Positions 1 to 64,000 of a DNA stretch of 64,000 nucleotides are shown piece after piece (the first letter of the stretch is position 1; every line of letters begins with the position of its first letter). The notes beneath the pieces were generated by a model. It did not search any database, had not been told where the DNA came from, and saw only the letters and a program-made list of their open reading frames with translations. This DNA is from Actinotalea solisilvae (lineage in GTDB: Bacteria; Actinomycetota; Actinomycetes; Actinomycetales; Cellulomonadaceae): contig NZ_JADDKQ010000001.1 of NCBI RefSeq assembly GCF_016464425.1, positions 372,001 to 436,000 of the forward strand, written 5' to 3'. A program made the translations under genes and the position numbers.

Positions 1-941
1 ACCCAGACGAGGTCGCCCGTGGCCCACGACGCGGCGAACGACCCCTCGAGGTTGCCGCCCGTGCCGTAGTGGTAGCCGGTGCCGTAGAACGCCGTCCCGT
101 CGGTCTCGAGGCTCATCACGGCCGCGTTCGCGCCCGCGTTGCGCACCGCGCTGTTGACCGGGAGCGGCAGCGTGGCGCCGCTCGCGAGGTCGAGGCGAGC
201 GAGGCCGTAGCCCGGGGAGGACGAGCCGCCCACGCTCGTGAAGCTGCCGCCCACGACGACGGAGGCGGCGTCGGGCGCCACGGCGAGCGCGAGCACGGAG
301 CCGCCCTGGACGTCGGCGCTCAGCGGCTGGGTGGCCCCGGTCGGGCTCACCGCGGCGACCTTGCTCCGGGGGACGCCGTTGAGCGAGGTGAACGTGCCGC
401 CCATGACCACCGTCGACGCGGTCGCCCCGATCGCGCTGACCTTGCCGTTGAGGACCGGCCGGAACGTGGGCACGAGGGCGCCCGTGGCGACGTCGAACGC
501 CGCGGCGCGGTAGCGGGTCTGCCCGTCGACCGACGTGAACTGGCCGGCGACGTAGAGCGTGCGGCCGTCGGGCGAGGCGGCCAGGTCGAGGACCTGACCG
601 TCGAGGACGGGGGCGAAGCCGGGCACGAGCTCCCCGGTCGCGAGGTCGTAGGCGAGGAGGTTGCGGCGCGGGACCTCGCCCACGCCCGGAGCCGCGCCGG
701 CGGGACGCGCCGAGGCGAAGCTGCCGCCGACGTACACGGTCCCGCCGAGGACGAGCTGGGTCCACACGACCCCGTCGACCTGCGTCGTCGGCAGCGGGTC
801 CGCGGTCACGGCCGGCGGCGGCGGGACGGCCGCGGGCCCGACGTCGGCCACGGCCGGCGGCGCCACGGCGGCGCCGACCACCAGCAGGGACAGCAGGACC
901 CAGGAGACCCGGCGTCGGGGGGCCGTCGGGGGAACTCGCAT
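1..941 (-). CDS. Secreted delta-60 (DUF5122) beta-propeller protein, 3' end beyond window
   Basis: Minus-strand open frame from ATG at 941 running off the left edge, with 313 residues visible. The start MRVPPTAPRRRVSW is followed by a hydrophobic stretch (VLLSLLVVGAAVAPPAVA), a signal peptide with an AVA-type cleavage site. The body repeats a short blade motif about every 45-60 residues: VYVGGSF, LYVAGQFTSVDG, VVMGGTFTSLNG, VVVGGSFTSVGG. This is the hallmark of delta-60/DUF5122 beta-propellers found in large secreted actinobacterial proteins, often followed by PKD or LamG modules that would lie outside the window. A TAACGT -10-like hexamer lies at 993-998. The function is unknown; extracellular surface or matrix binding is an inference from the family. 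Confidence 0.85.
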   Translation of the reverse strand, partial: MRVPPTAPRRRVSWVLLSLLVVGAAVAPPAVADVGPAAVPPPPAVTADPLPTTQVDGVVWTQLVLGGTVYVGGSFASARPAGAAPGVGEVPRRNLLAYDLATGELVPGFAPVLDGQVLDLAASPDGRTLYVAGQFTSVDGQTRYRAAAFDVATGALVPTFRPVLNGKVSAIGATASTVVMGGTFTSLNGVPRSKVAAVSPTGATQPLSADVQGGSVLALAVAPDAASVVVGGSFTSVGGSSSPGYGLARLDLASGATLPLPVNSAVRNAGANAAVMSLETDGTAFYGTGYHYGTGGNLEGSFAASWATGDLVW

Positions 942-1156
942 CGCACACTCCGCGGGACCGCCCGGATCACGGTGACCGTGGCGCCCACGAGGACGTTACG
1001 TGGCATTCGTCCGGATCCCCTGCGGTGGTCCGCCGGACCCACGACCGCTCGCACGGCGCCGTGCGCGGAGCCGGTCCGGGCACGTGACGAGGATCACTGC
1101 GGGGCGCCCGATCCGTGGACGGAGGGCGGGGACTCCACCCCGACGTCGCACCGGCG

Positions 1157-1162
1157 TAGCGT
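1157..1162 (+). promoter_or_regulatory. -10 hexamer TAGCGT, predicted leaderless start
   Basis: TAGCGT lies exactly 6 bases before the ATG at 1169, so a transcript would begin at or next to the start codon. No purine-rich Shine-Dalgarno fits in between and no clear -35 is seen. The same spacing recurs before six other genes in the window. Confidence 0.55.
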
Positions 1163-1168
1163 CGCGCC

Positions 1169-3826
1169 ATGGCCGACCTCCTCGAGCGCGGGGTGCTGCT
1201 CGACGCGCTCACCACCGCCCTCGAGGGGGCGGCGACGGAGGGCCGGCTGGCCCTCCTCGCCGGCGAGGCCGGGATCGGCAAGTCCAGCGTCGTCGCGCGG
1301 TTCGTCGAGCAGGAGGCGGGGTCGCGTCGCGTGCTGCTCGGCGTCTGCGACCCGCTGCTCACCCCGCGGGCGCTCGGCCCCCTGCACGACGTCGCCCGCC
1401 AGGTCGGCGGGCGGCTGGCGGCGCTGCTCGCCCACGGCGGCGCGCGCGAGGAGCTCCTCGCCGCGCTGCTCGACGAGCTCGACCGGCCCGGCCCCCCGCA
1501 GGTCCTCGTCGTCGAGGACGTGCACTGGGCCGACGAGGCGACACTGGACCTCCTGCTCCTCCTGTCGCGCCGGGTCCGCCACGTCCGCGCGCTGGTCGTC
1601 GTCACCCACCGCGACGACGAGCTCGCGGCGGACCACCCGCTGCGCACGGTCCTCGGGCGCCTGCCGACGGACACCGTCGTGCGCCTCCACCTGGACCCGC
1701 TCTCCCCCGCCGCCGTCGCGGACCTGGCGAGGGCGGCGGGTCGCGCCGAGGCGGGGCTGCACACGCTCACAGGCGGCAACCCCCTGCTCGTCACCGAGGT
1801 GCTCGCGGCCGGGGACGCGGACGTGCCCCTCACCGTGCGCGACCTCGTGCTCGCCCGGGTCGCCGGGCTGCCGCCCGAGGCGCAGGACGCGCTGCGGGTG
1901 GTCGCCGTCGTGCCCACGCGCGCGGAGACCTGGCTCGTCGAGGCCGTGCTCGGCCCGTCGGCGGGCGCGGTCGACGACGCGGTCGCCGCGGGGCTGCTGG
2001 TCTCGACGCCGGACGCGGTCGGGTTCCGGCACGAGCTGCTGCGCCGCGCCGTGGAGGGCGCCACGTCCGGTGTCGTGCGGCGCGAGCTCAACCGCCGCGT
2101 GCTGGACGCGCTCACCTCGACGGACCGCCCGGTCGACGTCGCACGCCTCGTGCACCACGCGCGCGAGGCGGACGACGTCGCGGCGACGGTCCGGCACGCT
2201 CCCGAGGCCGCACGTCAGGCGGCGGCGGTCGGCGCGCACCGCGAGGCCGTCGGGCACCACCGGGTCGCCCTGCTCCACGCCGACCGGTTCACCCCGCACG
2301 ACCGCGCCGACCTGCTCGAGGCGTGCTCGGTCGAGTGCTACCTCGCCGGCTTCTCGTCCGAGGCCGTCGCCGCGCGACGGGCCGCGGTGCTCCTGCGCGA
2401 GCAGCTCGCCGAGCCCGAGCGCGTGGGGTCCGGGCTCCGCTGGCTCTCGCGTCTGCACTGGTGGGACGGCGACCGCGCGGCGGCGGAGGCCGCCGCGGCC
2501 CGCGCCGTGGACGTGCTCGAGGCCGTCGGGCCCGGGCACGAGCTCGCGATGGCGTACAGCAACCGCGCGCAGCTCGAGATGCTCGCCCACCACCTCGCCC
2601 CTGCGGTCGAGTGGGCCGGACGTGCCGTCGCGCTCGCCGAGCAGCTCGACGACCGGCAGACGCTCAGCCATGCCCTGACGAACATCGGTTCCGCGCGCCT
2701 CCAGGGCGAGGACCCCACCGGGCGCGCCGACCTCGAGCGGGGCTTCGAGATCGCGGCCGCCGCGGGGCTCGAGGACGACGCCGCCCGGGCGCTGTGCAAC
2801 CTCGCGACGATCCCCGCCGAGCACCGCGACTACGCGGCCGCAGCCGAGGACCTGGAGCGCGCGTTGCGCTACGCGCGCGAGCGCGAGCTCGGCGGGTACG
2901 TCCAGCACCTGCTCGGCCACCGGGCGCGGCTCCGGCTGGACCTCGGCGACTGGACCGGCGCGGAGCGCGACGCGCGCGCGGCGCTCACCGAGCGCGCGAG
3001 CGGCGGGGCGCGCGTGGTCGACGCGCTCGTCCCGCTCGGCCTGCTCCAGGCCCGGCGGGGCGACCCCGACGCGGACGCGACGCTCGACGAGGCCGCCGCG
3101 CGGGGCTTCGCGACGGCCGAGCTGCAGTGGACGGTGCCGGTCGCGGCCGCCCGCGCCGAGCACGCGTGGCTCGCCGGGGACCACCCGCGGGCCGCGGCCG
3201 AGGTCGCGCGGGTCTACGACCGCGCCGTGGCCGCGGCCCACCCGTGGTTCGTGGGCGAGCTGGCGCTCTGGCTGTGGGCGGCGGGTGCGCTGCCGGCGGT
3301 CCCCCGGACCGCCGCGCCGCCCTACCACCTCCTGGTGACGGGCCGGTGGCGCGAGGCCGCGGACGCCTTCGGCGCGCTCGGCTTCACCTACCACCGCGCG
3401 CTCGCGCTCGCGTGGTCCGGCGACGACGACGCCCGGCTCGCCGCGCTGCCTCTGCTCGACGGGCTGGGCGCTCACCGGACGGCGCAGCGGGTGCGCCGCG
3501 ACCTGCGCCGCGACGGGCTCGGCGCGGTCCCGCGCGGCCCGATCCGCGCGACGGCGGCGCACGCCGCCGGCCTCACGCCCCGTCAGGCGGAGGTGCTGAC
3601 GCTCCTCGCCCAGGGGCTCACGGACGCCGAGGTCGCGACACGGCTGTCCCTCTCGGCGAAGACCGTGGGCCACCACGTCTCGGCCCTCCTCGCCAAGCTC
3701 GGCGTCGCCTCGCGCCGTGACGCCGCCGCGGCCGCGCGACGGCTCGGCGTGGCCCTCGACCTCCCCGACCGCCCCCTACCGCGTGCAGCGCCCGGGCGTC
3801 AGGAGATGGGGAACGCGGTGCCCTGA
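1169..3826 (+). CDS. LAL-type LuxR-family transcriptional regulator with AAA ATPase domain
   Basis: An 885-residue regulator of the LAL (MalT-like) class. The N-terminus carries an AAA/STAND ATPase with Walker A GEAGIGKSS (about residues 31-39) and Walker B LVVEDVHWAD (about 111-120). The middle 400 residues are Ala/Arg/Glu-rich helical repeats of TPR type. The last 85 residues hold a LuxR HTH (GLTPRQAEVLTLLAQGLTDA from residue 801, then the SAKTVGHHV recognition helix). Such proteins act as ATP-gated activators that bind a small inducer. It is divergent from the secreted propeller gene, with 227 bases shared, so that gene is a possible target (inference). The start is set by the TAGCGT hexamer 6 bases upstream. 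Confidence 0.93.
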   Translation: MADLLERGVLLDALTTALEGAATEGRLALLAGEAGIGKSSVVARFVEQEAGSRRVLLGVCDPLLTPRALGPLHDVARQVGGRLAALLAHGGAREELLAALLDELDRPGPPQVLVVEDVHWADEATLDLLLLLSRRVRHVRALVVVTHRDDELAADHPLRTVLGRLPTDTVVRLHLDPLSPAAVADLARAAGRAEAGLHTLTGGNPLLVTEVLAAGDADVPLTVRDLVLARVAGLPPEAQDALRVVAVVPTRAETWLVEAVLGPSAGAVDDAVAAGLLVSTPDAVGFRHELLRRAVEGATSGVVRRELNRRVLDALTSTDRPVDVARLVHHAREADDVAATVRHAPEAARQAAAVGAHREAVGHHRVALLHADRFTPHDRADLLEACSVECYLAGFSSEAVAARRAAVLLREQLAEPERVGSGLRWLSRLHWWDGDRAAAEAAAARAVDVLEAVGPGHELAMAYSNRAQLEMLAHHLAPAVEWAGRAVALAEQLDDRQTLSHALTNIGSARLQGEDPTGRADLERGFEIAAAAGLEDDAARALCNLATIPAEHRDYAAAAEDLERALRYARERELGGYVQHLLGHRARLRLDLGDWTGAERDARAALTERASGGARVVDALVPLGLLQARRGDPDADATLDEAAARGFATAELQWTVPVAAARAEHAWLAGDHPRAAAEVARVYDRAVAAAHPWFVGELALWLWAAGALPAVPRTAAPPYHLLVTGRWREAADAFGALGFTYHRALALAWSGDDDARLAALPLLDGLGAHRTAQRVRRDLRRDGLGAVPRGPIRATAAHAAGLTPRQAEVLTLLAQGLTDAEVATRLSLSAKTVGHHVSALLAKLGVASRRDAAAAARRLGVALDLPDRPLPRAAPGRQEMGNAVP

Positions 3827-3916
3827 CCTGGGGAGCCGCTCCCGATCCGGGCGCGGCCGCGCCGTCCCTACCGTCGCCGTACGGCCTCGCCGAGGCCCCG
3901 AGGACGGAGGACTCCC

Positions 3917-4732
3917 ATGGACACCACCACCATCAAGCAGCGCCAGCAGGCCACCTGGGCCTCGGGCGACTACGCGGCCGTCGGCTCGCGGCTCCTGCCG
4001 GTCGCCGAGCAGCTCGTCGAGGCGGTCGACCTGCGCGCGGGAGAGCGCGTGCTCGACGTCGCGACCGGGAACGGCAACGCCGCCCTCGCGGCCGCCCGCC
4101 GGTTCGCCCGGGTCACGGGCGTCGACTACGTGCCCGCGCTGCTCGAGCGCGCACGCCGGCGCGCCGACGCCGAGGGCCTCGACGTCGCGTTCGAGGAGGG
4201 CGACGCCGAGGCGCTCTCCTTCGGCGACGCCACGTTCGACGCCGTGCTGTCGACGTGCGGCGCGATGTTCGCACCCGACCAGGAGCAGACGGCCCGTGAG
4301 CTGCTGCGCGTGACGCGGCCCGGGGGCCGGGTCGGGATGGTCAACTGGACGCCCGACAGCTACGTCGGCGAGCTGTTCCGCACGATCGGCCGGTACCTGC
4401 CGCCGCCGGCCGGGCTGCGCCCGCCCGTGGAGTGGGGCGACCCGGCGCGGCTCGCCGAGCTGTTCGGGCCCGACGTCGCGGTCGACGCGCCGCGGCGCGC
4501 GTTCCGCTGGCGCTTCCCGTCCGCCGAGCACCAGGTCGAGTTCTTCACGACCTTCTACGGGCCGACGAACCGTGCGGTCGCCGCGCTCGACGCCGACCGC
4601 GCCGCGAGCCTCAAGGCCGAGATGGTGGACGTCGTGCGGCGCTTCGACGTGTCGGACGACGCCACGCTCGTGCTGCGGATGGACTACCTCGAGGTCGTCG
4701 CGCGGACGTCCCCCGCCTCGGACGGCGCCTGA
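3917..4732 (+). CDS. Class I SAM-dependent methyltransferase
   Basis: A 271-residue Rossmann-fold methyltransferase. SAM motif I is VLDVATGNGN at residues 45-54, followed by the acidic GVDYVPALLERA and the motif IV region FDAVLSTCGAMF. The N-terminus (MDTTTIKQRQQATWASGDYA) and the overall shape match the broad UbiE/Methyltransf_11 type, so the substrate cannot be named. The start is fixed by GGAGGA 6-7 bases upstream. Its last 49 bases overlap the end of the convergent MFS gene. A short gap after the LAL regulator could allow co-transcription, but nothing in the sequence shows it. Confidence 0.88.
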   Translation: MDTTTIKQRQQATWASGDYAAVGSRLLPVAEQLVEAVDLRAGERVLDVATGNGNAALAAARRFARVTGVDYVPALLERARRRADAEGLDVAFEEGDAEALSFGDATFDAVLSTCGAMFAPDQEQTARELLRVTRPGGRVGMVNWTPDSYVGELFRTIGRYLPPPAGLRPPVEWGDPARLAELFGPDVAVDAPRRAFRWRFPSAEHQVEFFTTFYGPTNRAVAALDADRAASLKAEMVDVVRRFDVSDDATLVLRMDYLEVVARTSPASDGA

Positions 4733-5943
4733 GCCGGCGTCGTGGGCCGACCGGCGAGCACGCGCCCCGTCGCCAGCACGCCGACGCCCGCGAGGACGAC
4801 GCCGAGCAGCGCGACGCGCAGGCTCGTCGCGTCGGCGACGACGCCGACGAGGGCGGGCGAGGCGAGGAAGCCGACGCGCAGCAGCCAGCTGACCACGGTG
4901 AGGCCGACGCCGTGCGGGAGCCCCGGGAGCTCGTCGGCCGCGTGCATGACGGCGGGAACCAGGGTGGCGACGCCGAGGCCGGCGAGCGCGAAGCCCACGA
5001 GCGTCGTCGCGACGGACGGCACCGCGAGCGCGAGGCCCATGCCCGCGGCGATGCCCGCGCCCCCGACGAGCGCGACGCGGCGTTGGCCCCACCGGTCGAC
5101 GACCCGGTCGCCCAGAAGGCGCCCGACCGTCATCGCGACGGAGAGCGAGACGAACGCGAGGCCCGCCGTCGCGGCGTCGGCGCCGACCTCGCCGCGCAGG
5201 TACAGGGCGCCCCACGAGGACCCGGCGTCCTCGACGAGCGCCCCGCACGCGGCGAGCACGCCGAGCGCCGCGAGCGGGAGCAGCGCGGCGCGGGCGAGGC
5301 GCGGACGGGCTCCCCGACGACCGGCGGCCCCGTCGGACTCGGGCACGGGCTCGCGCTCGGCGTCCTCGGGGCCACGGAGCATGGATCGGTAGGCGACGAC
5401 GGCGACCACGGAGAACAGCACGCCCGACGCCGCGAGGTGCACGGGCAACGGCACGCCGAGGCCCGCTGCCGCCGAGCCGAGCAGGCCGCCGACGACGGCG
5501 CCGACGCTCCACAGCCCGTGGAACGCGTTGACGATCGAGCGCCGGTAGGCGCGCTGGACCCGGAAGCCGTGCGCGTTCTGCGCGACGTCGATGACCGCGT
5601 CGAGCGCCCCTGCGAGCAGCAGCACCGCGGCGAGCGCGCCCCAGCCCGGGGCGAGCGGCACGACCGCGACCGCGACGGCCGACCCGACAAGGCCGAACGC
5701 GGCGACGCGCGCGGAGCCGAGGCGCTGGATCAGCGCGGGCGCCAGCAGGCCCGCGAGGAGCGCGCCGAGCGGCATCGCCGCGATCGCGGTGCCGAGCTGG
5801 GCGTTGCTCAGACCGAGCTGCTCCTTCACCTCGGGCAGCCGCGGCACCAGGTTCGCGTAGAGCACCGCGTTGACGAAGAACACGGCCGACACCGCGGCGC
5901 GCGCGCGGCGCAGGTGCGGTGGGGTCACGGGGGCAGCAGACAT
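4684..5943 (-). CDS. MFS transporter, YbjJ-like
   Basis: A 419-residue inner-membrane protein with about 12 hydrophobic segments of the major facilitator superfamily. After a short cytoplasmic lead (MSAAPVTPPHLRRAR) comes TM1, then the loop LVPRLPEVKEQLGLSNAQLG and the motif-A-like GALLAGLLAPALIQRLGSAR. The segment RLPEVKEQLGLS followed by PLGALLAG is typical of the YbjJ group annotated as putative sugar or drug exporters; the substrate is unknown. The start at 5943 has CGGAG upstream; a longer start at MRTLVHIP lacks support. Its 3' end lies inside the convergent methyltransferase gene, ending with TAG at 4686-4684. Confidence 0.88.
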   Translation of the reverse strand: MSAAPVTPPHLRRARAAVSAVFFVNAVLYANLVPRLPEVKEQLGLSNAQLGTAIAAMPLGALLAGLLAPALIQRLGSARVAAFGLVGSAVAVAVVPLAPGWGALAAVLLLAGALDAVIDVAQNAHGFRVQRAYRRSIVNAFHGLWSVGAVVGGLLGSAAAGLGVPLPVHLAASGVLFSVVAVVAYRSMLRGPEDAEREPVPESDGAAGRRGARPRLARAALLPLAALGVLAACGALVEDAGSSWGALYLRGEVGADAATAGLAFVSLSVAMTVGRLLGDRVVDRWGQRRVALVGGAGIAAGMGLALAVPSVATTLVGFALAGLGVATLVPAVMHAADELPGLPHGVGLTVVSWLLRVGFLASPALVGVVADATSLRVALLGVVLAGVGVLATGRVLAGRPTTPAQAPSEAGDVRATTSR

Positions 5944-6183
5944 GCGGGGGCGCTCCGAGCGTCGACCGACGGGTATGTGGACGAGCGTACGCATAGCCGG
6001 GTGTGGCTGTCCACCCGCCGCCTGCGCCCGCACCACCCCGCGTCCCAGCCCTCGGAACGGAGCGGGAGAGACCTCAAGGCCGGCCCGCGCGCGCCGATGA
6101 GTCCTCGCGACGTCCCGCCGACCGTCGTGGCCGGCCGGGTGGAGGCCGTCGCAGCCGGCGAGGACGACCGCCCGAGGAGACCC

Positions 6184-7773
6184 ATGGCGCAGGACGGGCA
6201 GACCCGTGCGACGACGACCGCTCTCGTCGCACCCCGCGAGTTCGGCCCGTTCGACGAGCTCTCCGACGTCGTGCACGCGCGGTACATCACCGGGTTCTCG
6301 CAGGACGCGGTCCGGATGTGCCGGCAGTGGCGCGCGCTGACCGTCGCGGCGGGCGACGACACGACCACCCGGTACCTGCAGTACCTCGAGGGCCTCGCCC
6401 TCGAGGAGCTCGGCCGCCACGACGAGGCGATCGCCGTCTCGCGCGACCTGCTCGCCGGCCTGCCCGGCACGGACGACGCCATCTGGCGCGCCAAGGCGCT
6501 GTCGATCGTCGCGCAGGCGAGCACGCGCACCGGCGACCACGCCGAGGCGACGCGCGCGCTCGCCGAGGCGGAGTGGCTCGTCCGCGACGTGCCCGCGGGC
6601 TCCTACGGCCACCTCTCGGCGAGCATGGCCGTCGGGCTCACGCTGCGGTCGTTCGACCTGCTCGAGCAGGCCGACGTCGTCCTCGGCGCGATCCGGGGCG
6701 GCGGCTCGCGCGAGGTCGACCTCTACGTCATGCAGGAGCTGGCCGTGCTCAGCGCCTACTGGGCGAGCCTGCTGCGCCTCATCGGACGCGACGACGAGGC
6801 GACGGCCCAGGACGCGCTGACGCTCTCGCGCGGACTGCACATGCAGCGCCTCGCCCGCGAGACGGGTCACGAGCAGATGCGTGCACGCGGCGAGGTCGTC
6901 GAGGCCTTCGCGACGCTCTGGCTCGGCGACCCCGGGCTCGCCGTCGCGCGCGCCCGCAGCGCCGCCGACCGCTTCACGGCGCGGCCCGAGCTCGTCGAGT
7001 CCGGGCTGCTCCGCTTCGTCCTCGCGCGCGGCGAGGCCGCCGAGGGCCGGTACGACGACGCGCGTGCGCACCTGCGCGCGCAGATCGCCGACGCCGAGGC
7101 GTCGGCGCGCGACGTGTGGGCCGCCGTCGGGCGGGCCGCGCTCGCGGACCTCGACGTCGAGCAGCACGGTGACCACGCGGGCATGTGCCTGTGGCGCAGC
7201 GTCGCGCGCTCGGCGTTCGAGCGGCTGTGGTCCGAGCGCGAGGCGCGCTTCGCCGCCCTCCAGGACCGCCACCACGTGCGCGAGCTGCGGGCCGAGACGC
7301 GACGCATCGGCGCCGCGGTCCTCACCGACCCCCTGACCGGCCTGGGCAACCGCCGCATGCTCGACGACCTCTCCGGCTCGAGCGCCGTGGCCGCCGCCGT
7401 CTTCATCGACGTCGACGACTTCAAGGACATCAACGACAGCTACTCGCACGCCGTGGGCGACGACGCGCTGCGCGCCGTCGCGCGCATCCTGCGCGCCGAG
7501 TCCCGGTCGGTCGACCAGGTCGTCCGCTACGGCGGCGACGAGTTCGTCGTCCTCACCGGCGAGGGCCGCGAGGGCGCCGAGCGCCTCGCCGAGCGCATCC
7601 ACGGCGCGGTGCGCAGCGCGCCGTGGGACGACGTCGCCGCAGGCCTGCGGCTCACGGTGTCGGTCGGCGTCGGCGTCGTGGGGCCGCGGAGCCCGGACGC
7701 GCTCGCGGCCGCCGACGCCGCGCTGCTCGCGGCCAAGCGCGACGGGCGCGACCGCGTCGTCGTGGGCGTCTGA
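6184..7773 (+). CDS. Diguanylate cyclase (GGDEF) with TPR-like N-terminal half, paralogue A
   Basis: A 529-residue cytoplasmic protein. The C-terminal GGDEF domain (from about residue 378) has DPLTGLGNRRML, FIDVDDFKDINDSYSH and an intact GGDEF at residues 450-454, so synthesis of cyclic di-GMP is expected. An RxxD inhibitory site (RSVD) sits the canonical 5 residues before GGDEF. The first ~370 residues have no transmembrane segment, PAS, GAF or receiver domain; they look like helical TPR-type repeats (EGLALEELGRHDEAIAVSRD). The N-terminus begins with a distinctive EFGPFDELSDVVHARYITGF block shared with the paralogue at 36535-38184. The start ATG follows GAGGAGA. Confidence 0.9.
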   Translation: MAQDGQTRATTTALVAPREFGPFDELSDVVHARYITGFSQDAVRMCRQWRALTVAAGDDTTTRYLQYLEGLALEELGRHDEAIAVSRDLLAGLPGTDDAIWRAKALSIVAQASTRTGDHAEATRALAEAEWLVRDVPAGSYGHLSASMAVGLTLRSFDLLEQADVVLGAIRGGGSREVDLYVMQELAVLSAYWASLLRLIGRDDEATAQDALTLSRGLHMQRLARETGHEQMRARGEVVEAFATLWLGDPGLAVARARSAADRFTARPELVESGLLRFVLARGEAAEGRYDDARAHLRAQIADAEASARDVWAAVGRAALADLDVEQHGDHAGMCLWRSVARSAFERLWSEREARFAALQDRHHVRELRAETRRIGAAVLTDPLTGLGNRRMLDDLSGSSAVAAAVFIDVDDFKDINDSYSHAVGDDALRAVARILRAESRSVDQVVRYGGDEFVVLTGEGREGAERLAERIHGAVRSAPWDDVAAGLRLTVSVGVGVVGPRSPDALAAADAALLAAKRDGRDRVVVGV

Positions 7774-7788
7774 GCCCCGGCGCGGCGG

Positions 7789-8790
7789 CTACGCGGACGC
7801 GCGCACGACGAGCGTGATCGCCTCGGACCGCGGGGCGGCCGGGAGCGGCCTCCCCTCGATCCGCCGGAGCACCGCGGTCGCGAGGTACGCCGCGAGCGCC
7901 TCGACGTCCGTGCTCACGGTCGTGAGCGGAGGCGACGCGAAGGGCGCGAGCGGGATGTCGTCGACGCCGATCACCGCCAGGTCGTCCGGCGCGCGCAGCC
8001 CGGCCGCGCGCATGCCCGCGAGCAGGGCGAACGCCACCTCGTCGTTGTAGGCGCACACCGCCGTCACGCCCTCGGCGCGCCACGCGAGCGCGGCCCGCGC
8101 CGCGGCGTCGACGTCGGGCGGCACCACGCGGTCCGACGGGTCGGGCAGGCCGAGCTCGAACGCCGCGCTGCGTGCGCCGTCGAGGCGCGGGTCGCGGAAG
8201 ACCGCGACCCGCGGGTCGCCCGGGCTCGCGTACCCGGTGCGCACGTGACCGGTCGCGGCCAGGTGCTGCAGCTGGAGCGCGCCGACGAGGAGCTGCGAGG
8301 TCGCGAGCACGCCGTCGCCAGAGCGACGCTCGCGCACGGCGGCCGAGATCACCGGGACGCCGGCGTCCTCCATCGCTCGCACCTCGGCGGCGTCGAGGCC
8401 CTCGAGCGTCACGACGGCGGCGGGCGAGACCGTGCGCCACAGCTCCGCGAGCGGCCGCGACGCCCGGACCCGCCGCGTGAGGAGGGAGAGCCCGCGGTCC
8501 TCGAACCCGTCCGACAGGCGCTCGATGATCGTGTCGAGCGACGGCCCCAGCGGCCAGTCCGGCACGACGAAGAGCACGACGTCGCTCCGGCCCGTGCGCA
8601 GCGCGCGCGCCGCGGCGTGCGGCGTGTAGCCGAGGCGCTCCATCGCCGAACGCACGCGCTCGCGCGTGCGCTCGGGGATGGTCTGGCCCGGGGTGTCGTT
8701 GAGCACGTAGCTCACGGTCGCCTGGGAGACGCCGGCCTCGCGCGCGACGTCGGCCGCGGTCACGCGCCGCCGCGTCGCTCCCCGCACGGT
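7789..8790 (-). CDS. LacI-family transcriptional repressor, divergent to GH3 beta-glucosidase
   Basis: A 333-residue regulator with an N-terminal LacI helix-turn-helix (VTAADVAREAGVSQATVSYV), hinge helix (PHAAARALRTGRSD) and a periplasmic-binding-protein-like sensor domain ending in the usual VIGVDDIPLAPFASPPLTTV. GTG at 8790 is chosen because AGGAG lies about 10 bases upstream, the length is normal for the family, and longer starts would run through the promoter of the divergent gene. It probably represses the GH3 gene at 8916 through the operator at 8836-8853, and may regulate itself. The effector is probably a sugar released by that enzyme (inference). Confidence 0.92.
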   Translation of the reverse strand, partial: TVRGATRRRVTAADVAREAGVSQATVSYVLNDTPGQTIPERTRERVRSAMERLGYTPHAAARALRTGRSDVVLFVVPDWPLGPSLDTIIERLSDGFEDRGLSLLTRRVRASRPLAELWRTVSPAAVVTLEGLDAAEVRAMEDAGVPVISAAVRERRSGDGVLATSQLLVGALQLQHLAATGHVRTGYASPGDPRVAVFRDPRLDGARSAAFELGLPDPSDRVVPPDVDAAARAALAWRAEGVTAVCAYNDEVAFALLAGMRAAGLRAPDDLAVIGVDDIPLAPFASPPLTTVSTDVEALAAYLATAVLRRIEGRPLPAAPRSEAITLVVRASA

Positions 8791-8801
8791 CCCCTGGCTC
8801 C

Positions 8802-8831
8802 TTGACGGCTCCACGGGCGCCAACCTACCGT
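8802..8831 (+). promoter_or_regulatory. Candidate promoter of the GH3 gene at 8916
   Basis: TTGACG (8802-8807) and TACCGT (8826-8831) separated by 18 bases fit the actinobacterial housekeeping pattern TTGACr-N17/18-TAnnnT. The predicted start site near 8838 falls within the palindrome at 8836-8853. Confidence 0.55.
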
Positions 8832-8835
8832 TCGC

Positions 8836-8853
8836 CACTGATACGTCACAGTG
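8836..8853. promoter_or_regulatory. LacI-type operator candidate between divergent lacI and GH3 genes
   Basis: CACTGATACGTCACAGTG is an 18-base imperfect palindrome (7 of 9 base pairs) centred on CG, the usual geometry of LacI-family operators. It covers the predicted transcription start of the GH3 gene, where binding would block initiation. Confidence 0.55.
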
Positions 8854-8915
8854 ACGGCGTGCTGCACGCCCCCTCTCACCACCCGTCCGCCCACCCCCAC
8901 ACCCCGGAGGCACGC

Positions 8916-11198
8916 GTGCCCGTCACCACCACCCCGCCGACGTCGCTCGACGTCCCGGCCCTGCTCGCCGGGCTGACGCTCGAGGAGAAGGTCGGCCTGC
9001 TCGACGGCGCCGACCTCTGGCGCACGCGCGCCGTCGAGCGGCTCGGCATCCCGAAGATCATGGTCTCGGACGGCCCGCACGGCCTGCGCGCCCAGCACGA
9101 GCAGGGCGACCACCTCGGCGGGCTCGAGGCCGCGCCCGCCGTGGCGTTCCCACCCGCCGCGGCGACGGCGTCGTCGTGGGACGTCGCGCTGCTCGGCCGC
9201 ATCGGACGCGCGCTCGGCGAGGAGGCGCGGGCCCTCGGCGTCTCGGTCGTCCTCGGCCCGGGCGTCAACATGAAGCGGTCGCCGCTCTGCGGGCGCAACT
9301 TCGAGTACTTCTCCGAGGACCCCTTCCTCGCCGGCCGCCTCGCGTCCGCCATGGTCGACGGCACGCAGGGCGTCGGCGTCGGCGCGTCGCTCAAGCACTT
9401 CGCCGCCAACAACCAGGAGACCGACCGCATGTCGGTCTCGGCCGAGGTCGACGAGCGCACCCTGCGCGAGATCTACCTGCCGGCGTTCGAGACCGTCGTC
9501 ACGCGCTCGCAGCCGTGGACCGTGATGTGCTCGTACAACCGCATCAACGGCGTCTTCGCCTCGCAGGACCCGTGGCTGCTCACGACCGTCCTGCGCGACG
9601 AGTGGGGCTTCGAGGGTCTCGTGGTGTCCGACTGGGGAGCGGTCTACGACCGCGACCGCGCCGTCGCGGCGGGCCTCGACCTGGAGATGCCGTCGTCCGG
9701 CGGCGTCGGTGCGTCCGCGGTGCTCCGCGCGCTCGAGGCCGGCACGCTCTCCGAGGCGGAGGTCGACCGGGCCGCGGCCCGCGTGCTCGAGCTCGTGTCC
9801 CGCTCCCTGCCCGCGCTCGGCGCGGGCCGGACGTACGACGAGGACGCGCACCACGCGCTCGCCCGCGAGGCCGCCGCCGACTCCGTCGTGCTCCTGGAGA
9901 ACGACGGCGTGCTGCCCCTCGCCCCGACGGGCGGTGCGGTCGCCGTCGTCGGCGAGTTCGCCCGGTCGCCGCGCTTCGGGGGCGGCGGCAGCTCGCAGGT
10001 GACGCCGACGCGGCTCGACGACGCGCTCTCCGAGCTCCGTGCCGGGCTGGCCGGCCGGGAGGTGCGCTTCGCGCCCGGCTTCACCCTCTCGGACGAGACG
10101 CCCGCCGCGGAGGCCGCGCGCCTCCGGGACGAGGCGGTCGAGGCCGCGCGCGGCGCCGAGGTCGCCGTCGTCCTCCTCGGCCTGCCGGACGCGTACGAGT
10201 CCGAGGGGTACGACCGGCAGCACATCCACCTGCCGCCCCAGCAGGTCGCCGTCCTCGAGGCCGTCGCGCAGGTCGCGGCGAAGGTCGTGGTCGTGCTCAC
10301 CAACGGGTCCGTCGTCGAGGTCGCGGGCTGGCGGCAGCACGCCGACGCGCTGCTCGAGGCGTGGCTGCTCGGCCAGGCGGGCGGCGGGGCCGTCGCCGAC
10401 GTGCTGCTCGGCCGGGTGAACCCGTCGGGCCGCCTCGCCGAGACGATGCCGCTCGCGCTCGAGCACAACCCCGCGCTCGGCAACTTCCCGGGCACGGGCG
10501 ACGTCGTGCGCTACGGCGAGGGCCTGCTCGTCGGGTACCGCTGGTACGACGCGCGGCGGCTCCCGGTCGCGTACCCGTTCGGCCACGGCCTGTCCTACAC
10601 GACGTTCGCCTGGGCGGACCTCGAGACCGAGGTCGTCGAGGACGGCGCGGCACCGCGCGTGCGCGTCGCGCTCACGGTGACCAACACCGGCGACCGCGCC
10701 GGCAAGGACGTCGTCCAGGTCTACGTGCGCGACGAGGACGCGTCGGTCTTCCGGCCCGAGCAGGAGCTCAAGGGCTTCGCGAAGGTGGCCCTCGAGCCCG
10801 GCGCCTCGACCCGCGTCGAGCTCGAGCTCGACGCGCGCGCGTTCTCCTTCTGGCACCCCGTGCTCGGGCGCTGGGTCGTCGAGCCGGGAGCCTTCACGGT
10901 GCGCCTCGGCGCCTCGTCGCGCGACGTCCGCCTCGAGCGGACGGTCGACCTGGCCGGGGAGCCGGTCGTGCTCCCGGTCGACGCCGACTCGACGGCCGCG
11001 CAGTGGCTCGCCCACCCCGTGCTCGGCGACCGCCTCCGCGCGGTGCTCGACGGCACGAGCCACGGTGCGATCCTCGCGGACCCGGAGGTCGGCCAGATGA
11101 TGAGCGCGATCCCCGTGCGGCGGCTGGCCCGGTTCCCCGGGTCACCCTTCTCCGAGCAGTGGCTCGAGGACACGCTCGCGGCGCACGCCGCGGGGTGA
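8916..11198 (+). CDS. GH3 beta-glucosidase
   Basis: A 760-residue glycoside hydrolase family 3 enzyme. The N-terminal barrel holds DGPHGLRAQ, the KHFAANNQE substrate-binding motif and the nucleophile aspartate in GLVVSDWGAVYD. The second alpha/beta domain carries GGGGSSQVTP, and a C-terminal fibronectin-III-like domain spans roughly residues 585-690. There is no signal peptide, so it acts inside the cell on imported oligosaccharides. GTG at 8916 is preferred because GGAGG lies 5 bases before it; upstream in-frame starts fall in the promoter. Hydrolysis of terminal beta-glucosyl residues is the family activity; linkage preference cannot be read from the sequence. Likely repressed by the divergent LacI protein. 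Confidence 0.93.
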   Translation: MPVTTTPPTSLDVPALLAGLTLEEKVGLLDGADLWRTRAVERLGIPKIMVSDGPHGLRAQHEQGDHLGGLEAAPAVAFPPAAATASSWDVALLGRIGRALGEEARALGVSVVLGPGVNMKRSPLCGRNFEYFSEDPFLAGRLASAMVDGTQGVGVGASLKHFAANNQETDRMSVSAEVDERTLREIYLPAFETVVTRSQPWTVMCSYNRINGVFASQDPWLLTTVLRDEWGFEGLVVSDWGAVYDRDRAVAAGLDLEMPSSGGVGASAVLRALEAGTLSEAEVDRAAARVLELVSRSLPALGAGRTYDEDAHHALAREAAADSVVLLENDGVLPLAPTGGAVAVVGEFARSPRFGGGGSSQVTPTRLDDALSELRAGLAGREVRFAPGFTLSDETPAAEAARLRDEAVEAARGAEVAVVLLGLPDAYESEGYDRQHIHLPPQQVAVLEAVAQVAAKVVVVLTNGSVVEVAGWRQHADALLEAWLLGQAGGGAVADVLLGRVNPSGRLAETMPLALEHNPALGNFPGTGDVVRYGEGLLVGYRWYDARRLPVAYPFGHGLSYTTFAWADLETEVVEDGAAPRVRVALTVTNTGDRAGKDVVQVYVRDEDASVFRPEQELKGFAKVALEPGASTRVELELDARAFSFWHPVLGRWVVEPGAFTVRLGASSRDVRLERTVDLAGEPVVLPVDADSTAAQWLAHPVLGDRLRAVLDGTSHGAILADPEVGQMMSAIPVRRLARFPGSPFSEQWLEDTLAAHAAG

Positions 11199-11381
11199 GC
11201 CCGGCCGCGCGCTCGTCGGCCCCGCGTCGCCCTGGGTGCGCGGGGCGGACGGCCGCCCGGCCGGGACGTTGTGCCCTCGACGCCCGGCGCACCCGCTCGC
11301 ACGCTGGGAGTGCGCGCCGGACGTCGTCGTCCACCCCACCGATGGGGCGCGAGGCGGACGTCCCGCGCGGCGGGAGGGGCG

Positions 11382-12353
11382 ATGGCTGCGGTCGAGGTCG
11401 AGGGCCTGCGGAAGACCTACGGGGACGTCGTCGCGGTGGACGACCTCTCCTTCACGATCGCGGAGGGTGAGGTCTTCGCCCTCCTCGGACCCAACGGCGC
11501 CGGCAAGACGACGACGGTCGAGATCCTCGAGGGGCACCGCGCGCGCACCGCGGGCTCGGTCCGGGTGCTCGGCCACGACCCGGGCGCGCGCAGCCGCGAG
11601 CTGCACGAGCGCATCGGCGTCGTCCTTCAGGAGTCCGGCCTCGACGAGGACTTCTCGGTGCGCGAGCTCGTCCGGCTGTACCGCGGCATGTACCCGCGGC
11701 GGCGGGGCGTCGACGCGGTCATCGCCCAGGTCGGGCTGGCCGACAAGGCCGACGCGCGGGTGAAGACCCTCTCGGGCGGGCAGCGGCGCCGGCTCGACCT
11801 CGCGCTCGGACTCGTCGGCGACCCGGAGCTGCTCTTCCTCGACGAGCCCACGACGGGCTTCGACCCCTCCGCGCGGCGCCGCGCCTGGGACATGGTCGAG
11901 GGCCTGCGCGCCCTCGGGACCACCGTGCTCCTCACGACTCACTACCTCGACGAGGCCCAGCACCTCACGGACCGTGTCGGGGTGCTCGTCCGGGGCCGGT
12001 TCGTCGCGCTGGGCCGGCCGGACCAGCTGACCGCCGGTCAGGCCGCCGCCGTCGTGACCTTTCGGCTGCCGGCTGGCACCACGGCCGCGGACCTCCCGGC
12101 GCTCGACGGCGCCCTCGACGCCGACGGCCCGGACCTGCGCCTGTCGACCCCGCGGCCGACGGCGGCGCTGCACGCGCTCACGGGCTGGGCGACGGCACGC
12201 GGCCTCGAGCTGCCCAACCTCGCCGTGGGCCGCCCGTCGCTCGAGGACGTCTACCTCGAGCTCGTGGGCGCCGCGCCCGACGGCGGCCCCGACGCCGACC
12301 CCGACGCCGAGCGCGCGACGGCGGCCTCGGGCGCCGTGACCGGGGAGCCCTGA
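11382..12353 (+). CDS. ABC transporter ATP-binding protein (DrrA-type exporter)
   Basis: A 323-residue nucleotide-binding subunit. Walker A is GPNGAGKTTT (about residues 35-44), signature LSGGQRRRLDLAL, Walker B LLFLDEPTTGFD, and the switch histidine lies in LLTTHYLDEAQ. The trailing ~90 residues form the C-terminal extension usual in DrrA/CcmA exporters of drugs or lipids. The start ATG is preceded by GGGAGGGG. The stop overlaps the next gene by one base (TGATG), so the pair is translationally coupled and forms one exporter. Confidence 0.93.
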   Translation: MAAVEVEGLRKTYGDVVAVDDLSFTIAEGEVFALLGPNGAGKTTTVEILEGHRARTAGSVRVLGHDPGARSRELHERIGVVLQESGLDEDFSVRELVRLYRGMYPRRRGVDAVIAQVGLADKADARVKTLSGGQRRRLDLALGLVGDPELLFLDEPTTGFDPSARRRAWDMVEGLRALGTTVLLTTHYLDEAQHLTDRVGVLVRGRFVALGRPDQLTAGQAAAVVTFRLPAGTTAADLPALDGALDADGPDLRLSTPRPTAALHALTGWATARGLELPNLAVGRPSLEDVYLELVGAAPDGGPDADPDAERATAASGAVTGEP

Positions 12354-14077
12354 TGTCCGCGGCAACGGGTGACGTGCTCGACCGACGTCCGCGCGGCACG
12401 GCCCGGCTGCTGGGCGACCAGCTGCGCCACACCGCGACCGAGCTGTGGCGCGCGCGCGTGGTCCTCGTGTTCACCGTGCTGCTCCCGGTGGTGTGGCTCG
12501 TCGTCATCGGCTTCCTCGCCGGCGACGCGACGCTCGACGGCCCGGACGGGCCGCGCGTCATGCAGGTCGTCACCCCTGCGGCGGTCGCGATGGGCGTGCT
12601 GTTCGCGTGCTTCCCCACGGTCGCCATCGCCCTCGCGGGTGCACGCGAGCGCGGGACGCTCAAGCGCGTGCGCACCACGCCGCTGCCGGTGGCCGTGTTC
12701 CTCGCCGGCCGTGTGGGTGGCGCGGCCGCCTACGCGCTCGTCGCGGTCGCAGCCACGCTCGGCCTGGCCGTCGTCGCCTACGACGTGCGCCTCGTGGGCC
12801 GGACCCTCCTCGCCACCGTCGTGACGCTCGTCCTGGCCGCGCTGTGCTTCGCGGCGCTCGGCGTCGCGGTCGCGGTCCTCGCACCGTCGACGGCGCTCGC
12901 GCAGGCGGCCTCGATCGCCGCGGCCGTCGTGCTCACGTTCGCGTCGGGCCTCTTCTCCGTGGGTGGCGAGCTGCCGGACTGGCTCGAGCGGCTCGGGAGG
13001 GTCCTCCCGCTCGAGCCCTTCGCGACGGCGCTGCGGCACCAGCTCGACCCGTCGCGCCCCGGGAGCGGCTGGGACCCTCGCGCCCTGGCCGTCGTCGGCG
13101 CGTGGGGGCTCGCGGGGGCCCTCGTCGCGGTCCTCCGGTTCGACCGCGAGCCCCGACCACCGCGTCGGGCCGCCGTCGCGGACGCGGGCCGCGGCGGCGC
13201 CGCGACGCGCCCGACGGCCGGGCCTGCGGGCGTGCCGTCCCCTGGCGGGGTCGCGACGCGCGCGACGGCCGGGCCTGCCGGCGTGCCGTCCCCTGGCCCG
13301 GTCGAGACCGGCCGGCCGGGTCCGCTCCGGCTCGTCGCGGACCAGGCGCGCGCCGCCGACCGCTCGACGTGGCGGGACCCGGGCACCGTGTTCTTCACCC
13401 TGGCGATGCCCGTCGGGCTCTACGCCCTCATGGTCTCGATGCAGGGCCCGCGCAGCGCGACGCCGTCGGGCGTGCCGCTCGCCGTGTCCTTCGCCGCGGG
13501 CATGGTGACGTGGGGCGTCGCGGTCGCCGCCTTCATGAACCTGCCGGAGGCCGTGGCCTCGGCGCGCGACCGTGGCGTGCTCGCGCGGCTGCGGACGACG
13601 CCGCTGCGGCCCTGGCACCACCTCGCCGGCCGCGCCGCGGCGAGCCTGTGGCTCGTGGCCGTGATCGCCGCGCTCGTGCTCGTGACCGCGCGCCTCGCCT
13701 TCGACGCGGGTCCGACGGCCGCTGGCCTGCTCGTGGGCGCCCTCGTGCTCGTGCTCGGGACGCTGAGCCTGGCCGCGTGCGGGTTCGCGGTGGCCGCACC
13801 CGCCCCGAGCGCGCAGGCGGTGGGCGCGGTCGGGCTCGCCGTCCTGCTGCCGCTCTCCTTCTTCTCCGACGTGTTCGTCACCGACGTGCCGTCCTGGATG
13901 AGCACCGTCGGCTCGCTCTTCCCGCTCCAGCACCTCCAGCACGCCCTGGTCGCCGCGTGGGACCCGGCGGGGACCGCGGTGCCGTGGGGCGACCTCCTCG
14001 TGCTCGCCGCCTGGGCCGTCGCCGCCGGCGCGTTCGCGGTGCGCACGTTCCGCTGGGAACGTCGCGCGTCCGGCTGA
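12353..14077 (+). CDS. Fused double ABC-2 type permease
   Basis: A 574-residue membrane protein containing two ABC-2 permease units in one chain. Unit 1 (about residues 20-265) and unit 2 (about 325-570) each have six hydrophobic segments and the same internal landmarks: ARERGTLKRVRTTPLP in the first, ARDRGVLARLRTTPLR in the second. DrrB-type permeases are normally single ~250-residue proteins that dimerise, so this is a fusion that encodes a complete dimer. The linker is Ala/Gly/Pro-rich and contains an exact-register 17-codon duplication. Substrate unknown. Coupled to the ATPase gene by TGATG. Confidence 0.9.
   Translation: MSAATGDVLDRRPRGTARLLGDQLRHTATELWRARVVLVFTVLLPVVWLVVIGFLAGDATLDGPDGPRVMQVVTPAAVAMGVLFACFPTVAIALAGARERGTLKRVRTTPLPVAVFLAGRVGGAAAYALVAVAATLGLAVVAYDVRLVGRTLLATVVTLVLAALCFAALGVAVAVLAPSTALAQAASIAAAVVLTFASGLFSVGGELPDWLERLGRVLPLEPFATALRHQLDPSRPGSGWDPRALAVVGAWGLAGALVAVLRFDREPRPPRRAAVADAGRGGAATRPTAGPAGVPSPGGVATRATAGPAGVPSPGPVETGRPGPLRLVADQARAADRSTWRDPGTVFFTLAMPVGLYALMVSMQGPRSATPSGVPLAVSFAAGMVTWGVAVAAFMNLPEAVASARDRGVLARLRTTPLRPWHHLAGRAAASLWLVAVIAALVLVTARLAFDAGPTAAGLLVGALVLVLGTLSLAACGFAVAAPAPSAQAVGAVGLAVLLPLSFFSDVFVTDVPSWMSTVGSLFPLQHLQHALVAAWDPAGTAVPWGDLLVLAAWAVAAGAFAVRTFRWERRASG
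13202..13303 (+). repeat. Two-copy 51-bp tandem repeat in the permease linker
   Basis: Copies at 13202-13252 and 13253-13303 encode ATRPTAGPAGVPSPGGV and ATRATAGPAGVPSPGPV. The unit is a whole number of codons, so copy-number change would preserve the reading frame and simply alter linker length between the two ABC-2 units. Confidence 0.85.
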
Positions 14078-14078
14078 G

Positions 14079-14098
14079 CCCGGCCGGTGCCGGCCGGG
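14079..14098 (+). terminator. Hairpin after the ABC exporter genes
   Basis: CCCGGCCGG and CCGGCCGGG can pair around a very short centre immediately after the permease stop. There is no U-tract, as is common for GC-rich actinobacterial terminators. Confidence 0.45.
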
Positions 14099-14108
14099 TC
14101 CGGACACC

Positions 14109-14146
14109 GTGGCGGGCCCGGACGAGCGTGGCGGGTCCGGACGACC
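14109..14146. repeat. 19-bp tandem repeat upstream of the kinase-like gene
   Basis: Two full units (14109-14127 and 14128-14146) share GTGGCGGG and CCGGACGA and differ at two positions. A partial unit follows at 14147 and a related CCGGGTCCGGACACC precedes them. The repeat occupies the spacer between the exporter and the next gene; role unknown. Confidence 0.6.
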
Positions 14147-14183
14147 GTGGCGGCGCGAGCCGCCGGCGGCGCACACTGGCCGG

Positions 14184-14810
14184 GTGACGAGCGCCGCAGC
14201 CGTCGCGCACCGCCCGCCGCCGGTCGTGACGATCTTCGAGCAGTACGGCGCGGGCGCCGACGCGGTCGGCCGGCGCGTGGCCGAGGCGCTGGCCGTGCCG
14301 TTCCACGCGCAGGCGTTCAGCTCCGCCGACCTCGAGGCCGGTGAGGCCGCGCTCGAGCAGAACACGGTCCTCGCGACCGTCTACGCGGCGCTGGGCGGGG
14401 CGTACGGCGGCTTCGACGGCGCCGACGTCGTCAGCACGCAGGAGCAGTGCCACGAGCTCGTCGCGGCGAACAACCGCACGGTGCACGAGCTCGCCGCGAC
14501 GGGCGGCGTGCTCGTCGGGCGCAACGGCGCCGTCGTGCTCGCCGACCGGCCCGCGACCCTGCACGTCCTGCTCACCGGCGCCGTCGAGGACCGGGTCGCG
14601 CGCGCCGCACGGGAGGCCGGCATCGGCCTCGAGCAGGCCGCGCGCCGCCAGGCGCGCGAGGACGACGTCCGCGCCCGGATGTCGCTCGTGCTCTACGGGT
14701 GGGACCCGCGCCTGCCGGACCGGTACGACCTGGTGGTGAGCACGAGCCGCCTGCCGCTCGAGGCGGTCGCGGACGTGGTCGTCACGGCGGCACGCGCCGT
14801 CGCCGCCTGA
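14184..14810 (+). CDS. Cytidylate kinase-like protein
   Basis: A 208-residue protein of the cytidylate-kinase-like family. It opens with PVVTIFEQYGAGADAVGRRVAEAL where true CMP kinases have a P-loop; here the glycine-rich loop GAGADAVG lacks the usual GKS/GKT. Later motifs typical of the family are VLVGRNGAVVLADRPATLHVLLTGAVEDR and a paired-arginine lid (RRQAREDDVRARMSLVLYGWDP). The last acidic strand is RYDLVVSTSRLPLEAVADVV. The substrate is unknown and catalytic competence is uncertain. GTG at 14184 is chosen because translation from 14109 would run through the tandem repeat; no clear ribosome site is visible for either. Confidence 0.78.
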   Translation: MTSAAAVAHRPPPVVTIFEQYGAGADAVGRRVAEALAVPFHAQAFSSADLEAGEAALEQNTVLATVYAALGGAYGGFDGADVVSTQEQCHELVAANNRTVHELAATGGVLVGRNGAVVLADRPATLHVLLTGAVEDRVARAAREAGIGLEQAARRQAREDDVRARMSLVLYGWDPRLPDRYDLVVSTSRLPLEAVADVVVTAARAVAA

Positions 14811-14835
14811 GCGCCGCCGCCGGACCACCGGCGGG

Positions 14836-15045
14836 TCACTCCTCCTCGACCCACTCCAGGAGGTCGCCGGGCTGGCAGTCGAGCACGCGGCACATCGCCT
14901 CGAGCGTGCTGAAGCGCACGGCCTTCGCGCGACCGTTCTTGAGCACGGCGACGTTGGCGGGCGTGAGCCCCACCCGGTCGGCGAACTCCCCCACGCTCAT
15001 CTTGCGTCGAGCGAGCTCGACGTCGATGCGCACGACGATCGGCAT
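14836..15045 (-). CDS. Small XRE/Cro-type DNA-binding protein
   Basis: A 69-residue protein that is almost entirely a Cro/C1 helix-turn-helix (SVGEFADRVGLTPANVAVLKNGRAK) followed by LEAMCRVLDCQPGDLLEW. This matches the YozG-like regulators that occur next to DUF2975 membrane proteins. Its ATG overlaps the upstream stop in TGATG, so its translation depends on the membrane-protein gene. It probably controls its own operon (inference from the family). Confidence 0.9.
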   Translation of the reverse strand: MPIVVRIDVELARRKMSVGEFADRVGLTPANVAVLKNGRAKAVRFSTLEAMCRVLDCQPGDLLEWVEEE

Positions 15046-15524
15046 CAGATGACCGCTTCCATGTCGGCCCGCAGCGCGGTCGCCTGGCGCAGCAGCGCGC
15101 GCATGACGACGACGAGCAGGCCCAGGACCGTCACCCCGATGAGGAGCAGGAGCAGCAGCACGGGCGTCCCGGGGTCATCCGCCGTGAATGCGAAGTACCC
15201 GAAGGCGACGGCGAGCAGGAGCCAGGCCGCCGCGATCGCCCCCACGATCGTGTCGACCCAGACCAGCGACGTCTCGCTGAAGATGACGTCGTCCTTGACC
15301 ATCGTCAGCAGGCGCCAGGTGCACACGATGACGACCTGGGCGCACAGCAGCTCGAGGACGAGGAAGACGAGCAGGGGCCAGCGGAGGTAGGCGTCCTCGG
15401 GCGACTCGGCGGCCTGGTACGCGAGCGTCCCCGGGACGATGAGCGTCTGCGCCGCGAGGAGCGCGAGGAAGGCCACCACGAGGACGACCCGCAGGAGCGC
15501 CACGGTGCGGTCGAGTCTCTTCAT
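15045..15524 (-). CDS. DUF2975 membrane protein
   Basis: A 159-residue protein with four hydrophobic segments, near residues 8-30, 50-75, 92-115 and 122-146. The loop RLLTMVKDDVIFSETSLVWVD between segments two and three is characteristic of DUF2975. Family members pair with a small XRE regulator, as here, where the two genes share TGATG. The function is unknown; a membrane sensor or anti-regulator role is speculative. ATG at 15524 (MKRLDRT) is favoured over a GTG 18 bases upstream, although neither has a convincing Shine-Dalgarno. Confidence 0.85.
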   Translation of the reverse strand: MKRLDRTVALLRVVLVVAFLALLAAQTLIVPGTLAYQAAESPEDAYLRWPLLVFLVLELLCAQVVIVCTWRLLTMVKDDVIFSETSLVWVDTIVGAIAAAWLLLAVAFGYFAFTADDPGTPVLLLLLLIGVTVLGLLVVVMRALLRQATALRADMEAVI

Positions 15525-15631
15525 GCATCGAGTATCGATCACTTCCTGTCGACGATCGTGCTCGGCGCTCCGTGCGGTCCGGACGACCTCGCGTCGGCCT
15601 AGGCTGGCGGCGACGGGACGAGGGGGCGCGC

Positions 15632-15991
15632 ATGAGCCGGGTGGTGGAGTTCGCTCTGGAGGACGGCGGGACCGTGCTGGTCCGGGTCGCCGACGACGTC
15701 GCGCCGCGCGAGGCGCCGCAGGGGTCCGTCACGCCGCGTGGCTGGGGGGACTCGTCCGTCGTCGAGCGGGCGCAGCACACGTTCGAGGGCGCGGTCGAGA
15801 AGGTCATGCCGGCGGTCGAGTCCGTCGTCGACCGGCTGCGCTCCGCGATCGACGCCCCCGACGAGGTCACCGTGGAGTTCGGCATCGAGCTGAACGCGCA
15901 GGCCGGGGCCATCCTCGCGGCCGCGGGCACCACGGCGAGCCTGTCGGTGTCGGTCACGTGGCGCGCGGGAACGGCGCCGCCACCGCACTGA
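15632..15991 (+). CDS. Trypco1 (CU044_2847-type) domain protein
   Basis: A 119-residue cytoplasmic protein. It starts VVEFALEDGGTVLVRV, has a helical middle (TFEGAVEKVMPAVESVVDRL) and ends with EVTVEFGIELNAQAGAILAA then a short beta strand SLSVSVTW. This is the pattern of the trypsin-co-occurring domain 1 family, predicted in the literature to be part of peptidase-centred conflict or signalling systems. No trypsin-like peptidase, EAD or ATPase lies nearby, so here it stands alone between a membrane pair and a LacI gene. The start ATG is preceded by GAGGGGG; a TAGGCT -10-like hexamer lies at 15600-15605. Confidence 0.78.
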   Translation: MSRVVEFALEDGGTVLVRVADDVAPREAPQGSVTPRGWGDSSVVERAQHTFEGAVEKVMPAVESVVDRLRSAIDAPDEVTVEFGIELNAQAGAILAAAGTTASLSVSVTWRAGTAPPPH

Positions 15992-16096
15992 CGCACGACC
16001 GGTCCGACGGCGCCGGCGCGGACGCGTGCGGCACCCCGTGCGCCGCCCGCCCGGCTCCCTGACTCGCGCCGCGCCCCGTCCCTCCTCGCGGGCGTG

Positions 16097-16104
16097 AAGC
16101 GCTT
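16097..16104. promoter_or_regulatory. AAGCGCTT operator core upstream of lacI, probable autoregulation site
   Basis: The palindrome AAGCGCTT (context GTGAAGCGCTTAGGG) lies 26 bases before the regulator's GTG. The same core occurs twice before the sugar operon at 19262-19304, and nowhere else was it noticed in the window. Confidence 0.6.
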
Positions 16105-16129
16105 AGGGTTGGCGCCGGGAGGTGGCCAG

Positions 16130-17251
16130 GTGCCCAAGCGTCCGACGGTGTACGACGTCGCCCAGGAGGCGGGCGTCTCGATCGCCACCGTGTCGTTCAC
16201 GTTCCGCCAGCCGGGGCGGGTCAAGGCCAGCACGCGCGAGCTCGTGCTCGAGGCGGCGCGCCGCCTGAACTACGTGCCGAGCGCGAACGCGCGCGGCCTG
16301 GCCGACGGCCGGACGGGCGCGCTGGGCCTGTACTCGTTCGACATGTTCCTCGAGGCGACCGGGCCGGGTGCCGCGCGGCCGGTGCGCGAGGACCCCGGCG
16401 CCTTCTTCGGCCCCGGCGCCGCGGCCGTGGGCGACCGCGCCTTCGCCGACGACTCGGACGCCGAGGACTTCCGCGTCTTCCCGCTCTACGTCGACGAGGT
16501 CCAGCGCGGATTCGAGGTCGAGTGCGCGCGGCGCGGACGCGCGCTCCTCATCGGGAGCGGCCCGAGCGGCGACGGCGGCGCCGTCATCGACATCGCGAGT
16601 CGCGTGGACGGCCTCGCAGTCTTCCCCGGCGCGCGCTCGGAGGAGATCATCGCCCAGCTCTCGCACCGCCTGCCCGTCGTCGCGTTCGCGATGCCGTACG
16701 GCGCGGGCACGCTCAGCCACGTCCGGGTCGACAACCAGGGCGGTGCCGAGGCGCTGACCGAGCACCTCGTCGTCGACCACGGGATCACCGACGTGCAGTT
16801 CGTCGGGGACCCCGAGATGACGGACTACCAGGAGCGGTTCGCCGGAATGCGCGCCACGCTGGCCCGGCACGGGCTGCCCGTGCCCGACCGCGTGCTCGAC
16901 GCGACCGCGCTCGTCGACGACGCGCCCTACACGGTCGTCCGGAGGTTGGCCGCCGAGGGGCGGCTCCCGCGCGCGCTCGTGTGCGCGAGCGACCAGCACG
17001 CGCTCGGGCTGCTCGACGTCCTCGCCGAGCTCGGCGTGGACGTGCCGGGGCAGGTCGCGGTCACGGGTTTCGACGGCGTCGTGGCCGGCCGCCTCTGCAC
17101 GCCGCCGCTCACCACCGTGCGCCAGCCCATGGAGGCGATGGGGCGCCTCGCGGTCGACGTGCTCATGGCCTCCCTGGTCGACCCCGACGCCGCGCCGGTC
17201 GACCACACGCTCCCGGTCCGGCTCGTCGTCCGCCGCAGCTGCGGCTGCTGA
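16130..17251 (+). CDS. LacI-family regulator of the downstream sugar operon
   Basis: A 373-residue regulator. The HTH is PTVYDVAQEAGVSIATVSFT, followed by hinge NYVPSANARGLADGRTGALG. The sensor domain has the LacI core (RVDNQGGAEALTEHLV, GVDVPGQVAVTGFDG, LCTPPLTTVRQPMEAMGRLA) plus a ~35-residue acidic/Gly-rich insertion after residue 80 that normal LacI proteins lack. GTG at 16130 has GGGAGG 8 bases upstream. It probably binds AAGCGCTT-core operators before itself and before the transporter operon. The intervening HNH gene is on the other strand, so regulator and operon are separate transcripts. Confidence 0.92.
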   Translation: MPKRPTVYDVAQEAGVSIATVSFTFRQPGRVKASTRELVLEAARRLNYVPSANARGLADGRTGALGLYSFDMFLEATGPGAARPVREDPGAFFGPGAAAVGDRAFADDSDAEDFRVFPLYVDEVQRGFEVECARRGRALLIGSGPSGDGGAVIDIASRVDGLAVFPGARSEEIIAQLSHRLPVVAFAMPYGAGTLSHVRVDNQGGAEALTEHLVVDHGITDVQFVGDPEMTDYQERFAGMRATLARHGLPVPDRVLDATALVDDAPYTVVRRLAAEGRLPRALVCASDQHALGLLDVLAELGVDVPGQVAVTGFDGVVAGRLCTPPLTTVRQPMEAMGRLAVDVLMASLVDPDAAPVDHTLPVRLVVRRSCGC

Positions 17252-17457
17252 CGTCTCCCGCGGTCGCACCTCTCCGACCGTCCCCTCGTCCCGCGACGGC
17301 TGGCCTCTCGGCCGGCCGCACCGCTCCGGCCGTCCCGTCGTCCCAGGGCGCCGCGGACTCGGGACGTCTGGTCGAAGCACGCTCCGCGTGTCCGGCGCGC
17401 TCCGCGTGGCCGGCGCGCGCTCCGACCGCCCGCGGTGCGCTCCGACTGCCCGGGGCG

Positions 17458-19095
17458 CTAGAAGGGCGGCTCGTCGTGTCCGGGGTCGGGTGGTCGCGGG
17501 TCGCCGGTGGGCGTGTGCTCGTCGGGTGGGTCGTCGGTCCATGCGGGGCCGGGGTCGTCGGGGGGTGGCGGGTCGGGGTCGGGCCAGGCGGGTGGCCGGT
17601 CGTAGGCGTGGCCGGTCGGTGAGGTCCACACGGTGGTCCCGTCCGCCCCGCGGACGGGGGTCCAGCCGGCGTGGGTCTTGGCGCGGTGGTGGTGGCGGCA
17701 CAGGGCCTGCAGGTTGTCCAGGCGCGTCTGGTCCACGCCCGCACCCGCAGCGCCCGAAGCACGGGCAGCACCCGGGGGGCTCGCGGGCCCGGACGTGCTC
17801 GCGGGGTCCGTCGCGCTGGCGGGGTCTGTGGCGCTGGCGGGGTCTGTGGCGGCTGCGTGATGGTCGTGGTTGAAGGGGTCGATGTGGTCGATGTCGCAGC
17901 GGGTGGCCGGGACGCGGCAGCCGGGGAAGGTGCAGGTGCGGTCGCGGGCGGTCACCGCGTTGCGCAGGGGTTGGGTCGGGGCGTAGCGGCGGGTCGAGCG
18001 GGCCAGGGGCTCACCGGTGGCCGCGTCGACCAGCAGCGGCTCCCACGTCGAGCGCGCGGCCAGGCGCCGCACGAGGTTCGAGGGGATCACCCCGTACCCG
18101 TCCAGCAGGCCGGGCTGGTCCTCCAGGCCCAGGACCGTCGCGGCGGTCGCGGTCAGCGTCAGGTGCGGCGCCCGACCCTGGGTGGTGCGCAGCGGGCGGC
18201 CGTCGGGGTGCATGCCGGCGTCCCACCACCGGGTGGCCAGGTCCACCAGCGCGTCGGCGCGGCGCTGATCCAAGGTCCGGGCATCGAAGCGGTCCCGCTC
18301 CTCCGGTGAGACGTCCCGCGCCAGCGCGGTCAGCGTGGCCTGGACCGCGACCGCGTCCACCGCGGGCAGGTACGCCGACAGCCACGCCATCGCGTCCGCC
18401 GCCGGCACGAGCTCCACCCGCCGCTGGTCGCACGCCCGCCGGTGACGCACCTCCGCACCATCGGGGTCCCGCAACAGCTCCATCCGCCGCAACCGCTGCC
18501 GCAGCTGCGGCGCCGTGCATCCCACGGCCTGCGGCAGCACCGCGGCCGCGACCTCGACCGCCACGTGCTCGGGGACCCGGGCCAGCTCATCGACCAGCAC
18601 CGTCGCCCGCCGCACATCCAGACGACCCTCAGCCAGGGCATCGGCGACCACCGGGACCCGGTCCAGGCCGATCGCCAACCCCACCTTCCCCTCGGCCACC
18701 GCACGCGTCACCCCCAACCGCGCCGCGACCTCATCACCCACGAACTCCGCCCGCTCCCCCACCCGCCGCCGACCGAGCTCGGCCAGCGCCGCCGCCTGAC
18801 CCGCCGCGGCCCACGAGGCGACCCGCTCCCACCCCGCGACCAGCTCCACCAGCGCCGCATCATCGACATCCGCCGGCTCACACCGCGCCAGCACCTGCGC
18901 CAACCCCACACCCGGCACCATCGCGTCCAACGCCGCCGCCAACGGATGACGCTCCGCCCAGGACGGCACCGTCCTCGCCTCCACGGCGCCCTCGTCGGTG
19001 GTGCCCGCGGCCCCGGACGTCGCGGCGTCGTCGAGCAGCGCGACCGCGCCCGCGCGCGTCCCCGCCACCGGCGCCTCGACCACGGAACTCGACAT
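17458..19095 (-). CDS. DUF222 / HNH endonuclease (13E12-type) protein
   Basis: A 545-residue protein. A DUF222 helical region occupies roughly residues 50-340 (ALAELGRRRVGERAEFVGDE, LDVRRATVLVDELARVP). It is followed by an HNH nuclease with CTFPGCRVPATRCDIDHIDPF near residue 395 and LCRHHHRAKTH near 465. The two halves of the HNH are separated by a ~50-residue Ala/Asp/Pro/Ser-rich insertion with a triplicated TDPASA motif. The tail is Pro/Asp-rich. DUF222-HNH genes occur in many copies in actinobacteria and are suspected of mobility; activity is not established. The gene interrupts the sugar locus between regulator and operon. The start is set by a TAGCGT hexamer 7 bases upstream. Confidence 0.9.
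   Translation of the reverse strand: MSSSVVEAPVAGTRAGAVALLDDAATSGAAGTTDEGAVEARTVPSWAERHPLAAALDAMVPGVGLAQVLARCEPADVDDAALVELVAGWERVASWAAAGQAAALAELGRRRVGERAEFVGDEVAARLGVTRAVAEGKVGLAIGLDRVPVVADALAEGRLDVRRATVLVDELARVPEHVAVEVAAAVLPQAVGCTAPQLRQRLRRMELLRDPDGAEVRHRRACDQRRVELVPAADAMAWLSAYLPAVDAVAVQATLTALARDVSPEERDRFDARTLDQRRADALVDLATRWWDAGMHPDGRPLRTTQGRAPHLTLTATAATVLGLEDQPGLLDGYGVIPSNLVRRLAARSTWEPLLVDAATGEPLARSTRRYAPTQPLRNAVTARDRTCTFPGCRVPATRCDIDHIDPFNHDHHAAATDPASATDPASATDPASTSGPASPPGAARASGAAGAGVDQTRLDNLQALCRHHHRAKTHAGWTPVRGADGTTVWTSPTGHAYDRPPAWPDPDPPPPDDPGPAWTDDPPDEHTPTGDPRPPDPGHDEPPF
17801..17854 (-). repeat. Three-copy 18-bp repeat inside the HNH gene
   Basis: Units at 17801-17818, 17819-17836 and 17837-17854 share GCGGGGTCTGTGGCGCTG with few mismatches and encode repeated TDPASA. 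The unit is in frame and lies between the two HNH half-motifs. Confidence 0.85.
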
Positions 19096-19102
19096 ACCGG
19101 AC

Positions 19103-19108
19103 ACGCTA
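19103..19108 (-). promoter_or_regulatory. -10 hexamer TAGCGT of the HNH gene, predicted leaderless
   Basis: On the minus strand TAGCGT is followed by 7 bases and then the ATG at 19095. No Shine-Dalgarno is present. Confidence 0.5.
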
Positions 19109-19246
19109 GAACCGACCACTGACACGACCCGCGCCCGGGTCGAGGCGCTCACCTCTGCGACTCCCGAGCCGCCCGCGGGCACCCGGGACCGACCGCGCCT
19201 CGAGGCCGTTCGCGCCCCAGCGAGCTCGCGCGCACGGCCTCTGCGG

Positions 19247-19275
19247 TTGCGACCGTCCGGTTAAGCGCTTAGTGT
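19247..19275 (+). promoter_or_regulatory. Promoter of the sugar-uptake and glucan-degradation operon
   Basis: TTGCGA (19247-19252), a 17-base spacer and TAGTGT (19270-19275) match TTGnnn-N17-TAnnnT. The perfect palindrome TAAGCGCTTA lies in the spacer and covers the first two bases of the -10, a classic position for repression. Confidence 0.65.
19262..19271. promoter_or_regulatory. LacI operator O1, TAAGCGCTTA
   Basis: A perfect 10-base palindrome inside the promoter of the binding-protein gene. It has the same core as the site before the lacI gene at 16097-16104. Confidence 0.7.
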
Positions 19276-19294
19276 CCCCCTCGTCGACGGTTGC

Positions 19295-19304
19295 TAAGCG
19301 CATA
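19295..19304. promoter_or_regulatory. LacI operator O2, TAAGCGCATA
   Basis: One mismatch from O1; the centres are 33 bases apart, about three helical turns, so two dimers could sit on roughly the same face of the DNA. The site lies downstream of the predicted start of transcription. Confidence 0.6.
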
Positions 19305-19383
19305 GATCCACGAGGTCGCACGCATCCGGCGCAGTTCCCGCGCCGACAACCGACGTCGGTCGTACTCAACGAGGAGGACACCC

Positions 19384-20652
19384 ATGAACAGGACCGTGCG
19401 CGTGAACAGGACTGTCCGCGCAGGCGCCGCCACGTTCGCACTCGCACTCGTCGTCGCCGGCTGCGGCCGCGGCGACGGCGAGGCCGGCGGCGAGGAGACC
19501 GCCGCCGCCGTCGACGAGGGTGCCGCGTCCGGGACCGTCGAGGTCTGGGCGATGGGCACCGAGGGCGAGATGCTCGGCGACTTCGCCGCAGCCTTCACCG
19601 AGGAGAACCCGGACATCGAGGTCGAGGTCACCGCGATCCCGTGGGACGCCGCCCACGACAAGATCGCGACTGCGATCGCCGCCGGGCAGACCCCCGACGT
19701 GTCGATGATCGGCACCACGTGGATGGGCGAGTTCGCCGCGACCGGCGCGCTCGACCCGACACCCGACCTCATCGACGACTCGACCTTCTTCCCGGGCGCG
19801 TGGGAGACGACGGACGTCGGCGGCACCAACTACGGCGTCCCCTGGTACGTCGAGACGCGCGTCCTCTACTACCGCTCCGACCTCGTCGCCGAGCCGCCGA
19901 CCGACTGGGCGGGCCTCACGGCCATGGCCCAGGGCATGCAGGCGGCGGGCGCCGAGTGGGGCATCAACCTCCAGCCCGGGCAGACGGGGGCGTGGCAGAC
20001 CTTCATGCCGTTCGCCTGGCAGGCGGGCGCGGAGATCGTCACCGAGGACCAGGCCGAGTTCACGCTCGACACCCCGGAGATGGTCGAGGCGCTCACGGCC
20101 TACCAGTCGTTCTTCACCGAGGGCCTCGCCCCGACCGAGCTCCCCCAGGGCTCGCTCGAGCCGGACTTCATGGCGGGCAAGATCGGCTCCTTCGTGTCCG
20201 GTCCGTGGCACGTCGGCATCTTGGAGGACACCGACGCCGCGGGCATGGCCAACGTCGCCCTCGCCCCGCTGCCGGCCGGCGCGGAGCAGGCCTCGTTCAT
20301 CGGCGGCGCGAACCTCGCCGTCTTCAAGGACGCCGAGAACCGCGACGCCGCCTGGACGTTCATCGAGTGGCTGAGCCAGCCCGAGGTCCAGGTCCAGTGG
20401 TACTCCGAGGTCAACGACCTGCCGTCGGTCGCGTCCGCGTGGGAGGACCCGGCCATCGCCGACGACCCGTACCTCGGCGTCTTCGGCGAGCAGCTCGAGA
20501 CCGCCGTCGCTCCGCCCTCGATCCCCACCTGGGAGGAGGTCGCGAGCGTCATCGACACCGAGCTCGAGCGCCTGTGCAAGTCGGGGGCCGACCCGCAGGA
20601 GGTCGCCACGACGATCCAGCAGCAGGCGTCGTCCATCGGCACCGGGCTCTGA
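19384..20652 (+). CDS. ABC transporter sugar-binding lipoprotein
   Basis: A 422-residue solute-binding protein of the family 1 extracellular sugar-binding type. The signal is MNRTVRVNRTVRAGAATFAL followed by ALVVAGC, whose cysteine is the lipidation site, so the mature protein is anchored outside the membrane. VEVWAMGTEGEMLGDFAAAF, IPWDAAHDKIATAIAAGQTP and FVSGPWHVGIL are typical of this class. GAGGAGG sits 7 bases before the ATG. First gene of a six-gene operon. The position resembles that of the Listeria Lin1841 sophoro-oligosaccharide binding protein (from memory), but ligand identity is inference. Confidence 0.93.
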   Translation: MNRTVRVNRTVRAGAATFALALVVAGCGRGDGEAGGEETAAAVDEGAASGTVEVWAMGTEGEMLGDFAAAFTEENPDIEVEVTAIPWDAAHDKIATAIAAGQTPDVSMIGTTWMGEFAATGALDPTPDLIDDSTFFPGAWETTDVGGTNYGVPWYVETRVLYYRSDLVAEPPTDWAGLTAMAQGMQAAGAEWGINLQPGQTGAWQTFMPFAWQAGAEIVTEDQAEFTLDTPEMVEALTAYQSFFTEGLAPTELPQGSLEPDFMAGKIGSFVSGPWHVGILEDTDAAGMANVALAPLPAGAEQASFIGGANLAVFKDAENRDAAWTFIEWLSQPEVQVQWYSEVNDLPSVASAWEDPAIADDPYLGVFGEQLETAVAPPSIPTWEEVASVIDTELERLCKSGADPQEVATTIQQQASSIGTGL

Positions 20653-20653
20653 C

Positions 20654-21670
20654 GTGTCCACGGACACCACCGTCCGGCCCGGGGCTCACGCCCCGGACCG
20701 GACGGACCCCCCGGCGGTGCGCAAGCACGCCCCGCTCTACTGGCGGCACACCCGCGCCGCGTGGGGCTTCGCGCTCCCCTTCGTCCTGCTCTTCACGGCC
20801 TTCACCGCGGGGCCCGTGCTCATGTCCCTCGCGATGGCCGTGACGGACCTGCGCAGCCGCGACCTGCGCGACCCGTTCGCCGTGAACTTCGTCGGCATCG
20901 AGAACTTCGTCACGGTGTTCGAGGACCCGCTCTTCCGCAAGGCAGCCCTCAACACGGCGTACTTCGTCCTCGTGGGCGTCCCGCTGACCCTGTGCCTGTC
21001 GCTCGGCATCGCGGTGCTGCTCAACTCCGGCATCACGCGGCTCAAGACGTTCTTCCGGGTCGGCTACTACATGCCCGTGGTCACGAGCATCGTCGCCGTC
21101 GCCGTCGTGTGGCGCTTCCTGCTGCACCCCGACAGCGGCCTGCTCAACGAGGTGCTGGGGCTCTTCGGCGTCGAGGGCCCGCACTGGCTCGGCAGCACCA
21201 CGTGGGCGATGCCGTCCATGATCGCCATGGCGACGTGGCGGTCGATCGGCACGCTCATCATCATCTTCGTCGCCGGTCTCCAGGGCGTCCCCACGTCGCT
21301 CCACGAGGCCGCGGCGCTCGACGGCGCGGGGGCCTGGCAGCGCTTCCGGCACATCACCATCCCGACGATCCGGCCGACGCTGCTCTTCGGCGCGGTCATC
21401 ACCGGCATCGGCTACGTGCAGTTCTTCGAGGAGCCGTTCGTCATGACCCAGGGCGGCCCGCTCAACAGCACGCTCTCGGTCGCGTTCCACACGTACAACC
21501 AGTTCGGCTTCGGCAACTACGGCTACGCCGCGGCGATGAGCTACGTGCTCTTCCTCGCCGTCGTGCTGCTCACGCTCGTGCAGTTCCGCTTCCTCGGCGA
21601 GCGCGACGACCGGCCGCGCCGTCGACGTCGCCGGCCCGTGCCGGTCGCGAGCAAGGAGATCGGACGATGA
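20654..21670 (+). CDS. Sugar ABC transporter permease (MalF type)
   Basis: A 338-residue permease with six hydrophobic segments. It carries the EAA loop EAAALDGAGAWQRFRHITIP that contacts the ATPase. The long Arg-rich tail (DDRPRRRRRRP) is cytoplasmic. The GTG start is one base after the binding-protein stop, and its end overlaps the next gene by ATGA, so the two permeases are made together. It imports oligosaccharide delivered by the binding protein. Confidence 0.93.
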   Translation: MSTDTTVRPGAHAPDRTDPPAVRKHAPLYWRHTRAAWGFALPFVLLFTAFTAGPVLMSLAMAVTDLRSRDLRDPFAVNFVGIENFVTVFEDPLFRKAALNTAYFVLVGVPLTLCLSLGIAVLLNSGITRLKTFFRVGYYMPVVTSIVAVAVVWRFLLHPDSGLLNEVLGLFGVEGPHWLGSTTWAMPSMIAMATWRSIGTLIIIFVAGLQGVPTSLHEAAALDGAGAWQRFRHITIPTIRPTLLFGAVITGIGYVQFFEEPFVMTQGGPLNSTLSVAFHTYNQFGFGNYGYAAAMSYVLFLAVVLLTLVQFRFLGERDDRPRRRRRRPVPVASKEIGR

Positions 21671-22566
21671 CGACCACCGACCGCACCGCCGCGCCGGTCG
21701 TCCCCGACGACGCCCCGGCCGCGCGCCGCACGAAGGAGCGGCCGATCGGCGAGGCGCGCCCCCACATCCTCGCCTACGTCGTCCTCGGGCTCGGGCTCGT
21801 CGTCGTCATGAGCCCGTTCTTCTGGATGGCGCTCAGCTCGGTCAAGGGCGAGGGCGAGATCCGCCGCGTCCCGCCGACCTGGTGGCCCGAGGCGCCCACG
21901 CTCGACAACTTCCGCGAGCTCTTCGCGCGCCTGGACTTCCCGCAGTTCTTCACGAACTCGATCCTCGTCGCGACCGTCGTGACCCTCGGCAACCTCGTGT
22001 TCTGCTCGATGCTCGGCTACGTCCTGGCCAAGTACGACTTCGCCGGCAAGAGGCTCCTGTTCCGGGTCGTGCTCGGGACGCTGATGATCCCCGGCATGGT
22101 CACGCTCGTGCCCCTGTTCGTCCTCGTGGCGAACATGGGCATGGTCAACACCTACTTCGGCCTGATCCTGCCGTTCCTCGCGGCGCCGTTCGGCGTCTTC
22201 CTCATGCGGCAGTTCTTCCTCGGCATCCCGGACGAGCTCATCGACGCCGCGCGCGTCGACGGCGCCGGCGAGGCGCGGATCTTCGTCCAGATCGTCGTGC
22301 CGCTCGCCAAGCCGGCGCTCGCGACGCTCGCGATCCTCACGTTCCTCGGCTCCTGGAACAACTTCCTGTGGCCGCTCGTGGTCGCGACCACGGAGGACAA
22401 GTACACGCTCCCGGTAGCGCTCGCGCTCTACAGCACCGGCCAGAACCAGACGGACTACGGCCTGCTCCTCGCGGGCGCGGTCGTCGTGCTCGTGCCGATC
22501 CTCGTGCTCTTCCTGCTGCTCCAGCGCTACTTCGTCCAGGGCGTCGCCATGACGGGGATCAAGTGA
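21667..22566 (+). CDS. Sugar ABC transporter permease (MalG type)
   Basis: A 299-residue second permease with six membrane segments and the EAA-type loop DAARVDGAGEARIFVQIVVP. It ends with YFVQGVAMTGIK, the normal MalG-type C-terminus. The start ATG overlaps the previous stop (ATGA) and the stop overlaps the next start (TGATG). No ATP-binding subunit is encoded in the operon, so the pair must use a shared MsiK/UgpC-like ATPase encoded elsewhere. Confidence 0.93.
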   Translation: MTTTDRTAAPVVPDDAPAARRTKERPIGEARPHILAYVVLGLGLVVVMSPFFWMALSSVKGEGEIRRVPPTWWPEAPTLDNFRELFARLDFPQFFTNSILVATVVTLGNLVFCSMLGYVLAKYDFAGKRLLFRVVLGTLMIPGMVTLVPLFVLVANMGMVNTYFGLILPFLAAPFGVFLMRQFFLGIPDELIDAARVDGAGEARIFVQIVVPLAKPALATLAILTFLGSWNNFLWPLVVATTEDKYTLPVALALYSTGQNQTDYGLLLAGAVVVLVPILVLFLLLQRYFVQGVAMTGIK

Positions 22567-25500
22567 TGGCTGCCGCCGGACCCCCGTGGGTCCTGCCTGC
22601 CCCCGCCGACGCCGGGATCGGTGCGGTGCTCGTCGACGGCGGCGCCCCCGCGTCGCTCACGGCCGGCCCCCTCGAGCTGGTCCAGCACGCCGCGTCGCCG
22701 TACGAGCCCGGCCTGCTCCAGCTCTGGCTCCGCGACCGCGGGACGGGCGACGTCCGGCCCCTGCTCGGCGCGGGCAGCGGGGGCCGGGTGCACGTCGCGG
22801 GGCGCACGGCCGTCGTCACCGGGCGCACCGACGGCCTCGCCTGGCGCGTGACCTTCGTGCCCGACGACGACCGCCCGGCCTGGGCCTGGCACGTCGAGGT
22901 CCGGGCCGAGGGCACGGACGGGTCCGGGGACGACGGCGCGCGCGAGATCGACGTCCTGCACGCGCACGACGTCGCCCTGTCGGGCACGGGCGCGCTGCGC
23001 GCCAACGAGCTCTACGTGAGCCAGTACCTCGACGTGCGCCCGCTGGGCGAGGACTCGCCCGAGGGGCCGGCGCTGGCCGTGCGGCAGAACCTGCCGCAGG
23101 ACGGGCGGTACCCGTGGTGCGTGCTCGTGGCCACGACGCCCGTCGTGGGCTGGGCCACCGACCTCCTCGACGTCGGCTGGGCCGACCGGACCGGGCGGCG
23201 CCCCGGACCCGCCGGCGACCTGCCGTCGCGCCGGCGCCAGCACGAGCACACGCTCGCGACCCTGCAGACCGCGCGCGTGCGGCTCGCGCCCGGCGAGGTC
23301 CACCGCGTCTCGTTCGCGGGCCTCGTCCTCGCCGACCACCCGGCGGCGACGTCGGCCGACGACCTCGAGCACGCGCGCGAGGCGCGCGCGTTCGCGACGG
23401 CGAGCGCGCCGTGGGGCCGCCGACGCGACGACGCGGAGGAGCGCGACGTGGCGGCGGGGCGCCCGGCGCCGTCGGGCGTCTACGACAGCGGGCGGACGCT
23501 CGTCACCCGCGACCTCACGGCCGACGAGCTGCGGGCCCGGTGGCCCGGCCGGTGGCGTGCGGTCGAGGAGGAGGCCGACGGCCGCCCCTGGTCGTTCTTC
23601 ACCGGCGACGCCCAGCACGTCGTCACACGCGCCAAGGAGCTCGCGGTCCTCCGTCCGCACGGCACGATCCTGCGCACGGGCGCGTCGGCGCTGCCCGACC
23701 CGGCGGGCCTCACGGCGACCGCCTGGATGACCGGGTCGCCGCTCTCCTACCTCACCCGCGGCCACGCGTCGTCGGGCCGGGTGCTCACGACGGTCCGCGG
23801 GTACCTCGGCCTGCACCGCGCCTACGGCGTGCGCGTGCTCGTCGAGGTGGGCGGCCGGTGGCGTCTGCTGGACCTGCCCTCGGCCTTCGCGATGACGCTC
23901 GACGCGGCGCACTGGACGTACGCGCTCGACGCGGACGTCGAGGGCGAGGCCGGCACGGTCGAGGTGCGCACGTCGGCCCCGCCCGGCGAGCACCGCGTCC
24001 GGCTCGAGGTGCGCACCACGGCCGGACCGGAGCGGCGGGTCCTCCTCGCGCTGCACCTCGCCACGGACGCCGACCCCCTGCCGTCGGCGCGCCGCACCGA
24101 CGTGCGCGAGGACGGCGCGACCCTCGTCGTGCGCAGCCGCGACGGCGGGGCGCTCGAGGTCACGGCGACCGCGCCGGTCGAGGTGGGCGACGGCGGCGCC
24201 CTGGTCGACGACGGCGTGGCCCGCGACCGCTCGACCCTGACCCTGACGACGACCGGCGCGGTGACGCTCGACCTGCGCGTGCGCGCCGACGAGCCGGGAC
24301 CTCCCGCCGCCCGGGCCGCGCGGACGCCCGCGGGGGCGTCCGGGCCCGCGGCCGCGTCCGACGACGTCGCCCGCGCGTGGTGGTCGCAGGTGACGGCCCT
24401 GCGCGTCGGGGACGCCCCCGCGGCCGAGCCGCTCGCGGTGAGCCTGCCCTGGCTCGTGCGCGACGCGCTCGTGCACTACCTCTCGCCGCGCGGCCTCGAG
24501 CAGTACACGGGCGGGGCGTGGGGGACGCGCGACGTGACGCAGGGACCGCTCGAGCTGCTCCTCGCGCTCGACCGGCCGCGCGACGCGCGGGCCCTCCTCC
24601 TGCGCGTGCTGAGCGCGCAGAACCCCGACGGGACGTGGCCGCAGGCGTTCGGGTTCCTACCCGGCGACGAGGGCTTCCGGCACGAGCCGCCGCACGGCGA
24701 CGTCGTGCACTGGCCGGTGCTCGCGCTGGGCCGCTACCTGCTCGCGACCGGCGACGCGTCCGTGCTCGACGAGGTCGTGCCCTTCTGGGCGCCCGGGACC
24801 GGGCACGGGGCCGCCGACGCACCGCGCGGCGCGGGGCGGGGCACGAAGCGGGGCACGGAGCAGGGCACGGAGCAGGGCACGGTGCGCGAGCACGTCCGGC
24901 GCGCGCTCGACCGCGCGCGGTCCGACGTGCTGCCGGGCACGCGCCTGGTCGCGTACGGGCACGGCGACTGGAACGACTCCCTCCAGCCCGCCGACCCGGC
25001 GATGGCACGCACCCTCGCGAGCGCGTGGACGGTGACCCTGCACCACCAGGCGATGTCGACCCTGGCGGCGGGGTTGCGGACCGCCGGGACCGACGAGGAC
25101 CTCGCGCGCGCCCTCGACGAGGACGCCGCGGCCGTCGCCGCGGACCTCGACCGCCACCTGCTCGTCGACGGCGAGCTCGCGGGCTACGTCCAGCTCGACC
25201 CGCCGGCCGCACCGGGCGCGACGCCCGAGGCGCGACGCCTGCTCGTCCACCCGCGCGACGCCGAGACGGGCCTGCGGCACGGGTCCCTGCAGATGATCCA
25301 CGCACTGGTCGCCGACCTGCTCGACCCCGCGCAGGCCGAGCGCCACGTCGCGCTCGTCCGCGAGCACCTCTCGGGGGTCGACGGCGTCCGTCTGTTCGAC
25401 CGGCCGCCGGCCTACCACGGCGGCCCGATGCGGCACTTCCAGCGGGCCGAGACGGCGAGCTTCGTCGGCCGCGAGATCGGCCTCATGTACGTGCACGCGC

Positions 25501-26066
25501 ACCTCCGCTGGTGCGAGGCGATGGCCCGCTGGGGTGACGCCGACGCGCTCTGGCTGGGCCTGCTCCAGGTGCTGCCGCCCGCGGCGGCCGCGACCGTGCC
25601 GGGTGCGCGCCCGCGGCAGGCGAACGCCTACCCCTCGAGCTCGGACGCCGCGTGCCTGCACCGGGAGGACTTCGCGGCGCGCTACGACGACGTGCTCACC
25701 GGCGCGACGGGCCTCGAGGCCGGTTGGCGCGTCTACTCGTCCGGCCCTGGCGTGCTGGTGCGCGTCGTCGCGCAGTCGTTGCTCGGCGTGCGGCGCCGGG
25801 CGTCGGTGGTCGAGGTCGACCCCGTGCTCCCGGCCGCGCTCGACGGCCTCACGGCCGCGGTGCCGCTCGACGGCGGCGTGCTGCGCGTCCGGTACCGCGT
25901 GGGGCAGCGCGGGCACGGCCCCGCGGCCCTGCGGCTCGACGGCGCCGAGCTCGCCGCGACCCGCGTGGCCAACCCCTACCGGACCGGCGCCCTCGCGGTG
26001 GACCTCGTGGCCCTCGCGCCCGCGCTCCACCCGGACGGGCCGACGCTCGAGGTCGACCTGCCGTGA
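22566..26066 (+). CDS. GH94-type glycoside phosphorylase, probable 1,2-beta-oligoglucan phosphorylase
   Basis: A 1166-residue cytoplasmic enzyme. About 600 residues of beta-sandwich modules precede an (alpha/alpha)6 catalytic barrel starting near residue 620. The barrel contains GLEQYTGGAWGTRDVTQGP, then YGHGDWND with DWND at residues 801-804, the GH94 general-acid motif. It closes with the C-terminal beta module RVVAQSLLGVRRRASVVEVDP. The size and the LEQYTGGAWGTRD block resemble 1,2-beta-oligoglucan phosphorylases (about 1,100 residues) rather than cellobiose phosphorylases (about 820). Expected reaction: phosphorolysis of sophoro-oligosaccharides to glucose 1-phosphate. The start overlaps the permease stop (TGATG). 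A 12-bp tandem repeat encodes GTKRGTEQGTEQGTV in a loop. Confidence 0.78.
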   Translation: MAAAGPPWVLPAPADAGIGAVLVDGGAPASLTAGPLELVQHAASPYEPGLLQLWLRDRGTGDVRPLLGAGSGGRVHVAGRTAVVTGRTDGLAWRVTFVPDDDRPAWAWHVEVRAEGTDGSGDDGAREIDVLHAHDVALSGTGALRANELYVSQYLDVRPLGEDSPEGPALAVRQNLPQDGRYPWCVLVATTPVVGWATDLLDVGWADRTGRRPGPAGDLPSRRRQHEHTLATLQTARVRLAPGEVHRVSFAGLVLADHPAATSADDLEHAREARAFATASAPWGRRRDDAEERDVAAGRPAPSGVYDSGRTLVTRDLTADELRARWPGRWRAVEEEADGRPWSFFTGDAQHVVTRAKELAVLRPHGTILRTGASALPDPAGLTATAWMTGSPLSYLTRGHASSGRVLTTVRGYLGLHRAYGVRVLVEVGGRWRLLDLPSAFAMTLDAAHWTYALDADVEGEAGTVEVRTSAPPGEHRVRLEVRTTAGPERRVLLALHLATDADPLPSARRTDVREDGATLVVRSRDGGALEVTATAPVEVGDGGALVDDGVARDRSTLTLTTTGAVTLDLRVRADEPGPPAARAARTPAGASGPAAASDDVARAWWSQVTALRVGDAPAAEPLAVSLPWLVRDALVHYLSPRGLEQYTGGAWGTRDVTQGPLELLLALDRPRDARALLLRVLSAQNPDGTWPQAFGFLPGDEGFRHEPPHGDVVHWPVLALGRYLLATGDASVLDEVVPFWAPGTGHGAADAPRGAGRGTKRGTEQGTEQGTVREHVRRALDRARSDVLPGTRLVAYGHGDWNDSLQPADPAMARTLASAWTVTLHHQAMSTLAAGLRTAGTDEDLARALDEDAAAVAADLDRHLLVDGELAGYVQLDPPAAPGATPEARRLLVHPRDAETGLRHGSLQMIHALVADLLDPAQAERHVALVREHLSGVDGVRLFDRPPAYHGGPMRHFQRAETASFVGREIGLMYVHAHLRWCEAMARWGDADALWLGLLQVLPPAAAATVPGARPRQANAYPSSSDAACLHREDFAARYDDVLTGATGLEAGWRVYSSGPGVLVRVVAQSLLGVRRRASVVEVDPVLPAALDGLTAAVPLDGGVLRVRYRVGQRGHGPAALRLDGAELAATRVANPYRTGALAVDLVALAPALHPDGPTLEVDLP
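24840..24887 (+). repeat. Four-copy 12-bp repeat in the GH94 gene
   Basis: Units of GGCACGGAGCAG at 24840-24851, 24852-24863, 24864-24875 and 24876-24887, the two central ones identical, encode repeated GTEQ. In frame, in a surface loop shortly before the DWND catalytic motif. Confidence 0.85.
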
Positions 26067-28285
26067 CCCGCGCCTGGCTCGATGCGGGCCTCCCGGTGGC
26101 CGAGCGGGTCGACGCGCTGCTCGCGGCGATGACGCTCGAGGAGCGCGTCGCCCAGCTCCACCAGGTCGCGAACCCCGACCCGGTCCGCGACGCCGAGGCC
26201 CTGCGCTCCGGCGCCTTCGGGACGTGCATCGTCGCGAGCGGCGCGTTCGCGGGCACGGTCCGGGACGCCGGCACGCAGGCCGCGTCGGTCAACGCCCTCC
26301 AGCGCGTCGCGGTCGAGGAGTCCCGCCTGGGCGTCCCGCTGCTCGTCGCGCGCGACGTCGTCCACGGGCACCGGACGGTCTTCCCGATCCCGCTGGGGCA
26401 GGCCGCGTCGTTCGACGCCGACCTCGTGCGGCGGTGCGCGCGGGCCGCCGCGGTCGAGGCGACGGCCGACGGCGTCCGGTGGACCTTCGCGCCCATGGTC
26501 GACGTCGCCGCGGACGCCCGCTGGGGACGCGTCGCCGAGGGCTGGGGCGAGGACCCCTGGCTCGCGTCGGAGCTCGGGGCGGCCGCGGTCGAGGGCTTCC
26601 AGCACGGCCGCGGCGGCGGCGGGCTGGCCGACCCGGACGCCATGGCCGCGTGCGCGAAGCACTACGTCGGCTACGGCCTGGCGCAGGGCGGGCGCGACTA
26701 CGCCGAGGTCGACGTCGGTCCTGTGACGCTGCACAACCGCCACCTGCGGCCGTTCGTGGCCGCGGTCGAGGCGGGCGTCGCGACCGTGATGACGGCGTTC
26801 CACACGCTCGACGGCACGCCGATGACCGCGCACGTCCCGCTGGTGCGCGAGCACCTCAAGGGCGCGCTGGGCTTCGCGGGCGCCGTCGTGAGCGACTGGG
26901 ACGCGGTCGCCGAGCTCCTCCTGCACCGGGTCGCCGTCGACGGCGCGCACGCCGCGGCTCGCGCGCTGCGCGCGGGCGTCGACGTCGACATGGTCAGCGG
27001 GCTGTACGCCGCGCACCTCGTCCGGCTCGTGCGCGAGGGTTCGGTCCCGGCGGCGCTCGTCGACGACGCGGCCGCGCGCGTGCTCGCGCTCAAGGTGCGC
27101 CTCGGTCTCTTCGAGGACCCGTACACGGACCCCGGGCGCGCCGCGGCCGTCCACCTCTCCCCCGCCCACCGCGCGCTCGCGCGCGAGGCGGCGGCCGCCG
27201 CGGTCGTCGTCCTGCGTGACGACGGCGCCCTGCCGGTGACGTCCGCCGGCGGGGTCCGCGTCCACGTGACGGGCCCGTTCGCGACGGCGCGCGACGAGCT
27301 CTTCGGCACGTGGACGCTCGACGGGCGGGGCGAGGACGTGGTGACGATCGCCGAGGCCGCCGCCGAGCGCCTCGGTCCGTCCGTCACGGTCGACGACGGC
27401 CGGTTCACGGACGCCGCCCTCGTCGCGGCGCGCGCCGCGGACGTCGTCGTCGCGTGCGTCGGCGAGCACCCTGCGCGGTCCGGCGAGGCCAACTCGGTGA
27501 CCTCCCTCGACCTGCCGCCGGGGCAGCGGGCCGCGCTCGAGGCCCTGCGGCGCGTCGCGCGCCGGCTCGTCGTGGTCGTCGTGACGGGTCGACCGCTCGC
27601 GCTCGACGGCCTGCCCGGCGACGCGGTGCTCCTGGTGTTCCACCCGGGCGTCGAGGGCGGTCACGGCGTCGTCGACGTCCTCACGGGAGACGTGCCGGCG
27701 CGCGGCCGGCTGCCCGTGAGCCTCCCCCGCTCGACCGGTCACGTGCCGCTGCACCACGACCACCTGCCGACCGGGCGGCCGCTCGACCCCGACGGCGACG
27801 TCGACCGCTACCGCGACGACCGCGACCCCCCGCTGCACGTGTTCGGCTCGAGCGCCGCGGCGAGCGACGTCGTCTACGGACCGGTGACCACGTCGGCACC
27901 GACGGTCCGCACGGGCGGCGTCGTCACGGTGCGCGCACGGCTGACCAACGGCGGGCCGACCGCCGTGGTCGAGACCGCCCAGCTCTACGTGCGCGACGAC
28001 GTCGCCGAGGTCTCGCGTCCCGTCAGCGAGCTCGCGGGCGTCCGCCGGGTCGCGCTCGACCCCGGCGCGTCGGACGACGTCGTCTTCGACCTCACCTCCG
28101 CGGAGCTCGCCCACCGGGACGCGTCGGGCCGGCCCGCGGCGGTGCCCGGCACCTTCACCGTGCGGATCGGTCCCGACGCGCGCACGGGCCCGACGGCGCG
28201 GGTCGAGCTGCTCGACGCCGACGCCGACGCCGACGCGCACGACGACGACATCGCGCTCCGGCGCCCGGCCGACGCGGGGAGGTGA
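26063..28285 (+). CDS. GH3 beta-glucosidase of the glucan operon
   Basis: A 740-residue GH3 enzyme without a signal peptide. Family landmarks are MTLEERVAQLHQV, GRVAEGWGEDPWL, KHYVGYGLAQGGRDY and the nucleophile aspartate in AVVSDWDAV. A fibronectin-III-like domain follows near residues 615-710, and an Asp/Ala-rich tail ends the protein. It shares only family-level features with the GH3 at 8916. GTG at 26063 overlaps the GH94 stop (GTGA), so the two are co-translated. In the cell it would remove glucose from the short oligosaccharides left by the phosphorylase, as Lin1840 does in Listeria (from memory); the linkage is inferred. Confidence 0.92.
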   Translation: MTRAWLDAGLPVAERVDALLAAMTLEERVAQLHQVANPDPVRDAEALRSGAFGTCIVASGAFAGTVRDAGTQAASVNALQRVAVEESRLGVPLLVARDVVHGHRTVFPIPLGQAASFDADLVRRCARAAAVEATADGVRWTFAPMVDVAADARWGRVAEGWGEDPWLASELGAAAVEGFQHGRGGGGLADPDAMAACAKHYVGYGLAQGGRDYAEVDVGPVTLHNRHLRPFVAAVEAGVATVMTAFHTLDGTPMTAHVPLVREHLKGALGFAGAVVSDWDAVAELLLHRVAVDGAHAAARALRAGVDVDMVSGLYAAHLVRLVREGSVPAALVDDAAARVLALKVRLGLFEDPYTDPGRAAAVHLSPAHRALAREAAAAAVVVLRDDGALPVTSAGGVRVHVTGPFATARDELFGTWTLDGRGEDVVTIAEAAAERLGPSVTVDDGRFTDAALVAARAADVVVACVGEHPARSGEANSVTSLDLPPGQRAALEALRRVARRLVVVVVTGRPLALDGLPGDAVLLVFHPGVEGGHGVVDVLTGDVPARGRLPVSLPRSTGHVPLHHDHLPTGRPLDPDGDVDRYRDDRDPPLHVFGSSAAASDVVYGPVTTSAPTVRTGGVVTVRARLTNGGPTAVVETAQLYVRDDVAEVSRPVSELAGVRRVALDPGASDDVVFDLTSAELAHRDASGRPAAVPGTFTVRIGPDARTGPTARVELLDADADADAHDDDIALRRPADAGR

Positions 28286-28340
28286 GCACCGACCCCCACG
28301 ACCCTGATCGACCGACGACGTTCGACGGAGGGACACGACC

Positions 28341-29915
28341 ATGACCAGAGCACGACGAGCACGGACGGCCGCGCTGGCCACCGTGGCGCTCGCAGCGACG
28401 GGGCTGCTCGCCCTGCCGACCGCGGCCTCGGCCGGCGGAGGGCACGGCGGCGGCCACGGCTGGGGGCACGGCGGGGGCGACGCCGACCGGGCCACGCTCT
28501 ACGAGTACGCCGCCGACACCTGGGCGTCGTTCGAGGCGATGGCGCACCCGGACACCGGCCTGCCGGCGGACAACGTCGCGGGCGACCTCGACCCGGCGTC
28601 CCGCAGCGGGTACACGTCGCCGACGAACATCGGCGCCTACCTGTGGAGCACCGTGGTCGCGCGCGAACTCGGCCTCATCGACCGGCGTGAGGCGCGCGAC
28701 CGGCTGACGCAGACGCTGGGCAGCGTCGCGACGCTCGAGCGCCACGACGACTCGGGCATGTTCTACAACTGGTACAGCGAGGCCACCGGCGAGAAGCTGC
28801 GCGTCTTCCCGACCGACGGCGGCACGGTCTACCCGTTCCTGTCGAGCGTCGACAACGCGTGGCTCGCGACCGCCCTCGTGCTCGTGGGCAACGCCGAGCC
28901 GCGGCTGCGCGACGAGGCCGACGCGATCCGCTCGACCATGGACTTCGGGTTCTTCTACGACCCGGCCGTGCGCCAGCTGCGCGGAGGCTTCTGGGACGAG
29001 CCGCCGGCCGACACCGCCGCGGTCGTCGGGAACTACCGGGACCGCGGGCCGGACGTCTGGTACACCGGCCACCACTACGGGACGCTCAACACCGAGCCGC
29101 GCATGGCGAGCTACCTCGGCATCGCGTGGGGGCAGATCCCGCCCGAGCACTACTTCTCGATGTTCCGCACCTTCCCGGACGCGTGCGACTGGAGCTGGCC
29201 CGAGCAGCGGCCCGTGGGCGAGACGCGCACCTACCTCGGCGTCGACGTCTACGAGGGCGCGTACCGCTACCGCGACATGCAGCTCGTGCCGACCTGGGGC
29301 GGGAGCATGTTCGAGGCGCTCATGGTCGACCTCTTCGTGCCCGAGGCGGAGTGGGGCCCGCAGAGCTGGGGCGTCAACCACCCGCTGACCGTGCGCGCGC
29401 ACATCGAGCACGGCATGGAGGAGGCCGGCTACGGCTACTGGGGCTTCTCGCCCGCGAGCGACCCGCGCGGCGGCTACCGCGAGTACGGCGTCGACGCGAT
29501 CGGCATGGACACGAACGGGTACACGTCCGACCACGAGCGCACGAGCGTCGACCCCGGCTGGGACGACCCCGCGTGCTTCCGCGCTCCGAGCATCCCGACG
29601 GAGTACGGCGACGGCACGGTGACGGCGCACGCGTCGTTCCTCGCCCTGCCCTACGCGCACGACGAGGCGATGGACAACCTCGCGAAGATGCGGACCGAGC
29701 TGGGTGCCTACGGCCCGGGCGGGTTCTACGACTCGGTCGCCGTGCGCAGCGGGATCGTCGCGGAGCGGTACCTGTCGCTCGACCAGGGCATGATCATGGC
29801 GGCGCTGGGCAACGAGCTCCGGCACGACGCCGTGCAGCGGTACACGGTCCAGGGCCCGATCCGGCAGGCGATCCGGCCGCTCCTCGCGATGGAGGAGTTC
29901 AGCGCCGCGGGCTGA
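28341..29915 (+). CDS. Secreted glucoamylase-fold hydrolase, GH144-like
   Basis: A 524-residue protein with a signal peptide ending PTAASA and a His/Gly-rich mature N-terminus. The catalytic region has TSPTNIGAYLWSTVVARELG, GMFYNWYSEATGE, PTWGGSMFEALMVDLFVPE and GYGYWGFSPASDP. These are hallmarks of the PF10091 glucoamylase-like superfamily, which contains the endo-beta-1,2-glucanases of GH144. A secreted endo-enzyme would cut polymer into oligosaccharides for the transporter. GGAGGG lies 8 bases before the ATG; the gap to the GH3 gene is 55 bases. Exact family and bond specificity need comparison; a different PF10091 glucanase is the main alternative. The end overlaps the convergent regulator by 17 bases. 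Confidence 0.75.
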   Translation: MTRARRARTAALATVALAATGLLALPTAASAGGGHGGGHGWGHGGGDADRATLYEYAADTWASFEAMAHPDTGLPADNVAGDLDPASRSGYTSPTNIGAYLWSTVVARELGLIDRREARDRLTQTLGSVATLERHDDSGMFYNWYSEATGEKLRVFPTDGGTVYPFLSSVDNAWLATALVLVGNAEPRLRDEADAIRSTMDFGFFYDPAVRQLRGGFWDEPPADTAAVVGNYRDRGPDVWYTGHHYGTLNTEPRMASYLGIAWGQIPPEHYFSMFRTFPDACDWSWPEQRPVGETRTYLGVDVYEGAYRYRDMQLVPTWGGSMFEALMVDLFVPEAEWGPQSWGVNHPLTVRAHIEHGMEEAGYGYWGFSPASDPRGGYREYGVDAIGMDTNGYTSDHERTSVDPGWDDPACFRAPSIPTEYGDGTVTAHASFLALPYAHDEAMDNLAKMRTELGAYGPGGFYDSVAVRSGIVAERYLSLDQGMIMAALGNELRHDAVQRYTVQGPIRQAIRPLLAMEEFSAAG

Positions 29916-32763
29916 GCGGCGGGCGGCGGCCCCGGGCCGCGGAGGGAGGACGGCCGCCGGGGCCGGCGCCAGGTGCGCCGGCCCCGGCGGCGTCGGCGCC
30001 GTCCGGGAGCGCCCCGCCGTGCGTCCCCGCCAGGGCCCCCGCCAGCTCGGCCCGGGAGCGCACCCCGAGCTTCTGGTAGACGTGCCGCAGGTGGTACTCG
30101 ACGGTCTTCGGGCTCAGGAACAGGGCGGCCGCCGTCTCGCGTGTCGTCCGGCCGCTCGCGAGCATCGCGGCGATCTGACGCTCCTGCGGGGTGAGTCGGT
30201 CCGCCGCGAGGGCCGGGCGACGCGTCGCGGTCTCCCCGGTGGCGCCCAGCTCGTGGGCTGCGACGTCGGCCCAGGGCGTCGCGCCCAGCGACTCGAAGGT
30301 CGCGAGCGCGGAGCGGAGCAGCGGACGCGCCTCGGTGCGCCTCCGTGCGCGCCGCAGCCACGCGCCGAACGCCAGCTCGGTGCGCGCGCCCTCATAGCGG
30401 TCCGCCGTGCGCGCATGGAGCTCGAGCGCGCTGCGGAAGTGGACCTCGCCGTCCGCCGCGGCGAGGCCGAGCGCGCGCTGCGCACGCGCGCGGGACCAGG
30501 GCTGGCCCTTGGCGTCCGCCGCCGCGGCGAAGCGCTCGGCGAGCGCTCCGGCCTCGTCCGTCCGCGCGAGGTGCACGTAGGTCTCCACCAGCTCGGGCGC
30601 GCAGGACTGGTCCGGGTCCCCGAGGCCGCGCTCGGTCAGCTGCCCGAGGAGCTGCTCGTAGTGCCGCGCGGCGTCCTCGACGCGCCCGGCGCCCGCGGCG
30701 AGGTCGCCCTGCGCGAAGGTCGCCCAGAACGACGCGAGCCGGATGTGGTGGCGTCGCGCGAGGCCCAGCGCGGCCGTGACCGCGCGCAGGCAGTCCGTCG
30801 ACTCTCCCCGACGCGCGTGCAGGCACGCGAGGCCTGCGAGCGCCACCGTGAGCTCGGTGGTGTGGCCGGCCTCGTGCGCGAGCCGCACGGCCTCGAGGTA
30901 GGCGGCCTCGGCGTCGTCCCAGCGGTCCGTCGTGGCCGCGTCGCGCGCGAGGTGCATGAGCAGGTAGGGCAGGGAGCCCAGCGCCGACTGCTCGCGCAGG
31001 CGGTCGATCGTCTCGCCGACGACGTCGCGCAGGTCTCCCGCGTCGCGCAGCCACAGCGCGCCCTGGATGCGCAGCGGGAGCCGGAAGCGGTCCCCGCGCT
31101 GCACCCCGCCGTCGGGGGCGACCAGCGCGTAGGCGGCGGCGCGCAGGCGTGCGACCCCGGCCTCACCTGCGCCCGCGATGACCATGGCCATGCCGGTCGC
31201 GATGAGCCCCAGGGCGCGGGCGTCCGCGTCGGTCGTGACGTCAGCGAGCGCGTCGATCGCCTCGCTCGCGCGCATCGCCGCCGCGGGGGCGCCGAGGTAG
31301 AAGGCCACGTGCACGGCGTCGGCGAACAGGCGGACGGCGGCGTCGGGGTCGGTCCCACGGACGGCCTCGGCCGCCTCGACGAAGGTCACGAGGGCCTGGT
31401 CGAGCGAGCCGCACCGCGTCTCGACGGCGCCCCGGCGCTCCTGGATCCGCGCCCGCAGCAGGGGTGGCGGATCGGCGGCGAGGGCGCGATCGAGCAGTGC
31501 GACGGACCGTGCGGTGAGCCCTGCGAGCCACGCCGCCTCGCCGGCGGCGGCGAGGCGGCCCACCCGGCGCGTCGGCTCGGCGGTGAGCTCCGCGGCGCGC
31601 TCGTGGGTGCTCGCCGCGAGCGCGTACGCACCGCGCGCCGAGGCCTGCGCAGCGACGCGGTCGAGCGTGGCGGCCGTGTCCTCGTCGGGCGCCACCGCGC
31701 TCTCGGACAGGTGCCACGCGAGGCGGTCGGTCTCCGACCGCGGCAGCACCGCGGCGACGGCACGGTGCACCGCCCGGCGCGCGGCCGGGCCGGCCGACCC
31801 GTAGACCGCGGACCGGACGAGGGGGTGCCGGAACGTCACCCGGTCCCCCGTGACCGTGATCAGCCCGACGTCCTCGGCCTGGCCGAGCCCGGGGTCGGGC
31901 ACACCGAGCGCAGCGCACGCCTCGAGCACCACCGCGAGGCTCGCGCCGTCGGCCGCCGCGACGAGCAACCCCGTCCGCGTGGCCGGGGTGAGCTCGCCCA
32001 CACGCCCGAGGAAGGCCCGGCTCAGCTGCTCGGACACCGCGACCGGCGCCCCGGCGGGCGCGTCCGCGGCGGTGCCGCGTGCGCCGAGCTCGAGCAGCGC
32101 CAGCGGGTTCCCGGCGGTCGCCAGGTGCAGCCGCTCGACGCGGTCGTCCCGCAGTGCGGCTCCCGCGGCGCGCGCGAGGAGCGCTGCGGTCGCCGCGAGG
32201 TCCAGCCCCACGACCACGAGCTCCGGCAGCCCTGCCCACGCTGCGGCGCCGCCCTCGCCCGTCCGCACCCCGACGAGCACCGCGACCGGGTCGGCGACCA
32301 GGCGACGCGCGGCGAAGACGAGCGCCTCGGCCGAGGGCGCGTCGAGCAGGTGGGCGTCGTCCACGAGGACGGCGAGCGGGGCGTCCTCGGCGGCCCGGCA
32401 CAGCAGGCTGAGCGTCGCCGCACCGACGGCGAAGCGGCTGGGCGGTGCCTGCGTGCCCGGGCCGGGACCGAGCAGGAGCGCCGCCTCCAGGTGGCGCGCC
32501 TGCGCGGTCGGGATCTCGTGGAGCACGCCGAGCACGGGCCGGAGCAGCTGGTGGAGTCCCGAGAAGGGCACGAACTGCTCGGACTCGACGCCCTGCGCGC
32601 GCAGCACGCGCATGCCCTCGGCGTGACGCGCGGCCTCGTCGAGCAACGCGGTCTTGCCGATCCCGGGCTCGCCGCGCAGCACCAGGACCCGGCTCTCGCC
32701 CGCCCGGGCGGCGGCCAGGAGCGAGCCGACGGCCCGCCGCTCGGACTCCCGTCCGACCAGCAC
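29899..32763 (-). CDS. LAL-type LuxR-family regulator, second copy
   Basis: A 954-residue STAND regulator. It begins LVGRESERRAVGSLLAAARA and has Walker A GEPGIGKTAL (about residues 31-40) and Walker B LAVLVDDAHLLDAP (about 134-147). The centre is TPR-like helical. The LuxR HTH starts at LTPQERQIAAMLASGRTTRE (residue 857) with SPKTVEYHLRHVYQKLGV. A Gly/Ala/Pro-rich tail follows. It is not closely similar to the LAL at 1169 outside the class motifs. It is divergent from the methyltransferase at 32896 with 132 bases between, which makes that gene a plausible target. The start GTG is 7 bases after a TAGGCT hexamer. Confidence 0.93.
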   Translation of the reverse strand: MLVGRESERRAVGSLLAAARAGESRVLVLRGEPGIGKTALLDEAARHAEGMRVLRAQGVESEQFVPFSGLHQLLRPVLGVLHEIPTAQARHLEAALLLGPGPGTQAPPSRFAVGAATLSLLCRAAEDAPLAVLVDDAHLLDAPSAEALVFAARRLVADPVAVLVGVRTGEGGAAAWAGLPELVVVGLDLAATAALLARAAGAALRDDRVERLHLATAGNPLALLELGARGTAADAPAGAPVAVSEQLSRAFLGRVGELTPATRTGLLVAAADGASLAVVLEACAALGVPDPGLGQAEDVGLITVTGDRVTFRHPLVRSAVYGSAGPAARRAVHRAVAAVLPRSETDRLAWHLSESAVAPDEDTAATLDRVAAQASARGAYALAASTHERAAELTAEPTRRVGRLAAAGEAAWLAGLTARSVALLDRALAADPPPLLRARIQERRGAVETRCGSLDQALVTFVEAAEAVRGTDPDAAVRLFADAVHVAFYLGAPAAAMRASEAIDALADVTTDADARALGLIATGMAMVIAGAGEAGVARLRAAAYALVAPDGGVQRGDRFRLPLRIQGALWLRDAGDLRDVVGETIDRLREQSALGSLPYLLMHLARDAATTDRWDDAEAAYLEAVRLAHEAGHTTELTVALAGLACLHARRGESTDCLRAVTAALGLARRHHIRLASFWATFAQGDLAAGAGRVEDAARHYEQLLGQLTERGLGDPDQSCAPELVETYVHLARTDEAGALAERFAAAADAKGQPWSRARAQRALGLAAADGEVHFRSALELHARTADRYEGARTELAFGAWLRRARRRTEARPLLRSALATFESLGATPWADVAAHELGATGETATRRPALAADRLTPQERQIAAMLASGRTTRETAAALFLSPKTVEYHLRHVYQKLGVRSRAELAGALAGTHGGALPDGADAAGAGAPGAGPGGRPPSAARGRRPPLSPRR

Positions 32764-32770
32764 GTCTGCG

Positions 32771-32776
32771 AGCCTA
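32771..32776 (-). promoter_or_regulatory. -10 hexamer TAGGCT of the second LAL gene, predicted leaderless
   Basis: On the minus strand TAGGCT is followed by CGCAGAC and then GTG at 32763. There is no Shine-Dalgarno. Confidence 0.5.
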
Positions 32777-32895
32777 CGCCCGCCCTCCGCCGACGGCGGT
32801 TACTAGGTGGGCCCCCTGATGCGACCGTCGCGGGCGGCGTCCTACGGTCGGCCGATCCCGGGGCGACGACGTCCCGGACGGCAGAGAGGACCACG

Positions 32896-33975
32896 ATGAT
32901 GACCACCGTCGAGGAGCCCGTCGGACTCGACGTCGACACGCTCATGGCCTTCGTCCTCCGCGCGGTGGACGAGGTCGGTGCGACGCTCAACGCCGGCCTC
33001 GTCGTCATGGGCGACGAGCTCGGCTACTACCGCGCGATGGCGACCGGGCCGACCACGCCCGCGCGCCTCGCGCACGACACCGGTACGGCCGAGACCTACG
33101 CCCGCGAGTGGCTCGCGGCGCAGGCAGCCGGCGGCTTCGTGGCGCTCGACCCGGTCTCGGGCGAGTACACGCTCCCGCCCGAGCACGCCGTCGCGCTCAC
33201 GGACGAGCAGAGCCCGGCGTTCCTGCCCGGGCTCTTCCAGCTCGCGCTCGGCACGCTCGCCGACACGGGACGCGTCGTCGGAGCGGCGCGCGCCGGGGGC
33301 GGGCTCGGGTGGCACGAGCACGGCCCGGACGTGCACGTCGGCTGCGAGCGCTTCTTCCGGCCGAGCTACCACGCGCACCTCGTGAGCGAGTGGCTGCCCG
33401 CGCTCGACGGCGTCGTCGAGCGGCTCGAGCGCGGCGCGCGCGTCGCGGACATCGGCTGCGGCCACGGCGCATCCACCGTGATCATGGCTCAGGCCTTCCC
33501 CGCCTCGACGTTCGTGGGGTCGGACTACCACGCCGCGTCGATCGCGCACGCGCGCCGGCGCGCCGAGGAGGCGGGCGTCGCGGACCGCGTGGACTTCGAG
33601 GTGGCCCCGGCCCAGGAGTTCGGCGGGTCGGGCTTCGACCTCGTCACGACGTTCGACGCGCTGCACGACATGGGCGACCCGGTCGGGGCGGCGCGTCACG
33701 TGCGCTCCGCGATCGCCGACGACGGCACGTGGATGGTCGTCGAGCCCATGGCCGGGGACAGCGTTCACGACAACCTCACGGCCGTCGGGCGCGTGTACTA
33801 CGGGTTCTCGACGCTCCTGTGCACGCCTGCGTCGCTGTCGCAGGACGTGGGTCTCGCGCTCGGGACCCAGGCCGGGCCGGCACGCCTGCGGGACGTGGTC
33901 ACGACCGGCGGCTTCACGCGCTTCGCGCAGGTCGCCCAGACGCCGTTCAACCAGGTGCTCGAGGTCAGGCCCTGA
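32896..33975 (+). CDS. SAM-dependent methyltransferase with N-terminal winged helix (Rv2258c-like)
   Basis: A 359-residue protein. Residues 1-95 form a winged-helix region (FVLRAVDEVGATLNAGLVVM, ARLAHDTGTAETYAREWLAA) typical of Rv2258c-like methyltransferases, where it serves dimerisation rather than DNA binding. The catalytic domain has motif I VADIGCGHGASTVIMA near residue 187 and FDLVTTFDALHDMGDP. The substrate is unknown. The start ATG follows AGAGAGGA; a second ATG directly follows. Divergent from the LAL regulator and separated from the next gene by a strong hairpin. Confidence 0.88.
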   Translation: MMTTVEEPVGLDVDTLMAFVLRAVDEVGATLNAGLVVMGDELGYYRAMATGPTTPARLAHDTGTAETYAREWLAAQAAGGFVALDPVSGEYTLPPEHAVALTDEQSPAFLPGLFQLALGTLADTGRVVGAARAGGGLGWHEHGPDVHVGCERFFRPSYHAHLVSEWLPALDGVVERLERGARVADIGCGHGASTVIMAQAFPASTFVGSDYHAASIAHARRRAEEAGVADRVDFEVAPAQEFGGSGFDLVTTFDALHDMGDPVGAARHVRSAIADDGTWMVVEPMAGDSVHDNLTAVGRVYYGFSTLLCTPASLSQDVGLALGTQAGPARLRDVVTTGGFTRFAQVAQTPFNQVLEVRP

Positions 33976-33985
33976 CGGGCCGGCG

Positions 33986-34012
33986 GGCGGCGGCGCACCC
34001 GGCGCCGCCGCC
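33986..34012. terminator. Bidirectional hairpin between convergent genes
   Basis: GGCGGCGGCGC pairs with GCGCCGCCGCC around the loop ACCCG, an 11-bp perfect stem between the methyltransferase and the hydrolase. Confidence 0.6.
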
Positions 34013-34019
34013 GCCGGGC

Positions 34020-34973
34020 TCACCGCGACGCGAGCAGCGTGAGGAGCGCCGTGGCGAAGGCTTCCGGGTCCTCCATGAAGCCCGCGTGACCGCCCGGCAG
34101 CACGACCGACGTCGTGCCGAGCCGGTCCGCGAGCGCGTCCGTCGCGCGCCGCGCGATCTGCGCCCCGGACGTGGCGCCGACCGCGGGCACGACGTGCGGT
34201 GTGCCGTCGCGCAGCGCCTCGACCGGGGCGTGCCACCGCGTGAACGGCACGAGCATGCGGAGGAAGAAGAGCTCGTCGTCGGCGTCGTCCTTGGCCGTGC
34301 GCGGCGGGGCGGCCGCGGCGGGGTCGCCCGTGCTGCCCGGGTCACCGCCGTCCTGCCCAGCGCCGTCCTGCCCAGCGCCGTCCTGCCCAGCGCCGTGCGG
34401 CGGCCAGGCGGCGGGCGGCACGCCGTCGGGACCGACGGGCCCCTCGTGCACGACCAGCGAGACGAACGCGCCCCACGCGGCGCCGGCGCCCGCGGCGCGG
34501 TAGGTCGCCTGGACGGCGTCGACCGCGTCGCGGAGGTGCGGCGCGTCCTCGAGCAGCTCGCAGAGCGGTGGCTCGTGCGCCACGACCGTGCGCACGTGGC
34601 CCGGGTGGCGCACGGCGAGCGCGAGCGCGGCGACGCCGCCCCCGCTGCTCCCGAGCACGTCCGCGGGTCCCCCGCCGACGGCGTCGACGACCGCCGCGAG
34701 GTCGTCCGCCTCGTCCTCGGGCGTGACGTCGCGGGCCGGGTCGTCCACCGTGCTGCGCCCCACGCCGCGCGGGTCGTAGGTCACGACGGTCCGGTGCGCC
34801 GCGAGCAGGTCCGCGACGGCAGCGAAGGGTCCGCTCGTCATGGGCTGGGCGACCGTCAGCAGGAGCGGGCCCGAGCCGCGGACCTCGTAGTGGAGCTCGG
34901 CGCCCGGGACGCGGAGGCGGTGCTCCCGCGGCGTGCGCGCCGTCGTGCCCGTCGAGGTCGGGGTGGTGGTCAT
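34020..34973 (-). CDS. Alpha/beta hydrolase
   Basis: A 317-residue hydrolase. Landmarks are the strand-loop VTYDPRGVGRST, nucleophile elbow GSSGGG, and a terminal histidine in VVLPGGHAGFMEDPE; the acidic member lies in the late VVPAVGAT region. A cap-region loop contains a triplicated GAGQD repeat. ATG at 34973 has GGAGG 7 bases upstream, which rules out the longer start 42 bases earlier. It lies 38 bases after the FAD monooxygenase gene, so the two probably form an operon that oxidises and then hydrolyses an unknown small molecule. Confidence 0.87.
   Translation of the reverse strand: MTTTPTSTGTTARTPREHRLRVPGAELHYEVRGSGPLLLTVAQPMTSGPFAAVADLLAAHRTVVTYDPRGVGRSTVDDPARDVTPEDEADDLAAVVDAVGGGPADVLGSSGGGVAALALAVRHPGHVRTVVAHEPPLCELLEDAPHLRDAVDAVQATYRAAGAGAAWGAFVSLVVHEGPVGPDGVPPAAWPPHGAGQDGAGQDGAGQDGGDPGSTGDPAAAAPPRTAKDDADDELFFLRMLVPFTRWHAPVEALRDGTPHVVPAVGATSGAQIARRATDALADRLGTTSVVLPGGHAGFMEDPEAFATALLTLLASR
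34348..34392 (-). repeat. Three perfect 15-bp repeats in the hydrolase gene
   Basis: CCGTCCTGCCCAGCG occurs at 34348-34362, 34363-34377 and 34378-34392. The unit is in frame and falls in a loop before the C-terminal catalytic residues. Confidence 0.9.
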
Positions 34974-35011
34974 CGTCGCCTCCGTCGTCTCGGGGACGTC
35001 GCGCGTCCCGG

Positions 35012-36442
35012 TCACCTGTCGGACCCCCGCGCCGCGCGGATCTCATCGGGTCCCGCGACCACGTGCGGCGCGGGGAGCGCCGGGCCGTACCCGTGGCGGC
35101 GGGCGCGCAGCGCGGCGACGAGCAGTCCCGGCCGGACCAGCAGGAGGGGCGAGCCCACGAGGTGGTAGACGCGGGCGACGGTCGCGCTCGCGAGCGCGTC
35201 ACCGTGGCTCGCGAGCCGGTCGAGCTCCTGGGTCCACCGGCCGAGGGCGGCCTGCACGCGCGTCGGCGTGCCCTCGGCGCTCGCGTACCTCAGGTCGCTG
35301 CTCGTCGCGATGGCCCACGGCAGGGCTGCGACGCGCACGAACCGGCGCAGCAGGCGGCGCTCCTGCCCGGGCCGCCAGCCGCGCGCGAGGGCGCGGCGCA
35401 GGACCAGCGCCTCGCACGCCGCGACCGTGACGCCCTGGCCGTAGACGGGGTTGAACGCGCACAGCGCGTCCCCCAGGACCAGCAGCCCCGCCGGCCACCC
35501 GCGCACGCGCTCGTAGTGGTGCCGGCGGTTGCCGGTCTGCCGGTGCACGACGACGTCGCCCACCGGGCGGCCGGCCCGCGCGAGCCGGGCGACGGCGTCG
35601 TGCCGCAGGCCCTCGAGGAAGGCGTCGAACCCCGCCGGGTCGCGCGGAGGGCGCACGCCGCCCGCGCCCGTGGCGCCGACGAGCCACTCGCCGCCCTCCA
35701 CGGGCAGGGCGATGCCGCCGGACGGGTCGCGGGGCGTCTGGAGGACGACGACCCCGGGCACGGCGACGCGGGCGCCGTCGAGCGCGTACCGGCGCGCCGC
35801 GTACCCGAGGTGCGCGTCCACCTCGGACGTCGCGGCGGGCGCCACCCCGGCCGCGGCGAGCCACGCGGGCAGCCGCGAGGAGCGGCCGGTGGCGTCGACG
35901 ACGAGGTCGGCGGGCAGGGGCGCGCCCTCGGCCGGGTCGACCCACCACGCGGGCCCGCCGGGGCCGCCGCGACGCAGCCCGGCGACCCGTGTGCCGTCGC
36001 GCACGACGACGCCCGGCAGCGCGCGCACGCGCCGCAGCACGACGTGCTCGACGAGCGGGCGCGACGCGGACAGCAGCGGCAGCTGCGGCCGTCCGGTCGG
36101 CGCCCAGCCGAACTCGCCCAGCCACGCGAGGTCGCCGGTGTCGAGGGCGACCGCGCCGGCCGCCTCGAGCTCGGCGCGGAAGCCGGGCAGCAGCTCCTCG
36201 ATCGCGAGCAGTCCGCGGTGGAGGTACACGTGCAGCAGGCGACCCTGCGGGACGCCGGGCCGTGGCCGGGGCGCGTCCGGCAGCTCGTCCCGCTCCACGA
36301 GCGTCACGATCCGCCCGTGACCGGCGGCGGCGGCGGCCGCGCACGCCCCTGCGAGCCCCGCGCCGAGGACCACGACCCGCAGCGGTGCGGCGGCGCGCGC
36401 CGCACGCCGCCCGGCACCGTCGGCCGCCCCCGTCGCTCTCAC
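35012..36442 (-). CDS. FAD-dependent monooxygenase
   Basis: A 476-residue flavoprotein of the UbiH/PHBH-like class. The FAD dinucleotide motif VVVLGAGLAGACAAAAAAG lies near residues 23-41, a DG-type strand follows (ADLVVDATGRSSRLPAWL), and the GD motif LLVLGDALCAFNPVYGQGVT contacts the flavin. The rest resembles actinobacterial hydroxylases related to geranylgeranyl reductases. GTG at 36442 has GGAGG a few bases upstream; the ~20 residues before the FAD motif are Ala/Gly/Arg-rich. Probably co-transcribed with the downstream alpha/beta hydrolase. Substrate unknown. Confidence 0.87.
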   Translation of the reverse strand: MRATGAADGAGRRAARAAAPLRVVVLGAGLAGACAAAAAAGHGRIVTLVERDELPDAPRPRPGVPQGRLLHVYLHRGLLAIEELLPGFRAELEAAGAVALDTGDLAWLGEFGWAPTGRPQLPLLSASRPLVEHVVLRRVRALPGVVVRDGTRVAGLRRGGPGGPAWWVDPAEGAPLPADLVVDATGRSSRLPAWLAAAGVAPAATSEVDAHLGYAARRYALDGARVAVPGVVVLQTPRDPSGGIALPVEGGEWLVGATGAGGVRPPRDPAGFDAFLEGLRHDAVARLARAGRPVGDVVVHRQTGNRRHHYERVRGWPAGLLVLGDALCAFNPVYGQGVTVAACEALVLRRALARGWRPGQERRLLRRFVRVAALPWAIATSSDLRYASAEGTPTRVQAALGRWTQELDRLASHGDALASATVARVYHLVGSPLLLVRPGLLVAALRARRHGYGPALPAPHVVAGPDEIRAARGSDR

Positions 36443-36477
36443 GCACCCTCCCGATGCCGGACGTCCCCAGCATGGGC

Positions 36478-36496
36478 GGCGCCGGGTCCCGGCGCC
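36478..36496 (-). terminator. Hairpin after diguanylate cyclase paralogue B
   Basis: GGCGCCGGG and CCCGGCGCC flank a single T, a 9-bp perfect inverted repeat about 40 bases after the cyclase stop and just before the FAD gene start. Confidence 0.5.
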
Positions 36497-36534
36497 AGGG
36501 TCGACGCGCGCCGGACCCGCGCGGGACGGGACCG

Positions 36535-38184
36535 TCAGCCCGCCGCGACCACCCGGTTGCGACCCGCGCGCTTCGCCTCGAGCAGCGCGGCGTCCGCCGC
36601 CGCCCAGCGGTCGCCCGGGGCGCCGTCCGTCGGGCCGACGCCGATCGAGACGGTGACCTCGAGCCCGGCGGCGACCGCGGACCAGTCGTGCGCCGCGACC
36701 CCGCGCTGCACGCGCTCGGCGAACGCCGCGGCCGCGTCGCCACCGCCGGCCAGGAGCACGAGGAACTCGTCGCCGCCGAACCGGGCGACGAGGTCCGTCT
36801 CGCGCGCCTGGGACCGGACGATCCCCCCGACGGCCCGCAGGACCGCGTCGCCGACGCCGTGCGAGTAGGTGTCGTTGATCGCCTTGAAGCTGTCGACGTC
36901 CACGAACACGGCCCACGGGTAGTCGGCGTGCCGCTCGGCCGTCATGTCGATGAGACGGCGGTTGCCCAGCCGGGTCAGCGGGTCCTGGACGAGCACGCGG
37001 CTGATCCGCTCGGTCTCGGCCGTGAGCTCGCGCAGCTGGTGCCGGTCGTGGAGCGCCGCGAAGCGGCCCTCGCGCTCGGACCACACGCGCTCGAGCGCGA
37101 CACGCGCGAGCGTGAGCAGGGGCTCGAGCGCCGGGTGCGGCCCGACCTCCTCCTGGTGCACCTGCGCGAGCGCCCACCGCGCGCTCGCCGCCCACACCTC
37201 GCGGCCTGCGGCGTCGGCGTCGACCACGAGGTCCTCGAGGCCCTCGCGCGCCTCGGCCCAGCGGTGCTCGTCCGCCGCCTGGCGCGCGAGCACGAGCCGC
37301 AGCAGGTGCGTCTCGACGAGCTCGGGCCGCGTGGTGAAGCGCGTGGCCGCGTCCCGGACCCGCGCGGCGGCGAGGCGGACGGTGTCCCCCGAGCCGAGCT
37401 GCATGAGCGCGAAGGCCTCGATGACCTCGCCGCGCGCGACCATCGCGGGGTCGTCGTCGGCGGCGGCGAGCGCGATCATGCGCCGGGCGGTCGAGGCGGA
37501 GTCGACGAAGCGTGCGGCGGCGTCGTCCGCGCGGCCGATGAGGATGAGGCTCGTGCCCCAGTACGCGGCGAGGAGCGCGCGCTCCTGCGCGACGAGCACG
37601 TCGATGCCCGGTCCGCCGCCGCCCGAGATGGACCGCAGGACGGCGTCGGCCTCCTCGAGCAGGTTGAGGGAGCGCAGCGCGAGGCCCACGGCCATGCTCG
37701 CCGAGAGGTGGCCGTAGGTGCGGGCGGGGACGGCCCCGAGCAGCCAGTACGCCTCGGCCACGTCCCCGATCGCCCGCGCGTCGCCGACCCGCGTGCTCGC
37801 CTCCGCGACGAGGGCGAGCGCCTTGGCACGCCACATCGGCTCGACGTCGTCGCCCAGCTCGGCCAGGAGCGCCTCGCCGGCGGTGACCGCGTCCGCGTGG
37901 CGCCCCAGCTCCTGCAGCGCGATCGCCTCGATGTACCGGAAGTAGCGCGCGCTCACGACGTCGCCGCCCGCGACCGCGAGCGCGCGGCCCGTCCGGCAGG
38001 CCACGACGGCCCGTGCGGAGAACCCCTCGATGTAGAGGCCGTGCGCGACGTCGGTGAGCGAGTCGAACGGCCCGAACTCGGGCAGCGGCACGAGCGCGCC
38101 GCGAGCGGGCAGCGGCAGGGCCGCGGCGTCGTCGGCCGCGGTCCCGTCCGCGCCGCGGGCGCGCGGCTGCCGGGGGGAGGGCAT
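36535..38184 (-). CDS. Diguanylate cyclase (GGDEF) with TPR-like N-terminal half, paralogue B
   Basis: A 549-residue cytoplasmic protein, similar over its full length to the product of 6184-7773. Shared blocks include EFGPFDSLTDVAHGLYIEGF, AIALQELGRHADAV, YGHLSASMAVGLALRSLNLLE and RVWSEREGRFAALHDRH. The C-terminal cyclase has DPLTRLGNRRLID, FVDVDSFKAINDTYSHGVGD and RFGGDEFLVLLAG, with RETD as the I-site 5 residues upstream. It should make cyclic di-GMP and be feedback inhibited. No membrane or known sensor domain is present. The ATG at 38184 lies 6 bases after TACCGT, suggesting a leaderless mRNA. Confidence 0.9.
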   Translation of the reverse strand: MPSPRQPRARGADGTAADDAAALPLPARGALVPLPEFGPFDSLTDVAHGLYIEGFSARAVVACRTGRALAVAGGDVVSARYFRYIEAIALQELGRHADAVTAGEALLAELGDDVEPMWRAKALALVAEASTRVGDARAIGDVAEAYWLLGAVPARTYGHLSASMAVGLALRSLNLLEEADAVLRSISGGGGPGIDVLVAQERALLAAYWGTSLILIGRADDAAARFVDSASTARRMIALAAADDDPAMVARGEVIEAFALMQLGSGDTVRLAAARVRDAATRFTTRPELVETHLLRLVLARQAADEHRWAEAREGLEDLVVDADAAGREVWAASARWALAQVHQEEVGPHPALEPLLTLARVALERVWSEREGRFAALHDRHQLRELTAETERISRVLVQDPLTRLGNRRLIDMTAERHADYPWAVFVDVDSFKAINDTYSHGVGDAVLRAVGGIVRSQARETDLVARFGGDEFLVLLAGGGDAAAAFAERVQRGVAAHDWSAVAAGLEVTVSIGVGPTDGAPGDRWAAADAALLEAKRAGRNRVVAAG

Positions 38185-38190
38185 GGCCCC

Positions 38191-38196
38191 ACGGTA
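38191..38196 (-). promoter_or_regulatory. -10 hexamer TACCGT of cyclase B, predicted leaderless
   Basis: On the minus strand TACCGT, GGGGCC, then the ATG at 38184. Confidence 0.5.
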
Positions 38197-38273
38197 CGGG
38201 CGCACACCGCGTCGCGTGGGCAGGCGCGGGCCGCCGGACGCAGCCGTGCGCGCCCGAGCGGTCCGACGTCACC

Positions 38274-38294
38274 CACCCGGGTGTCACCCGGGTG
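38274..38294 (-). terminator. Tandem CACCCGGGTG palindromes after the stress-protein gene
   Basis: Two copies of the perfect palindrome CACCCGGGTG at 38274-38283 and 38285-38294. They can form two small hairpins or one longer stem just downstream of the universal stress protein stop. Confidence 0.5.
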
Positions 38295-38298
38295 GCCC

Positions 38299-39153
38299 TC
38301 AGGGGTGCTGGCGCTCCCTCGCGACGAGGACGGGGCACGAGGCGTGCAGCACGACGGCGTGGCTCACGGCGCCGAGCACCGACGGGTCGCCGCCCGTCCG
38401 CCCGTGCGCGCCGACGACGAGCAGCTCGGCGTCGCGCGCGGCGTCGAGCAGGGCGCGCGCCGGGCGGCCGCGGACGACCCGCTGGACGATCGGCACGTCG
38501 GGGTGGCGGAGGCGGACGGGGCCGAGCAGCTCGCGCAGCGCCGCGGCCTCCTGCTCGCGCAGCGCGTCGGCGAGACCGTGCCGCACGTGCCCCACCGACT
38601 CGTGGAGCTCGGGCGCGTCCCACGCCCGCACGACCTCGACGCGCGCGCCGGCGAGCTCGGCCTCGGCGACCGCGACGGCGAGCGCCGCGCGCCCGTCCGG
38701 CGAGCCGTCCACGCCGACGACGACCGTGCGCGCCGTCGAGCCGCGCCGCGCGGGCACGAGCGCGACGGGGCAGCGTGCGGCCGCGGCCAGGCGGTACCCG
38801 GCCGACCCGGCCGGCCCCCCGAGGACGTCGGGACCGCGCGAGCCGACCACGAGGAGCGCGGCGTCGTGCGCGCGCGCGAGCAGCGCACCGGTGGGGGTGT
38901 CGGTGCTGAGCACCGTGCGCACCCGCAGCCCGGGCAGCGCGCGCTCGGCGCGCTCGGCGGAGGCCTCGAGGAGGTTCTTGCCCTGCTGCTCGAGCACGTG
39001 GTCGAGGTCCATGTCGAAGCCCCAGGCGGGCTGACGGACCGCGTGCACGACCTCGAGCACGCAGCGCCGCGCCATGGCGGCGTCGGCGGCCCAGTCGAGC
39101 GCTCCCTGGCTGGCCTCGCTCGCGTCCACACCGACGACGACGTTCGCTCCCAT
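38299..39153 (-). CDS. Tandem-domain universal stress protein (UspA)
   Basis: A 284-residue protein made of two Usp domains. Each begins with a beta strand and aspartate (VVVGVDASEASQGALDWA, VVVGVDGSPDGRAALAVA) and ends with an ATP-binding loop of G-x2-G-x9-G type (GSRGPDVLGGPAG, GAHGRTGGDPSVLG). Tandem Usp proteins of this kind bind ATP and are usually induced under oxygen or nutrient stress in actinobacteria. ATG at 39153 is fixed by GAGGAGGGG upstream. The promoter region towards the divergent gene at 39395 holds the palindrome GGGCCCTAGGGCCC. Confidence 0.92.
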   Translation of the reverse strand: MGANVVVGVDASEASQGALDWAADAAMARRCVLEVVHAVRQPAWGFDMDLDHVLEQQGKNLLEASAERAERALPGLRVRTVLSTDTPTGALLARAHDAALLVVGSRGPDVLGGPAGSAGYRLAAAARCPVALVPARRGSTARTVVVGVDGSPDGRAALAVAVAEAELAGARVEVVRAWDAPELHESVGHVRHGLADALREQEAAALRELLGPVRLRHPDVPIVQRVVRGRPARALLDAARDAELLVVGAHGRTGGDPSVLGAVSHAVVLHASCPVLVARERQHP

Positions 39154-39222
39154 GTGCCCCTCCTCGCGCGACCCCGGCGGGGTCCCCGCCCCCACCCTCT
39201 GCCCGGGCGGGCGGGTGCACGA

Positions 39223-39236
39223 GGGCCCTAGGGCCC
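39223..39236. promoter_or_regulatory. Perfect 14-bp palindrome GGGCCCTAGGGCCC
   Basis: It lies in the 241-base divergent region between the stress protein and the membrane-protein/MMPL operon, 70 bases upstream of the former. It could be an operator or the start of a stem; the factor is unknown. Confidence 0.35.
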
Positions 39237-39289
39237 GGGCGGGGGCTCGCGGACCGGTCACGCGCCGCTCCCCGGGCACGCCGCTCCGG

Positions 39290-39317
39290 TTGCGGCGGCG
39301 CGGGGGCTCCCTACGAT
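39290..39317 (+). promoter_or_regulatory. Candidate promoter of the membrane-protein/MMPL operon
   Basis: TTGCGG (39290-39295) and TACGAT (39312-39317) with a 16-base spacer, about 78 bases before the ATG at 39395. Confidence 0.45.
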
Positions 39318-39394
39318 CTCGACCACCAGGGCGCTCACGGGTCGAGGCGGGACCGATGAACGATCGCGGTGGTCACGACACGGGAGGACTAGCC

Positions 39395-39973
39395 ATGGCA
39401 GGGCGCGGCGCGCGGGACGACCGCCTGCAGGACCCGGACGACGCCGGCGGCGCCGGGCGGGACGACGGCCGCCGTCCGGCCGGGCGGGGGCGCCAGGCCC
39501 TGAGGGTCGTGGTCGCCTTCGTCACCGGTGTGCTGCTCACCGCGGCGGCCGGCCTGGTCCTCACGTCGTTCGGCGTCATCGGCGCCGGGCGTGCACCCGA
39601 GGCCGACCCCACGAGCACGCCCACCCCGGCGCAGGCCTCGGGCGACGTGCCCGCGCCGTGCGTCCAGGCCGCCGAGTACAACGCGACGCTCACGGCTGCG
39701 CTCGACGAGGTGGCCCTCGGGCTGCGGGACCAGGACGCGCGGCGCGCCGCCGAGGCGCTCGACGCGGTGCAGGACGCCCGCCCGGGCTCGGAGCAGGCGT
39801 CGCGCGAGTGCCGCGAGCTCGCGGGCCAGGACGTCGCGGCCGCGGACCAGGACGGCAGCGAGCCGACCGACGAGCCGAGCGAGGAACCCACGGACGGGCC
39901 GACCGAAGAGGCCGACGAGCCGTCCGAGAGCCCCAGCGCCGAGCCCCGCTCGACGCCGACCGCGACGCCGTGA
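39395..39973 (+). CDS. Single-pass membrane protein with acidic Ser/Pro/Glu tail
   Basis: A 192-residue protein I do not recognise. A charged cytoplasmic N-terminus (about 40 residues) is followed by one membrane segment (VVVAFVTGVLLTAAAGLVLT). The extracytoplasmic region contains two cysteines (PAPCVQAAEYN, SRECRELAG) likely to form a disulfide, and a tail rich in EPTDEPSEEPTD-like repeats. ATG at 39395 has GGAGG 7 bases upstream and is preferred to an ATG 39 bases earlier. Its stop overlaps the MMPL gene start (GTGA), so it is probably an accessory subunit of that transporter. Confidence 0.82.
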   Translation: MAGRGARDDRLQDPDDAGGAGRDDGRRPAGRGRQALRVVVAFVTGVLLTAAAGLVLTSFGVIGAGRAPEADPTSTPTPAQASGDVPAPCVQAAEYNATLTAALDEVALGLRDQDARRAAEALDAVQDARPGSEQASRECRELAGQDVAAADQDGSEPTDEPSEEPTDGPTEEADEPSESPSAEPRSTPTATP

Positions 39974-42198
39974 GCGCGCCGACGACCGCCGGCCCCGAGG
40001 CCGGCGTCACGCCCCACCGCAGCCTCGGCACCCGGCTCTGGTACGGCTACGCGCGCGTCGTCGTCGCGCTGCGCTGGCCGGTCATCGTCGCCTGGGCGGT
40101 CGCCGCCGTGGCCTCGGCCGTGCTCCTGCCCCCGCTCGGCGCCTCGGGGGACGACCTCGAGCAGCTCGGCGCCGACGACGTGAGCCTCGTCGCCGAGCGT
40201 CGCTCCACCGAGGCGTTCGGGTTCCCGCTGCTCAGCCGCGTCGCCATCGTCCAGCACGACCCCGACGGCATGGCCCCCCTCGCCCAGGCCGAGGCCGTGC
40301 TGCGCGGCGTGGCCCTGACGCAGGGCTCGTACGACACGTCGGTCCTCGGGGCCATCCCCCTGACCAACAGCGGTGGCCTCTTCCCCGGCGCGGCCGCCGA
40401 GGACACGACGGTCATGACGTTCCTGTTCCTGGACCCGGCGGACTCCTTCTTCGCGCAGCGCGACGACGCCGAGGCCTTCGCGGCCGCCGAGCTCACCGAT
40501 GCCGAGGACGCGTACGTCGGCGTGACGGGCTCCGTCCCGGCGCGCGCCGCCCAGGGCGACATCGTCAACGGCTGGGTGCACGTCGTCGAGCTCGTCACCC
40601 TCCTCGCGATCCTCTCGGTCGTCGCGCTGACCTTCCGGTCCGTCGCGGCGCCCCTCGTGACGCTCGTGTCCGTGGGCGCCGCCGTCGGCGTGACCCTGGG
40701 CGTGTCGGGGTCGCTCGCGCGCATGCTCGACGTCTCGGTGCCGGCGGACCTGCGCCCGCTCATCGTGGCGCTCCTGCTCGGCGTCGTCACCGACTACTGC
40801 ATCTTCTACCTCTCGGGCCTGCGCACCCGGCTCGCGGAGGGCCACTCCCGGCTCGAGGCGGCGCGCCTCGCCACGGCGTCGTTCACGCCGATCGTCACGG
40901 TCGCGGGCATCACGGTCGCCGCGGGCACGGCGTCGCTCGTCGTCGCCGGCTCGGGCCTGTTCCGCGGCTTCGGCCCCGGCCTCGCGATCACGGTGGTGCT
41001 CGGCGTGGTCGTCGCGATCACGCTCGTGCCCGCGCTCCTCGCGGTGCTCGGCCGGCTCGCGTTCTGGCCGCACGACCCGACGACCGAGACGACGCGCGGG
41101 CCGCGCGAGCGGCCGTCGGTCGTCACGCGCGCGGTCACGCGCCGCGCGTCCGCGTGGGCGGTGGCCCTCGTGTGCATCGGCGCGCTCGCCACGGCCGCGC
41201 TCCCCCTGCGCGAGCTCGACCTCGGCCTCGGCTTCGTCCAGTCGCTGCCCGACGACCACCCCGCGGCGCTCGCCGCGCAGGCGGCCAGCGACGGCTTCGC
41301 GCCCGGCATCGTGTCCCCCACCGAGATCCTCCTCCAGGGCGAGGACGTCGGCGCGGACCCCGACGCGCTCCTGCGGCTCGGCGACGCGATCGACGCCCAG
41401 GAGGGTGTCGTGGGCGTGCTCGGTCCCGGCGACATCCCCGTGGACGACGAGGAGCTCATGGTCTCGCCGGCCGGGGACGCGGCGCGCTACCTCGTCGTGC
41501 TCGACTCCTCCCCGCTCGAGTCGACGGCGATCGGCCGCCTCGCGGACCTGCGCGAGGCGCTGCCCGGGCTCGCCGACGGCGCGGGCCTCGGCGCGGTCGA
41601 CATCAACGTCGCGGGCGACACGGCCCTGGCCGCGGGGATCGTGCAGGACACCACGGACGACCTCCTGCGGATCAGCGTCGCCGCGCTCGCCGTGAACCTG
41701 CTCATGCTCGTGCTCTTCCTGCGGGCCGTCGTCGCGCCGCTCTACCTGCTGGCCTCGAGCCTGCTCGCGCTCTCGGCGACCCTCGGCATCACGGTCTTCG
41801 TCTTCCAGGGCCTGCTCGGTCACGACGACCTGACGTTCTACGTCCCGTTCGCCGCCGCGGTGCTGCTGCTCTCGCTCGGCTCGGACTACAACATCTTCGC
41901 CGTGGGGCGCGTGTGGCAGCTCGCGAAGGACCGCTCGCTCCGCGACGCCATGGCCATCGGCGTGCCGCAGTCGACGCGCGCCATCACCGCGGCGGGGCTC
42001 GCGCTGGCCGCCAGCTTCGGGCTGCTCGCGCTGGTGCCGCTCCAGCCGTTCCGCGAGCTCGGCTTCGCGCTCGCGGTCGGCATCCTCCTCGACGTGTTCG
42101 TCGTGCGCGCGCTCCTCGTGCCCTCGCTGCTGACGATCGTGGGCACGGCGAGCGGCTGGCCCTCGCGGCGTCTGCGCGCGTCGGCGGCCCGCGCGTAG
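39970..42198 (+). CDS. MMPL/RND-family transporter
   Basis: A 742-residue membrane protein with the RND layout. A first membrane segment near residues 30-50 is followed by a large external domain, a five-segment bundle, then the same arrangement repeated. Functional motifs are LLGVVTDYCIFYLSGLRTRL in the first bundle and LLLSLGSDYNIFAVGRVWQL in the second, carrying the aspartate-tyrosine pairs that relay protons in MMPL proteins. Likely substrates are lipids or hydrophobic compounds; none can be named. Coupled by GTGA to the small membrane protein upstream. Confidence 0.92.
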   Translation: MSAPTTAGPEAGVTPHRSLGTRLWYGYARVVVALRWPVIVAWAVAAVASAVLLPPLGASGDDLEQLGADDVSLVAERRSTEAFGFPLLSRVAIVQHDPDGMAPLAQAEAVLRGVALTQGSYDTSVLGAIPLTNSGGLFPGAAAEDTTVMTFLFLDPADSFFAQRDDAEAFAAAELTDAEDAYVGVTGSVPARAAQGDIVNGWVHVVELVTLLAILSVVALTFRSVAAPLVTLVSVGAAVGVTLGVSGSLARMLDVSVPADLRPLIVALLLGVVTDYCIFYLSGLRTRLAEGHSRLEAARLATASFTPIVTVAGITVAAGTASLVVAGSGLFRGFGPGLAITVVLGVVVAITLVPALLAVLGRLAFWPHDPTTETTRGPRERPSVVTRAVTRRASAWAVALVCIGALATAALPLRELDLGLGFVQSLPDDHPAALAAQAASDGFAPGIVSPTEILLQGEDVGADPDALLRLGDAIDAQEGVVGVLGPGDIPVDDEELMVSPAGDAARYLVVLDSSPLESTAIGRLADLREALPGLADGAGLGAVDINVAGDTALAAGIVQDTTDDLLRISVAALAVNLLMLVLFLRAVVAPLYLLASSLLALSATLGITVFVFQGLLGHDDLTFYVPFAAAVLLLSLGSDYNIFAVGRVWQLAKDRSLRDAMAIGVPQSTRAITAAGLALAASFGLLALVPLQPFRELGFALAVGILLDVFVVRALLVPSLLTIVGTASGWPSRRLRASAARA

Positions 42199-42300
42199 GC
42201 CGGCGCGGGGCGTGTCCCGACGCGCCCCCGCAGCGATCGCGGCCTACCATCGTGGGTGCGCCCGGCGCCCCCGCGCCCCGACCCCCGAGGGGTGTGCACG

Positions 42301-42741
42301 ATGCACGACATGCAGACCGACATCGACGAGTACGCTCGCGGCGCCGCCGCGCGCCTCGGACCGAGCACGTTCTGCAGCATCACGCTGCGCTACCACGGCG
42401 AGCTCGGGTTCGTCGCCAGCAGCGACGAGCGCGCCAAGCAGTGCGACATGGTCGAGGTGCGCGCCGGTGAGGGGCCGTGCGTGGAGGCGATGCGCACGCT
42501 CCAAGGCGTGCTCGTGCCGGACCTGCACCCGGACCCGCGCTGGCCCGTGTGGCGCCAGGCCGCGCTCGACGCCGGCTTCCGCTCGGCGGCCGCGCTGCCC
42601 GCCGTCGCGGACGACGTCACCACGGTCGCGATCAACCTCTACTCCGACGTGCTCGACCCGTGGGCGCACGAGCCCCTGCTCGCCATGGACGCGTACATCC
42701 AGGAGATCGCCGAGGCGATCCGTACCCGGTTGGGCAGCTGA
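42301..42741 (+). CDS. Small GAF-domain protein
   Basis: A 146-residue protein consisting of one GAF domain (FCSITLRYHGELGFVASSDE, EVRAGEGPCVEAMRTLQGVL, AALPAVADDVTTVAINLYS). Proteins of this form in actinobacteria often carry an ANTAR RNA-binding domain, but none is present here. It lies 40 bases before an RsbW-like kinase gene and ahead of a PP2C phosphatase, so it may sense a small molecule for that module. The ATG at 42301 follows GAGGGG; a second ATG three codons on is also possible. Confidence 0.8.
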   Translation: MHDMQTDIDEYARGAAARLGPSTFCSITLRYHGELGFVASSDERAKQCDMVEVRAGEGPCVEAMRTLQGVLVPDLHPDPRWPVWRQAALDAGFRSAAALPAVADDVTTVAINLYSDVLDPWAHEPLLAMDAYIQEIAEAIRTRLGS

Positions 42742-42781
42742 GCGTGGGCGCGACCGGGGACGTCGCCGGGCGGCGGCGGCG

Positions 42782-43198
42782 ATGATGGTCCATCCTGACC
42801 CGATGGCCGTGGCGGAGATCTACCTCGACGGCCGGCCGTCCTCGATCCGGACCGCGCGGCAGTGGGCGGTCAAGCACGCCCGGGACGCGGAGGCCTCCCC
42901 CGGCGTCGTCAAGGTCGTCGAGCTGCTGACCAGCGAGCTCGCGGCCAACGCCCTGGCGCACGGTCGGGCCGAGCCCGTGCTCGTGCGCGTGGGCGTCATC
43001 GGGGACCAGTACGTCGTGCGCGTGACCGACGAGGGCGACACGCTGCCCGTCGTGCGCGACGACGGACCGCGCGTCCCGGGCGGCCAGGGGCTGCGGCTCG
43101 TCGAGCGGCTCGCGAGCGACTGGGGCGTCGACGTGCACCCGCGCGGCAAGACCGTGTGGTTCGCCGTCGCGCTCGACGCGACCACGCCGCTCGGCTGA
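42782..43198 (+). CDS. RsbW-like histidine-kinase-type ATPase
   Basis: A 138-residue single-domain HATPase_c protein. The N-box is ELLTSELAANALAHGRAEP, G1 is VTDEGDTLPVV and G2 is GGQGLRLVERLASDWGV. Proteins of this size and arrangement are anti-sigma factor or anti-anti-sigma kinases that phosphorylate a STAS partner. No STAS protein or sigma factor gene lies in the window, so partners are encoded elsewhere. Ribosome site weak; two tandem ATGs mark the start. Neighbours are a GAF protein and a PP2C phosphatase that would reverse its action. Confidence 0.86.
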   Translation: MMVHPDPMAVAEIYLDGRPSSIRTARQWAVKHARDAEASPGVVKVVELLTSELAANALAHGRAEPVLVRVGVIGDQYVVRVTDEGDTLPVVRDDGPRVPGGQGLRLVERLASDWGVDVHPRGKTVWFAVALDATTPLG

Positions 43199-43455
43199 CG
43201 GCGGTCACGGGCGGGGTCGTGCCGCACCCGGGGGTCGCTCGTCGCGGCGCCGCCCCGTGCCGGCCGCGCACCCCGGGCACACCCGCCCCACGTCGTCGGC
43301 GTGGGGTCCGCTCTCCGGCTGGGCGTCCGCCCGCCTGACGTGCGGGAAGCGCTCGAGCGCCGACCGGGCTCCCGGGGCGCGCCGGCACCCGTCGTCTCGC
43401 GGCGAGCGCCCCGGAGCACGATCATTGACCCGTCCCGTCCGACCGAGGAGGCGCT

Positions 43456-45651
43456 GTGCCCGACGACCCCCGGTCGCACGCGACGCGCCGCCGACGCGAC
43501 CGTCCGAAGGACGAGCGTCGGCGCAGCGCCGAGCGGGCCGTCGTCGACCCGTCCGAGGTGCTCACGGACCTCGCGCTCGCGGCCGCGGGCATCGGGACGT
43601 TCGAGTGGGACCTCGTCGCGAACCGGCTGCACTGGGACGACCGGATGCACGAGCTCTTCGGGTACGCGCGCGGCGAGTTCGACGGGACGCTCGGCGCGTT
43701 CAACGCGCGCCTGCACCCGACGGACCGCCCGGTGGTGGGCCGCGGCGTCCAGCGGGCGATCGACACCCTCGGCGAGTTCGAGCTCGAGTACCGGGTCGAG
43801 GTCCCCGGCGGACCCACGCGGTGGATCGTTGCCCGGGGGCGCGCCCTGCCCGGCCCGGACGGCAGCGCGGTCCGGGTGCTCGGCGTCGGGTACGACAGCA
43901 CGGCCCAGGGCGACGCCGAGGTGCGGGTCACGCGCGTCCTCGAGTCGATGCCGACGGCCTTCTTCTCGCTCGCGCGGGACTGGCGCTTCACGTACGTCAA
44001 CGCCGAGGCGGAGCGCCTGCTCGAGCGGCACCGCGACGAGCTGCTCGGCCAGGACCTCTGGGCCGCGTTCCCCGAGGCGGTCGGGTCGCCCTTCGAGCAC
44101 GCCTACCGCGAGGCCATGTCGACGGGGTCCGCCGTCGCGTTCGAGGCGTACTACCCCGCTCCGCTGGACCGCTGGTACGAGGTCCGGGCGTGGCCGAACC
44201 CCGACGGCCTGTCCGTCTACTTCCTCGACGTGACCGCCCGGCGCGGTGCGCAGGAGGCGGCCGACGCCGCCAGCCGGAGGCTCGCGCTCACGGCGAGCGT
44301 GACGCACGCGCTGTCCGAGACGCTCGAGGCCGAGGAGGCCGTGGGGCGACTGGCGCGCCTGCTCGTCCCCGAGCTCGGCGACTGGTGCGTCGTCACGCTC
44401 GTCGAGGACCCGAGCGACGGCGTGAGCGCGCGGCGGCGCCTGCGGGACATCGCCTCGTGGCACGTCGACCCCGAGCAGCGCCCGCTCGTCGAGCGGTACG
44501 CGAGCGCACGGCTCGAGGCGCTGCGTGACGAGTCCTTCCTCGGCCGCGCGCTCGAGACGAACGACGTCGTGAACCTGCCCGTCGACGCCACCGCCGCCGT
44601 CTCCGCGGTGCTGCGCGAGGGCGAGGCGCAGGACCTGCTGCGTGCGCTCGCCCCCGAGTCGGCCGTCGTGCTGCCGCTGCGCGCCCGCGGCCGCACCGTG
44701 GGCGCGGTGAGCCTCTTCAGCGGCCCGGGACGCGCGCCGATCTCGCCGGCCGACCTCGTCAACGCGCGCGAGGTCGCCGGACGGGCGGGCCTCGCCCTCG
44801 CCAACGCGCGCCTGTACCGCCAGCAGCGCCAGCTCGCCGAGGGCTTCCAGCGGTCCTTGCTCACGGAGCCGCCCGAGCCCGACCACGTCCAGGTCGTCGT
44901 GCGGTACCGGCCCGCCGCCGAGGCGGCGAAGGTCGGCGGCGACTGGTACGACGCCTTCCTCCAGCCCGACGGCGCCACCGTGCTCGTCATCGGCGACGTC
45001 GTGGGGCACGACGTCGCCGCCGCGGCGACCATGGGACAGGTGCGGTCGATCCTCCGCGGCGTCGCCGTCACGACGGGCGCGGGCCCCGCGCGGGTGCTCG
45101 AGGACGTCGACCGGGCGCTGCGCACCCTCCAGACGGACGCGATCGCGACCGCTGTGGTCGCGCGCATCGAGCAGACCGACGACGAGCGCGCCCGCGGCGT
45201 CACGCACATCCGCTTCTCGAACGCGGGCCACCCCGACCCGATGGTCGTCAACCCCGACGGCACCGTCGCGACGCTGTCCGCCGTCCGTCCCGACGTCCTC
45301 CTGGGGGTGCTGCCCGACAACCGGCGCACGGAGTCGGAGATCACCCTCGACCGCGGCGCCACGGTGCTGCTCTACACCGACGGGCTCGTCGAGAGCCGCC
45401 TGCGGACGCTGCGGGACGGCATGGTCGAGCTGCGCGACACGCTCGTCGAGCTCGCCGCGCAGGACCTCGACCTCGACACGCTGTGCGACGAGGTCATCGC
45501 CCGGCTCCTGCCGGGCCACTCGGACGACGACGTCGCGCTGGTGGCCGTCCGGCTGCACCGCCAGGACCGCCCGCGCCCGCCCGAGGCGGGGCCGAACCGC
45601 ATCCCGCCGGACGTGCCCGACACGCCACCCGTGGTCCCGCAGCCCGGCTGA
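43456..45651 (+). CDS. PAS-PAS-GAF-SpoIIE (PP2C) phosphatase
   Basis: A 731-residue cytoplasmic sensor phosphatase. PAS 1 covers about residues 35-150 (GIGTFEWDLVANRLHWDDRM), PAS 2 about 158-270 (AFFSLARDWRFTYVNAEAERLL) and GAF about 275-455. The PP2C/SpoIIE domain runs from about 470 to 695 with GGDWYDAF, VIGDVVGHDVAAAATMGQ, NAGHPDP and LLYTDGLVE, which include the metal-binding aspartates. It would dephosphorylate a STAS-type antagonist opposed by the RsbW-like kinase upstream. The start GTG is fixed by GAGGAGG. The tail is Pro-rich. The stop codon lies inside the terminator hairpin. Confidence 0.93.
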   Translation: MPDDPRSHATRRRRDRPKDERRRSAERAVVDPSEVLTDLALAAAGIGTFEWDLVANRLHWDDRMHELFGYARGEFDGTLGAFNARLHPTDRPVVGRGVQRAIDTLGEFELEYRVEVPGGPTRWIVARGRALPGPDGSAVRVLGVGYDSTAQGDAEVRVTRVLESMPTAFFSLARDWRFTYVNAEAERLLERHRDELLGQDLWAAFPEAVGSPFEHAYREAMSTGSAVAFEAYYPAPLDRWYEVRAWPNPDGLSVYFLDVTARRGAQEAADAASRRLALTASVTHALSETLEAEEAVGRLARLLVPELGDWCVVTLVEDPSDGVSARRRLRDIASWHVDPEQRPLVERYASARLEALRDESFLGRALETNDVVNLPVDATAAVSAVLREGEAQDLLRALAPESAVVLPLRARGRTVGAVSLFSGPGRAPISPADLVNAREVAGRAGLALANARLYRQQRQLAEGFQRSLLTEPPEPDHVQVVVRYRPAAEAAKVGGDWYDAFLQPDGATVLVIGDVVGHDVAAAATMGQVRSILRGVAVTTGAGPARVLEDVDRALRTLQTDAIATAVVARIEQTDDERARGVTHIRFSNAGHPDPMVVNPDGTVATLSAVRPDVLLGVLPDNRRTESEITLDRGATVLLYTDGLVESRLRTLRDGMVELRDTLVELAAQDLDLDTLCDEVIARLLPGHSDDDVALVAVRLHRQDRPRPPEAGPNRIPPDVPDTPPVVPQPG

Positions 45652-45678
45652 CGCGGCGGTCCCGCCGCCGCGTCAGCC
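45646..45678. terminator. Bidirectional terminator containing both stop codons
   Basis: GGCTGACGCGGCGG and CCGCCGCGTCAGCC form a 14-bp perfect stem around TCCCG. The phosphatase TGA is in the left arm and the nudK TGA (opposite strand) in the right arm, so both genes end within the same hairpin. Confidence 0.75.
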
Positions 45679-46401
45679 GCGCTCGTCACGCCCGGCACCC
45701 GCGAAGGGCCCGTCGAGCACCGCCCACTGGAGCAGCACGACCGTCTTCGCGTCCGCGATCCGACCGTCCGCGACCCAGCGGCGGGCCTCGTCGACGTCGA
45801 GCTCGAGCACCTCGATGTCCTCGCCCTCGTCGACGAGGCCGCCGCCGGACGAGGTCCGCTGCCCGGCCGTGTACGGCGCTGCGTAGAGGTGGAGGCGCTC
45901 CGTGACCGAGCCGGGGCTCATGAACAGGTCCATGACGTGGGTGACCTCGCCCAACGTGACCCCGAGCTCCTCCTCCGTCTCCCGCCGGACGGCGGTCTCC
46001 GGGTCGTCGGTGTCGAGCAGGCCGGCCGCCGTCTCGACGAGCATGCCGTCGGGGTGGCCGTTGACGTACGCAGGGAACCGCAGCTGACGGGTGAGCAGCA
46101 CGGTCCGGCGCGCGACGTCGTGCAGCAGGATCGTCGCGCCGTCACCGCGGTCGTACGTCTCGCGGTGCTGGGTCGTCCAGCGCCCGTCACGACCGCGGAC
46201 CTCGAGCGTCGTGCGCCTCAGCACGTGCCACGCGCTCGCCACGAGCTCGACGTCGAGCACACGGACGTCGGGGTTCCGGTCGAGGTCGAGGCCGGTGCGG
46301 TCGAGGTCGGTCCGCCCCCGTGCGTCCGGCAGCGCGAGGCCGGGGCGGGCGCGGTCACAGCGGGGGTCGGTGCGAGCAGACGTCGTCGGGTCGAGGTGCA
46401 T
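45673..46401 (-). CDS. nudK: NudK-type Nudix hydrolase (GDP-mannose pyrophosphatase-like)
   Basis: A 242-residue Nudix enzyme. The Nudix box reads GLLDTDDPETAVRRETEEEL, one residue shorter than the textbook spacing, exactly as in E. coli NudK. It continues FMSPGSVTERLHLYAAPY, GGGLVDEGEDIEVLEL and RIADAKTVVLLQW, which also track NudK. The family hydrolyses GDP-mannose and related nucleotide sugars. A 40-residue Asp/Arg/Leu-rich N-terminus (TDLDRTGLDLDR) is extra. The ATG lies 6 bases after TAGCGT, so a leaderless mRNA is likely. Divergent from the DeoR regulator. Confidence 0.85.
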   Translation of the reverse strand: MHLDPTTSARTDPRCDRARPGLALPDARGRTDLDRTGLDLDRNPDVRVLDVELVASAWHVLRRTTLEVRGRDGRWTTQHRETYDRGDGATILLHDVARRTVLLTRQLRFPAYVNGHPDGMLVETAAGLLDTDDPETAVRRETEEELGVTLGEVTHVMDLFMSPGSVTERLHLYAAPYTAGQRTSSGGGLVDEGEDIEVLELDVDEARRWVADGRIADAKTVVLLQWAVLDGPFAGAGRDERG

Positions 46402-46407
46402 GGCGCT

Positions 46408-46413
46408 ACGCTA
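46408..46413 (-). promoter_or_regulatory. -10 hexamer TAGCGT of nudK, predicted leaderless
   Basis: On the minus strand TAGCGT, AGCGCC, then the ATG at 46401. Confidence 0.5.
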
Positions 46414-46462
46414 GCCGGAACGTGCAGTTTCCGGTATCACTCGGCAGGATCGAGGGTTGCTC

Positions 46463-47221
46463 ATGCTCGCAGCGCACAGACGCGACCTCCTCGTCGACCG
46501 CCTGCGACGGGACGGCCGCCTCGTCGCCAAGGAGCTCGCCGCAGAGCTGGGCGTCTCCGAGGACAGCGTGCGGCGGGACCTGCGCGACCTCGCGGCCGCG
46601 GGCCTGTGCCAGCGGGTGTACGGCGGCGCGCTCCCGGTGTCCCCCGCCGTCGCGGACCACGCGACCCGCGCCGGGATCGGTCCGCAGGACAAGGCGCGCG
46701 TGGCGCGCGCGGCCGTCGGCCTCGTCCGGCCCGGCAGCACGCTGCTGCTCGACGGCGGGACGACCGCGCTCGCCGTGGCCCGTGCGCTCCCCCGCGCGTC
46801 CGCGGCGCTCGTGGTGACCCACAGCCCGGCGGTCGCGACGGCGCTCGCCGAGCACCCGGACGCGGACGTGCACCTGCTGGGCGGGAGGCTCTTCAAGCAC
46901 TCCGTCGTCACGTGCGGCGCCGTCGCCGCCGAGGCGGCCGCGCGCGTCACGGCCGACCTGTTCCTGCTCGGTGTGACCGGCGTCCACCCGACCGCGGGCC
47001 TCACCACGGGGGACGTCGAGGAGGCGGCGATGAAGCGGCTGCTCGCCGGCCGCGCGGCGGAGACGTGGGTGCTCGCGAGCCACGAGAAGCTCGGCACCGC
47101 GTCCGCGCACACCGTGCTCGGCCTCGACGACGTCGCGGGCGTCGTCACCGATGCGGGCGCGGACCACGCGGTCGTCGCGGCCCTGCGCGAGCGGGGCGTG
47201 CGCGTCCTCGCGGCGGACTAG
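46463..47221 (+). CDS. DeoR/GlpR-family transcriptional regulator
   Basis: A 252-residue regulator. The N-terminal DeoR HTH is RRDLLVDRLRRDGRLVAKEL followed by GVSEDSVRRDLRDLAAAGL and the signature RVYGGALP. The C-terminal DeoRC sensor domain has LLDGGTTALAVARAL, ADLFLLGVTGVHPTAGLTTG and the VLASHEKLG motif, which binds a phosphorylated sugar. The target is not obvious; the divergent nudK gene is one candidate. ATG at 46463 has GAGGG 6 bases upstream. Its TAG overlaps the convergent GNAT stop in a shared CTAG. Confidence 0.92.
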   Translation: MLAAHRRDLLVDRLRRDGRLVAKELAAELGVSEDSVRRDLRDLAAAGLCQRVYGGALPVSPAVADHATRAGIGPQDKARVARAAVGLVRPGSTLLLDGGTTALAVARALPRASAALVVTHSPAVATALAEHPDADVHLLGGRLFKHSVVTCGAVAAEAAARVTADLFLLGVTGVHPTAGLTTGDVEEAAMKRLLAGRAAETWVLASHEKLGTASAHTVLGLDDVAGVVTDAGADHAVVAALRERGVRVLAAD

Positions 47222-47772
47222 GGGGAGGCGTCCGCCGCGGGCCCGTCGCCGGGTGCCGCGGCGAGGCGCTTCTCGAACCGCAGGCACGGCGCGAGGCCGG
47301 CGACCGTGCGGTCCGCGACGCCGCGCTCGGCGTACCCGCGCGCCGCGTAGTAGGCGCGCAGCACCTCGTTGGTCGCGACGCAGTCGAGCCGCACGACATC
47401 GTGCCCGCGCCGGCGGACCTCGTCCTCGGCCCAGTGCAGGACCGCCTCCCCGCGACCGGCGCCGGAGAGCTCCCGGTCGACCATGAAGCCGTGCAGGTAG
47501 CCCGCCGGGAGCCGGTCGGGCCACACGAGCGGGTCCTCGTCGAGCACCCGGATCGCCGCGACCAGCCGGCCCTCGTGATCGTCGTGGTCCTCGTGGTCCT
47601 CGACGAACCACTCACCGGCGGCGACCTGCGCCGCGACGACCGCGAGCGTGACCTCGCCCGGGACCCACTGCCGCACGCCGCGGGCGAGCTGCCACCGGGC
47701 GCACGCGTCGCGCAGCGCGACCAGGGCAGCCGCGTCGTCCGGTCGGGCCGGGCGGAGGTCGAGGGTGGTCAC
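47218..47772 (-). CDS. GNAT-family N-acetyltransferase
   Basis: A 184-residue acetyltransferase. The opening TTLDLRPARPDDAAALVALRD is typical, the acetyl-CoA loop is VDRELSGAGRGEAVLHWAED, and motif B is LDCVATNEVLRAYYAARGYAERG. An acidic His/Asp-rich loop (VEDHEDHDDHEGR) interrupts the sheet. Substrate unknown. GTG at 47772 is chosen; TAGAAC 5 bases upstream is a poorer version of the leaderless pattern. The stop (TAG) shares CTAG with the DeoR stop on the other strand. Confidence 0.85.
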   Translation of the reverse strand: MTTLDLRPARPDDAAALVALRDACARWQLARGVRQWVPGEVTLAVVAAQVAAGEWFVEDHEDHDDHEGRLVAAIRVLDEDPLVWPDRLPAGYLHGFMVDRELSGAGRGEAVLHWAEDEVRRRGHDVVRLDCVATNEVLRAYYAARGYAERGVADRTVAGLAPCLRFEKRLAAAPGDGPAADASP

Positions 47773-47885
47773 GCGTCGTTCTACCACCGCCCCGCGACAG
47801 CCCGCCGGGTCGTCCCGCGCCGCTCCCCCGGTTGCCGCGCGGGACACCCGGGGTGACCGTGGAGGACCACGAGGGGGAGGTCGCC

Positions 47886-48641
47886 ATGGCGTTCTCGGAG
47901 GTCGCGGACGGCGTGCACCGGCTCGACCACGCCTGGGTCAACCTCTACGTCGTGCGCGGCGACGGCGGCCGCGTCCTCGTCGTCGACGCCGGGCTGCCGG
48001 CCATGTGGCCGCTGCTGGGCCAGGCGCTGCGGTCGCTGGGCCACCGGCCCTCCGACGTCGCCGGCATCGCACTCACGCACGCGCACTTCGACCACACGGG
48101 GTTCGCCGCCGTCGCGCGGCGGCGCCTCGGCGTCCCCGTCTGGGCCGATCCCGCGGACTTCTTCATCGCCGCGCACCCGTACCGGTACGCGCACGAGAAC
48201 GTCCGCGCCCTGTACCCGGTGCGGCACCCGGGCTCGCTGCGGATCCTCGGCGCGATGGCCGCGGCGGGCGCGCCGCGGGTCCCCGGCGTGCGGGACCTCA
48301 CGCCCTACGCCCCCGACGACGCCGGCGCAGCGCTCGACCTCCCGGGCTCGCCCCGGCTGGTCCGTACGCCCGGCCACACGGCAGGCCACGTCGCGCTGCA
48401 CCTGCCCGAGCGCGACGTCGTGCTCGTCGGCGACGCGCTCGTGACGCTCGACCCGTACACGGGTGTCGAGGGTCCGCAGATCGTGGCGGGTGCCGCGACG
48501 GCGGACAGCGCGCAGGCGCTCGCCTCGCTCGATCTCATCGCCGCCACCGGAGCGTCCGTCCTGCTCCCGGGGCACGGCGAGCCGTGGCGGTGGGGCGCGG
48601 CCGAGGCGGTCGCCGAGGCCCGCGCCGTCGGCGCGCACTGA
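47886..48641 (+). CDS. MBL-fold metallo-hydrolase
   Basis: A 251-residue metallo-beta-lactamase-fold enzyme with the full metal set: THAHFDHTG, GHTAGHVALH, VLVGDALV and PGHGEP. It belongs to the broad glyoxalase II/lactonase-like group; the substrate cannot be assigned. ATG at 47886 is preceded by GGGGGAGG. It is followed by a short hairpin and stands alone. Confidence 0.88.
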   Translation: MAFSEVADGVHRLDHAWVNLYVVRGDGGRVLVVDAGLPAMWPLLGQALRSLGHRPSDVAGIALTHAHFDHTGFAAVARRRLGVPVWADPADFFIAAHPYRYAHENVRALYPVRHPGSLRILGAMAAAGAPRVPGVRDLTPYAPDDAGAALDLPGSPRLVRTPGHTAGHVALHLPERDVVLVGDALVTLDPYTGVEGPQIVAGAATADSAQALASLDLIAATGASVLLPGHGEPWRWGAAEAVAEARAVGAH

Positions 48642-48662
48642 GCCCGGCGTCAGCCGCCGGGC
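48642..48662 (+). terminator. Hairpin after the MBL-fold gene
   Basis: GCCCGGCG and CGCCGGGC pair around TCAGC immediately after the stop codon. It also lies just past the end of the minus-strand small ORF. Confidence 0.55.
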
Positions 48663-48672
48663 CGGCCGCTCG

Positions 48673-48738
48673 TCAGTCCCAGAACGGGGGGAGGTCGTCC
48701 TCGTCGTAGCCGACGGACAGGGTGCTGCTCTCGTTCAC
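48673..48738 (-). CDS. Candidate 21-residue acidic peptide
   Basis: GTG at 48738 to TGA at 48673 encodes NESSTLSVGYDEDDLPPFWD after the initiator. Support: GAGAGGT lies 4-5 bases before the GTG, and all 21 sense codons end in G or C with the organism's favoured codons. The peptide has a Ser/Thr N-terminal half, an Asp/Glu block and an aromatic end, PPFWD. No homologue is recognised. It lies after dksA on the same strand but is separated by a hairpin at 48760-48779, so it may be its own transcript. Chance ORF is the alternative. Confidence 0.4.
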   Translation of the reverse strand: MNESSTLSVGYDEDDLPPFWD

Positions 48739-48759
48739 GGTGACCTCTCGCGCTCGATC

Positions 48760-48779
48760 GCCGCCGAGGGTTCGGCGGC
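48760..48779 (-). terminator. Hairpin between dksA-like gene and the small ORF
   Basis: GCCGCCGA and TCGGCGGC form an 8-bp perfect stem around a 4-base loop. It could terminate the dksA-like transcript or sit in the leader of the small ORF. Confidence 0.45.
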
Positions 48780-48863
48780 ACCTCTCCACCATCGGCCAGC
48801 GTCACGCGTCCTGAGTGGGACCTTCTGCCCGACCGCGGCGCGGCGGGGGCGGACGGACGCGTT

Positions 48864-49244
48864 TCACCCCCGGGCGCCGGCGCACGCGACGCACCGCCGC
48901 GCGGTGGGACGCGCCTCGAGCCGCGCCCGGGGCACCGCCCGCCCGCACCGCTCGCACGTGCCGTACGTCCCGTCGTCGAGCCGGCGGAGCGCCGCGACCG
49001 CCTCGTCGAGGTCGGAGCGCGCCTGCCGGGCCAGGGCCGACAGCTGGGCGCGCTCGAACGCGATGGTCGCCCCCTCCGGGTCGTGCTCGTCGTCGGCGTT
49101 GGAGAAGGCGGACGCCGCGACCACCTCGTCGAACGCGACGCCGAGCCCGAGCAGCCGGCGGGCGGCGTCGTCCCGGACGCGCTCGACGGCGGCGCGCGCC
49201 CCGGCCTCCCTGGCGAGCGGGTCGGCCGCCTCGTCTGTCCCCAT
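48864..49244 (-). CDS. DksA/TraR-type zinc-finger protein
   Basis: A 126-residue protein. Residues 60-90 are a helix with acidic residues, and the C-terminus holds a C4 zinc finger (YGTCERCGRAVP then RRCVACA, spacing C-x2-C-x17-C-x2-C). DksA/TraR proteins act at the RNA polymerase secondary channel; this actinobacterial version keeps the zinc finger but the coiled-coil tip is not recognisable. It lies next to the TerC gene, transcribed away from it. Confidence 0.85.
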   Translation of the reverse strand: MGTDEAADPLAREAGARAAVERVRDDAARRLLGLGVAFDEVVAASAFSNADDEHDPEGATIAFERAQLSALARQARSDLDEAVAALRRLDDGTYGTCERCGRAVPRARLEARPTARRCVACAGARG

Positions 49245-49284
49245 GCGCCCATCGTCGCCCAGGCGGGCACGGGCGCGCCGCGGG

Positions 49285-49346
49285 TATCCTCGCCGTGCGC
49301 GGCCACGGGAACCCTCGGAGGACCCGAGCCGTTACCGGGAAGGCCG
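49285..49346 (+). ncRNA. Structured leader RNA of the terC gene, candidate cis-regulator
   Basis: A -10-like TATCCT at 49285-49290 predicts a start near 49297. The first 50 bases of RNA can form three stacked helices: CGGCC (49300-49304) with GGCCG (49342-49346), ACGG (49305-49308) with CCGT (49329-49332), and CTCGG (49314-49318) with CCGAG (49324-49328). TACCGGGAA (49333-49341) stays single stranded. The region precedes a TerC gene by 71 bases. It lacks the conserved residues of the yybP-ykoY manganese riboswitch. A candidate motif named terC RNA has, as I recall, been published; identity is unverified. Confidence 0.4.
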
Positions 49347-49416
49347 GCGCACGGGCGCCCGCCACGTCGTCACCGCACGACCCACCCACCGCTCGACTCC
49401 GGAGGACACGCGCACG

Positions 49417-50625
49417 ATGGTCGTCACCCCCCTCGTCTGGACCCTCACGATCGTGGGGATCCTCGCGCTCCTGGCGTTCGACTACGTCTTCCACGTGCGC
49501 AAGGCCCACACCCCCTCGCTGCGCGAGGCGAGCATCTGGTCCGCGATCTACGTCGGGATCGCCCTGCTGTTCGGCGTCGGCGTCTGGCTGCTCGGCGGGC
49601 ACACCGCCGGCCAGGAGTACTTCGCGGGCTACATCACCGAGAAGGCCCTCTCGGTCGACAACCTCTTCGTCTTCCTCATCATCATGACGAGCTTCCGCGT
49701 GCCGCGGGAGGACCAGCAGAAGGTGCTGCTCTTCGGCATCACGTTCTCGCTCATCGCCCGCACCGGGTTCATCCTCCTCGGCGCCGCGCTCATCAACTCG
49801 TTCGCCTGGGTGTTCTACGCGTTCGGCCTCATCCTGCTCATCACGGCGGGCAACCTGCTCAAGCCGGAGTCCTCCGACCAGCACACGGCCGACAACCTGT
49901 TCATCCGGCTCGCGCGGCGCGTGTTCCACACGACCGACCACTACGACGGCGACAAGCTGTTCACGCGCGTGGACGGGCGCCGCGCGCTCACCCCGATGCT
50001 GCTCGTCATGGTCGCCATCGGCGGCACGGACATCCTCTTCGCGCTCGACTCGATCCCCGCGATCTTCGGCCTGACCCAGAACGTGTACATCGTGTTCACC
50101 GCGACGGCGTTCTCGCTCATGGGCCTGCGCCAGCTGTACTTCCTCCTCGACGGCCTGCTCGACCGGCTCATCTACCTCTCGTACGGCCTCGCGGCCATCC
50201 TCGGCTTCATCGGCGTCAAGCTGATCCTGCACGCGATGCACGAGAACAACCTGCCGTTCGTCAACGGCGGCGAGCCGGTCGACGTCGTGGAGGTGAGCAC
50301 GCCGCTCTCGCTGAGCGTCATCATCGGCGTCCTCCTCGTGACCATCGTGCTGTCCGTCCTCAGCCCGGCGGGGCGCGCGCAGAACGCGCTCAACACCGCC
50401 AAGCGCCACGCCACGGAGTACCTCGACCTCGAGTACACGGCGGACCCGGCCGAGCGCGAGCGCATCTTCGCCGAGCTCGTCGACGAGGAGGCCGAGCTGC
50501 GCCGGACCGCGGCCGACCACGCGTCCGTCGCCAAGGCCCTCGCGGAGATCGAGGAGCTCATCGCCGAGGCCAAGGAGGCGCACCGGGCGCACCCCGCGAC
50601 CGGGCAGGGCGTCGGCACGGTCTAG
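49417..50625 (+). CDS. TerC-family integral membrane protein, probable metal exporter
   Basis: A 402-residue protein with about nine membrane segments. Two hallmark acidic motifs are present: EKALSVDNLFVFLIIM and DILFALDSIPAIFGLT, plus NLLKPESSD between the halves. Family members (Alx, TerC) export manganese or help load metal onto exported enzymes. A C-terminal cytoplasmic extension of ~65 residues (AERERIFAELVDEEAELRRT) is predicted to be coiled coil. GGAGGA lies 10 bases before the ATG. The foldable 120-base leader suggests RNA-level control. Confidence 0.9.
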   Translation: MVVTPLVWTLTIVGILALLAFDYVFHVRKAHTPSLREASIWSAIYVGIALLFGVGVWLLGGHTAGQEYFAGYITEKALSVDNLFVFLIIMTSFRVPREDQQKVLLFGITFSLIARTGFILLGAALINSFAWVFYAFGLILLITAGNLLKPESSDQHTADNLFIRLARRVFHTTDHYDGDKLFTRVDGRRALTPMLLVMVAIGGTDILFALDSIPAIFGLTQNVYIVFTATAFSLMGLRQLYFLLDGLLDRLIYLSYGLAAILGFIGVKLILHAMHENNLPFVNGGEPVDVVEVSTPLSLSVIIGVLLVTIVLSVLSPAGRAQNALNTAKRHATEYLDLEYTADPAERERIFAELVDEEAELRRTAADHASVAKALAEIEELIAEAKEAHRAHPATGQGVGTV

Positions 50626-50641
50626 GGTCCTCGGGCCGGCC

Positions 50642-51148
50642 TCAGAGCCGCACGACCTCGACCGCGAGGTCGCTCACGGGCCGGCCCGGCACGACGTCGA
50701 GCATCATGACGGTGCGGTACGGCTGACGCCGCCGGTCGGTGGGTGAGCCCGGGTTGAGCAGCCGCATGCCGCCCGGCGTCGTCGTGTCCCAGGGGATGTG
50801 GCTGTGCCCGAACACGAGCACGTCGAGGCCGGCGTGCGCGGCGTCCGTCCGGCGCTCGCGCCCCGCTGCCGCGCCGGTCTCGTGCACCACGCCGAGGCGC
50901 AGCCCCTCGACCGTGCGGCGGCCGACCTCGGGCAGCCGCGCGCGGAGCGCCGGGCCGTCGTTGTTGCCCCAGCAGGCGAGCAGGGCGCGCGAGCGCGCCT
51001 CGAGCGCGTCGAGCAGCGCGACGTCGACCCAGTCGCCGGCGTGCACGACGAGGTCCGCGTCGTCCACCAGGCGCCACACGGGCTCCGGCAGGTCCTTCGC
51101 GCGGACGGGGACGTGCGTGTCCGCCAGCAGCAGGACGCGCGCGCCCAC
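50642..51148 (-). CDS. YfcE/MJ0936-type metallophosphoesterase
   Basis: A 168-residue phosphoesterase with all dimetal motifs: LADTH, VHAGDWVD, CWGNNDG and FGHSHIP, ending with LLNPGSPTDRR. Members cleave phosphodiesters in vitro; the natural substrate is unclear. GTG at 51148 starts three bases after the stop of the small upstream gene, so it is the last gene of the 5-oxoprolinase operon. Confidence 0.88.
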   Translation of the reverse strand: MGARVLLLADTHVPVRAKDLPEPVWRLVDDADLVVHAGDWVDVALLDALEARSRALLACWGNNDGPALRARLPEVGRRTVEGLRLGVVHETGAAAGRERRTDAAHAGLDVLVFGHSHIPWDTTTPGGMRLLNPGSPTDRRRQPYRTVMMLDVVPGRPVSDLAVEVVRL

Positions 51149-51151
51149 GCG

Positions 51152-51421
51152 TCAGACGGTCTCGGCCGTGAAGCCGTCCCCGGCCGCCCGGACGCACCAC
51201 ACCCGCACGTCCTTCCCGGTGCCCGCGGCCTTCTCGTGGACGCGGACGGCGTCGCCGTCCTGGTGGCCGGTGCCCGTCACGGAGCGCTGGCCCGAGCGGT
51301 CCTCGACCACGAGGGTGGCGTCGCCGAGGAAGTCCTCGAGCGACGAGGGTGCGCGCCCGTCGACCTCGCGCACGGGGAACGGCACGCCGGAGACCACCAG
51401 GTCGGGTGTGGGGCTGGTCAT
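51152..51421 (-). CDS. Unknown 89-residue protein in the 5-oxoprolinase operon
   Basis: Not recognised. The sequence is predicted mostly beta: DLVVSGVPFPVREVDG, DATLVVEDRSGQRSVTGTGH, and a second half VRVHEKAAGTGKDVRVWCV. No signal or membrane segment. Its ATG overlaps the pxpBC stop (ATGA) and AGAGGAA precedes it by 5 bases, so it is translated with the operon. A small accessory or chaperone role is only a guess from position. Confidence 0.75.
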   Translation of the reverse strand: MTSPTPDLVVSGVPFPVREVDGRAPSSLEDFLGDATLVVEDRSGQRSVTGTGHQDGDAVRVHEKAAGTGKDVRVWCVRAAGDGFTAETV

Positions 51422-53121
51422 CGCGTTCCTCTCGGTCGCGCCGGCCGGGTGCTCGACCGGACCTCCCCAGCATCCGGTGCGCGAGGGTGCCTGTCCACAC
51501 CGGGCGCAGGGTCGACCACCACGCGGACACGGTCGCCGGGCCGGAGCTGCGCGAGCCGGTCGAGGTCCGGGTCGACGACGACGGCGACGACGGGGTAGCC
51601 GCCGGTCACCGGGTGGTCCACGCCGAAGACGACGGGCTCGCCCGAGGGCGGCACCTGGACCGCGCCCGCGACGACGCCCGCGCTCGGCCGCTCCCCCGCC
51701 CCGGAGGTCGTCAGGGGGACGCCGAGCAGGCGCACGCCGACGCGGTCCGCGGCGTCGCTCACGACCCAGTCCTGGCCCGTGAGCGACGCACCCGGCGCGT
51801 CGCGCACGAGGTCGCGGTCCGGACCGGGAACCGCGCGGAGGCGGACGACGTCTGCCGCGACGACCGCGGCCTGAGGCTCCTGCTCGCCGACGGCACCCGC
51901 GACGTCGGCACCGACGGCGACCGCGTCCCCGGCGACCAGGGGTGGGGGGCCCAGGCCCGCGAGCACGTCCCGGGAGCGGCTGCCGAGCTCGGGGACGGCG
52001 TCGACGCCGCCGCGCACGGCGAGGTAGGAGCGCAGGCCCGTCCGCGGCGCGGCGACGCGCACCACGTCCCCGGCGGCGAGCGCGACCGGTGCCCCTGCGG
52101 ACCGCTCCCGCAGCACGCCGTCGCGCTCGACCTCGAGCGCGGGCGCCGCCCCGGTGAGCGCGACGACGGCCGGGAGCTCGGCGCGGAGCGTCAGCCCGCC
52201 GAGGACGGTCTCGAGGACCGCGGCGCCGCGCGCGTTCCCGACGAGCCGGTTCGCCAGGCGCGCCGAGGCACGGTCGGCGGCACCGCCGGGCGCGACCCCG
52301 AGGTCGCGCCGTCCGGGCCGGCCGAGGTCCTCGACGACCGTCGAGGCACCGGGTGACAGCACCGTCAGGGTCGCCGTCGTCGCGCCGGGCCGCGGGCCGG
52401 TGGCCCCCGCGGGCCCCGCGGCGCCCGGCGTCGCGGGCCGCGGCGTGGGCGCGGGCGCGGGCGCCGAGGCGGTCGCGGCGGCGCGCACCGGGCGGAAGGT
52501 GACGACGTCGCCGGGCCGCACGAGCGCGGGGACGTCCGCCGAGGCGTCCCAGAGCAGCGCGTCCGTGCGCCCCAGGAGGTGCCATCCGCCCGGGCTGCGC
52601 CGCGGGTAGACCGCGCTGTACGCGCCGCCGACGGCGACCGACCCGGGCGGGACCGCGGTGCGCGGGCTGTCCCGCCGCGGGACGGGCGGGAAGTCGCCCA
52701 CGAGGTAGACGAAGCCGGGCGCGAAGCCGGCGAACGCCGCGGTCCACTCCCCCGCCGCGTGCGCGGCGACGACGGCGTCCGGGCTCAGGCCCGTGAGCCG
52801 GGCGACGTCGTCGACGTCCGGCCCGTCGTAGACGACGTCCAGGGCCACCGCGCGCCGTCCCGCGGCGGCGCGCGGCGGGGGCCGGAGCGACCGCAGGGCC
52901 GCCGCTGCGGCCGCGAGGCGGCGTGGCCCGTCGAGGACCACCAGCAGGCTGCGCTCGGCCGGCTGGAGGTCGCGCTGACCGGCGAGCGGGGCCGCGCGCA
53001 GCGCGGCGTCCAGGGCCAGGACCTCCTCGAGGTCGGCGCACGCGACGAGGAGCGCCCGGTCGCCCATGGCCTGCACGAGCCGCGCGCCCCGCCCCGTGGG
53101 CGGCGCCGGGGGTGCCGTCAC
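51418..53121 (-). CDS. pxpBC: Fused 5-oxoprolinase subunits B and C (PxpB-PxpC)
   Basis: A 567-residue fusion. The PxpB (KipI) half, about residues 1-210, has ALDVVYDGPDVDDVARLTGL, FAPGFVYLVGD and AVYPRRSPGGWHLLGRTD. After an Ala/Pro/Gly-rich linker, the PxpC (KipA) half, about 240-550, has DLGRPGRRDLGVAPGGAADR, NRLVGN, YLAVRGGVD and GYPVVAVV. With PxpA the pair cleaves 5-oxoproline to glutamate at the cost of ATP. The two subunits are separate genes in most bacteria. GTG overlaps the pxpA stop (GTGA). Confidence 0.92.
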   Translation of the reverse strand: MTAPPAPPTGRGARLVQAMGDRALLVACADLEEVLALDAALRAAPLAGQRDLQPAERSLLVVLDGPRRLAAAAAALRSLRPPPRAAAGRRAVALDVVYDGPDVDDVARLTGLSPDAVVAAHAAGEWTAAFAGFAPGFVYLVGDFPPVPRRDSPRTAVPPGSVAVGGAYSAVYPRRSPGGWHLLGRTDALLWDASADVPALVRPGDVVTFRPVRAAATASAPAPAPTPRPATPGAAGPAGATGPRPGATTATLTVLSPGASTVVEDLGRPGRRDLGVAPGGAADRASARLANRLVGNARGAAVLETVLGGLTLRAELPAVVALTGAAPALEVERDGVLRERSAGAPVALAAGDVVRVAAPRTGLRSYLAVRGGVDAVPELGSRSRDVLAGLGPPPLVAGDAVAVGADVAGAVGEQEPQAAVVAADVVRLRAVPGPDRDLVRDAPGASLTGQDWVVSDAADRVGVRLLGVPLTTSGAGERPSAGVVAGAVQVPPSGEPVVFGVDHPVTGGYPVVAVVVDPDLDRLAQLRPGDRVRVVVDPAPGVDRHPRAPDAGEVRSSTRPARPRGTR

Positions 53122-53876
53122 GAGACGAACGGGACGACCGGCACGCCGCCGCGCTCGAGGCCGGCGCGCACGGCCGCCGCCGCGGCCACCGCACCCGGCG
53201 TGTCCCCGTGCAGGCACAGCGTCTCGACGTCGAGCCGCACGAGGGACCCGTCGACGGCCTCGACCGTGCCCTCCGTCGCGAGCCGGACCGCGCGCTCCGC
53301 GGCCCGGACCGGGTCGGTGACCAGCGCGCCGGGCTCGCTGCGGGGCACGAGCGAGCCGTCCGCGCGGTAGCCGCGGTCGACGAAGGCCTCCGCGACGGTC
53401 CGCAGGCCCGCCCCGCGCGCGACGCGCTCGACGACCGATCCTGGCAGGACGACGAGCGGGAGGCCCGGGTCGACGTCGCGCACGGCCGCGACGACCGCGG
53501 CCGCCTGCGCCTCGTGGTGCGTGACCGCGGTGTACAGGGCGCCGTGGGGCTTGACGTAGCGCACGGCCGTCCCGGCGACCCGCGCGACCGCCGCGAGCGC
53601 GCCCACCTGGTAGACGACCTCGTCGGCGAGCTCGTCGGGGTCGACGTCGAGGAACCGGCGCCCGAACCCGGCGAGGTCGCGGTAGCCCACGTGGGCGCCG
53701 ACGGCGACACCGCGCGCCGCGGCGGTGGAGCACGTCCGGCGCATGGTCGACGGATCACCCGCGTGGAAGCCGCACGCCACGTTCGCGCTCGACACCAGCG
53801 CGAGGAGGCCGGCGTCGTCGCCCATCGGCCACACGCCGAAGGACTCGCCGAGGTCGCAGTTGAGGTCGATGGCCAC
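53118..53876 (-). CDS. pxpA: 5-oxoprolinase subunit A (LamB/YcsF family)
   Basis: A 252-residue protein with the full family signature: DLNCDLGESFGVWPMGDD, NVACGFHAGDPSTMRR, VGAHVGYRDLAGFGRR, YVKPHGALY and LCLHGDTPGA. It is the first gene of a four-gene coupled operon. The GTG at 53876 lies 6 bases after TAGCGT, so the operon mRNA is predicted to be leaderless. Confidence 0.93.
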   Translation of the reverse strand: MAIDLNCDLGESFGVWPMGDDAGLLALVSSANVACGFHAGDPSTMRRTCSTAAARGVAVGAHVGYRDLAGFGRRFLDVDPDELADEVVYQVGALAAVARVAGTAVRYVKPHGALYTAVTHHEAQAAAVVAAVRDVDPGLPLVVLPGSVVERVARGAGLRTVAEAFVDRGYRADGSLVPRSEPGALVTDPVRAAERAVRLATEGTVEAVDGSLVRLDVETLCLHGDTPGAVAAAAAVRAGLERGGVPVVPFVS

Positions 53877-53882
53877 GCCCCG

Positions 53883-53888
53883 ACGCTA
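53883..53888 (-). promoter_or_regulatory. -10 hexamer TAGCGT of the pxp operon, predicted leaderless
   Basis: On the minus strand TAGCGT, CGGGGC, then GTG at 53876. Confidence 0.5.
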
Positions 53889-53911
53889 CTGCCCGCCCGC
53901 ACCGAGAGCAG

Positions 53912-53935
53912 GCCCGCCCGCCCGGGCGGGCGGGC
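53912..53935. repeat. Perfect 24-bp palindrome upstream of pxpA
   Basis: Arms GCCCGCCCGCCC and GGGCGGGCGGGC meet with no loop. It lies just upstream of the pxpA promoter and next to the terminator hairpin, and may belong to either. Confidence 0.6.
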
Positions 53936-53940
53936 ACGCG

Positions 53941-53973
53941 CGAGCCCCGGGCGGCAGGGCCGCCCGGGGCTCG
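53941..53973 (-). terminator. Strong hairpin after the DUF3618 operon
   Basis: CGAGCCCCGGGCGG and CCGCCCGGGGCTCG form a perfect 14-bp stem around CAGGG, 60 bases after the last gene of the minus-strand operon. Confidence 0.7.
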
Positions 53974-54033
53974 GGTCGTGCGGGCCGGGTCCGCTCGCGC
54001 GGGCTCCGGCCGGTCGTCAGGGCGTCACCGGGG

Positions 54034-54795
54034 TCAGTACGACGGCGACTGGTAGCCCGACGTCGTGCCGGACGTGTCGTCCTGGCGCGACCCCTGGACG
54101 GTGTCCTTCGCGTCCTGCGCCTGGCCCTTGAGGTCCTGCGCAGCCGAGCCGGCCTCGTCCTTGAGCGTCTGAGCCGCGCCGGCCGCCGCGTCCTTGACGG
54201 ACTGCGCGGCCTGCTGCGCGGGCTCCTTGAGCTCGGCGGCCGCCGACTGCGCGACCGACTTCGCCTCCTCGACCACCGAGGACGCCTGCTCCTTGACCTT
54301 GCCGGCGACCTGCTGCTCCCGCTGGCTCGCCGGGATCAGCGAGCCCACGAGCCACCCGAGGCCGAAGGCCACGAGCCCGGCGGCGAGCGGGTTGCCCTCG
54401 GCCTGGCGCTGGACCGTGCCCGGCACGCTCCGCACCGCGCTGCCCGCGCTCGACGCGAGCGAGCTCGCCGTCGACGCGACGCTCGAGGCGGCGTCCGAGA
54501 CGCCGTGGCCGACGCTGCTCGCGGCGCCCGAGACCGAGTCGCCCACGCCGTGGGCGGCGTGCGAGACGCCCCCGCCCACCCCGTGCGCCGTGCCCTGCAC
54601 GTGCTCCTTCGCGCTGTCCGACACACCCATCACCTTGTCCTTCAGAGTGCTGGCCTTGTCCTTGACCGCCTCGACCTTGCGGTGGGCGATCTGGCTGGGG
54701 CTGATCTTCTCCTCGAGGGCGTTGACGTCCGAGCTCAGCTCGGCACGCGTGCGCTCGATCTCGGCGCGGATCTCGTCCGGGTCGCTGCTGCTCAT
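54034..54795 (-). CDS. DUF3618 membrane protein with LEA-like helices
   Basis: A 253-residue protein. The N-terminus DPDEIRAEIERTRAELSSDV is diagnostic of DUF3618. A long Ala/Ser/Gly/Val region (HAAHGVGDSVSGAASSVGHG) and a single membrane segment (LAAGLVAFGLGWLVGSLIPA, about residue 140) follow. The second half is Lys/Ala/Gln-rich amphipathic helix (AAAELKEPAQQAAQSVKDAA) resembling LEA or CsbD-like stress proteins. Third gene of a coupled operon (ATGA overlap); GAGGAGGAGAA precedes the start. The exact role is unknown; envelope stress protection is inferred. Confidence 0.85.
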   Translation of the reverse strand: MSSSDPDEIRAEIERTRAELSSDVNALEEKISPSQIAHRKVEAVKDKASTLKDKVMGVSDSAKEHVQGTAHGVGGGVSHAAHGVGDSVSGAASSVGHGVSDAASSVASTASSLASSAGSAVRSVPGTVQRQAEGNPLAAGLVAFGLGWLVGSLIPASQREQQVAGKVKEQASSVVEEAKSVAQSAAAELKEPAQQAAQSVKDAAAGAAQTLKDEAGSAAQDLKGQAQDAKDTVQGSRQDDTSGTTSGYQSPSY

Positions 54796-55238
54796 CGGTT
54801 CTCCTCCTCGTGGCCCTTGAGGGCGTTCGGGATCTCGGCGACGGTCTCCTGCGTCTGCGGGACGCCCTGGACCTGCTTGAGCTCGTCGCGGCCCTTGAGG
54901 GCCAGGACGGCCGCCACGACCGCCCACAGCAGGGCGACGACGATGGCGGAGATGGTGTTGTTGTCCATGAGGTCGCCGAGGCCCCACCACAGGGCGATCG
55001 ACAGGAACAGCAGGATGAAGTGACCGGCGACGCCGGCCCCGGCGAGCATCCCGCTGCCCTTGCCCGCCTTCTTCGCCGAGTCGGCGAGCTCGGCCTTCGC
55101 GAGGGCGACCTCCTGACGCATGAGCGTCGACAGGTCGCGCGTCACGTTGCCGATCAGCTCGCCGAGCGACGAGTCGGCCGGCGACGAGGTCGTGGCGCCC
55201 GGTGCGCCCGTCGCCAGGGGGTCCGTGGAGCCGCTCAC
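54792..55238 (-). CDS. Phage-holin_3_6-like (DUF1469) membrane protein
   Basis: A 148-residue protein. SLGELIGNVTRDLSTLMRQEVALAKAEL is the signature of the actinobacterial holin_3_6 superfamily, followed by two membrane segments and the cytoplasmic tail LKGRDELKQVQGVPQ. The family name is historical; it travels with DUF3618 genes in actinobacteria, not with phages, and no phage gene is nearby. GTG at 55238 is fixed by GAGGAGAA and overlaps the upstream stop (GTGA); its own stop overlaps the DUF3618 start (ATGA). Confidence 0.88.
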   Translation of the reverse strand: MSGSTDPLATGAPGATTSSPADSSLGELIGNVTRDLSTLMRQEVALAKAELADSAKKAGKGSGMLAGAGVAGHFILLFLSIALWWGLGDLMDNNTISAIVVALLWAVVAAVLALKGRDELKQVQGVPQTQETVAEIPNALKGHEEENR

Positions 55239-56176
55239 CGGTTCTCCTCGGTCCACCGCTCCTCGGACTCGACGCCGGCGAGCGGGTCACCGGACGCGGT
55301 GCCGCCGTCCGGGTCGTCGAGGGACGACGTCCCGGTCGTGTACCCGGTGCCCGTGCCCTCGCCGTAGGTCGCGCCCGCGTCGCCGTAGGCGCCGGTGCCC
55401 GAGGCGGGCGTGCCGTAGGTGCCCGTCGTGCCGTACTCCTGCGACGTCGGGTACTCCGGGGCCGGCGGCGGCGGGGGCGTCTCGTAGCCGGTGCCCGAGG
55501 CGCCGTAGGAGGCGCCCGTCGCCACGCCCGCCGTGGCGGCCGTGCCGTACGAGCCCGTGGTCTGGCCGTAGCCCGTGCCGTAGGACTGCGTCGGCGTCGT
55601 GTCGGCGAGGCCGTACGAGCCCGCGGTCGCGGTCGACGTCGAGTAGCCCGTCGTGCCGGACGTCGAGGTGTCGCTCGACGCGTCGCGCACCCCGCGCGTC
55701 AGCCGCCCGGCGAGGAGGCCCGCGCCCGCGGCGATGAGCAGGAAGGTGCCGGGGTTGCGGCGCGCGAACTGCTTGACCTCGTCGAGGATGTCGGCGGGCT
55801 GCCGGTTCTCGAACCACGACGCGACGCTGCTCGTCTGGTCGGCGACGGTCCGGGCGATCCCGGACGCGAGGCTGCTCTCGGCGCCGTCGGCCATCTGGCT
55901 GAGGTCGCTGCTGAACGTGCGGAGCCCGCCCGCGAGGCGCTGCTGCTGGTCGCCCGCCGTCGAGGAGAGCTGCGTGCGCCCCAGCTCGAGGAGGTCCTTG
56001 GCCTGACGGCCCGCCTCGGCCGCGACGGTCTTCGCCTGCGCCCCGGCCTCACCGGCGAGGTTCTTGCCGCTCTCGGCGGCGCTGTGCGCGACGTTCGAGG
56101 CCTCGTCCCGCGCGGTCTGCGCGGTCGACGTGCCCTCGGACGTCGACGAGGAGCCTGTCGAGTAGTCGTACGTCAT
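55235..56176 (-). CDS. Membrane protein with Ala-rich helices and Tyr/Gly/Thr/Ser-rich tail
   Basis: A 313-residue protein, first gene of the operon. After MTYDYSTGSSSTSEGTS comes an Ala/Gln/Lys amphipathic region (AAESGKNLAGEAGAQAKTVA). A conserved-looking section follows (TVADQTSSVASWFENRQPAD, FARRNPGTFLLIAAGAGLLA) with one membrane segment near residue 160. Residues ~175-313 are low-complexity Gly/Tyr/Thr/Ser (repeated YGTG, TGSYGT) with a PPPPPAPEYP stretch. Homologues with the NRQPADIL-FARRNPGTFL segment accompany DUF3618/holin_3_6 genes. ATG at 56176 with GGAGG upstream is preferred to one 12 bases earlier. Function unknown. Confidence 0.82.
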   Translation of the reverse strand: MTYDYSTGSSSTSEGTSTAQTARDEASNVAHSAAESGKNLAGEAGAQAKTVAAEAGRQAKDLLELGRTQLSSTAGDQQQRLAGGLRTFSSDLSQMADGAESSLASGIARTVADQTSSVASWFENRQPADILDEVKQFARRNPGTFLLIAAGAGLLAGRLTRGVRDASSDTSTSGTTGYSTSTATAGSYGLADTTPTQSYGTGYGQTTGSYGTAATAGVATGASYGASGTGYETPPPPPAPEYPTSQEYGTTGTYGTPASGTGAYGDAGATYGEGTGTGYTTGTSSLDDPDGGTASGDPLAGVESEERWTEENR

Positions 56177-56400
56177 GTCGTCCTCCATCCGTTCCTCGGT
56201 CGGTCGCGCACGCGTCCTGGTCGGTCCGCGCCGTCCGTCCCGGGTTCTGGCCTGCATGCCCTGCGGGCCGTCGGGTGTCCCCGTTCGCCCTGGTCTGCCC
56301 CCTTGACAAACCTCGTCCGGGTGCAGTCCGTTGTCTGCGACGCTAAGCGGGTCCTGCGGGGTCCGCCACCTGAACGAGTGACGGGGGGTGGGACCGGCCC

Positions 56401-57426
56401 GTGACGCGCGCTCCGGCCCGTGGCCTGCGACAATGCCCGGCGGCGACGGCGCGCGAGCGCGTCCCGCGACCACCCCGCCGGGGTGGCGCAGCACCGCTCG
56501 CGATCGTCGCGGCCCTGGTCGCGACGCTGGTCGGGTGCGGGGTCGCGGGTCCCGGGGCGCCGTCGTCGCCGGGCCCGGAGGCGTCCTCCGGCGCCGACGA
56601 GGACGAGGACGCGGGCGCAGGCCCCGACGCGGTCGACGCCGACGCCCTGCACGTCGAGATCCGCCAGGGCCGGGCGTCGTGGGCGGGCCGCGTGGTCCAG
56701 GTCCGCGTCGTCAACGGCGGGGACGCCCCGGTGCCCGTGCGCACCGCCGCGCTCACGACGACGGCGGTCGAGGGCACCGCGGTCTCGGACCCCGGGCGCG
56801 GGCGGGACGTCCCGCCCGGCCGTCACCGCGACTTCTCGGTGCCCCTCGGTCCGCCCGTCTGCGGACCGGGCGCCGCGGTCCCCGTCGTCGCGTCCGTCGT
56901 GCTCGAGCTGGGCGCCGCCGACGAGGACGGGCGAGCGTCCCCCGCGACCCGGACCGAGCCCCTCGTCGCGAGCGACCCGCAGGGGCACCTCGAGCGGATC
57001 CACGCCGAGGACTGCGCCGCCGCGACGGTGCGCGCCGCGCTCGACGTGCGCGTGGACGGGCTGAGCACCGAGCAGACGCCCGGGGGTCTGCTCGCCGTGC
57101 TGCGGCTCACGGTGACGCCCGTGGCCGGCGGTCCCGCGGCCGGCGTGACGTCCGTCGACGGCACGATCCTGCTGGGCCCCGTGGTCGCGGGCGTCCCGGC
57201 CGACGCCTGGGCGCCGTCCGAGCTCGCCGCCCCCCTCACCGGGCCCGTGACCGTCCTGCTGCCCGCCCGCGCGAACCGGTGCGACCCGCACGCGGTCGCG
57301 GAGGACAAGCGCGGCACGTTCCTCGGCCTGCACGCGACGGTCGGCGGGGTCCCGCAGCACGTCGTCCACGTCGGTGTGGACGAGGGCCTGGTGCACGACT
57401 ACGTGGCGGCCGCCTGCGGCTGGTGA
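56401..57426 (+). CDS. Putative lipoprotein of unknown function
   Basis: A 341-residue exported protein. The Arg-rich start is followed by a hydrophobic segment and lipobox (LAIVAALVATLVGCGV), then a disordered Gly/Ser/Asp/Glu linker. The mature part (residues ~75-341) is predicted beta-rich with paired cysteines (PVCGPG, EDCAAATV, NRCDPH, AACGW). It resembles Ig-like lipoproteins annotated as hypothetical in actinobacteria. GTG start with GGGGGG upstream. Divergent from the envelope operon, convergent with pyk. Confidence 0.75.
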   Translation: MTRAPARGLRQCPAATARERVPRPPRRGGAAPLAIVAALVATLVGCGVAGPGAPSSPGPEASSGADEDEDAGAGPDAVDADALHVEIRQGRASWAGRVVQVRVVNGGDAPVPVRTAALTTTAVEGTAVSDPGRGRDVPPGRHRDFSVPLGPPVCGPGAAVPVVASVVLELGAADEDGRASPATRTEPLVASDPQGHLERIHAEDCAAATVRAALDVRVDGLSTEQTPGGLLAVLRLTVTPVAGGPAAGVTSVDGTILLGPVVAGVPADAWAPSELAAPLTGPVTVLLPARANRCDPHAVAEDKRGTFLGLHATVGGVPQHVVHVGVDEGLVHDYVAAACGW

Positions 57427-57487
57427 GCCGCCGCGTCCCTGCGGCTCCGCGCGACGCGGCCGCGGCCGCGGCCCGACCCGGACCACG

Positions 57488-57521
57488 CCCCCCCCCCCCC
57501 CCGGGGCCGGGGGGGGGGGGG
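57488..57521. terminator. C15/G13 homopolymer hairpin between convergent genes
   Basis: A run of 15 C (57488-57502), GGGGCC, and a run of 13 G (57509-57521) can form a stem of up to 13 G-C pairs. It lies between the lipoprotein and pyk ends and could act as a bidirectional terminator. Run lengths are prone to sequencing error. Confidence 0.55.
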
Positions 57522-57551
57522 CCGCCCGGGGCGTCGTCGTGCGTCGGGGCG

Positions 57552-58979
57552 TCAGCGCGACGCGTTGACCTCGGTGCCGATCTTGTGGACGAGCAGCGAG
57601 TTGGTCGTGCCGGGCACGCCCACCGGGCCGCCGAACACGATGACGACGAGGTCGCCGTCCTCCGCGAGGCCGTTCGCGCGCAGCGTCTGGTCCACCTGCG
57701 CGACCATGGCGTCCGTGTGCGCGACCGTCGGCACCTCGTACGTCTGCACGCCCCAGCTCAGCGCGAGCTGGTTGCGCACCGCGACGTCCGGCGTGAACGC
57801 GAGCATCGGGATGGCCGAGCGCAGGCGCGAGACGCGCCGGGCCGAGTCGCCGCTCTGGGTGAACGTCACGAGGTACTTGACGCCGAGGGTCTCGCCGACC
57901 TCCGCCGCCGCGCGCGTGATGGCGCCACCGCGCGTCTTGGGGCTCCAGCCGAGGGGCGCGATGCGCTCCCGGCCGTGCTCCTCGGTGTTCTCGATGATCC
58001 GCGCCATGGTGCGCACGGCCTCGATCGGGTACTCGCCCACGCTGGTCTCGCCCGAGAGCATGACGGCGTCCGCGCCGTCGAGCACCGCGTTGGCGCAGTC
58101 GGACGCCTCGGCGCGCGTCGGACGCGGCGCCGAGATCATCGACTCGAGCACCTGCGTGGCGACGATGACCGGCTTGGCCGACCGGCGCGCGAGCTCGATG
58201 GCCCGCTTCTGGACGATCGGGACCTGCTCGAGCGGCAGCTCGACGCCGAGGTCGCCGCGGGCGACCATGATGCCGTCGAACGCGTCCACGATCTCGACGA
58301 GGTTGTCGACCGCCTGGGGCTTCTCGACCTTGGCGATGACGGGGACCGTGCGGCCCTCCTCCGTCATGATCCGCGCGACGTCCTCGTAGTCCGCCGCGCT
58401 GCGCACGAAGGACAGCGCGATGAGGTCCGCGCCCAGGCGCAGCGCCCAGCGCAGGTCCTCCTCGTCCTTGTCGGACATCGCGGGGACGCTCACGGCGACG
58501 CCCGGGAGGTTGAGGCCCTTGTTGTTGGAGACGGGGCCGCCGACCTCGACGCTGGTCACGACGTCGGTCGCGGTCACGTCGGTGATGCGCACCGCGACGC
58601 GGCCGTCGTCGATGAGGATCCGGTCGCCGACCTTCGCGTCGCCCGGGAGGCCCTTGTACGTCGTCGAGACGCGCTCCTTGGTGCCGGGCACGTCGTCGGT
58701 CGTGATGGTGAAGACGTCGCCGTCGGCGAGGTCGTGCTTGCCCTCGGTGAAGCGCCCCAGGCGGATCTTCGGTCCCTGCAGGTCCACGAGGACGGCGACC
58801 GCGCGGCCCGAGGCCTTCGCGGCGGCGCGCACCCGGTTGATGACGGCCTCGTGCTCCGACGCGTCGCCGTGGCTGCGGTTGATCCGCGCCACGTCCATGC
58901 CGGCGTCGACGAGCGCCTGGATCTGCTCGGGCGACTCGGTCGCGGGGCCGATGGTGCAGACGATCTTGGCTCTACGCAT
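57552..58979 (-). CDS. pyk: Pyruvate kinase
   Basis: A 475-residue glycolytic enzyme that converts phosphoenolpyruvate and ADP to pyruvate and ATP. Full set of motifs: AKIVCTIGPAT, DLQGPKIRLG, the catalytic lysine in PVIAKVEKPQAV, metal and phosphate site GIMVARGDLGVELP, ESMISAPRPTRAEASD and VMLSGETSVGEYP. The normal length covers domains A, B and C. The N-terminal motif reads NRSHG where many species have NxSHG with a hydrophobic residue. The ATG lies 6 bases after TAGGCT, although GGAG also fits between, so both a leaderless and a short-leader start are possible. Confidence 0.96.
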   Translation of the reverse strand: MRRAKIVCTIGPATESPEQIQALVDAGMDVARINRSHGDASEHEAVINRVRAAAKASGRAVAVLVDLQGPKIRLGRFTEGKHDLADGDVFTITTDDVPGTKERVSTTYKGLPGDAKVGDRILIDDGRVAVRITDVTATDVVTSVEVGGPVSNNKGLNLPGVAVSVPAMSDKDEEDLRWALRLGADLIALSFVRSAADYEDVARIMTEEGRTVPVIAKVEKPQAVDNLVEIVDAFDGIMVARGDLGVELPLEQVPIVQKRAIELARRSAKPVIVATQVLESMISAPRPTRAEASDCANAVLDGADAVMLSGETSVGEYPIEAVRTMARIIENTEEHGRERIAPLGWSPKTRGGAITRAAAEVGETLGVKYLVTFTQSGDSARRVSRLRSAIPMLAFTPDVAVRNQLALSWGVQTYEVPTVAHTDAMVAQVDQTLRANGLAEDGDLVVIVFGGPVGVPGTTNSLLVHKIGTEVNASR

Positions 58980-58985
58980 GTCTCC

Positions 58986-58991
58986 AGCCTA
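58986..58991 (-). promoter_or_regulatory. -10 hexamer TAGGCT of pyk
   Basis: On the minus strand TAGGCT, GGAGAC, then the ATG at 58979. Confidence 0.5.
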
Positions 58992-59049
58992 TGTCCTCGG
59001 TACCGGGACCTTGAGGCCCCGGAGGGGCGCCCGGAGGCGCCATCATGTG

Positions 59050-59067
59050 CGCCCCGCGGACGGGGCG
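59050..59067 (-). terminator. Hairpin after gltD
   Basis: CGCCCCG and CGGGGCG pair around CGGA, 30 bases after the gltD stop; a second stem GGCGCC-CGGA-GGCGCC follows at 59026-59041. Confidence 0.55.
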
Positions 59068-59097
59068 TGGTCCAGCCGTGCTCCCGCACGGCCCGTC

Positions 59098-60579
59098 TCA
59101 GGGGCGCATCGCCCGGTCGCTCGGCCGCACCGGGGCGGGCAGCTCGGTGCTGCCGCGCAGGTAGGCGTCCACCTCGGCCGCGGCCGCACGGCCCTCGGCG
59201 ATCGCCCACACGATGAGCGACTGCCCTCGGCCCGCGTCACCCGCGACGAACACGCCGGGCACCGACGTGGCGTAGTCCTCGCCGCGCGCGATCGCCCCGC
59301 GGCCCGTGACGTCGGCGCCCGTCTGCTCGACCAGCGCGGCGGTCTCGGGGCCGGTGAAGCCCATGGCGATGAGCACGAGGTCCGCCGGGATGTCCCGCTC
59401 GGTCCCCGGCGTGGGCACGCGCCGCCCGTCGGGCAGGTACTCGGTCGTCGCGACCCGCAGCGCCGTGACGTGGCCGGACTCGTCGCCGACGAGCGCGACC
59501 GTCGACGCGAGGTACGAGCGCTCGCCGCCCTCCTCGTGCGAGGTCGACACCTCGAACAGCAGCGGGTCCGTGGGCCACGGCTGGTTCTCGGGCCGGTCCG
59601 TCGGCGGCTGCAGGCCGATCGCGAGCGTCGTGACCGACGCGGCGCCCTGGCGCAGGGCGGTGCCCAGGCAGTCGGAGCCCGTGTCGCCGCCGCCGATGAT
59701 GACGACGTGCTTGCCGGTGGCCAGGACCTGGTCCGGCACCTCGACGCCGGCGACGACGTCGTTCTGCTGGTGCAGGTACTCCATGGCCGGGTGCACGCCC
59801 ACGAGGTCCGCGCCCGGCACGGGCAGCGCGCGCGGCACGGGCGCGCCCGTGGCGACGAGCACCGCGTCGTAGCGCGTGCGCAGCTCGGTCCAGGTGATGT
59901 CCGTGCCGATCTCGACGCCCGGGCGGAAGCGGGTGCCCTCGGCCTCCATCTGGGCCACGCGGCGGTCGATGAGCTCCTTCTCGAGCTTGAAGTCCGGCAC
60001 GCCGTAGCGGAGCAGGCCGCCGATGCGCGCGTCCCGCTCGAACACCGCGACGGTGTGACCCGCGCGCGTGAGCTGCTGCGCCGCGGCGAGGCCGGCCGGC
60101 CCCGAGCCGACGACCGCGACCGTGCTGCCGGTGAGGAAGTGCGGCACCTGGGGCGTGACGTACCCGCGCGCGAACGCCTCGTCGGCGATCGACACCTCGA
60201 TGTTCTTGATCGTCACGGGCGGCTGGCTGATGCCGAGCACGCAGGACGACTCGCACGGCGCCGGGCAGATGCGGCCCGTGAACTCCGGGAAGTTGTTCGT
60301 CTGGTGCAGGCGGTCGCTCGCCTCGGCCCACTGGTCCTTCCAGACCAGGTCGTTCCAGTCCGGGATGAGGTTCCCGAGCGGGCAGCCCTGGTGGCAGAAC
60401 GGGATGCCGCAGTCCATGCAGCGCCCGGCCTGGGTGTGCAGCATCGCGGCGTGCTCCGCGTGCTCGGCGGCCGTGCGGTGCTCGACGACCTCGCGCCAGT
60501 CCATGAGCCGGACGGGCACGGGACGGCTGGGCGGGAGCTCGCGCTCCCGCACCTTCAGGAAGCCGCGGGGGTCAGCCAC
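59098..60579 (-). CDS. gltD: Glutamate synthase small subunit
   Basis: A 493-residue beta subunit of NADPH-dependent glutamate synthase. The N-terminal iron-sulfur region has [20 protein letters not shown] and [12 protein letters not shown] binding is [20 protein letters not shown] binding [13 protein letters not shown], and the C-terminal FAD loop [14 protein letters not shown]. It passes electrons from NADPH to the large subunit. GTG at 60579 lies inside the gltB end (8-base overlap) with GGAGG upstream, so the two are coupled. Confidence 0.96.
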
Positions 60580-63500
60580 GGGACACCTCCAGGATCTGGT
60601 CCCACACGCCGGGGGCCGCAGGGTCGAGACCCTGCTCCTCGGCGGCGGCGAGGCTCGCGAGCATGCGCTCGTACTCGGTCGGCAGCACCTTGGTGAAGCG
60701 CGTGAGGGATGCGGGCAGGTCGGCGAGGAGCTCGGCCGCGCGCGGCGAGCCGGTCTCCTCGTGGTGCGTGCGCAGCAGCCCTTCGACGACGACGGCGTCC
60801 TGCTCGTCGAGCGGCGAGAGGGAGAGCTCGCCGTTCGCGAGCGCCGGGCCGTTGACCGCCTCGCGGCGCAGGTCGAGCACGTAGGCGCGGCCCCCGGACA
60901 TGCCGGCGCCGAAGTTGCGCCCGGTGCGGCCCAGCACGAGCACGGTGCCGCCCGTCATGTACTCGCACGCGTGGTCGCCGACGCCCTGCACGACGAGCGT
61001 CGCGCCGGAGTTGCGGACCGCGAACCGCTCGCCGACGACGCCGCGCAGGAAGATCTGCCCGCTCGTCGCCCCGTAGCCGATGACGTTGCCCGCGATGACG
61101 TCGCGGTCCCCCGACAGGACGGCCGCGTGGTCGGGCCGGACGAGGATCCGCCCGCCCGACAGGCCCTTGCCGACGTAGTCGTTCGCGTCGCCGAAGAGGC
61201 GCAGGGTCACGCCGCGCGGCAGGAACGCGCCGAGCGACTGGCCGGCCGAGCCCGTGAGGGTGACGTCGATCGTGCCGTCCGCGAGGCCGTCGCCGCCGTA
61301 GCGCTTGGTCACCTCGTGGCCCAGCATCGTGCCGACGGTGCGGTTGACGTTCCGCACGGGCAGCGCGATCCGCACGGGCTCGGCACGCTCGAGCGCGTCG
61401 GCCGCGAGCGCGACGAGCTGGTTGTCGAGGGCCTTGTGCAGGCCGTGGTCCTGGACCGCCGTGTTGCGCAGCGACGATCCCGGCACGGGCTCGGGCCGCG
61501 CGAGCACGGGCGCCAGGTCGAGGCCCGAGGCCTTCCAGTGGTCGACGGCCGCGCGGGTGTCGAGCGACTCGACGTGCCCCACGGCCTCGTCGATCGAGCG
61601 GTAGCCGAGTGCCGCGAGGTACTCGCGCACCTCGGTGGCGATGAACTCGAAGAACGTCTCGACGAACTCGGGCTTGCCGGTGAAGCGCGCGCGCAGCTCG
61701 GGGTTCTGGGTCGCGACGCCCACCGGGCACGTGTCGAGGTGGCAGACCCGCATCATGATGCAGCCGCTCACGACGAGGGGCGCCGTCGCGAAGCCGAACT
61801 CCTCGGCCCCGAGGAGCGCGCCCACGACGACGTCGCGGCCGGTCTTCATCTGCCCGTCCACCTGCACGACGACGCGGTCGCGCAGGTTGTTGAGCACGAG
61901 GGTCTGCTGGGCCTCGGCGAGGCCGATCTCCCACGGCGTGCCCGCGTGCTTGAGCGACGTCAGCGGGCTCGCGCCCGTGCCGCCGTCGTGCCCCGAGACG
62001 AGGACGACGTCCGCGTGCGCCTTGGCGACGCCCGCCGCGACCGTGCCCACGCCGAACTCCGACACGAGCTTGACGTGCACGCGCGCCGCCGGGTTGGCGT
62101 TCTTGAGGTCGTGGATGAGCTGGGCGAGGTCCTCGATCGAGTAGATGTCGTGGTGCGGCGGCGGCGAGATGAGGCCGACGCCCGGCGTCGAGTGCCGGGT
62201 GGCCGCGATCCACGGGTACACCTTGTTGCCGGGGAGCTGGCCGCCCTCGCCGGGCTTGGCGCCCTGCGCCATCTTGATCTGCAGGTCGTCGGCGTTCGTG
62301 AGGTAGTCGGCGGTGACGCCGAACCGGCCCGACGCGATCTGCTTGATCGCGCTGCGCCGCTCGGGGTCGCGCAGGCGCGCCGGGTCCTCGCCGCCCTCGC
62401 CGGTGTTGGACCGCCCGCCGAGCCGGTTCATCGCGACCGCGAGCGTCTCGTGCGCCTCGGCCGAGATCGAGCCGTAGGACATCGCTCCCGTGTTGAACCG
62501 CTTGACGATCTCGCTGACCGGCTCGACCTCCTCGAGCGGGACCGGCGGCCGCACGCCCTCGGCGAAGGTGAGCAGGCCGCGCAGCGTCGCCAGGCGGTTC
62601 GCCTGGTCGTCGACGCGACGCGTGTACTGGCGGAACACGTCGAGCTGGCGCGTGCGGGTCGAGTGCTGGAGGCGGAACACCGTCTCGGGGTCGAAGAGGT
62701 GCACCTCGCCGTCGCGGCGCCACTGGTACTCGCCGCCGACCTCGAGCCGGCGGTGCGCCTGCGGGTTGCCGCTCGCGGGGTACGCGTCGGCGTGCCGCGC
62801 GCGGACCTCGGCCGCGATGACGTCGAGACCGACGCCGCCGAGCCGGCTGGTCGTGCCCGCGAAGTAGCGGTCGACGACGTCCTGCGAGAGGCCGAGCGCC
62901 TCGAACACCTGCGCGCCGCGGTAGGACGCGATCGTCGAGATGCCCATCTTGCTCATGACCTTGAGCACGCCCTTGCCGAGCGCCTTGATGAGGTTGGCGA
63001 CCGCCTTGTCGGGCGAGACGGCACCGAGCGAGCCGTCGCGCGCGAGGTCCTCGACCGACTCCATGGCGAGGTACGGGTTCACCGCAGCGGCGCCGAAGCC
63101 GATGAGCAGCGCGACGTGGTGCACCTCGCGCACGTCGCCCGCCTCGACGACGAGGCTCACGCGGGTCCGCGTGTGGCGGCGCAGGAGGTGGTGGTGCACC
63201 GCGCTCGAGAGCAGCAGGGACGGGATCGGGGCGTTGTCCGCGTCCGAGTGGCGGTCCGAGAGCACGATGAAGCTCACGCCGTCCTCGACCGCGCGGTCGA
63301 CCTGCTCGAAGATCTCCTCGAGCCGTGCCGCGAGGGCCTCCTCGCCGCCCGCGACCTTGAACAGGCCGCGCACGGTGGTCGACCGGAAGACCCCGCCCAC
63401 CGTGGGGTCGCGGTCGATCCGGACGATCTTGGCGAGCTGGTCGTTGTCGAGCACCGGGAAGGGCAGGACGAGCTTGCGCGCGTGCTCGGGCACGTCGGCG

Positions 63501-64000
63501 AGCAGGTTCGGCTCGGGGCCGATCGCGCCGCCGATCGAGGTCACGAGCTCCTCGCGGATCGCGTCGAGCGGCGGGTTGGTGACCTGCGCGAACATCTGCG
63601 TGAAGTAGTCGAAGAGCAGGCGCGGACGCGCCGACAGCACCGCGATCGGCGTGTCCGAGCCCATCGCGCCGAGCGGCTCGCCGCCCGTCGCGGCCATGGG
63701 CGCGAGGAGGATCTTGAGCTCCTCCTCGGTGTACCCGAACGCCCGCTGGCGACGGCGCACCGACGCGGGGCTGTGCTGGACGTGCTCACGCTCGGGCAGC
63801 TGGTCGAGGAACACCGAGTGGTCGGCGACCCACTGCGCGTAGGGGCGCTGCGCGGCGAGCTGCGCCTTGATCTCGTCGTCCGCGATGACGCGGCCCGCGC
63901 CCGTGTCGACGAGGAACATGCGGCCGGGCTCGAGGCGGCCCTTGTGCACGATCGTCGCCGGGTCGAGGTCGAGCACGCCGGTCTCGCTCGCGAGCACGAC
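60572..64000 (-). CDS. gltB: Glutamate synthase large subunit, N-terminal part beyond window
   Basis: The last ~1,142 codons of a protein normally about 1,520 residues; the N-terminal amidotransferase domain and start lie to the right of the window. Visible parts are the central domain ([20 protein letters not shown]), the FMN-binding synthase barrel ([39 protein letters not shown]), the iron-sulfur cysteines in [15 protein letters not shown] and the C-terminal beta-helix ([20 protein letters not shown]). It makes glutamate from glutamine-derived ammonia and 2-oxoglutarate. First gene of the gltBD operon. Confidence 0.96.

Follow-up and report, generated by a model that had tools for sequence, protein, structure and literature searches.

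What does the operon in this stretch of DNA live on, and does it encode every step needed to bring that substrate from a polymer outside the cell to usable sugar inside? Beta-1,2-glucans have roles in symbiosis as well as in infection (PMC12102758, PMC10901819, PMC11228985), and their use by soil actinobacteria has been little described. We propose, with a probability of roughly 0.88, that this is a LacI-controlled operon for exogenous beta-1,2-glucan, an uncommon sugar polymer that would be cut outside the cell and converted to glucose-1-phosphate and glucose inside. This reading draws on the order of the genes, the families they belong to, conserved residues, the fold, synteny and conserved operator-like sites.

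Organization of the locus

By the window we mean the whole 64-kb stretch that was analyzed, which lies on contig 12 of a 4.3 Mb genome assembled in 41 contigs (G000 in our genome set). The operon runs from 19384 to 29915 on the plus strand in the order binding lipoprotein, permease, permease, GH94 protein, GH3 protein and PF10091 enzyme. These are the six genes that an earlier note on this DNA had reported, and each is an open frame with a family match at the coordinates it was given there.

16096-16105, putative LacI operator gAAGCGCTTa before lacI, a match to AAGCGCTT
16130-17251, plus strand, LacI-family transcription regulator, the likely local repressor of the operon (PF00356 4e-14, PF13377 8.5e-32)
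17458-19182, minus strand, DUF222/13E12-type gene between lacI and the operon, outside the pathway (PF02720 5.9e-33)
19260-19306, two putative operators in the promoter region of the operon, GTTAAGCGCTTAGT and GCTAAGCGCATAGA, spaced by 33 bases, matches to TNTAAGCGCTTANA
19384-20652, plus strand, Lin1841-like sugar-binding lipoprotein of an ABC importer (5ysb, 245.9 bits; lipobox VAGC by eye)
20654-21670, plus strand, ABC importer permease 1 (PF00528 5.8e-16)
21667-22566, plus strand, ABC importer permease 2 (PF00528 8.3e-22)
22566-26066, plus strand, GH94 protein, by sequence an SOGP, with predicted catalytic acid D804 (SOGP_N, SOGP_2nd and GH94 domains; 5h3z, 421.6 bits)
26063-28285, plus strand, GH3 beta-glucosidase, predicted to split sophorose (PF00933 4.6e-65; signal peptide absent by eye)
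28341-29915, plus strand, secreted endo-beta-1,2-glucanase, GH193 by sequence (PF10091 1.5e-13, DUF3131 3.4e-9)
29899-32763, minus strand, AAA/LuxR-type regulator gene, convergent with the operon and overlapping its last gene by 17 bases

The tight coupling of the genes described in the earlier note is plain in the DNA, where the successive junctions are a 1-base gap, a 4-base overlap, a 1-base overlap, a 4-base overlap and 55 bases. The GH94 protein is likewise 1166 residues long, as described, with its GDWND motif at residues 800-804. The range that had been marked out, 16097-29915, additionally contains the LacI gene and the opposite-strand gene at 17458-19182, the product of which we take to be of the DUF222/13E12 type with an HNH-type end, judged by eye. 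An in-frame GTG at 16094 offers an alternative start for lacI, but the start at 16130 is likelier because GGGAGG at 16117-16122 sits 7 bases ahead of it. NCBIfam placed neither the GH94 nor the PF10091 protein in a family, and the names that it returned for the LacI protein, the binding protein and the GH3 enzyme all fell below the cut-off.

The secreted enzyme

Among solved structures, the best sequence relatives of the secreted enzyme are the cyclization domains of cyclic glucan synthases, followed more weakly by EeSGL1 (8xuj), the enzyme on which GH192 was founded (PMC12102758). GH193 was founded in 2025 on SkSGL of Sanguibacter keddieii, and its enzymes are inverting hydrolases with a characterized member specific for beta-1,2-glucan (PMC12102758). 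The genome that we take to be S. keddieii (G019), which belongs to the same family as the window (Cellulomonadaceae), holds one relative of the secreted enzyme at E <=1e-30. We take this protein to be SkSGL; it is 58.2% identical to the window enzyme over window residues 51-523, across the catalytic domain, and its D-to-E spacing of 86 is that of D160-E246 in SkSGL (PMC12102758). Residues were paired by this spacing, since PMC12102758 redefines the start and the absolute numbering of SkSGL is not reproduced. So paired, the proposed base D160 and the proposed general acid E246 correspond to D171 and E252 in the window enzyme, and both are identical in all 21 aligned relatives. Of the residues noted for the clan GH144/162/189/192-194 (XcSGL E239, F286 and Y367), E252 and F324 could be placed by alignment and are identical in 21/21, while the likely region of the clan tyrosine (XcSGL Y367) has low pLDDT in the model of the enzyme.

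By its sequence, then, the secreted PF10091 enzyme is a member of GH193. The earlier note had placed it with GH144, and this placement, the one point on which its reading needs correction, has to be given up in view of the 58.2% identity to the S. keddieii protein and the two proposed catalytic acids that both share; no solved GH144 member appears among its sequence matches at E <=1. The window enzyme differs from SkSGL in lacking the extra N- and C-terminal parts of the latter, and its own N-terminus carries a signal peptide by eye.

The AlphaFold model of the enzyme (mean pLDDT 81.0, pTM 0.84) leads to the same group of proteins. The best 20 rows from Foldseek are beta-1,2-glucan enzymes and structural-genomics "putative glucoamylases", and with VIA-align the best 15 entries, at Z 28.6-43.7, come from the same two groups, after which Z falls to 22.2. 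The closest fold match, at Z 43.7, is with a transglycosylase domain of GH189 (8wy1) and not with a hydrolase, and hydrolase and transferase are not separable from the fold alone. It is here that another reading of the operon arises. If the enzyme were a GH189-like transglycosylase, or acted on cyclic glucans, the operon would process the cyclic glucans of neighbors such as rhizobia and agrobacteria and not a linear polymer, and the best solved relatives by both sequence and fold are indeed cyclization domains of cyclic beta-1,2-glucan synthases. We consider this quite unlikely, as the S. keddieii protein is much closer to the window enzyme than these domains are, and the family of that protein consists of inverting hydrolases (PMC12102758).

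The phosphorylase and the beta-glucosidase

The GH94 protein is, by its domains, scores and residues, an SOGP. Pfam recognizes SOGP_N (PF21958, 1.6e-43) at residues 25-250, SOGP_2nd (7.3e-27) and the GH94 catalytic domain (2.4e-6). Against LpSOGP of Lachnoclostridium phytofermentans (5h3z) the protein scores 421.6 bits, compared with 45.6 against the GH94 domain of a cyclic glucan synthase, 19 against a putative beta-glycan phosphorylase and at most 14.7 against cellobiose phosphorylases. The substrate- and phosphate-binding residues of LpSOGP are named in PMC5309861, and all 14 that we checked, read from the 5h3z alignment (in which the chain number is the paper number plus 1), are identical in the window protein. 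With the window residue first and the paper residue second, these are Y150=Y141, Q646=Q621, R655=R630, D656=D631, W802=W758, D804=D760 (the catalytic acid), R960=R907, R969=R916, E970=E917, Y975=Y922, H977=H924, Y1057=Y1004, S1058=S1005 and S1059=S1006. The same 14 are identical in 7/7 aligned SOGPs, namely those of the window, four operon relatives, S. keddieii and genome G063. The window protein thus resembles LpSOGP in domain make-up and in these 14 residues (PMC5309861), although the sequences have diverged and the catalytic motif is GDWDD in LpSOGP and GDWND in the window. The comparison with a solved SOGP that had been called for agrees with the reading in the earlier note, and a grouping with cellobiose or chitobiose phosphorylases, which that note named as contrary evidence, did not emerge from domains, scores or residues. 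Assignments as a cellobiose, chitobiose or laminaribiose phosphorylase were rejected on the scores.

The GH3 protein is less sharply defined. Its bit scores are 449-457 against beta-glucosidases of the JMB19063, 5tf0 and 6r5i type, 429-434 against those of the 5xxl and 9urf type and 401.4 against Lin1840, so that all five of these other beta-glucosidase groups outscore Lin1840. In Lin1840 the second glucose of sophorose is stacked and bonded at subsite +1 by W271, R572 and Y583 (PMC4757417, PMC12369401). These residues and the nucleophile D270 correspond to W279, R572, Y583 and D278 in the window GH3, where E475 was also read; R572 and Y583 were aligned to Lin1840 itself, and D278 and W279 were placed through the SDW motif and alignments to other GH3 enzymes. 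The loop that bears R572 and Y583 is kept in the 6r5i group too, so sophorose is a likely substrate of the window GH3 yet not a unique mark of it, and by sequence the enzyme may be a broader beta-glucosidase.

These scores bear on the possibility that the operon serves another beta-glucan, such as laminarin or cellodextrins, with a GH94 enzyme of the cellodextrin or laminaribiose type and a GH3 enzyme that is a general beta-glucosidase. The top GH3 matches are general beta-glucosidases, and Lin1840 itself splits laminaribiose as well (PMC4757417). Against this stand the SOGP_N domain and the SOGP residue set of the GH94 protein, its scores with cellobiose phosphorylases and the presence in the operon of a GH193-type enzyme, the characterized member of that family being specific for beta-1,2-glucan (PMC12102758). 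We therefore hold this alternative to be very improbable and retain beta-1,2-glucan as the proposed substrate.

The importer

The sugar-binding lipoprotein finds Lin1841 (5ysb) first among solved relatives at 245.9 bits, followed by 3uor at 226 bits, a structure whose name identifies it no further than as the sugar-binding protein of an ABC transporter. Because 3uor scores nearly as high as Lin1841, the ligand is not fixed by the score; from the overall score, Sopn (the oligosaccharides expected from the secreted enzyme) are the likely ligand of this Lin1841-like protein. No ATPase gene lies within the operon, and MalK-type ATPase matches occur at two places elsewhere in the genome.

Putative operators and LacI

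There are just two copies of AAGCGCTT in the 64 kb of the window, at 16097 before lacI and at 19263 before the binding-protein gene, against 0.27 occurrences expected from base composition. With up to two mismatches, TNTAAGCGCTTANA also has two matches in the window, whereas 100 shuffles gave a mean of 0.04 and none with two. The sites recur outside the window. In all six relatives with the complete operon a AAGCGCTT match with 0-1 mismatch lies within 200 bases before the binding-protein gene, and in 5/6 there is an operator-like pair 27-31 bases apart, compared with 33 in the window. A strict palindrome filter missed sites in three of the six, which the looser scan (0-1 mismatch) recovered. 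Before lacI, a AAGCGCTT-type site was found at 0-1 mismatch in four of the six relatives and none was seen in the other two.

The LacI gene adjoins the operon in the six other genomes (67-76% identity), and the matches to lacI and to the binding-protein gene lie about 150-220 bases apart in these complete relatives. In the window the DUF222/13E12-type gene lies between the two. The conservation of the putative operators argues that LacI still governs the operon despite this separation.

Distribution and linkage

The complete operon, from LacI to GH193 and in the same gene order, is present in six Cellulomonadaceae genomes besides that of the window. This recurrence means that the arrangement is no product of chance. 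The named genomes in which the secreted enzyme has its closest relatives are those of Actinotalea and Cellulomonas, and Actinotalea subterranea is an example of a type strain that carries the operon. Among 22 loci of the secreted enzyme in named genomes, the full set is found in five (L002, L003, L004, L005 and L007); L052-L056 represent the same five genomes and were counted once, and the sixth complete operon is in genome G099. Contig ends interrupt two further loci, L006 of Actinotalea fermentans, in which GH3 and GH193 remain at the end, and L008, which is broken off.

Across 150 genomes of the family, SOGP (by SOGP_N) is present in 34, a GH193 relative in 44 and both in 24, where about 10 co-occurrences would be expected under independence (34 x 44 / 150). 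Fisher's test gives p ~1e-8, a value that is overstated since related genomes count as independent. SOGP occurs without GH193 in 10 of its 34 genomes and GH193 without SOGP in 20 of its 44. In the window's genus, with 17 genomes listed, SOGP is found in six and GH193 in the same six. The two genes lie within 30 kb of each other in 17 of the 24 genomes that have both, and within 8 kb in seven, which are the window's genome and the six others with the complete operon; in 7/24 they do not fall within 30 kb, and in four of these seven genomes they are on different contigs. The genome that we take to be S. keddieii has its GH193 gene 2.66 Mb away from the SOGP gene, whereas in the window both belong to one operon.

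Comparison with known systems

In Listeria innocua, lin1838-1843 encode LacI, SOGP, GH3 and an importer (PMC3960220, PMC4757417). The likeness of the window to lin1839-1843 that the earlier note drew holds and reaches the LacI gene lin1838 too (PMC3960220), the shared parts being the LacI regulator, a Lin1841-type binding protein, permeases, GH3 and SOGP. No beta-1,2-glucanase is mentioned with that cluster in the accessible parts of PMC3960220 and PMC4757417, whereas GH193 is the last gene of the window operon. Streptomyces griseus SGR_2422-2427 shares with the window a Lin1841-type binding protein, permeases and GH193 (PMC12369401). Instead of SOGP and GH3, which the accessible parts of that paper do not name there, the S. 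griseus cluster has a GH1 beta-glucosidase and an esterase-like gene (PMC12369401).

The window operon joins the SOGP and GH3 module to a GH193 front end, and is in this sense a new arrangement of known parts. No description of an operon that combines SOGP with GH193 was found in the literature searched, which covered text but not figures or supplements and included few subscription papers; related clusters might appear in Figure 6a or the supplementary material of PMC12369401.

Proposed pathway

By analogy, we propose that the whole operon works like the Listeria lin1838-1843 scheme with a secreted glucanase added. The secreted GH193 enzyme would cut beta-1,2-glucan to Sopn, which the lipoprotein and the two permeases would import with power from a shared MalK/MsiK-type ATPase encoded elsewhere. 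In the cytoplasm, SOGP would phosphorolyze Sopn of at least three units, releasing glucose-1-phosphate down to sophorose. The latter is no substrate for SOGP, and the GH3 enzyme would hydrolyze it to glucose. Through the AAGCGCTT-type operators, LacI would keep the operon repressed for as long as no sugar signal is bound.

The genome search found neither a cyclic glucan synthase nor a second PF10091 gene, PF10091 matching the gene of the secreted enzyme only. The lack of a synthase makes it likely that the polymer is foreign, and the lack of a second PF10091 gene led us to reject self-made cyclic glucan as the substrate. Glycoside phosphorylases are reversible and SOGP has already been used for beta-1,2-glucan synthesis (PMC11842490), but operation of the pathway in reverse, from glucose-1-phosphate to beta-1,2-glucan, has a negligible chance of being correct given that an importer, a GH3 beta-glucosidase and a secreted glucanase share the operon and that no cyclic glucan synthase was found.

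With all steps from secreted endo-enzyme to glucose-1-phosphate in one operon, the locus would offer a compact test and a genetic marker of beta-1,2-glucan use, as well as well-paired enzymes for producing beta-1,2-oligosaccharides. It would also place the GH193 family, which was named only recently, in a clear physiological context.

Alternative intracellular modules

We would give even odds to a broader hypothesis, that beta-1,2-glucan use in actinobacteria is modular. A front end of GH193 and a Lin1841-type importer would be combined with at least three alternative intracellular modules, these being a phosphorolytic one of SOGP with GH3 as in the window, a hydrolytic one of GH1 as known from S. 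griseus, and one of GH39. On this hypothesis the GH39 proteins would represent a new subfamily of GH39 active on beta-1,2-gluco-oligosaccharides.

In 2/22 secreted-enzyme loci (L009 and L020) GH1 lies ahead of GH193, and GH1 of that type is also found in L050, L057 and L058. GH39 directly follows GH193 in 5/22 loci (L010-L014), in which no relatives of the window SOGP or GH3 were seen. In L010, from Cellulomonas sp. Leaf395, the GH39 gene is at 11491-13284. If GH39 truly acts beside GH193 without SOGP and GH3, this would be a new specificity for GH39; the nearest solved relatives of the GH39 protein are beta-xylosidases, at 240 bits.

Other associations of GH193 and SOGP

Immediately behind GH193, five clusters from relatives carry a gene for a GH39-family protein (Pfam assignment for the L010 and L013 copies only):

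L010 11491-13284, GH39-family protein gene
L011 11497-13284, the same
L012 3338-5110, the same
L013 11457-13283, the same
L014 11482-13260, the same

A Lin1841-type binding protein is encoded in the same locus in four of the five, the fifth (L012) being a cut locus; these clusters showed neither an SOGP nor a GH3 relative. Because the solved relatives of the GH39 protein are beta-xylosidases, a role in beta-1,2-glucan use, if its position beside GH193 reflects one, would be new for GH39.

SOGP also occurs in other settings:

L021 6-3074 (-) and 10001-11260, SOGP/GH193 locus of a Micropruina MAG
L050 1419-10034, SOGP with divergent binding protein, permease and GH1 genes

In L021, SOGP and GH193 are close together but flank a peptide-type importer (SBP_bac_5, ABC_tran/oligo_HPY), whose transporter class differs from that of the window operon. 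In L050 (genome G098, another genus of the same family) the SOGP module adjoins the GH1 module, and GH193 is about 16 kb away.

Possible insertion and possible loss

Window 17458-19182 (-), DUF222/13E12-type gene between lacI and the operon
L023 10001-10363 (Flavimobilis marinus), partial GH193 match
G061:C2:171803-172165, partial GH193 match, perhaps from the same genome

The DUF222/13E12-type gene occupies the lacI-operon junction in the window but in none of the six complete relatives, whose spacing of about 150-220 bases there suggests an insertion that left the operator-like sites intact.

In both, the match is limited to residues 188-308 of GH193 (79%), and in L023 a LacI match adjoins it on the opposite strand. 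This partial GH193 is possibly a remnant of the operon.
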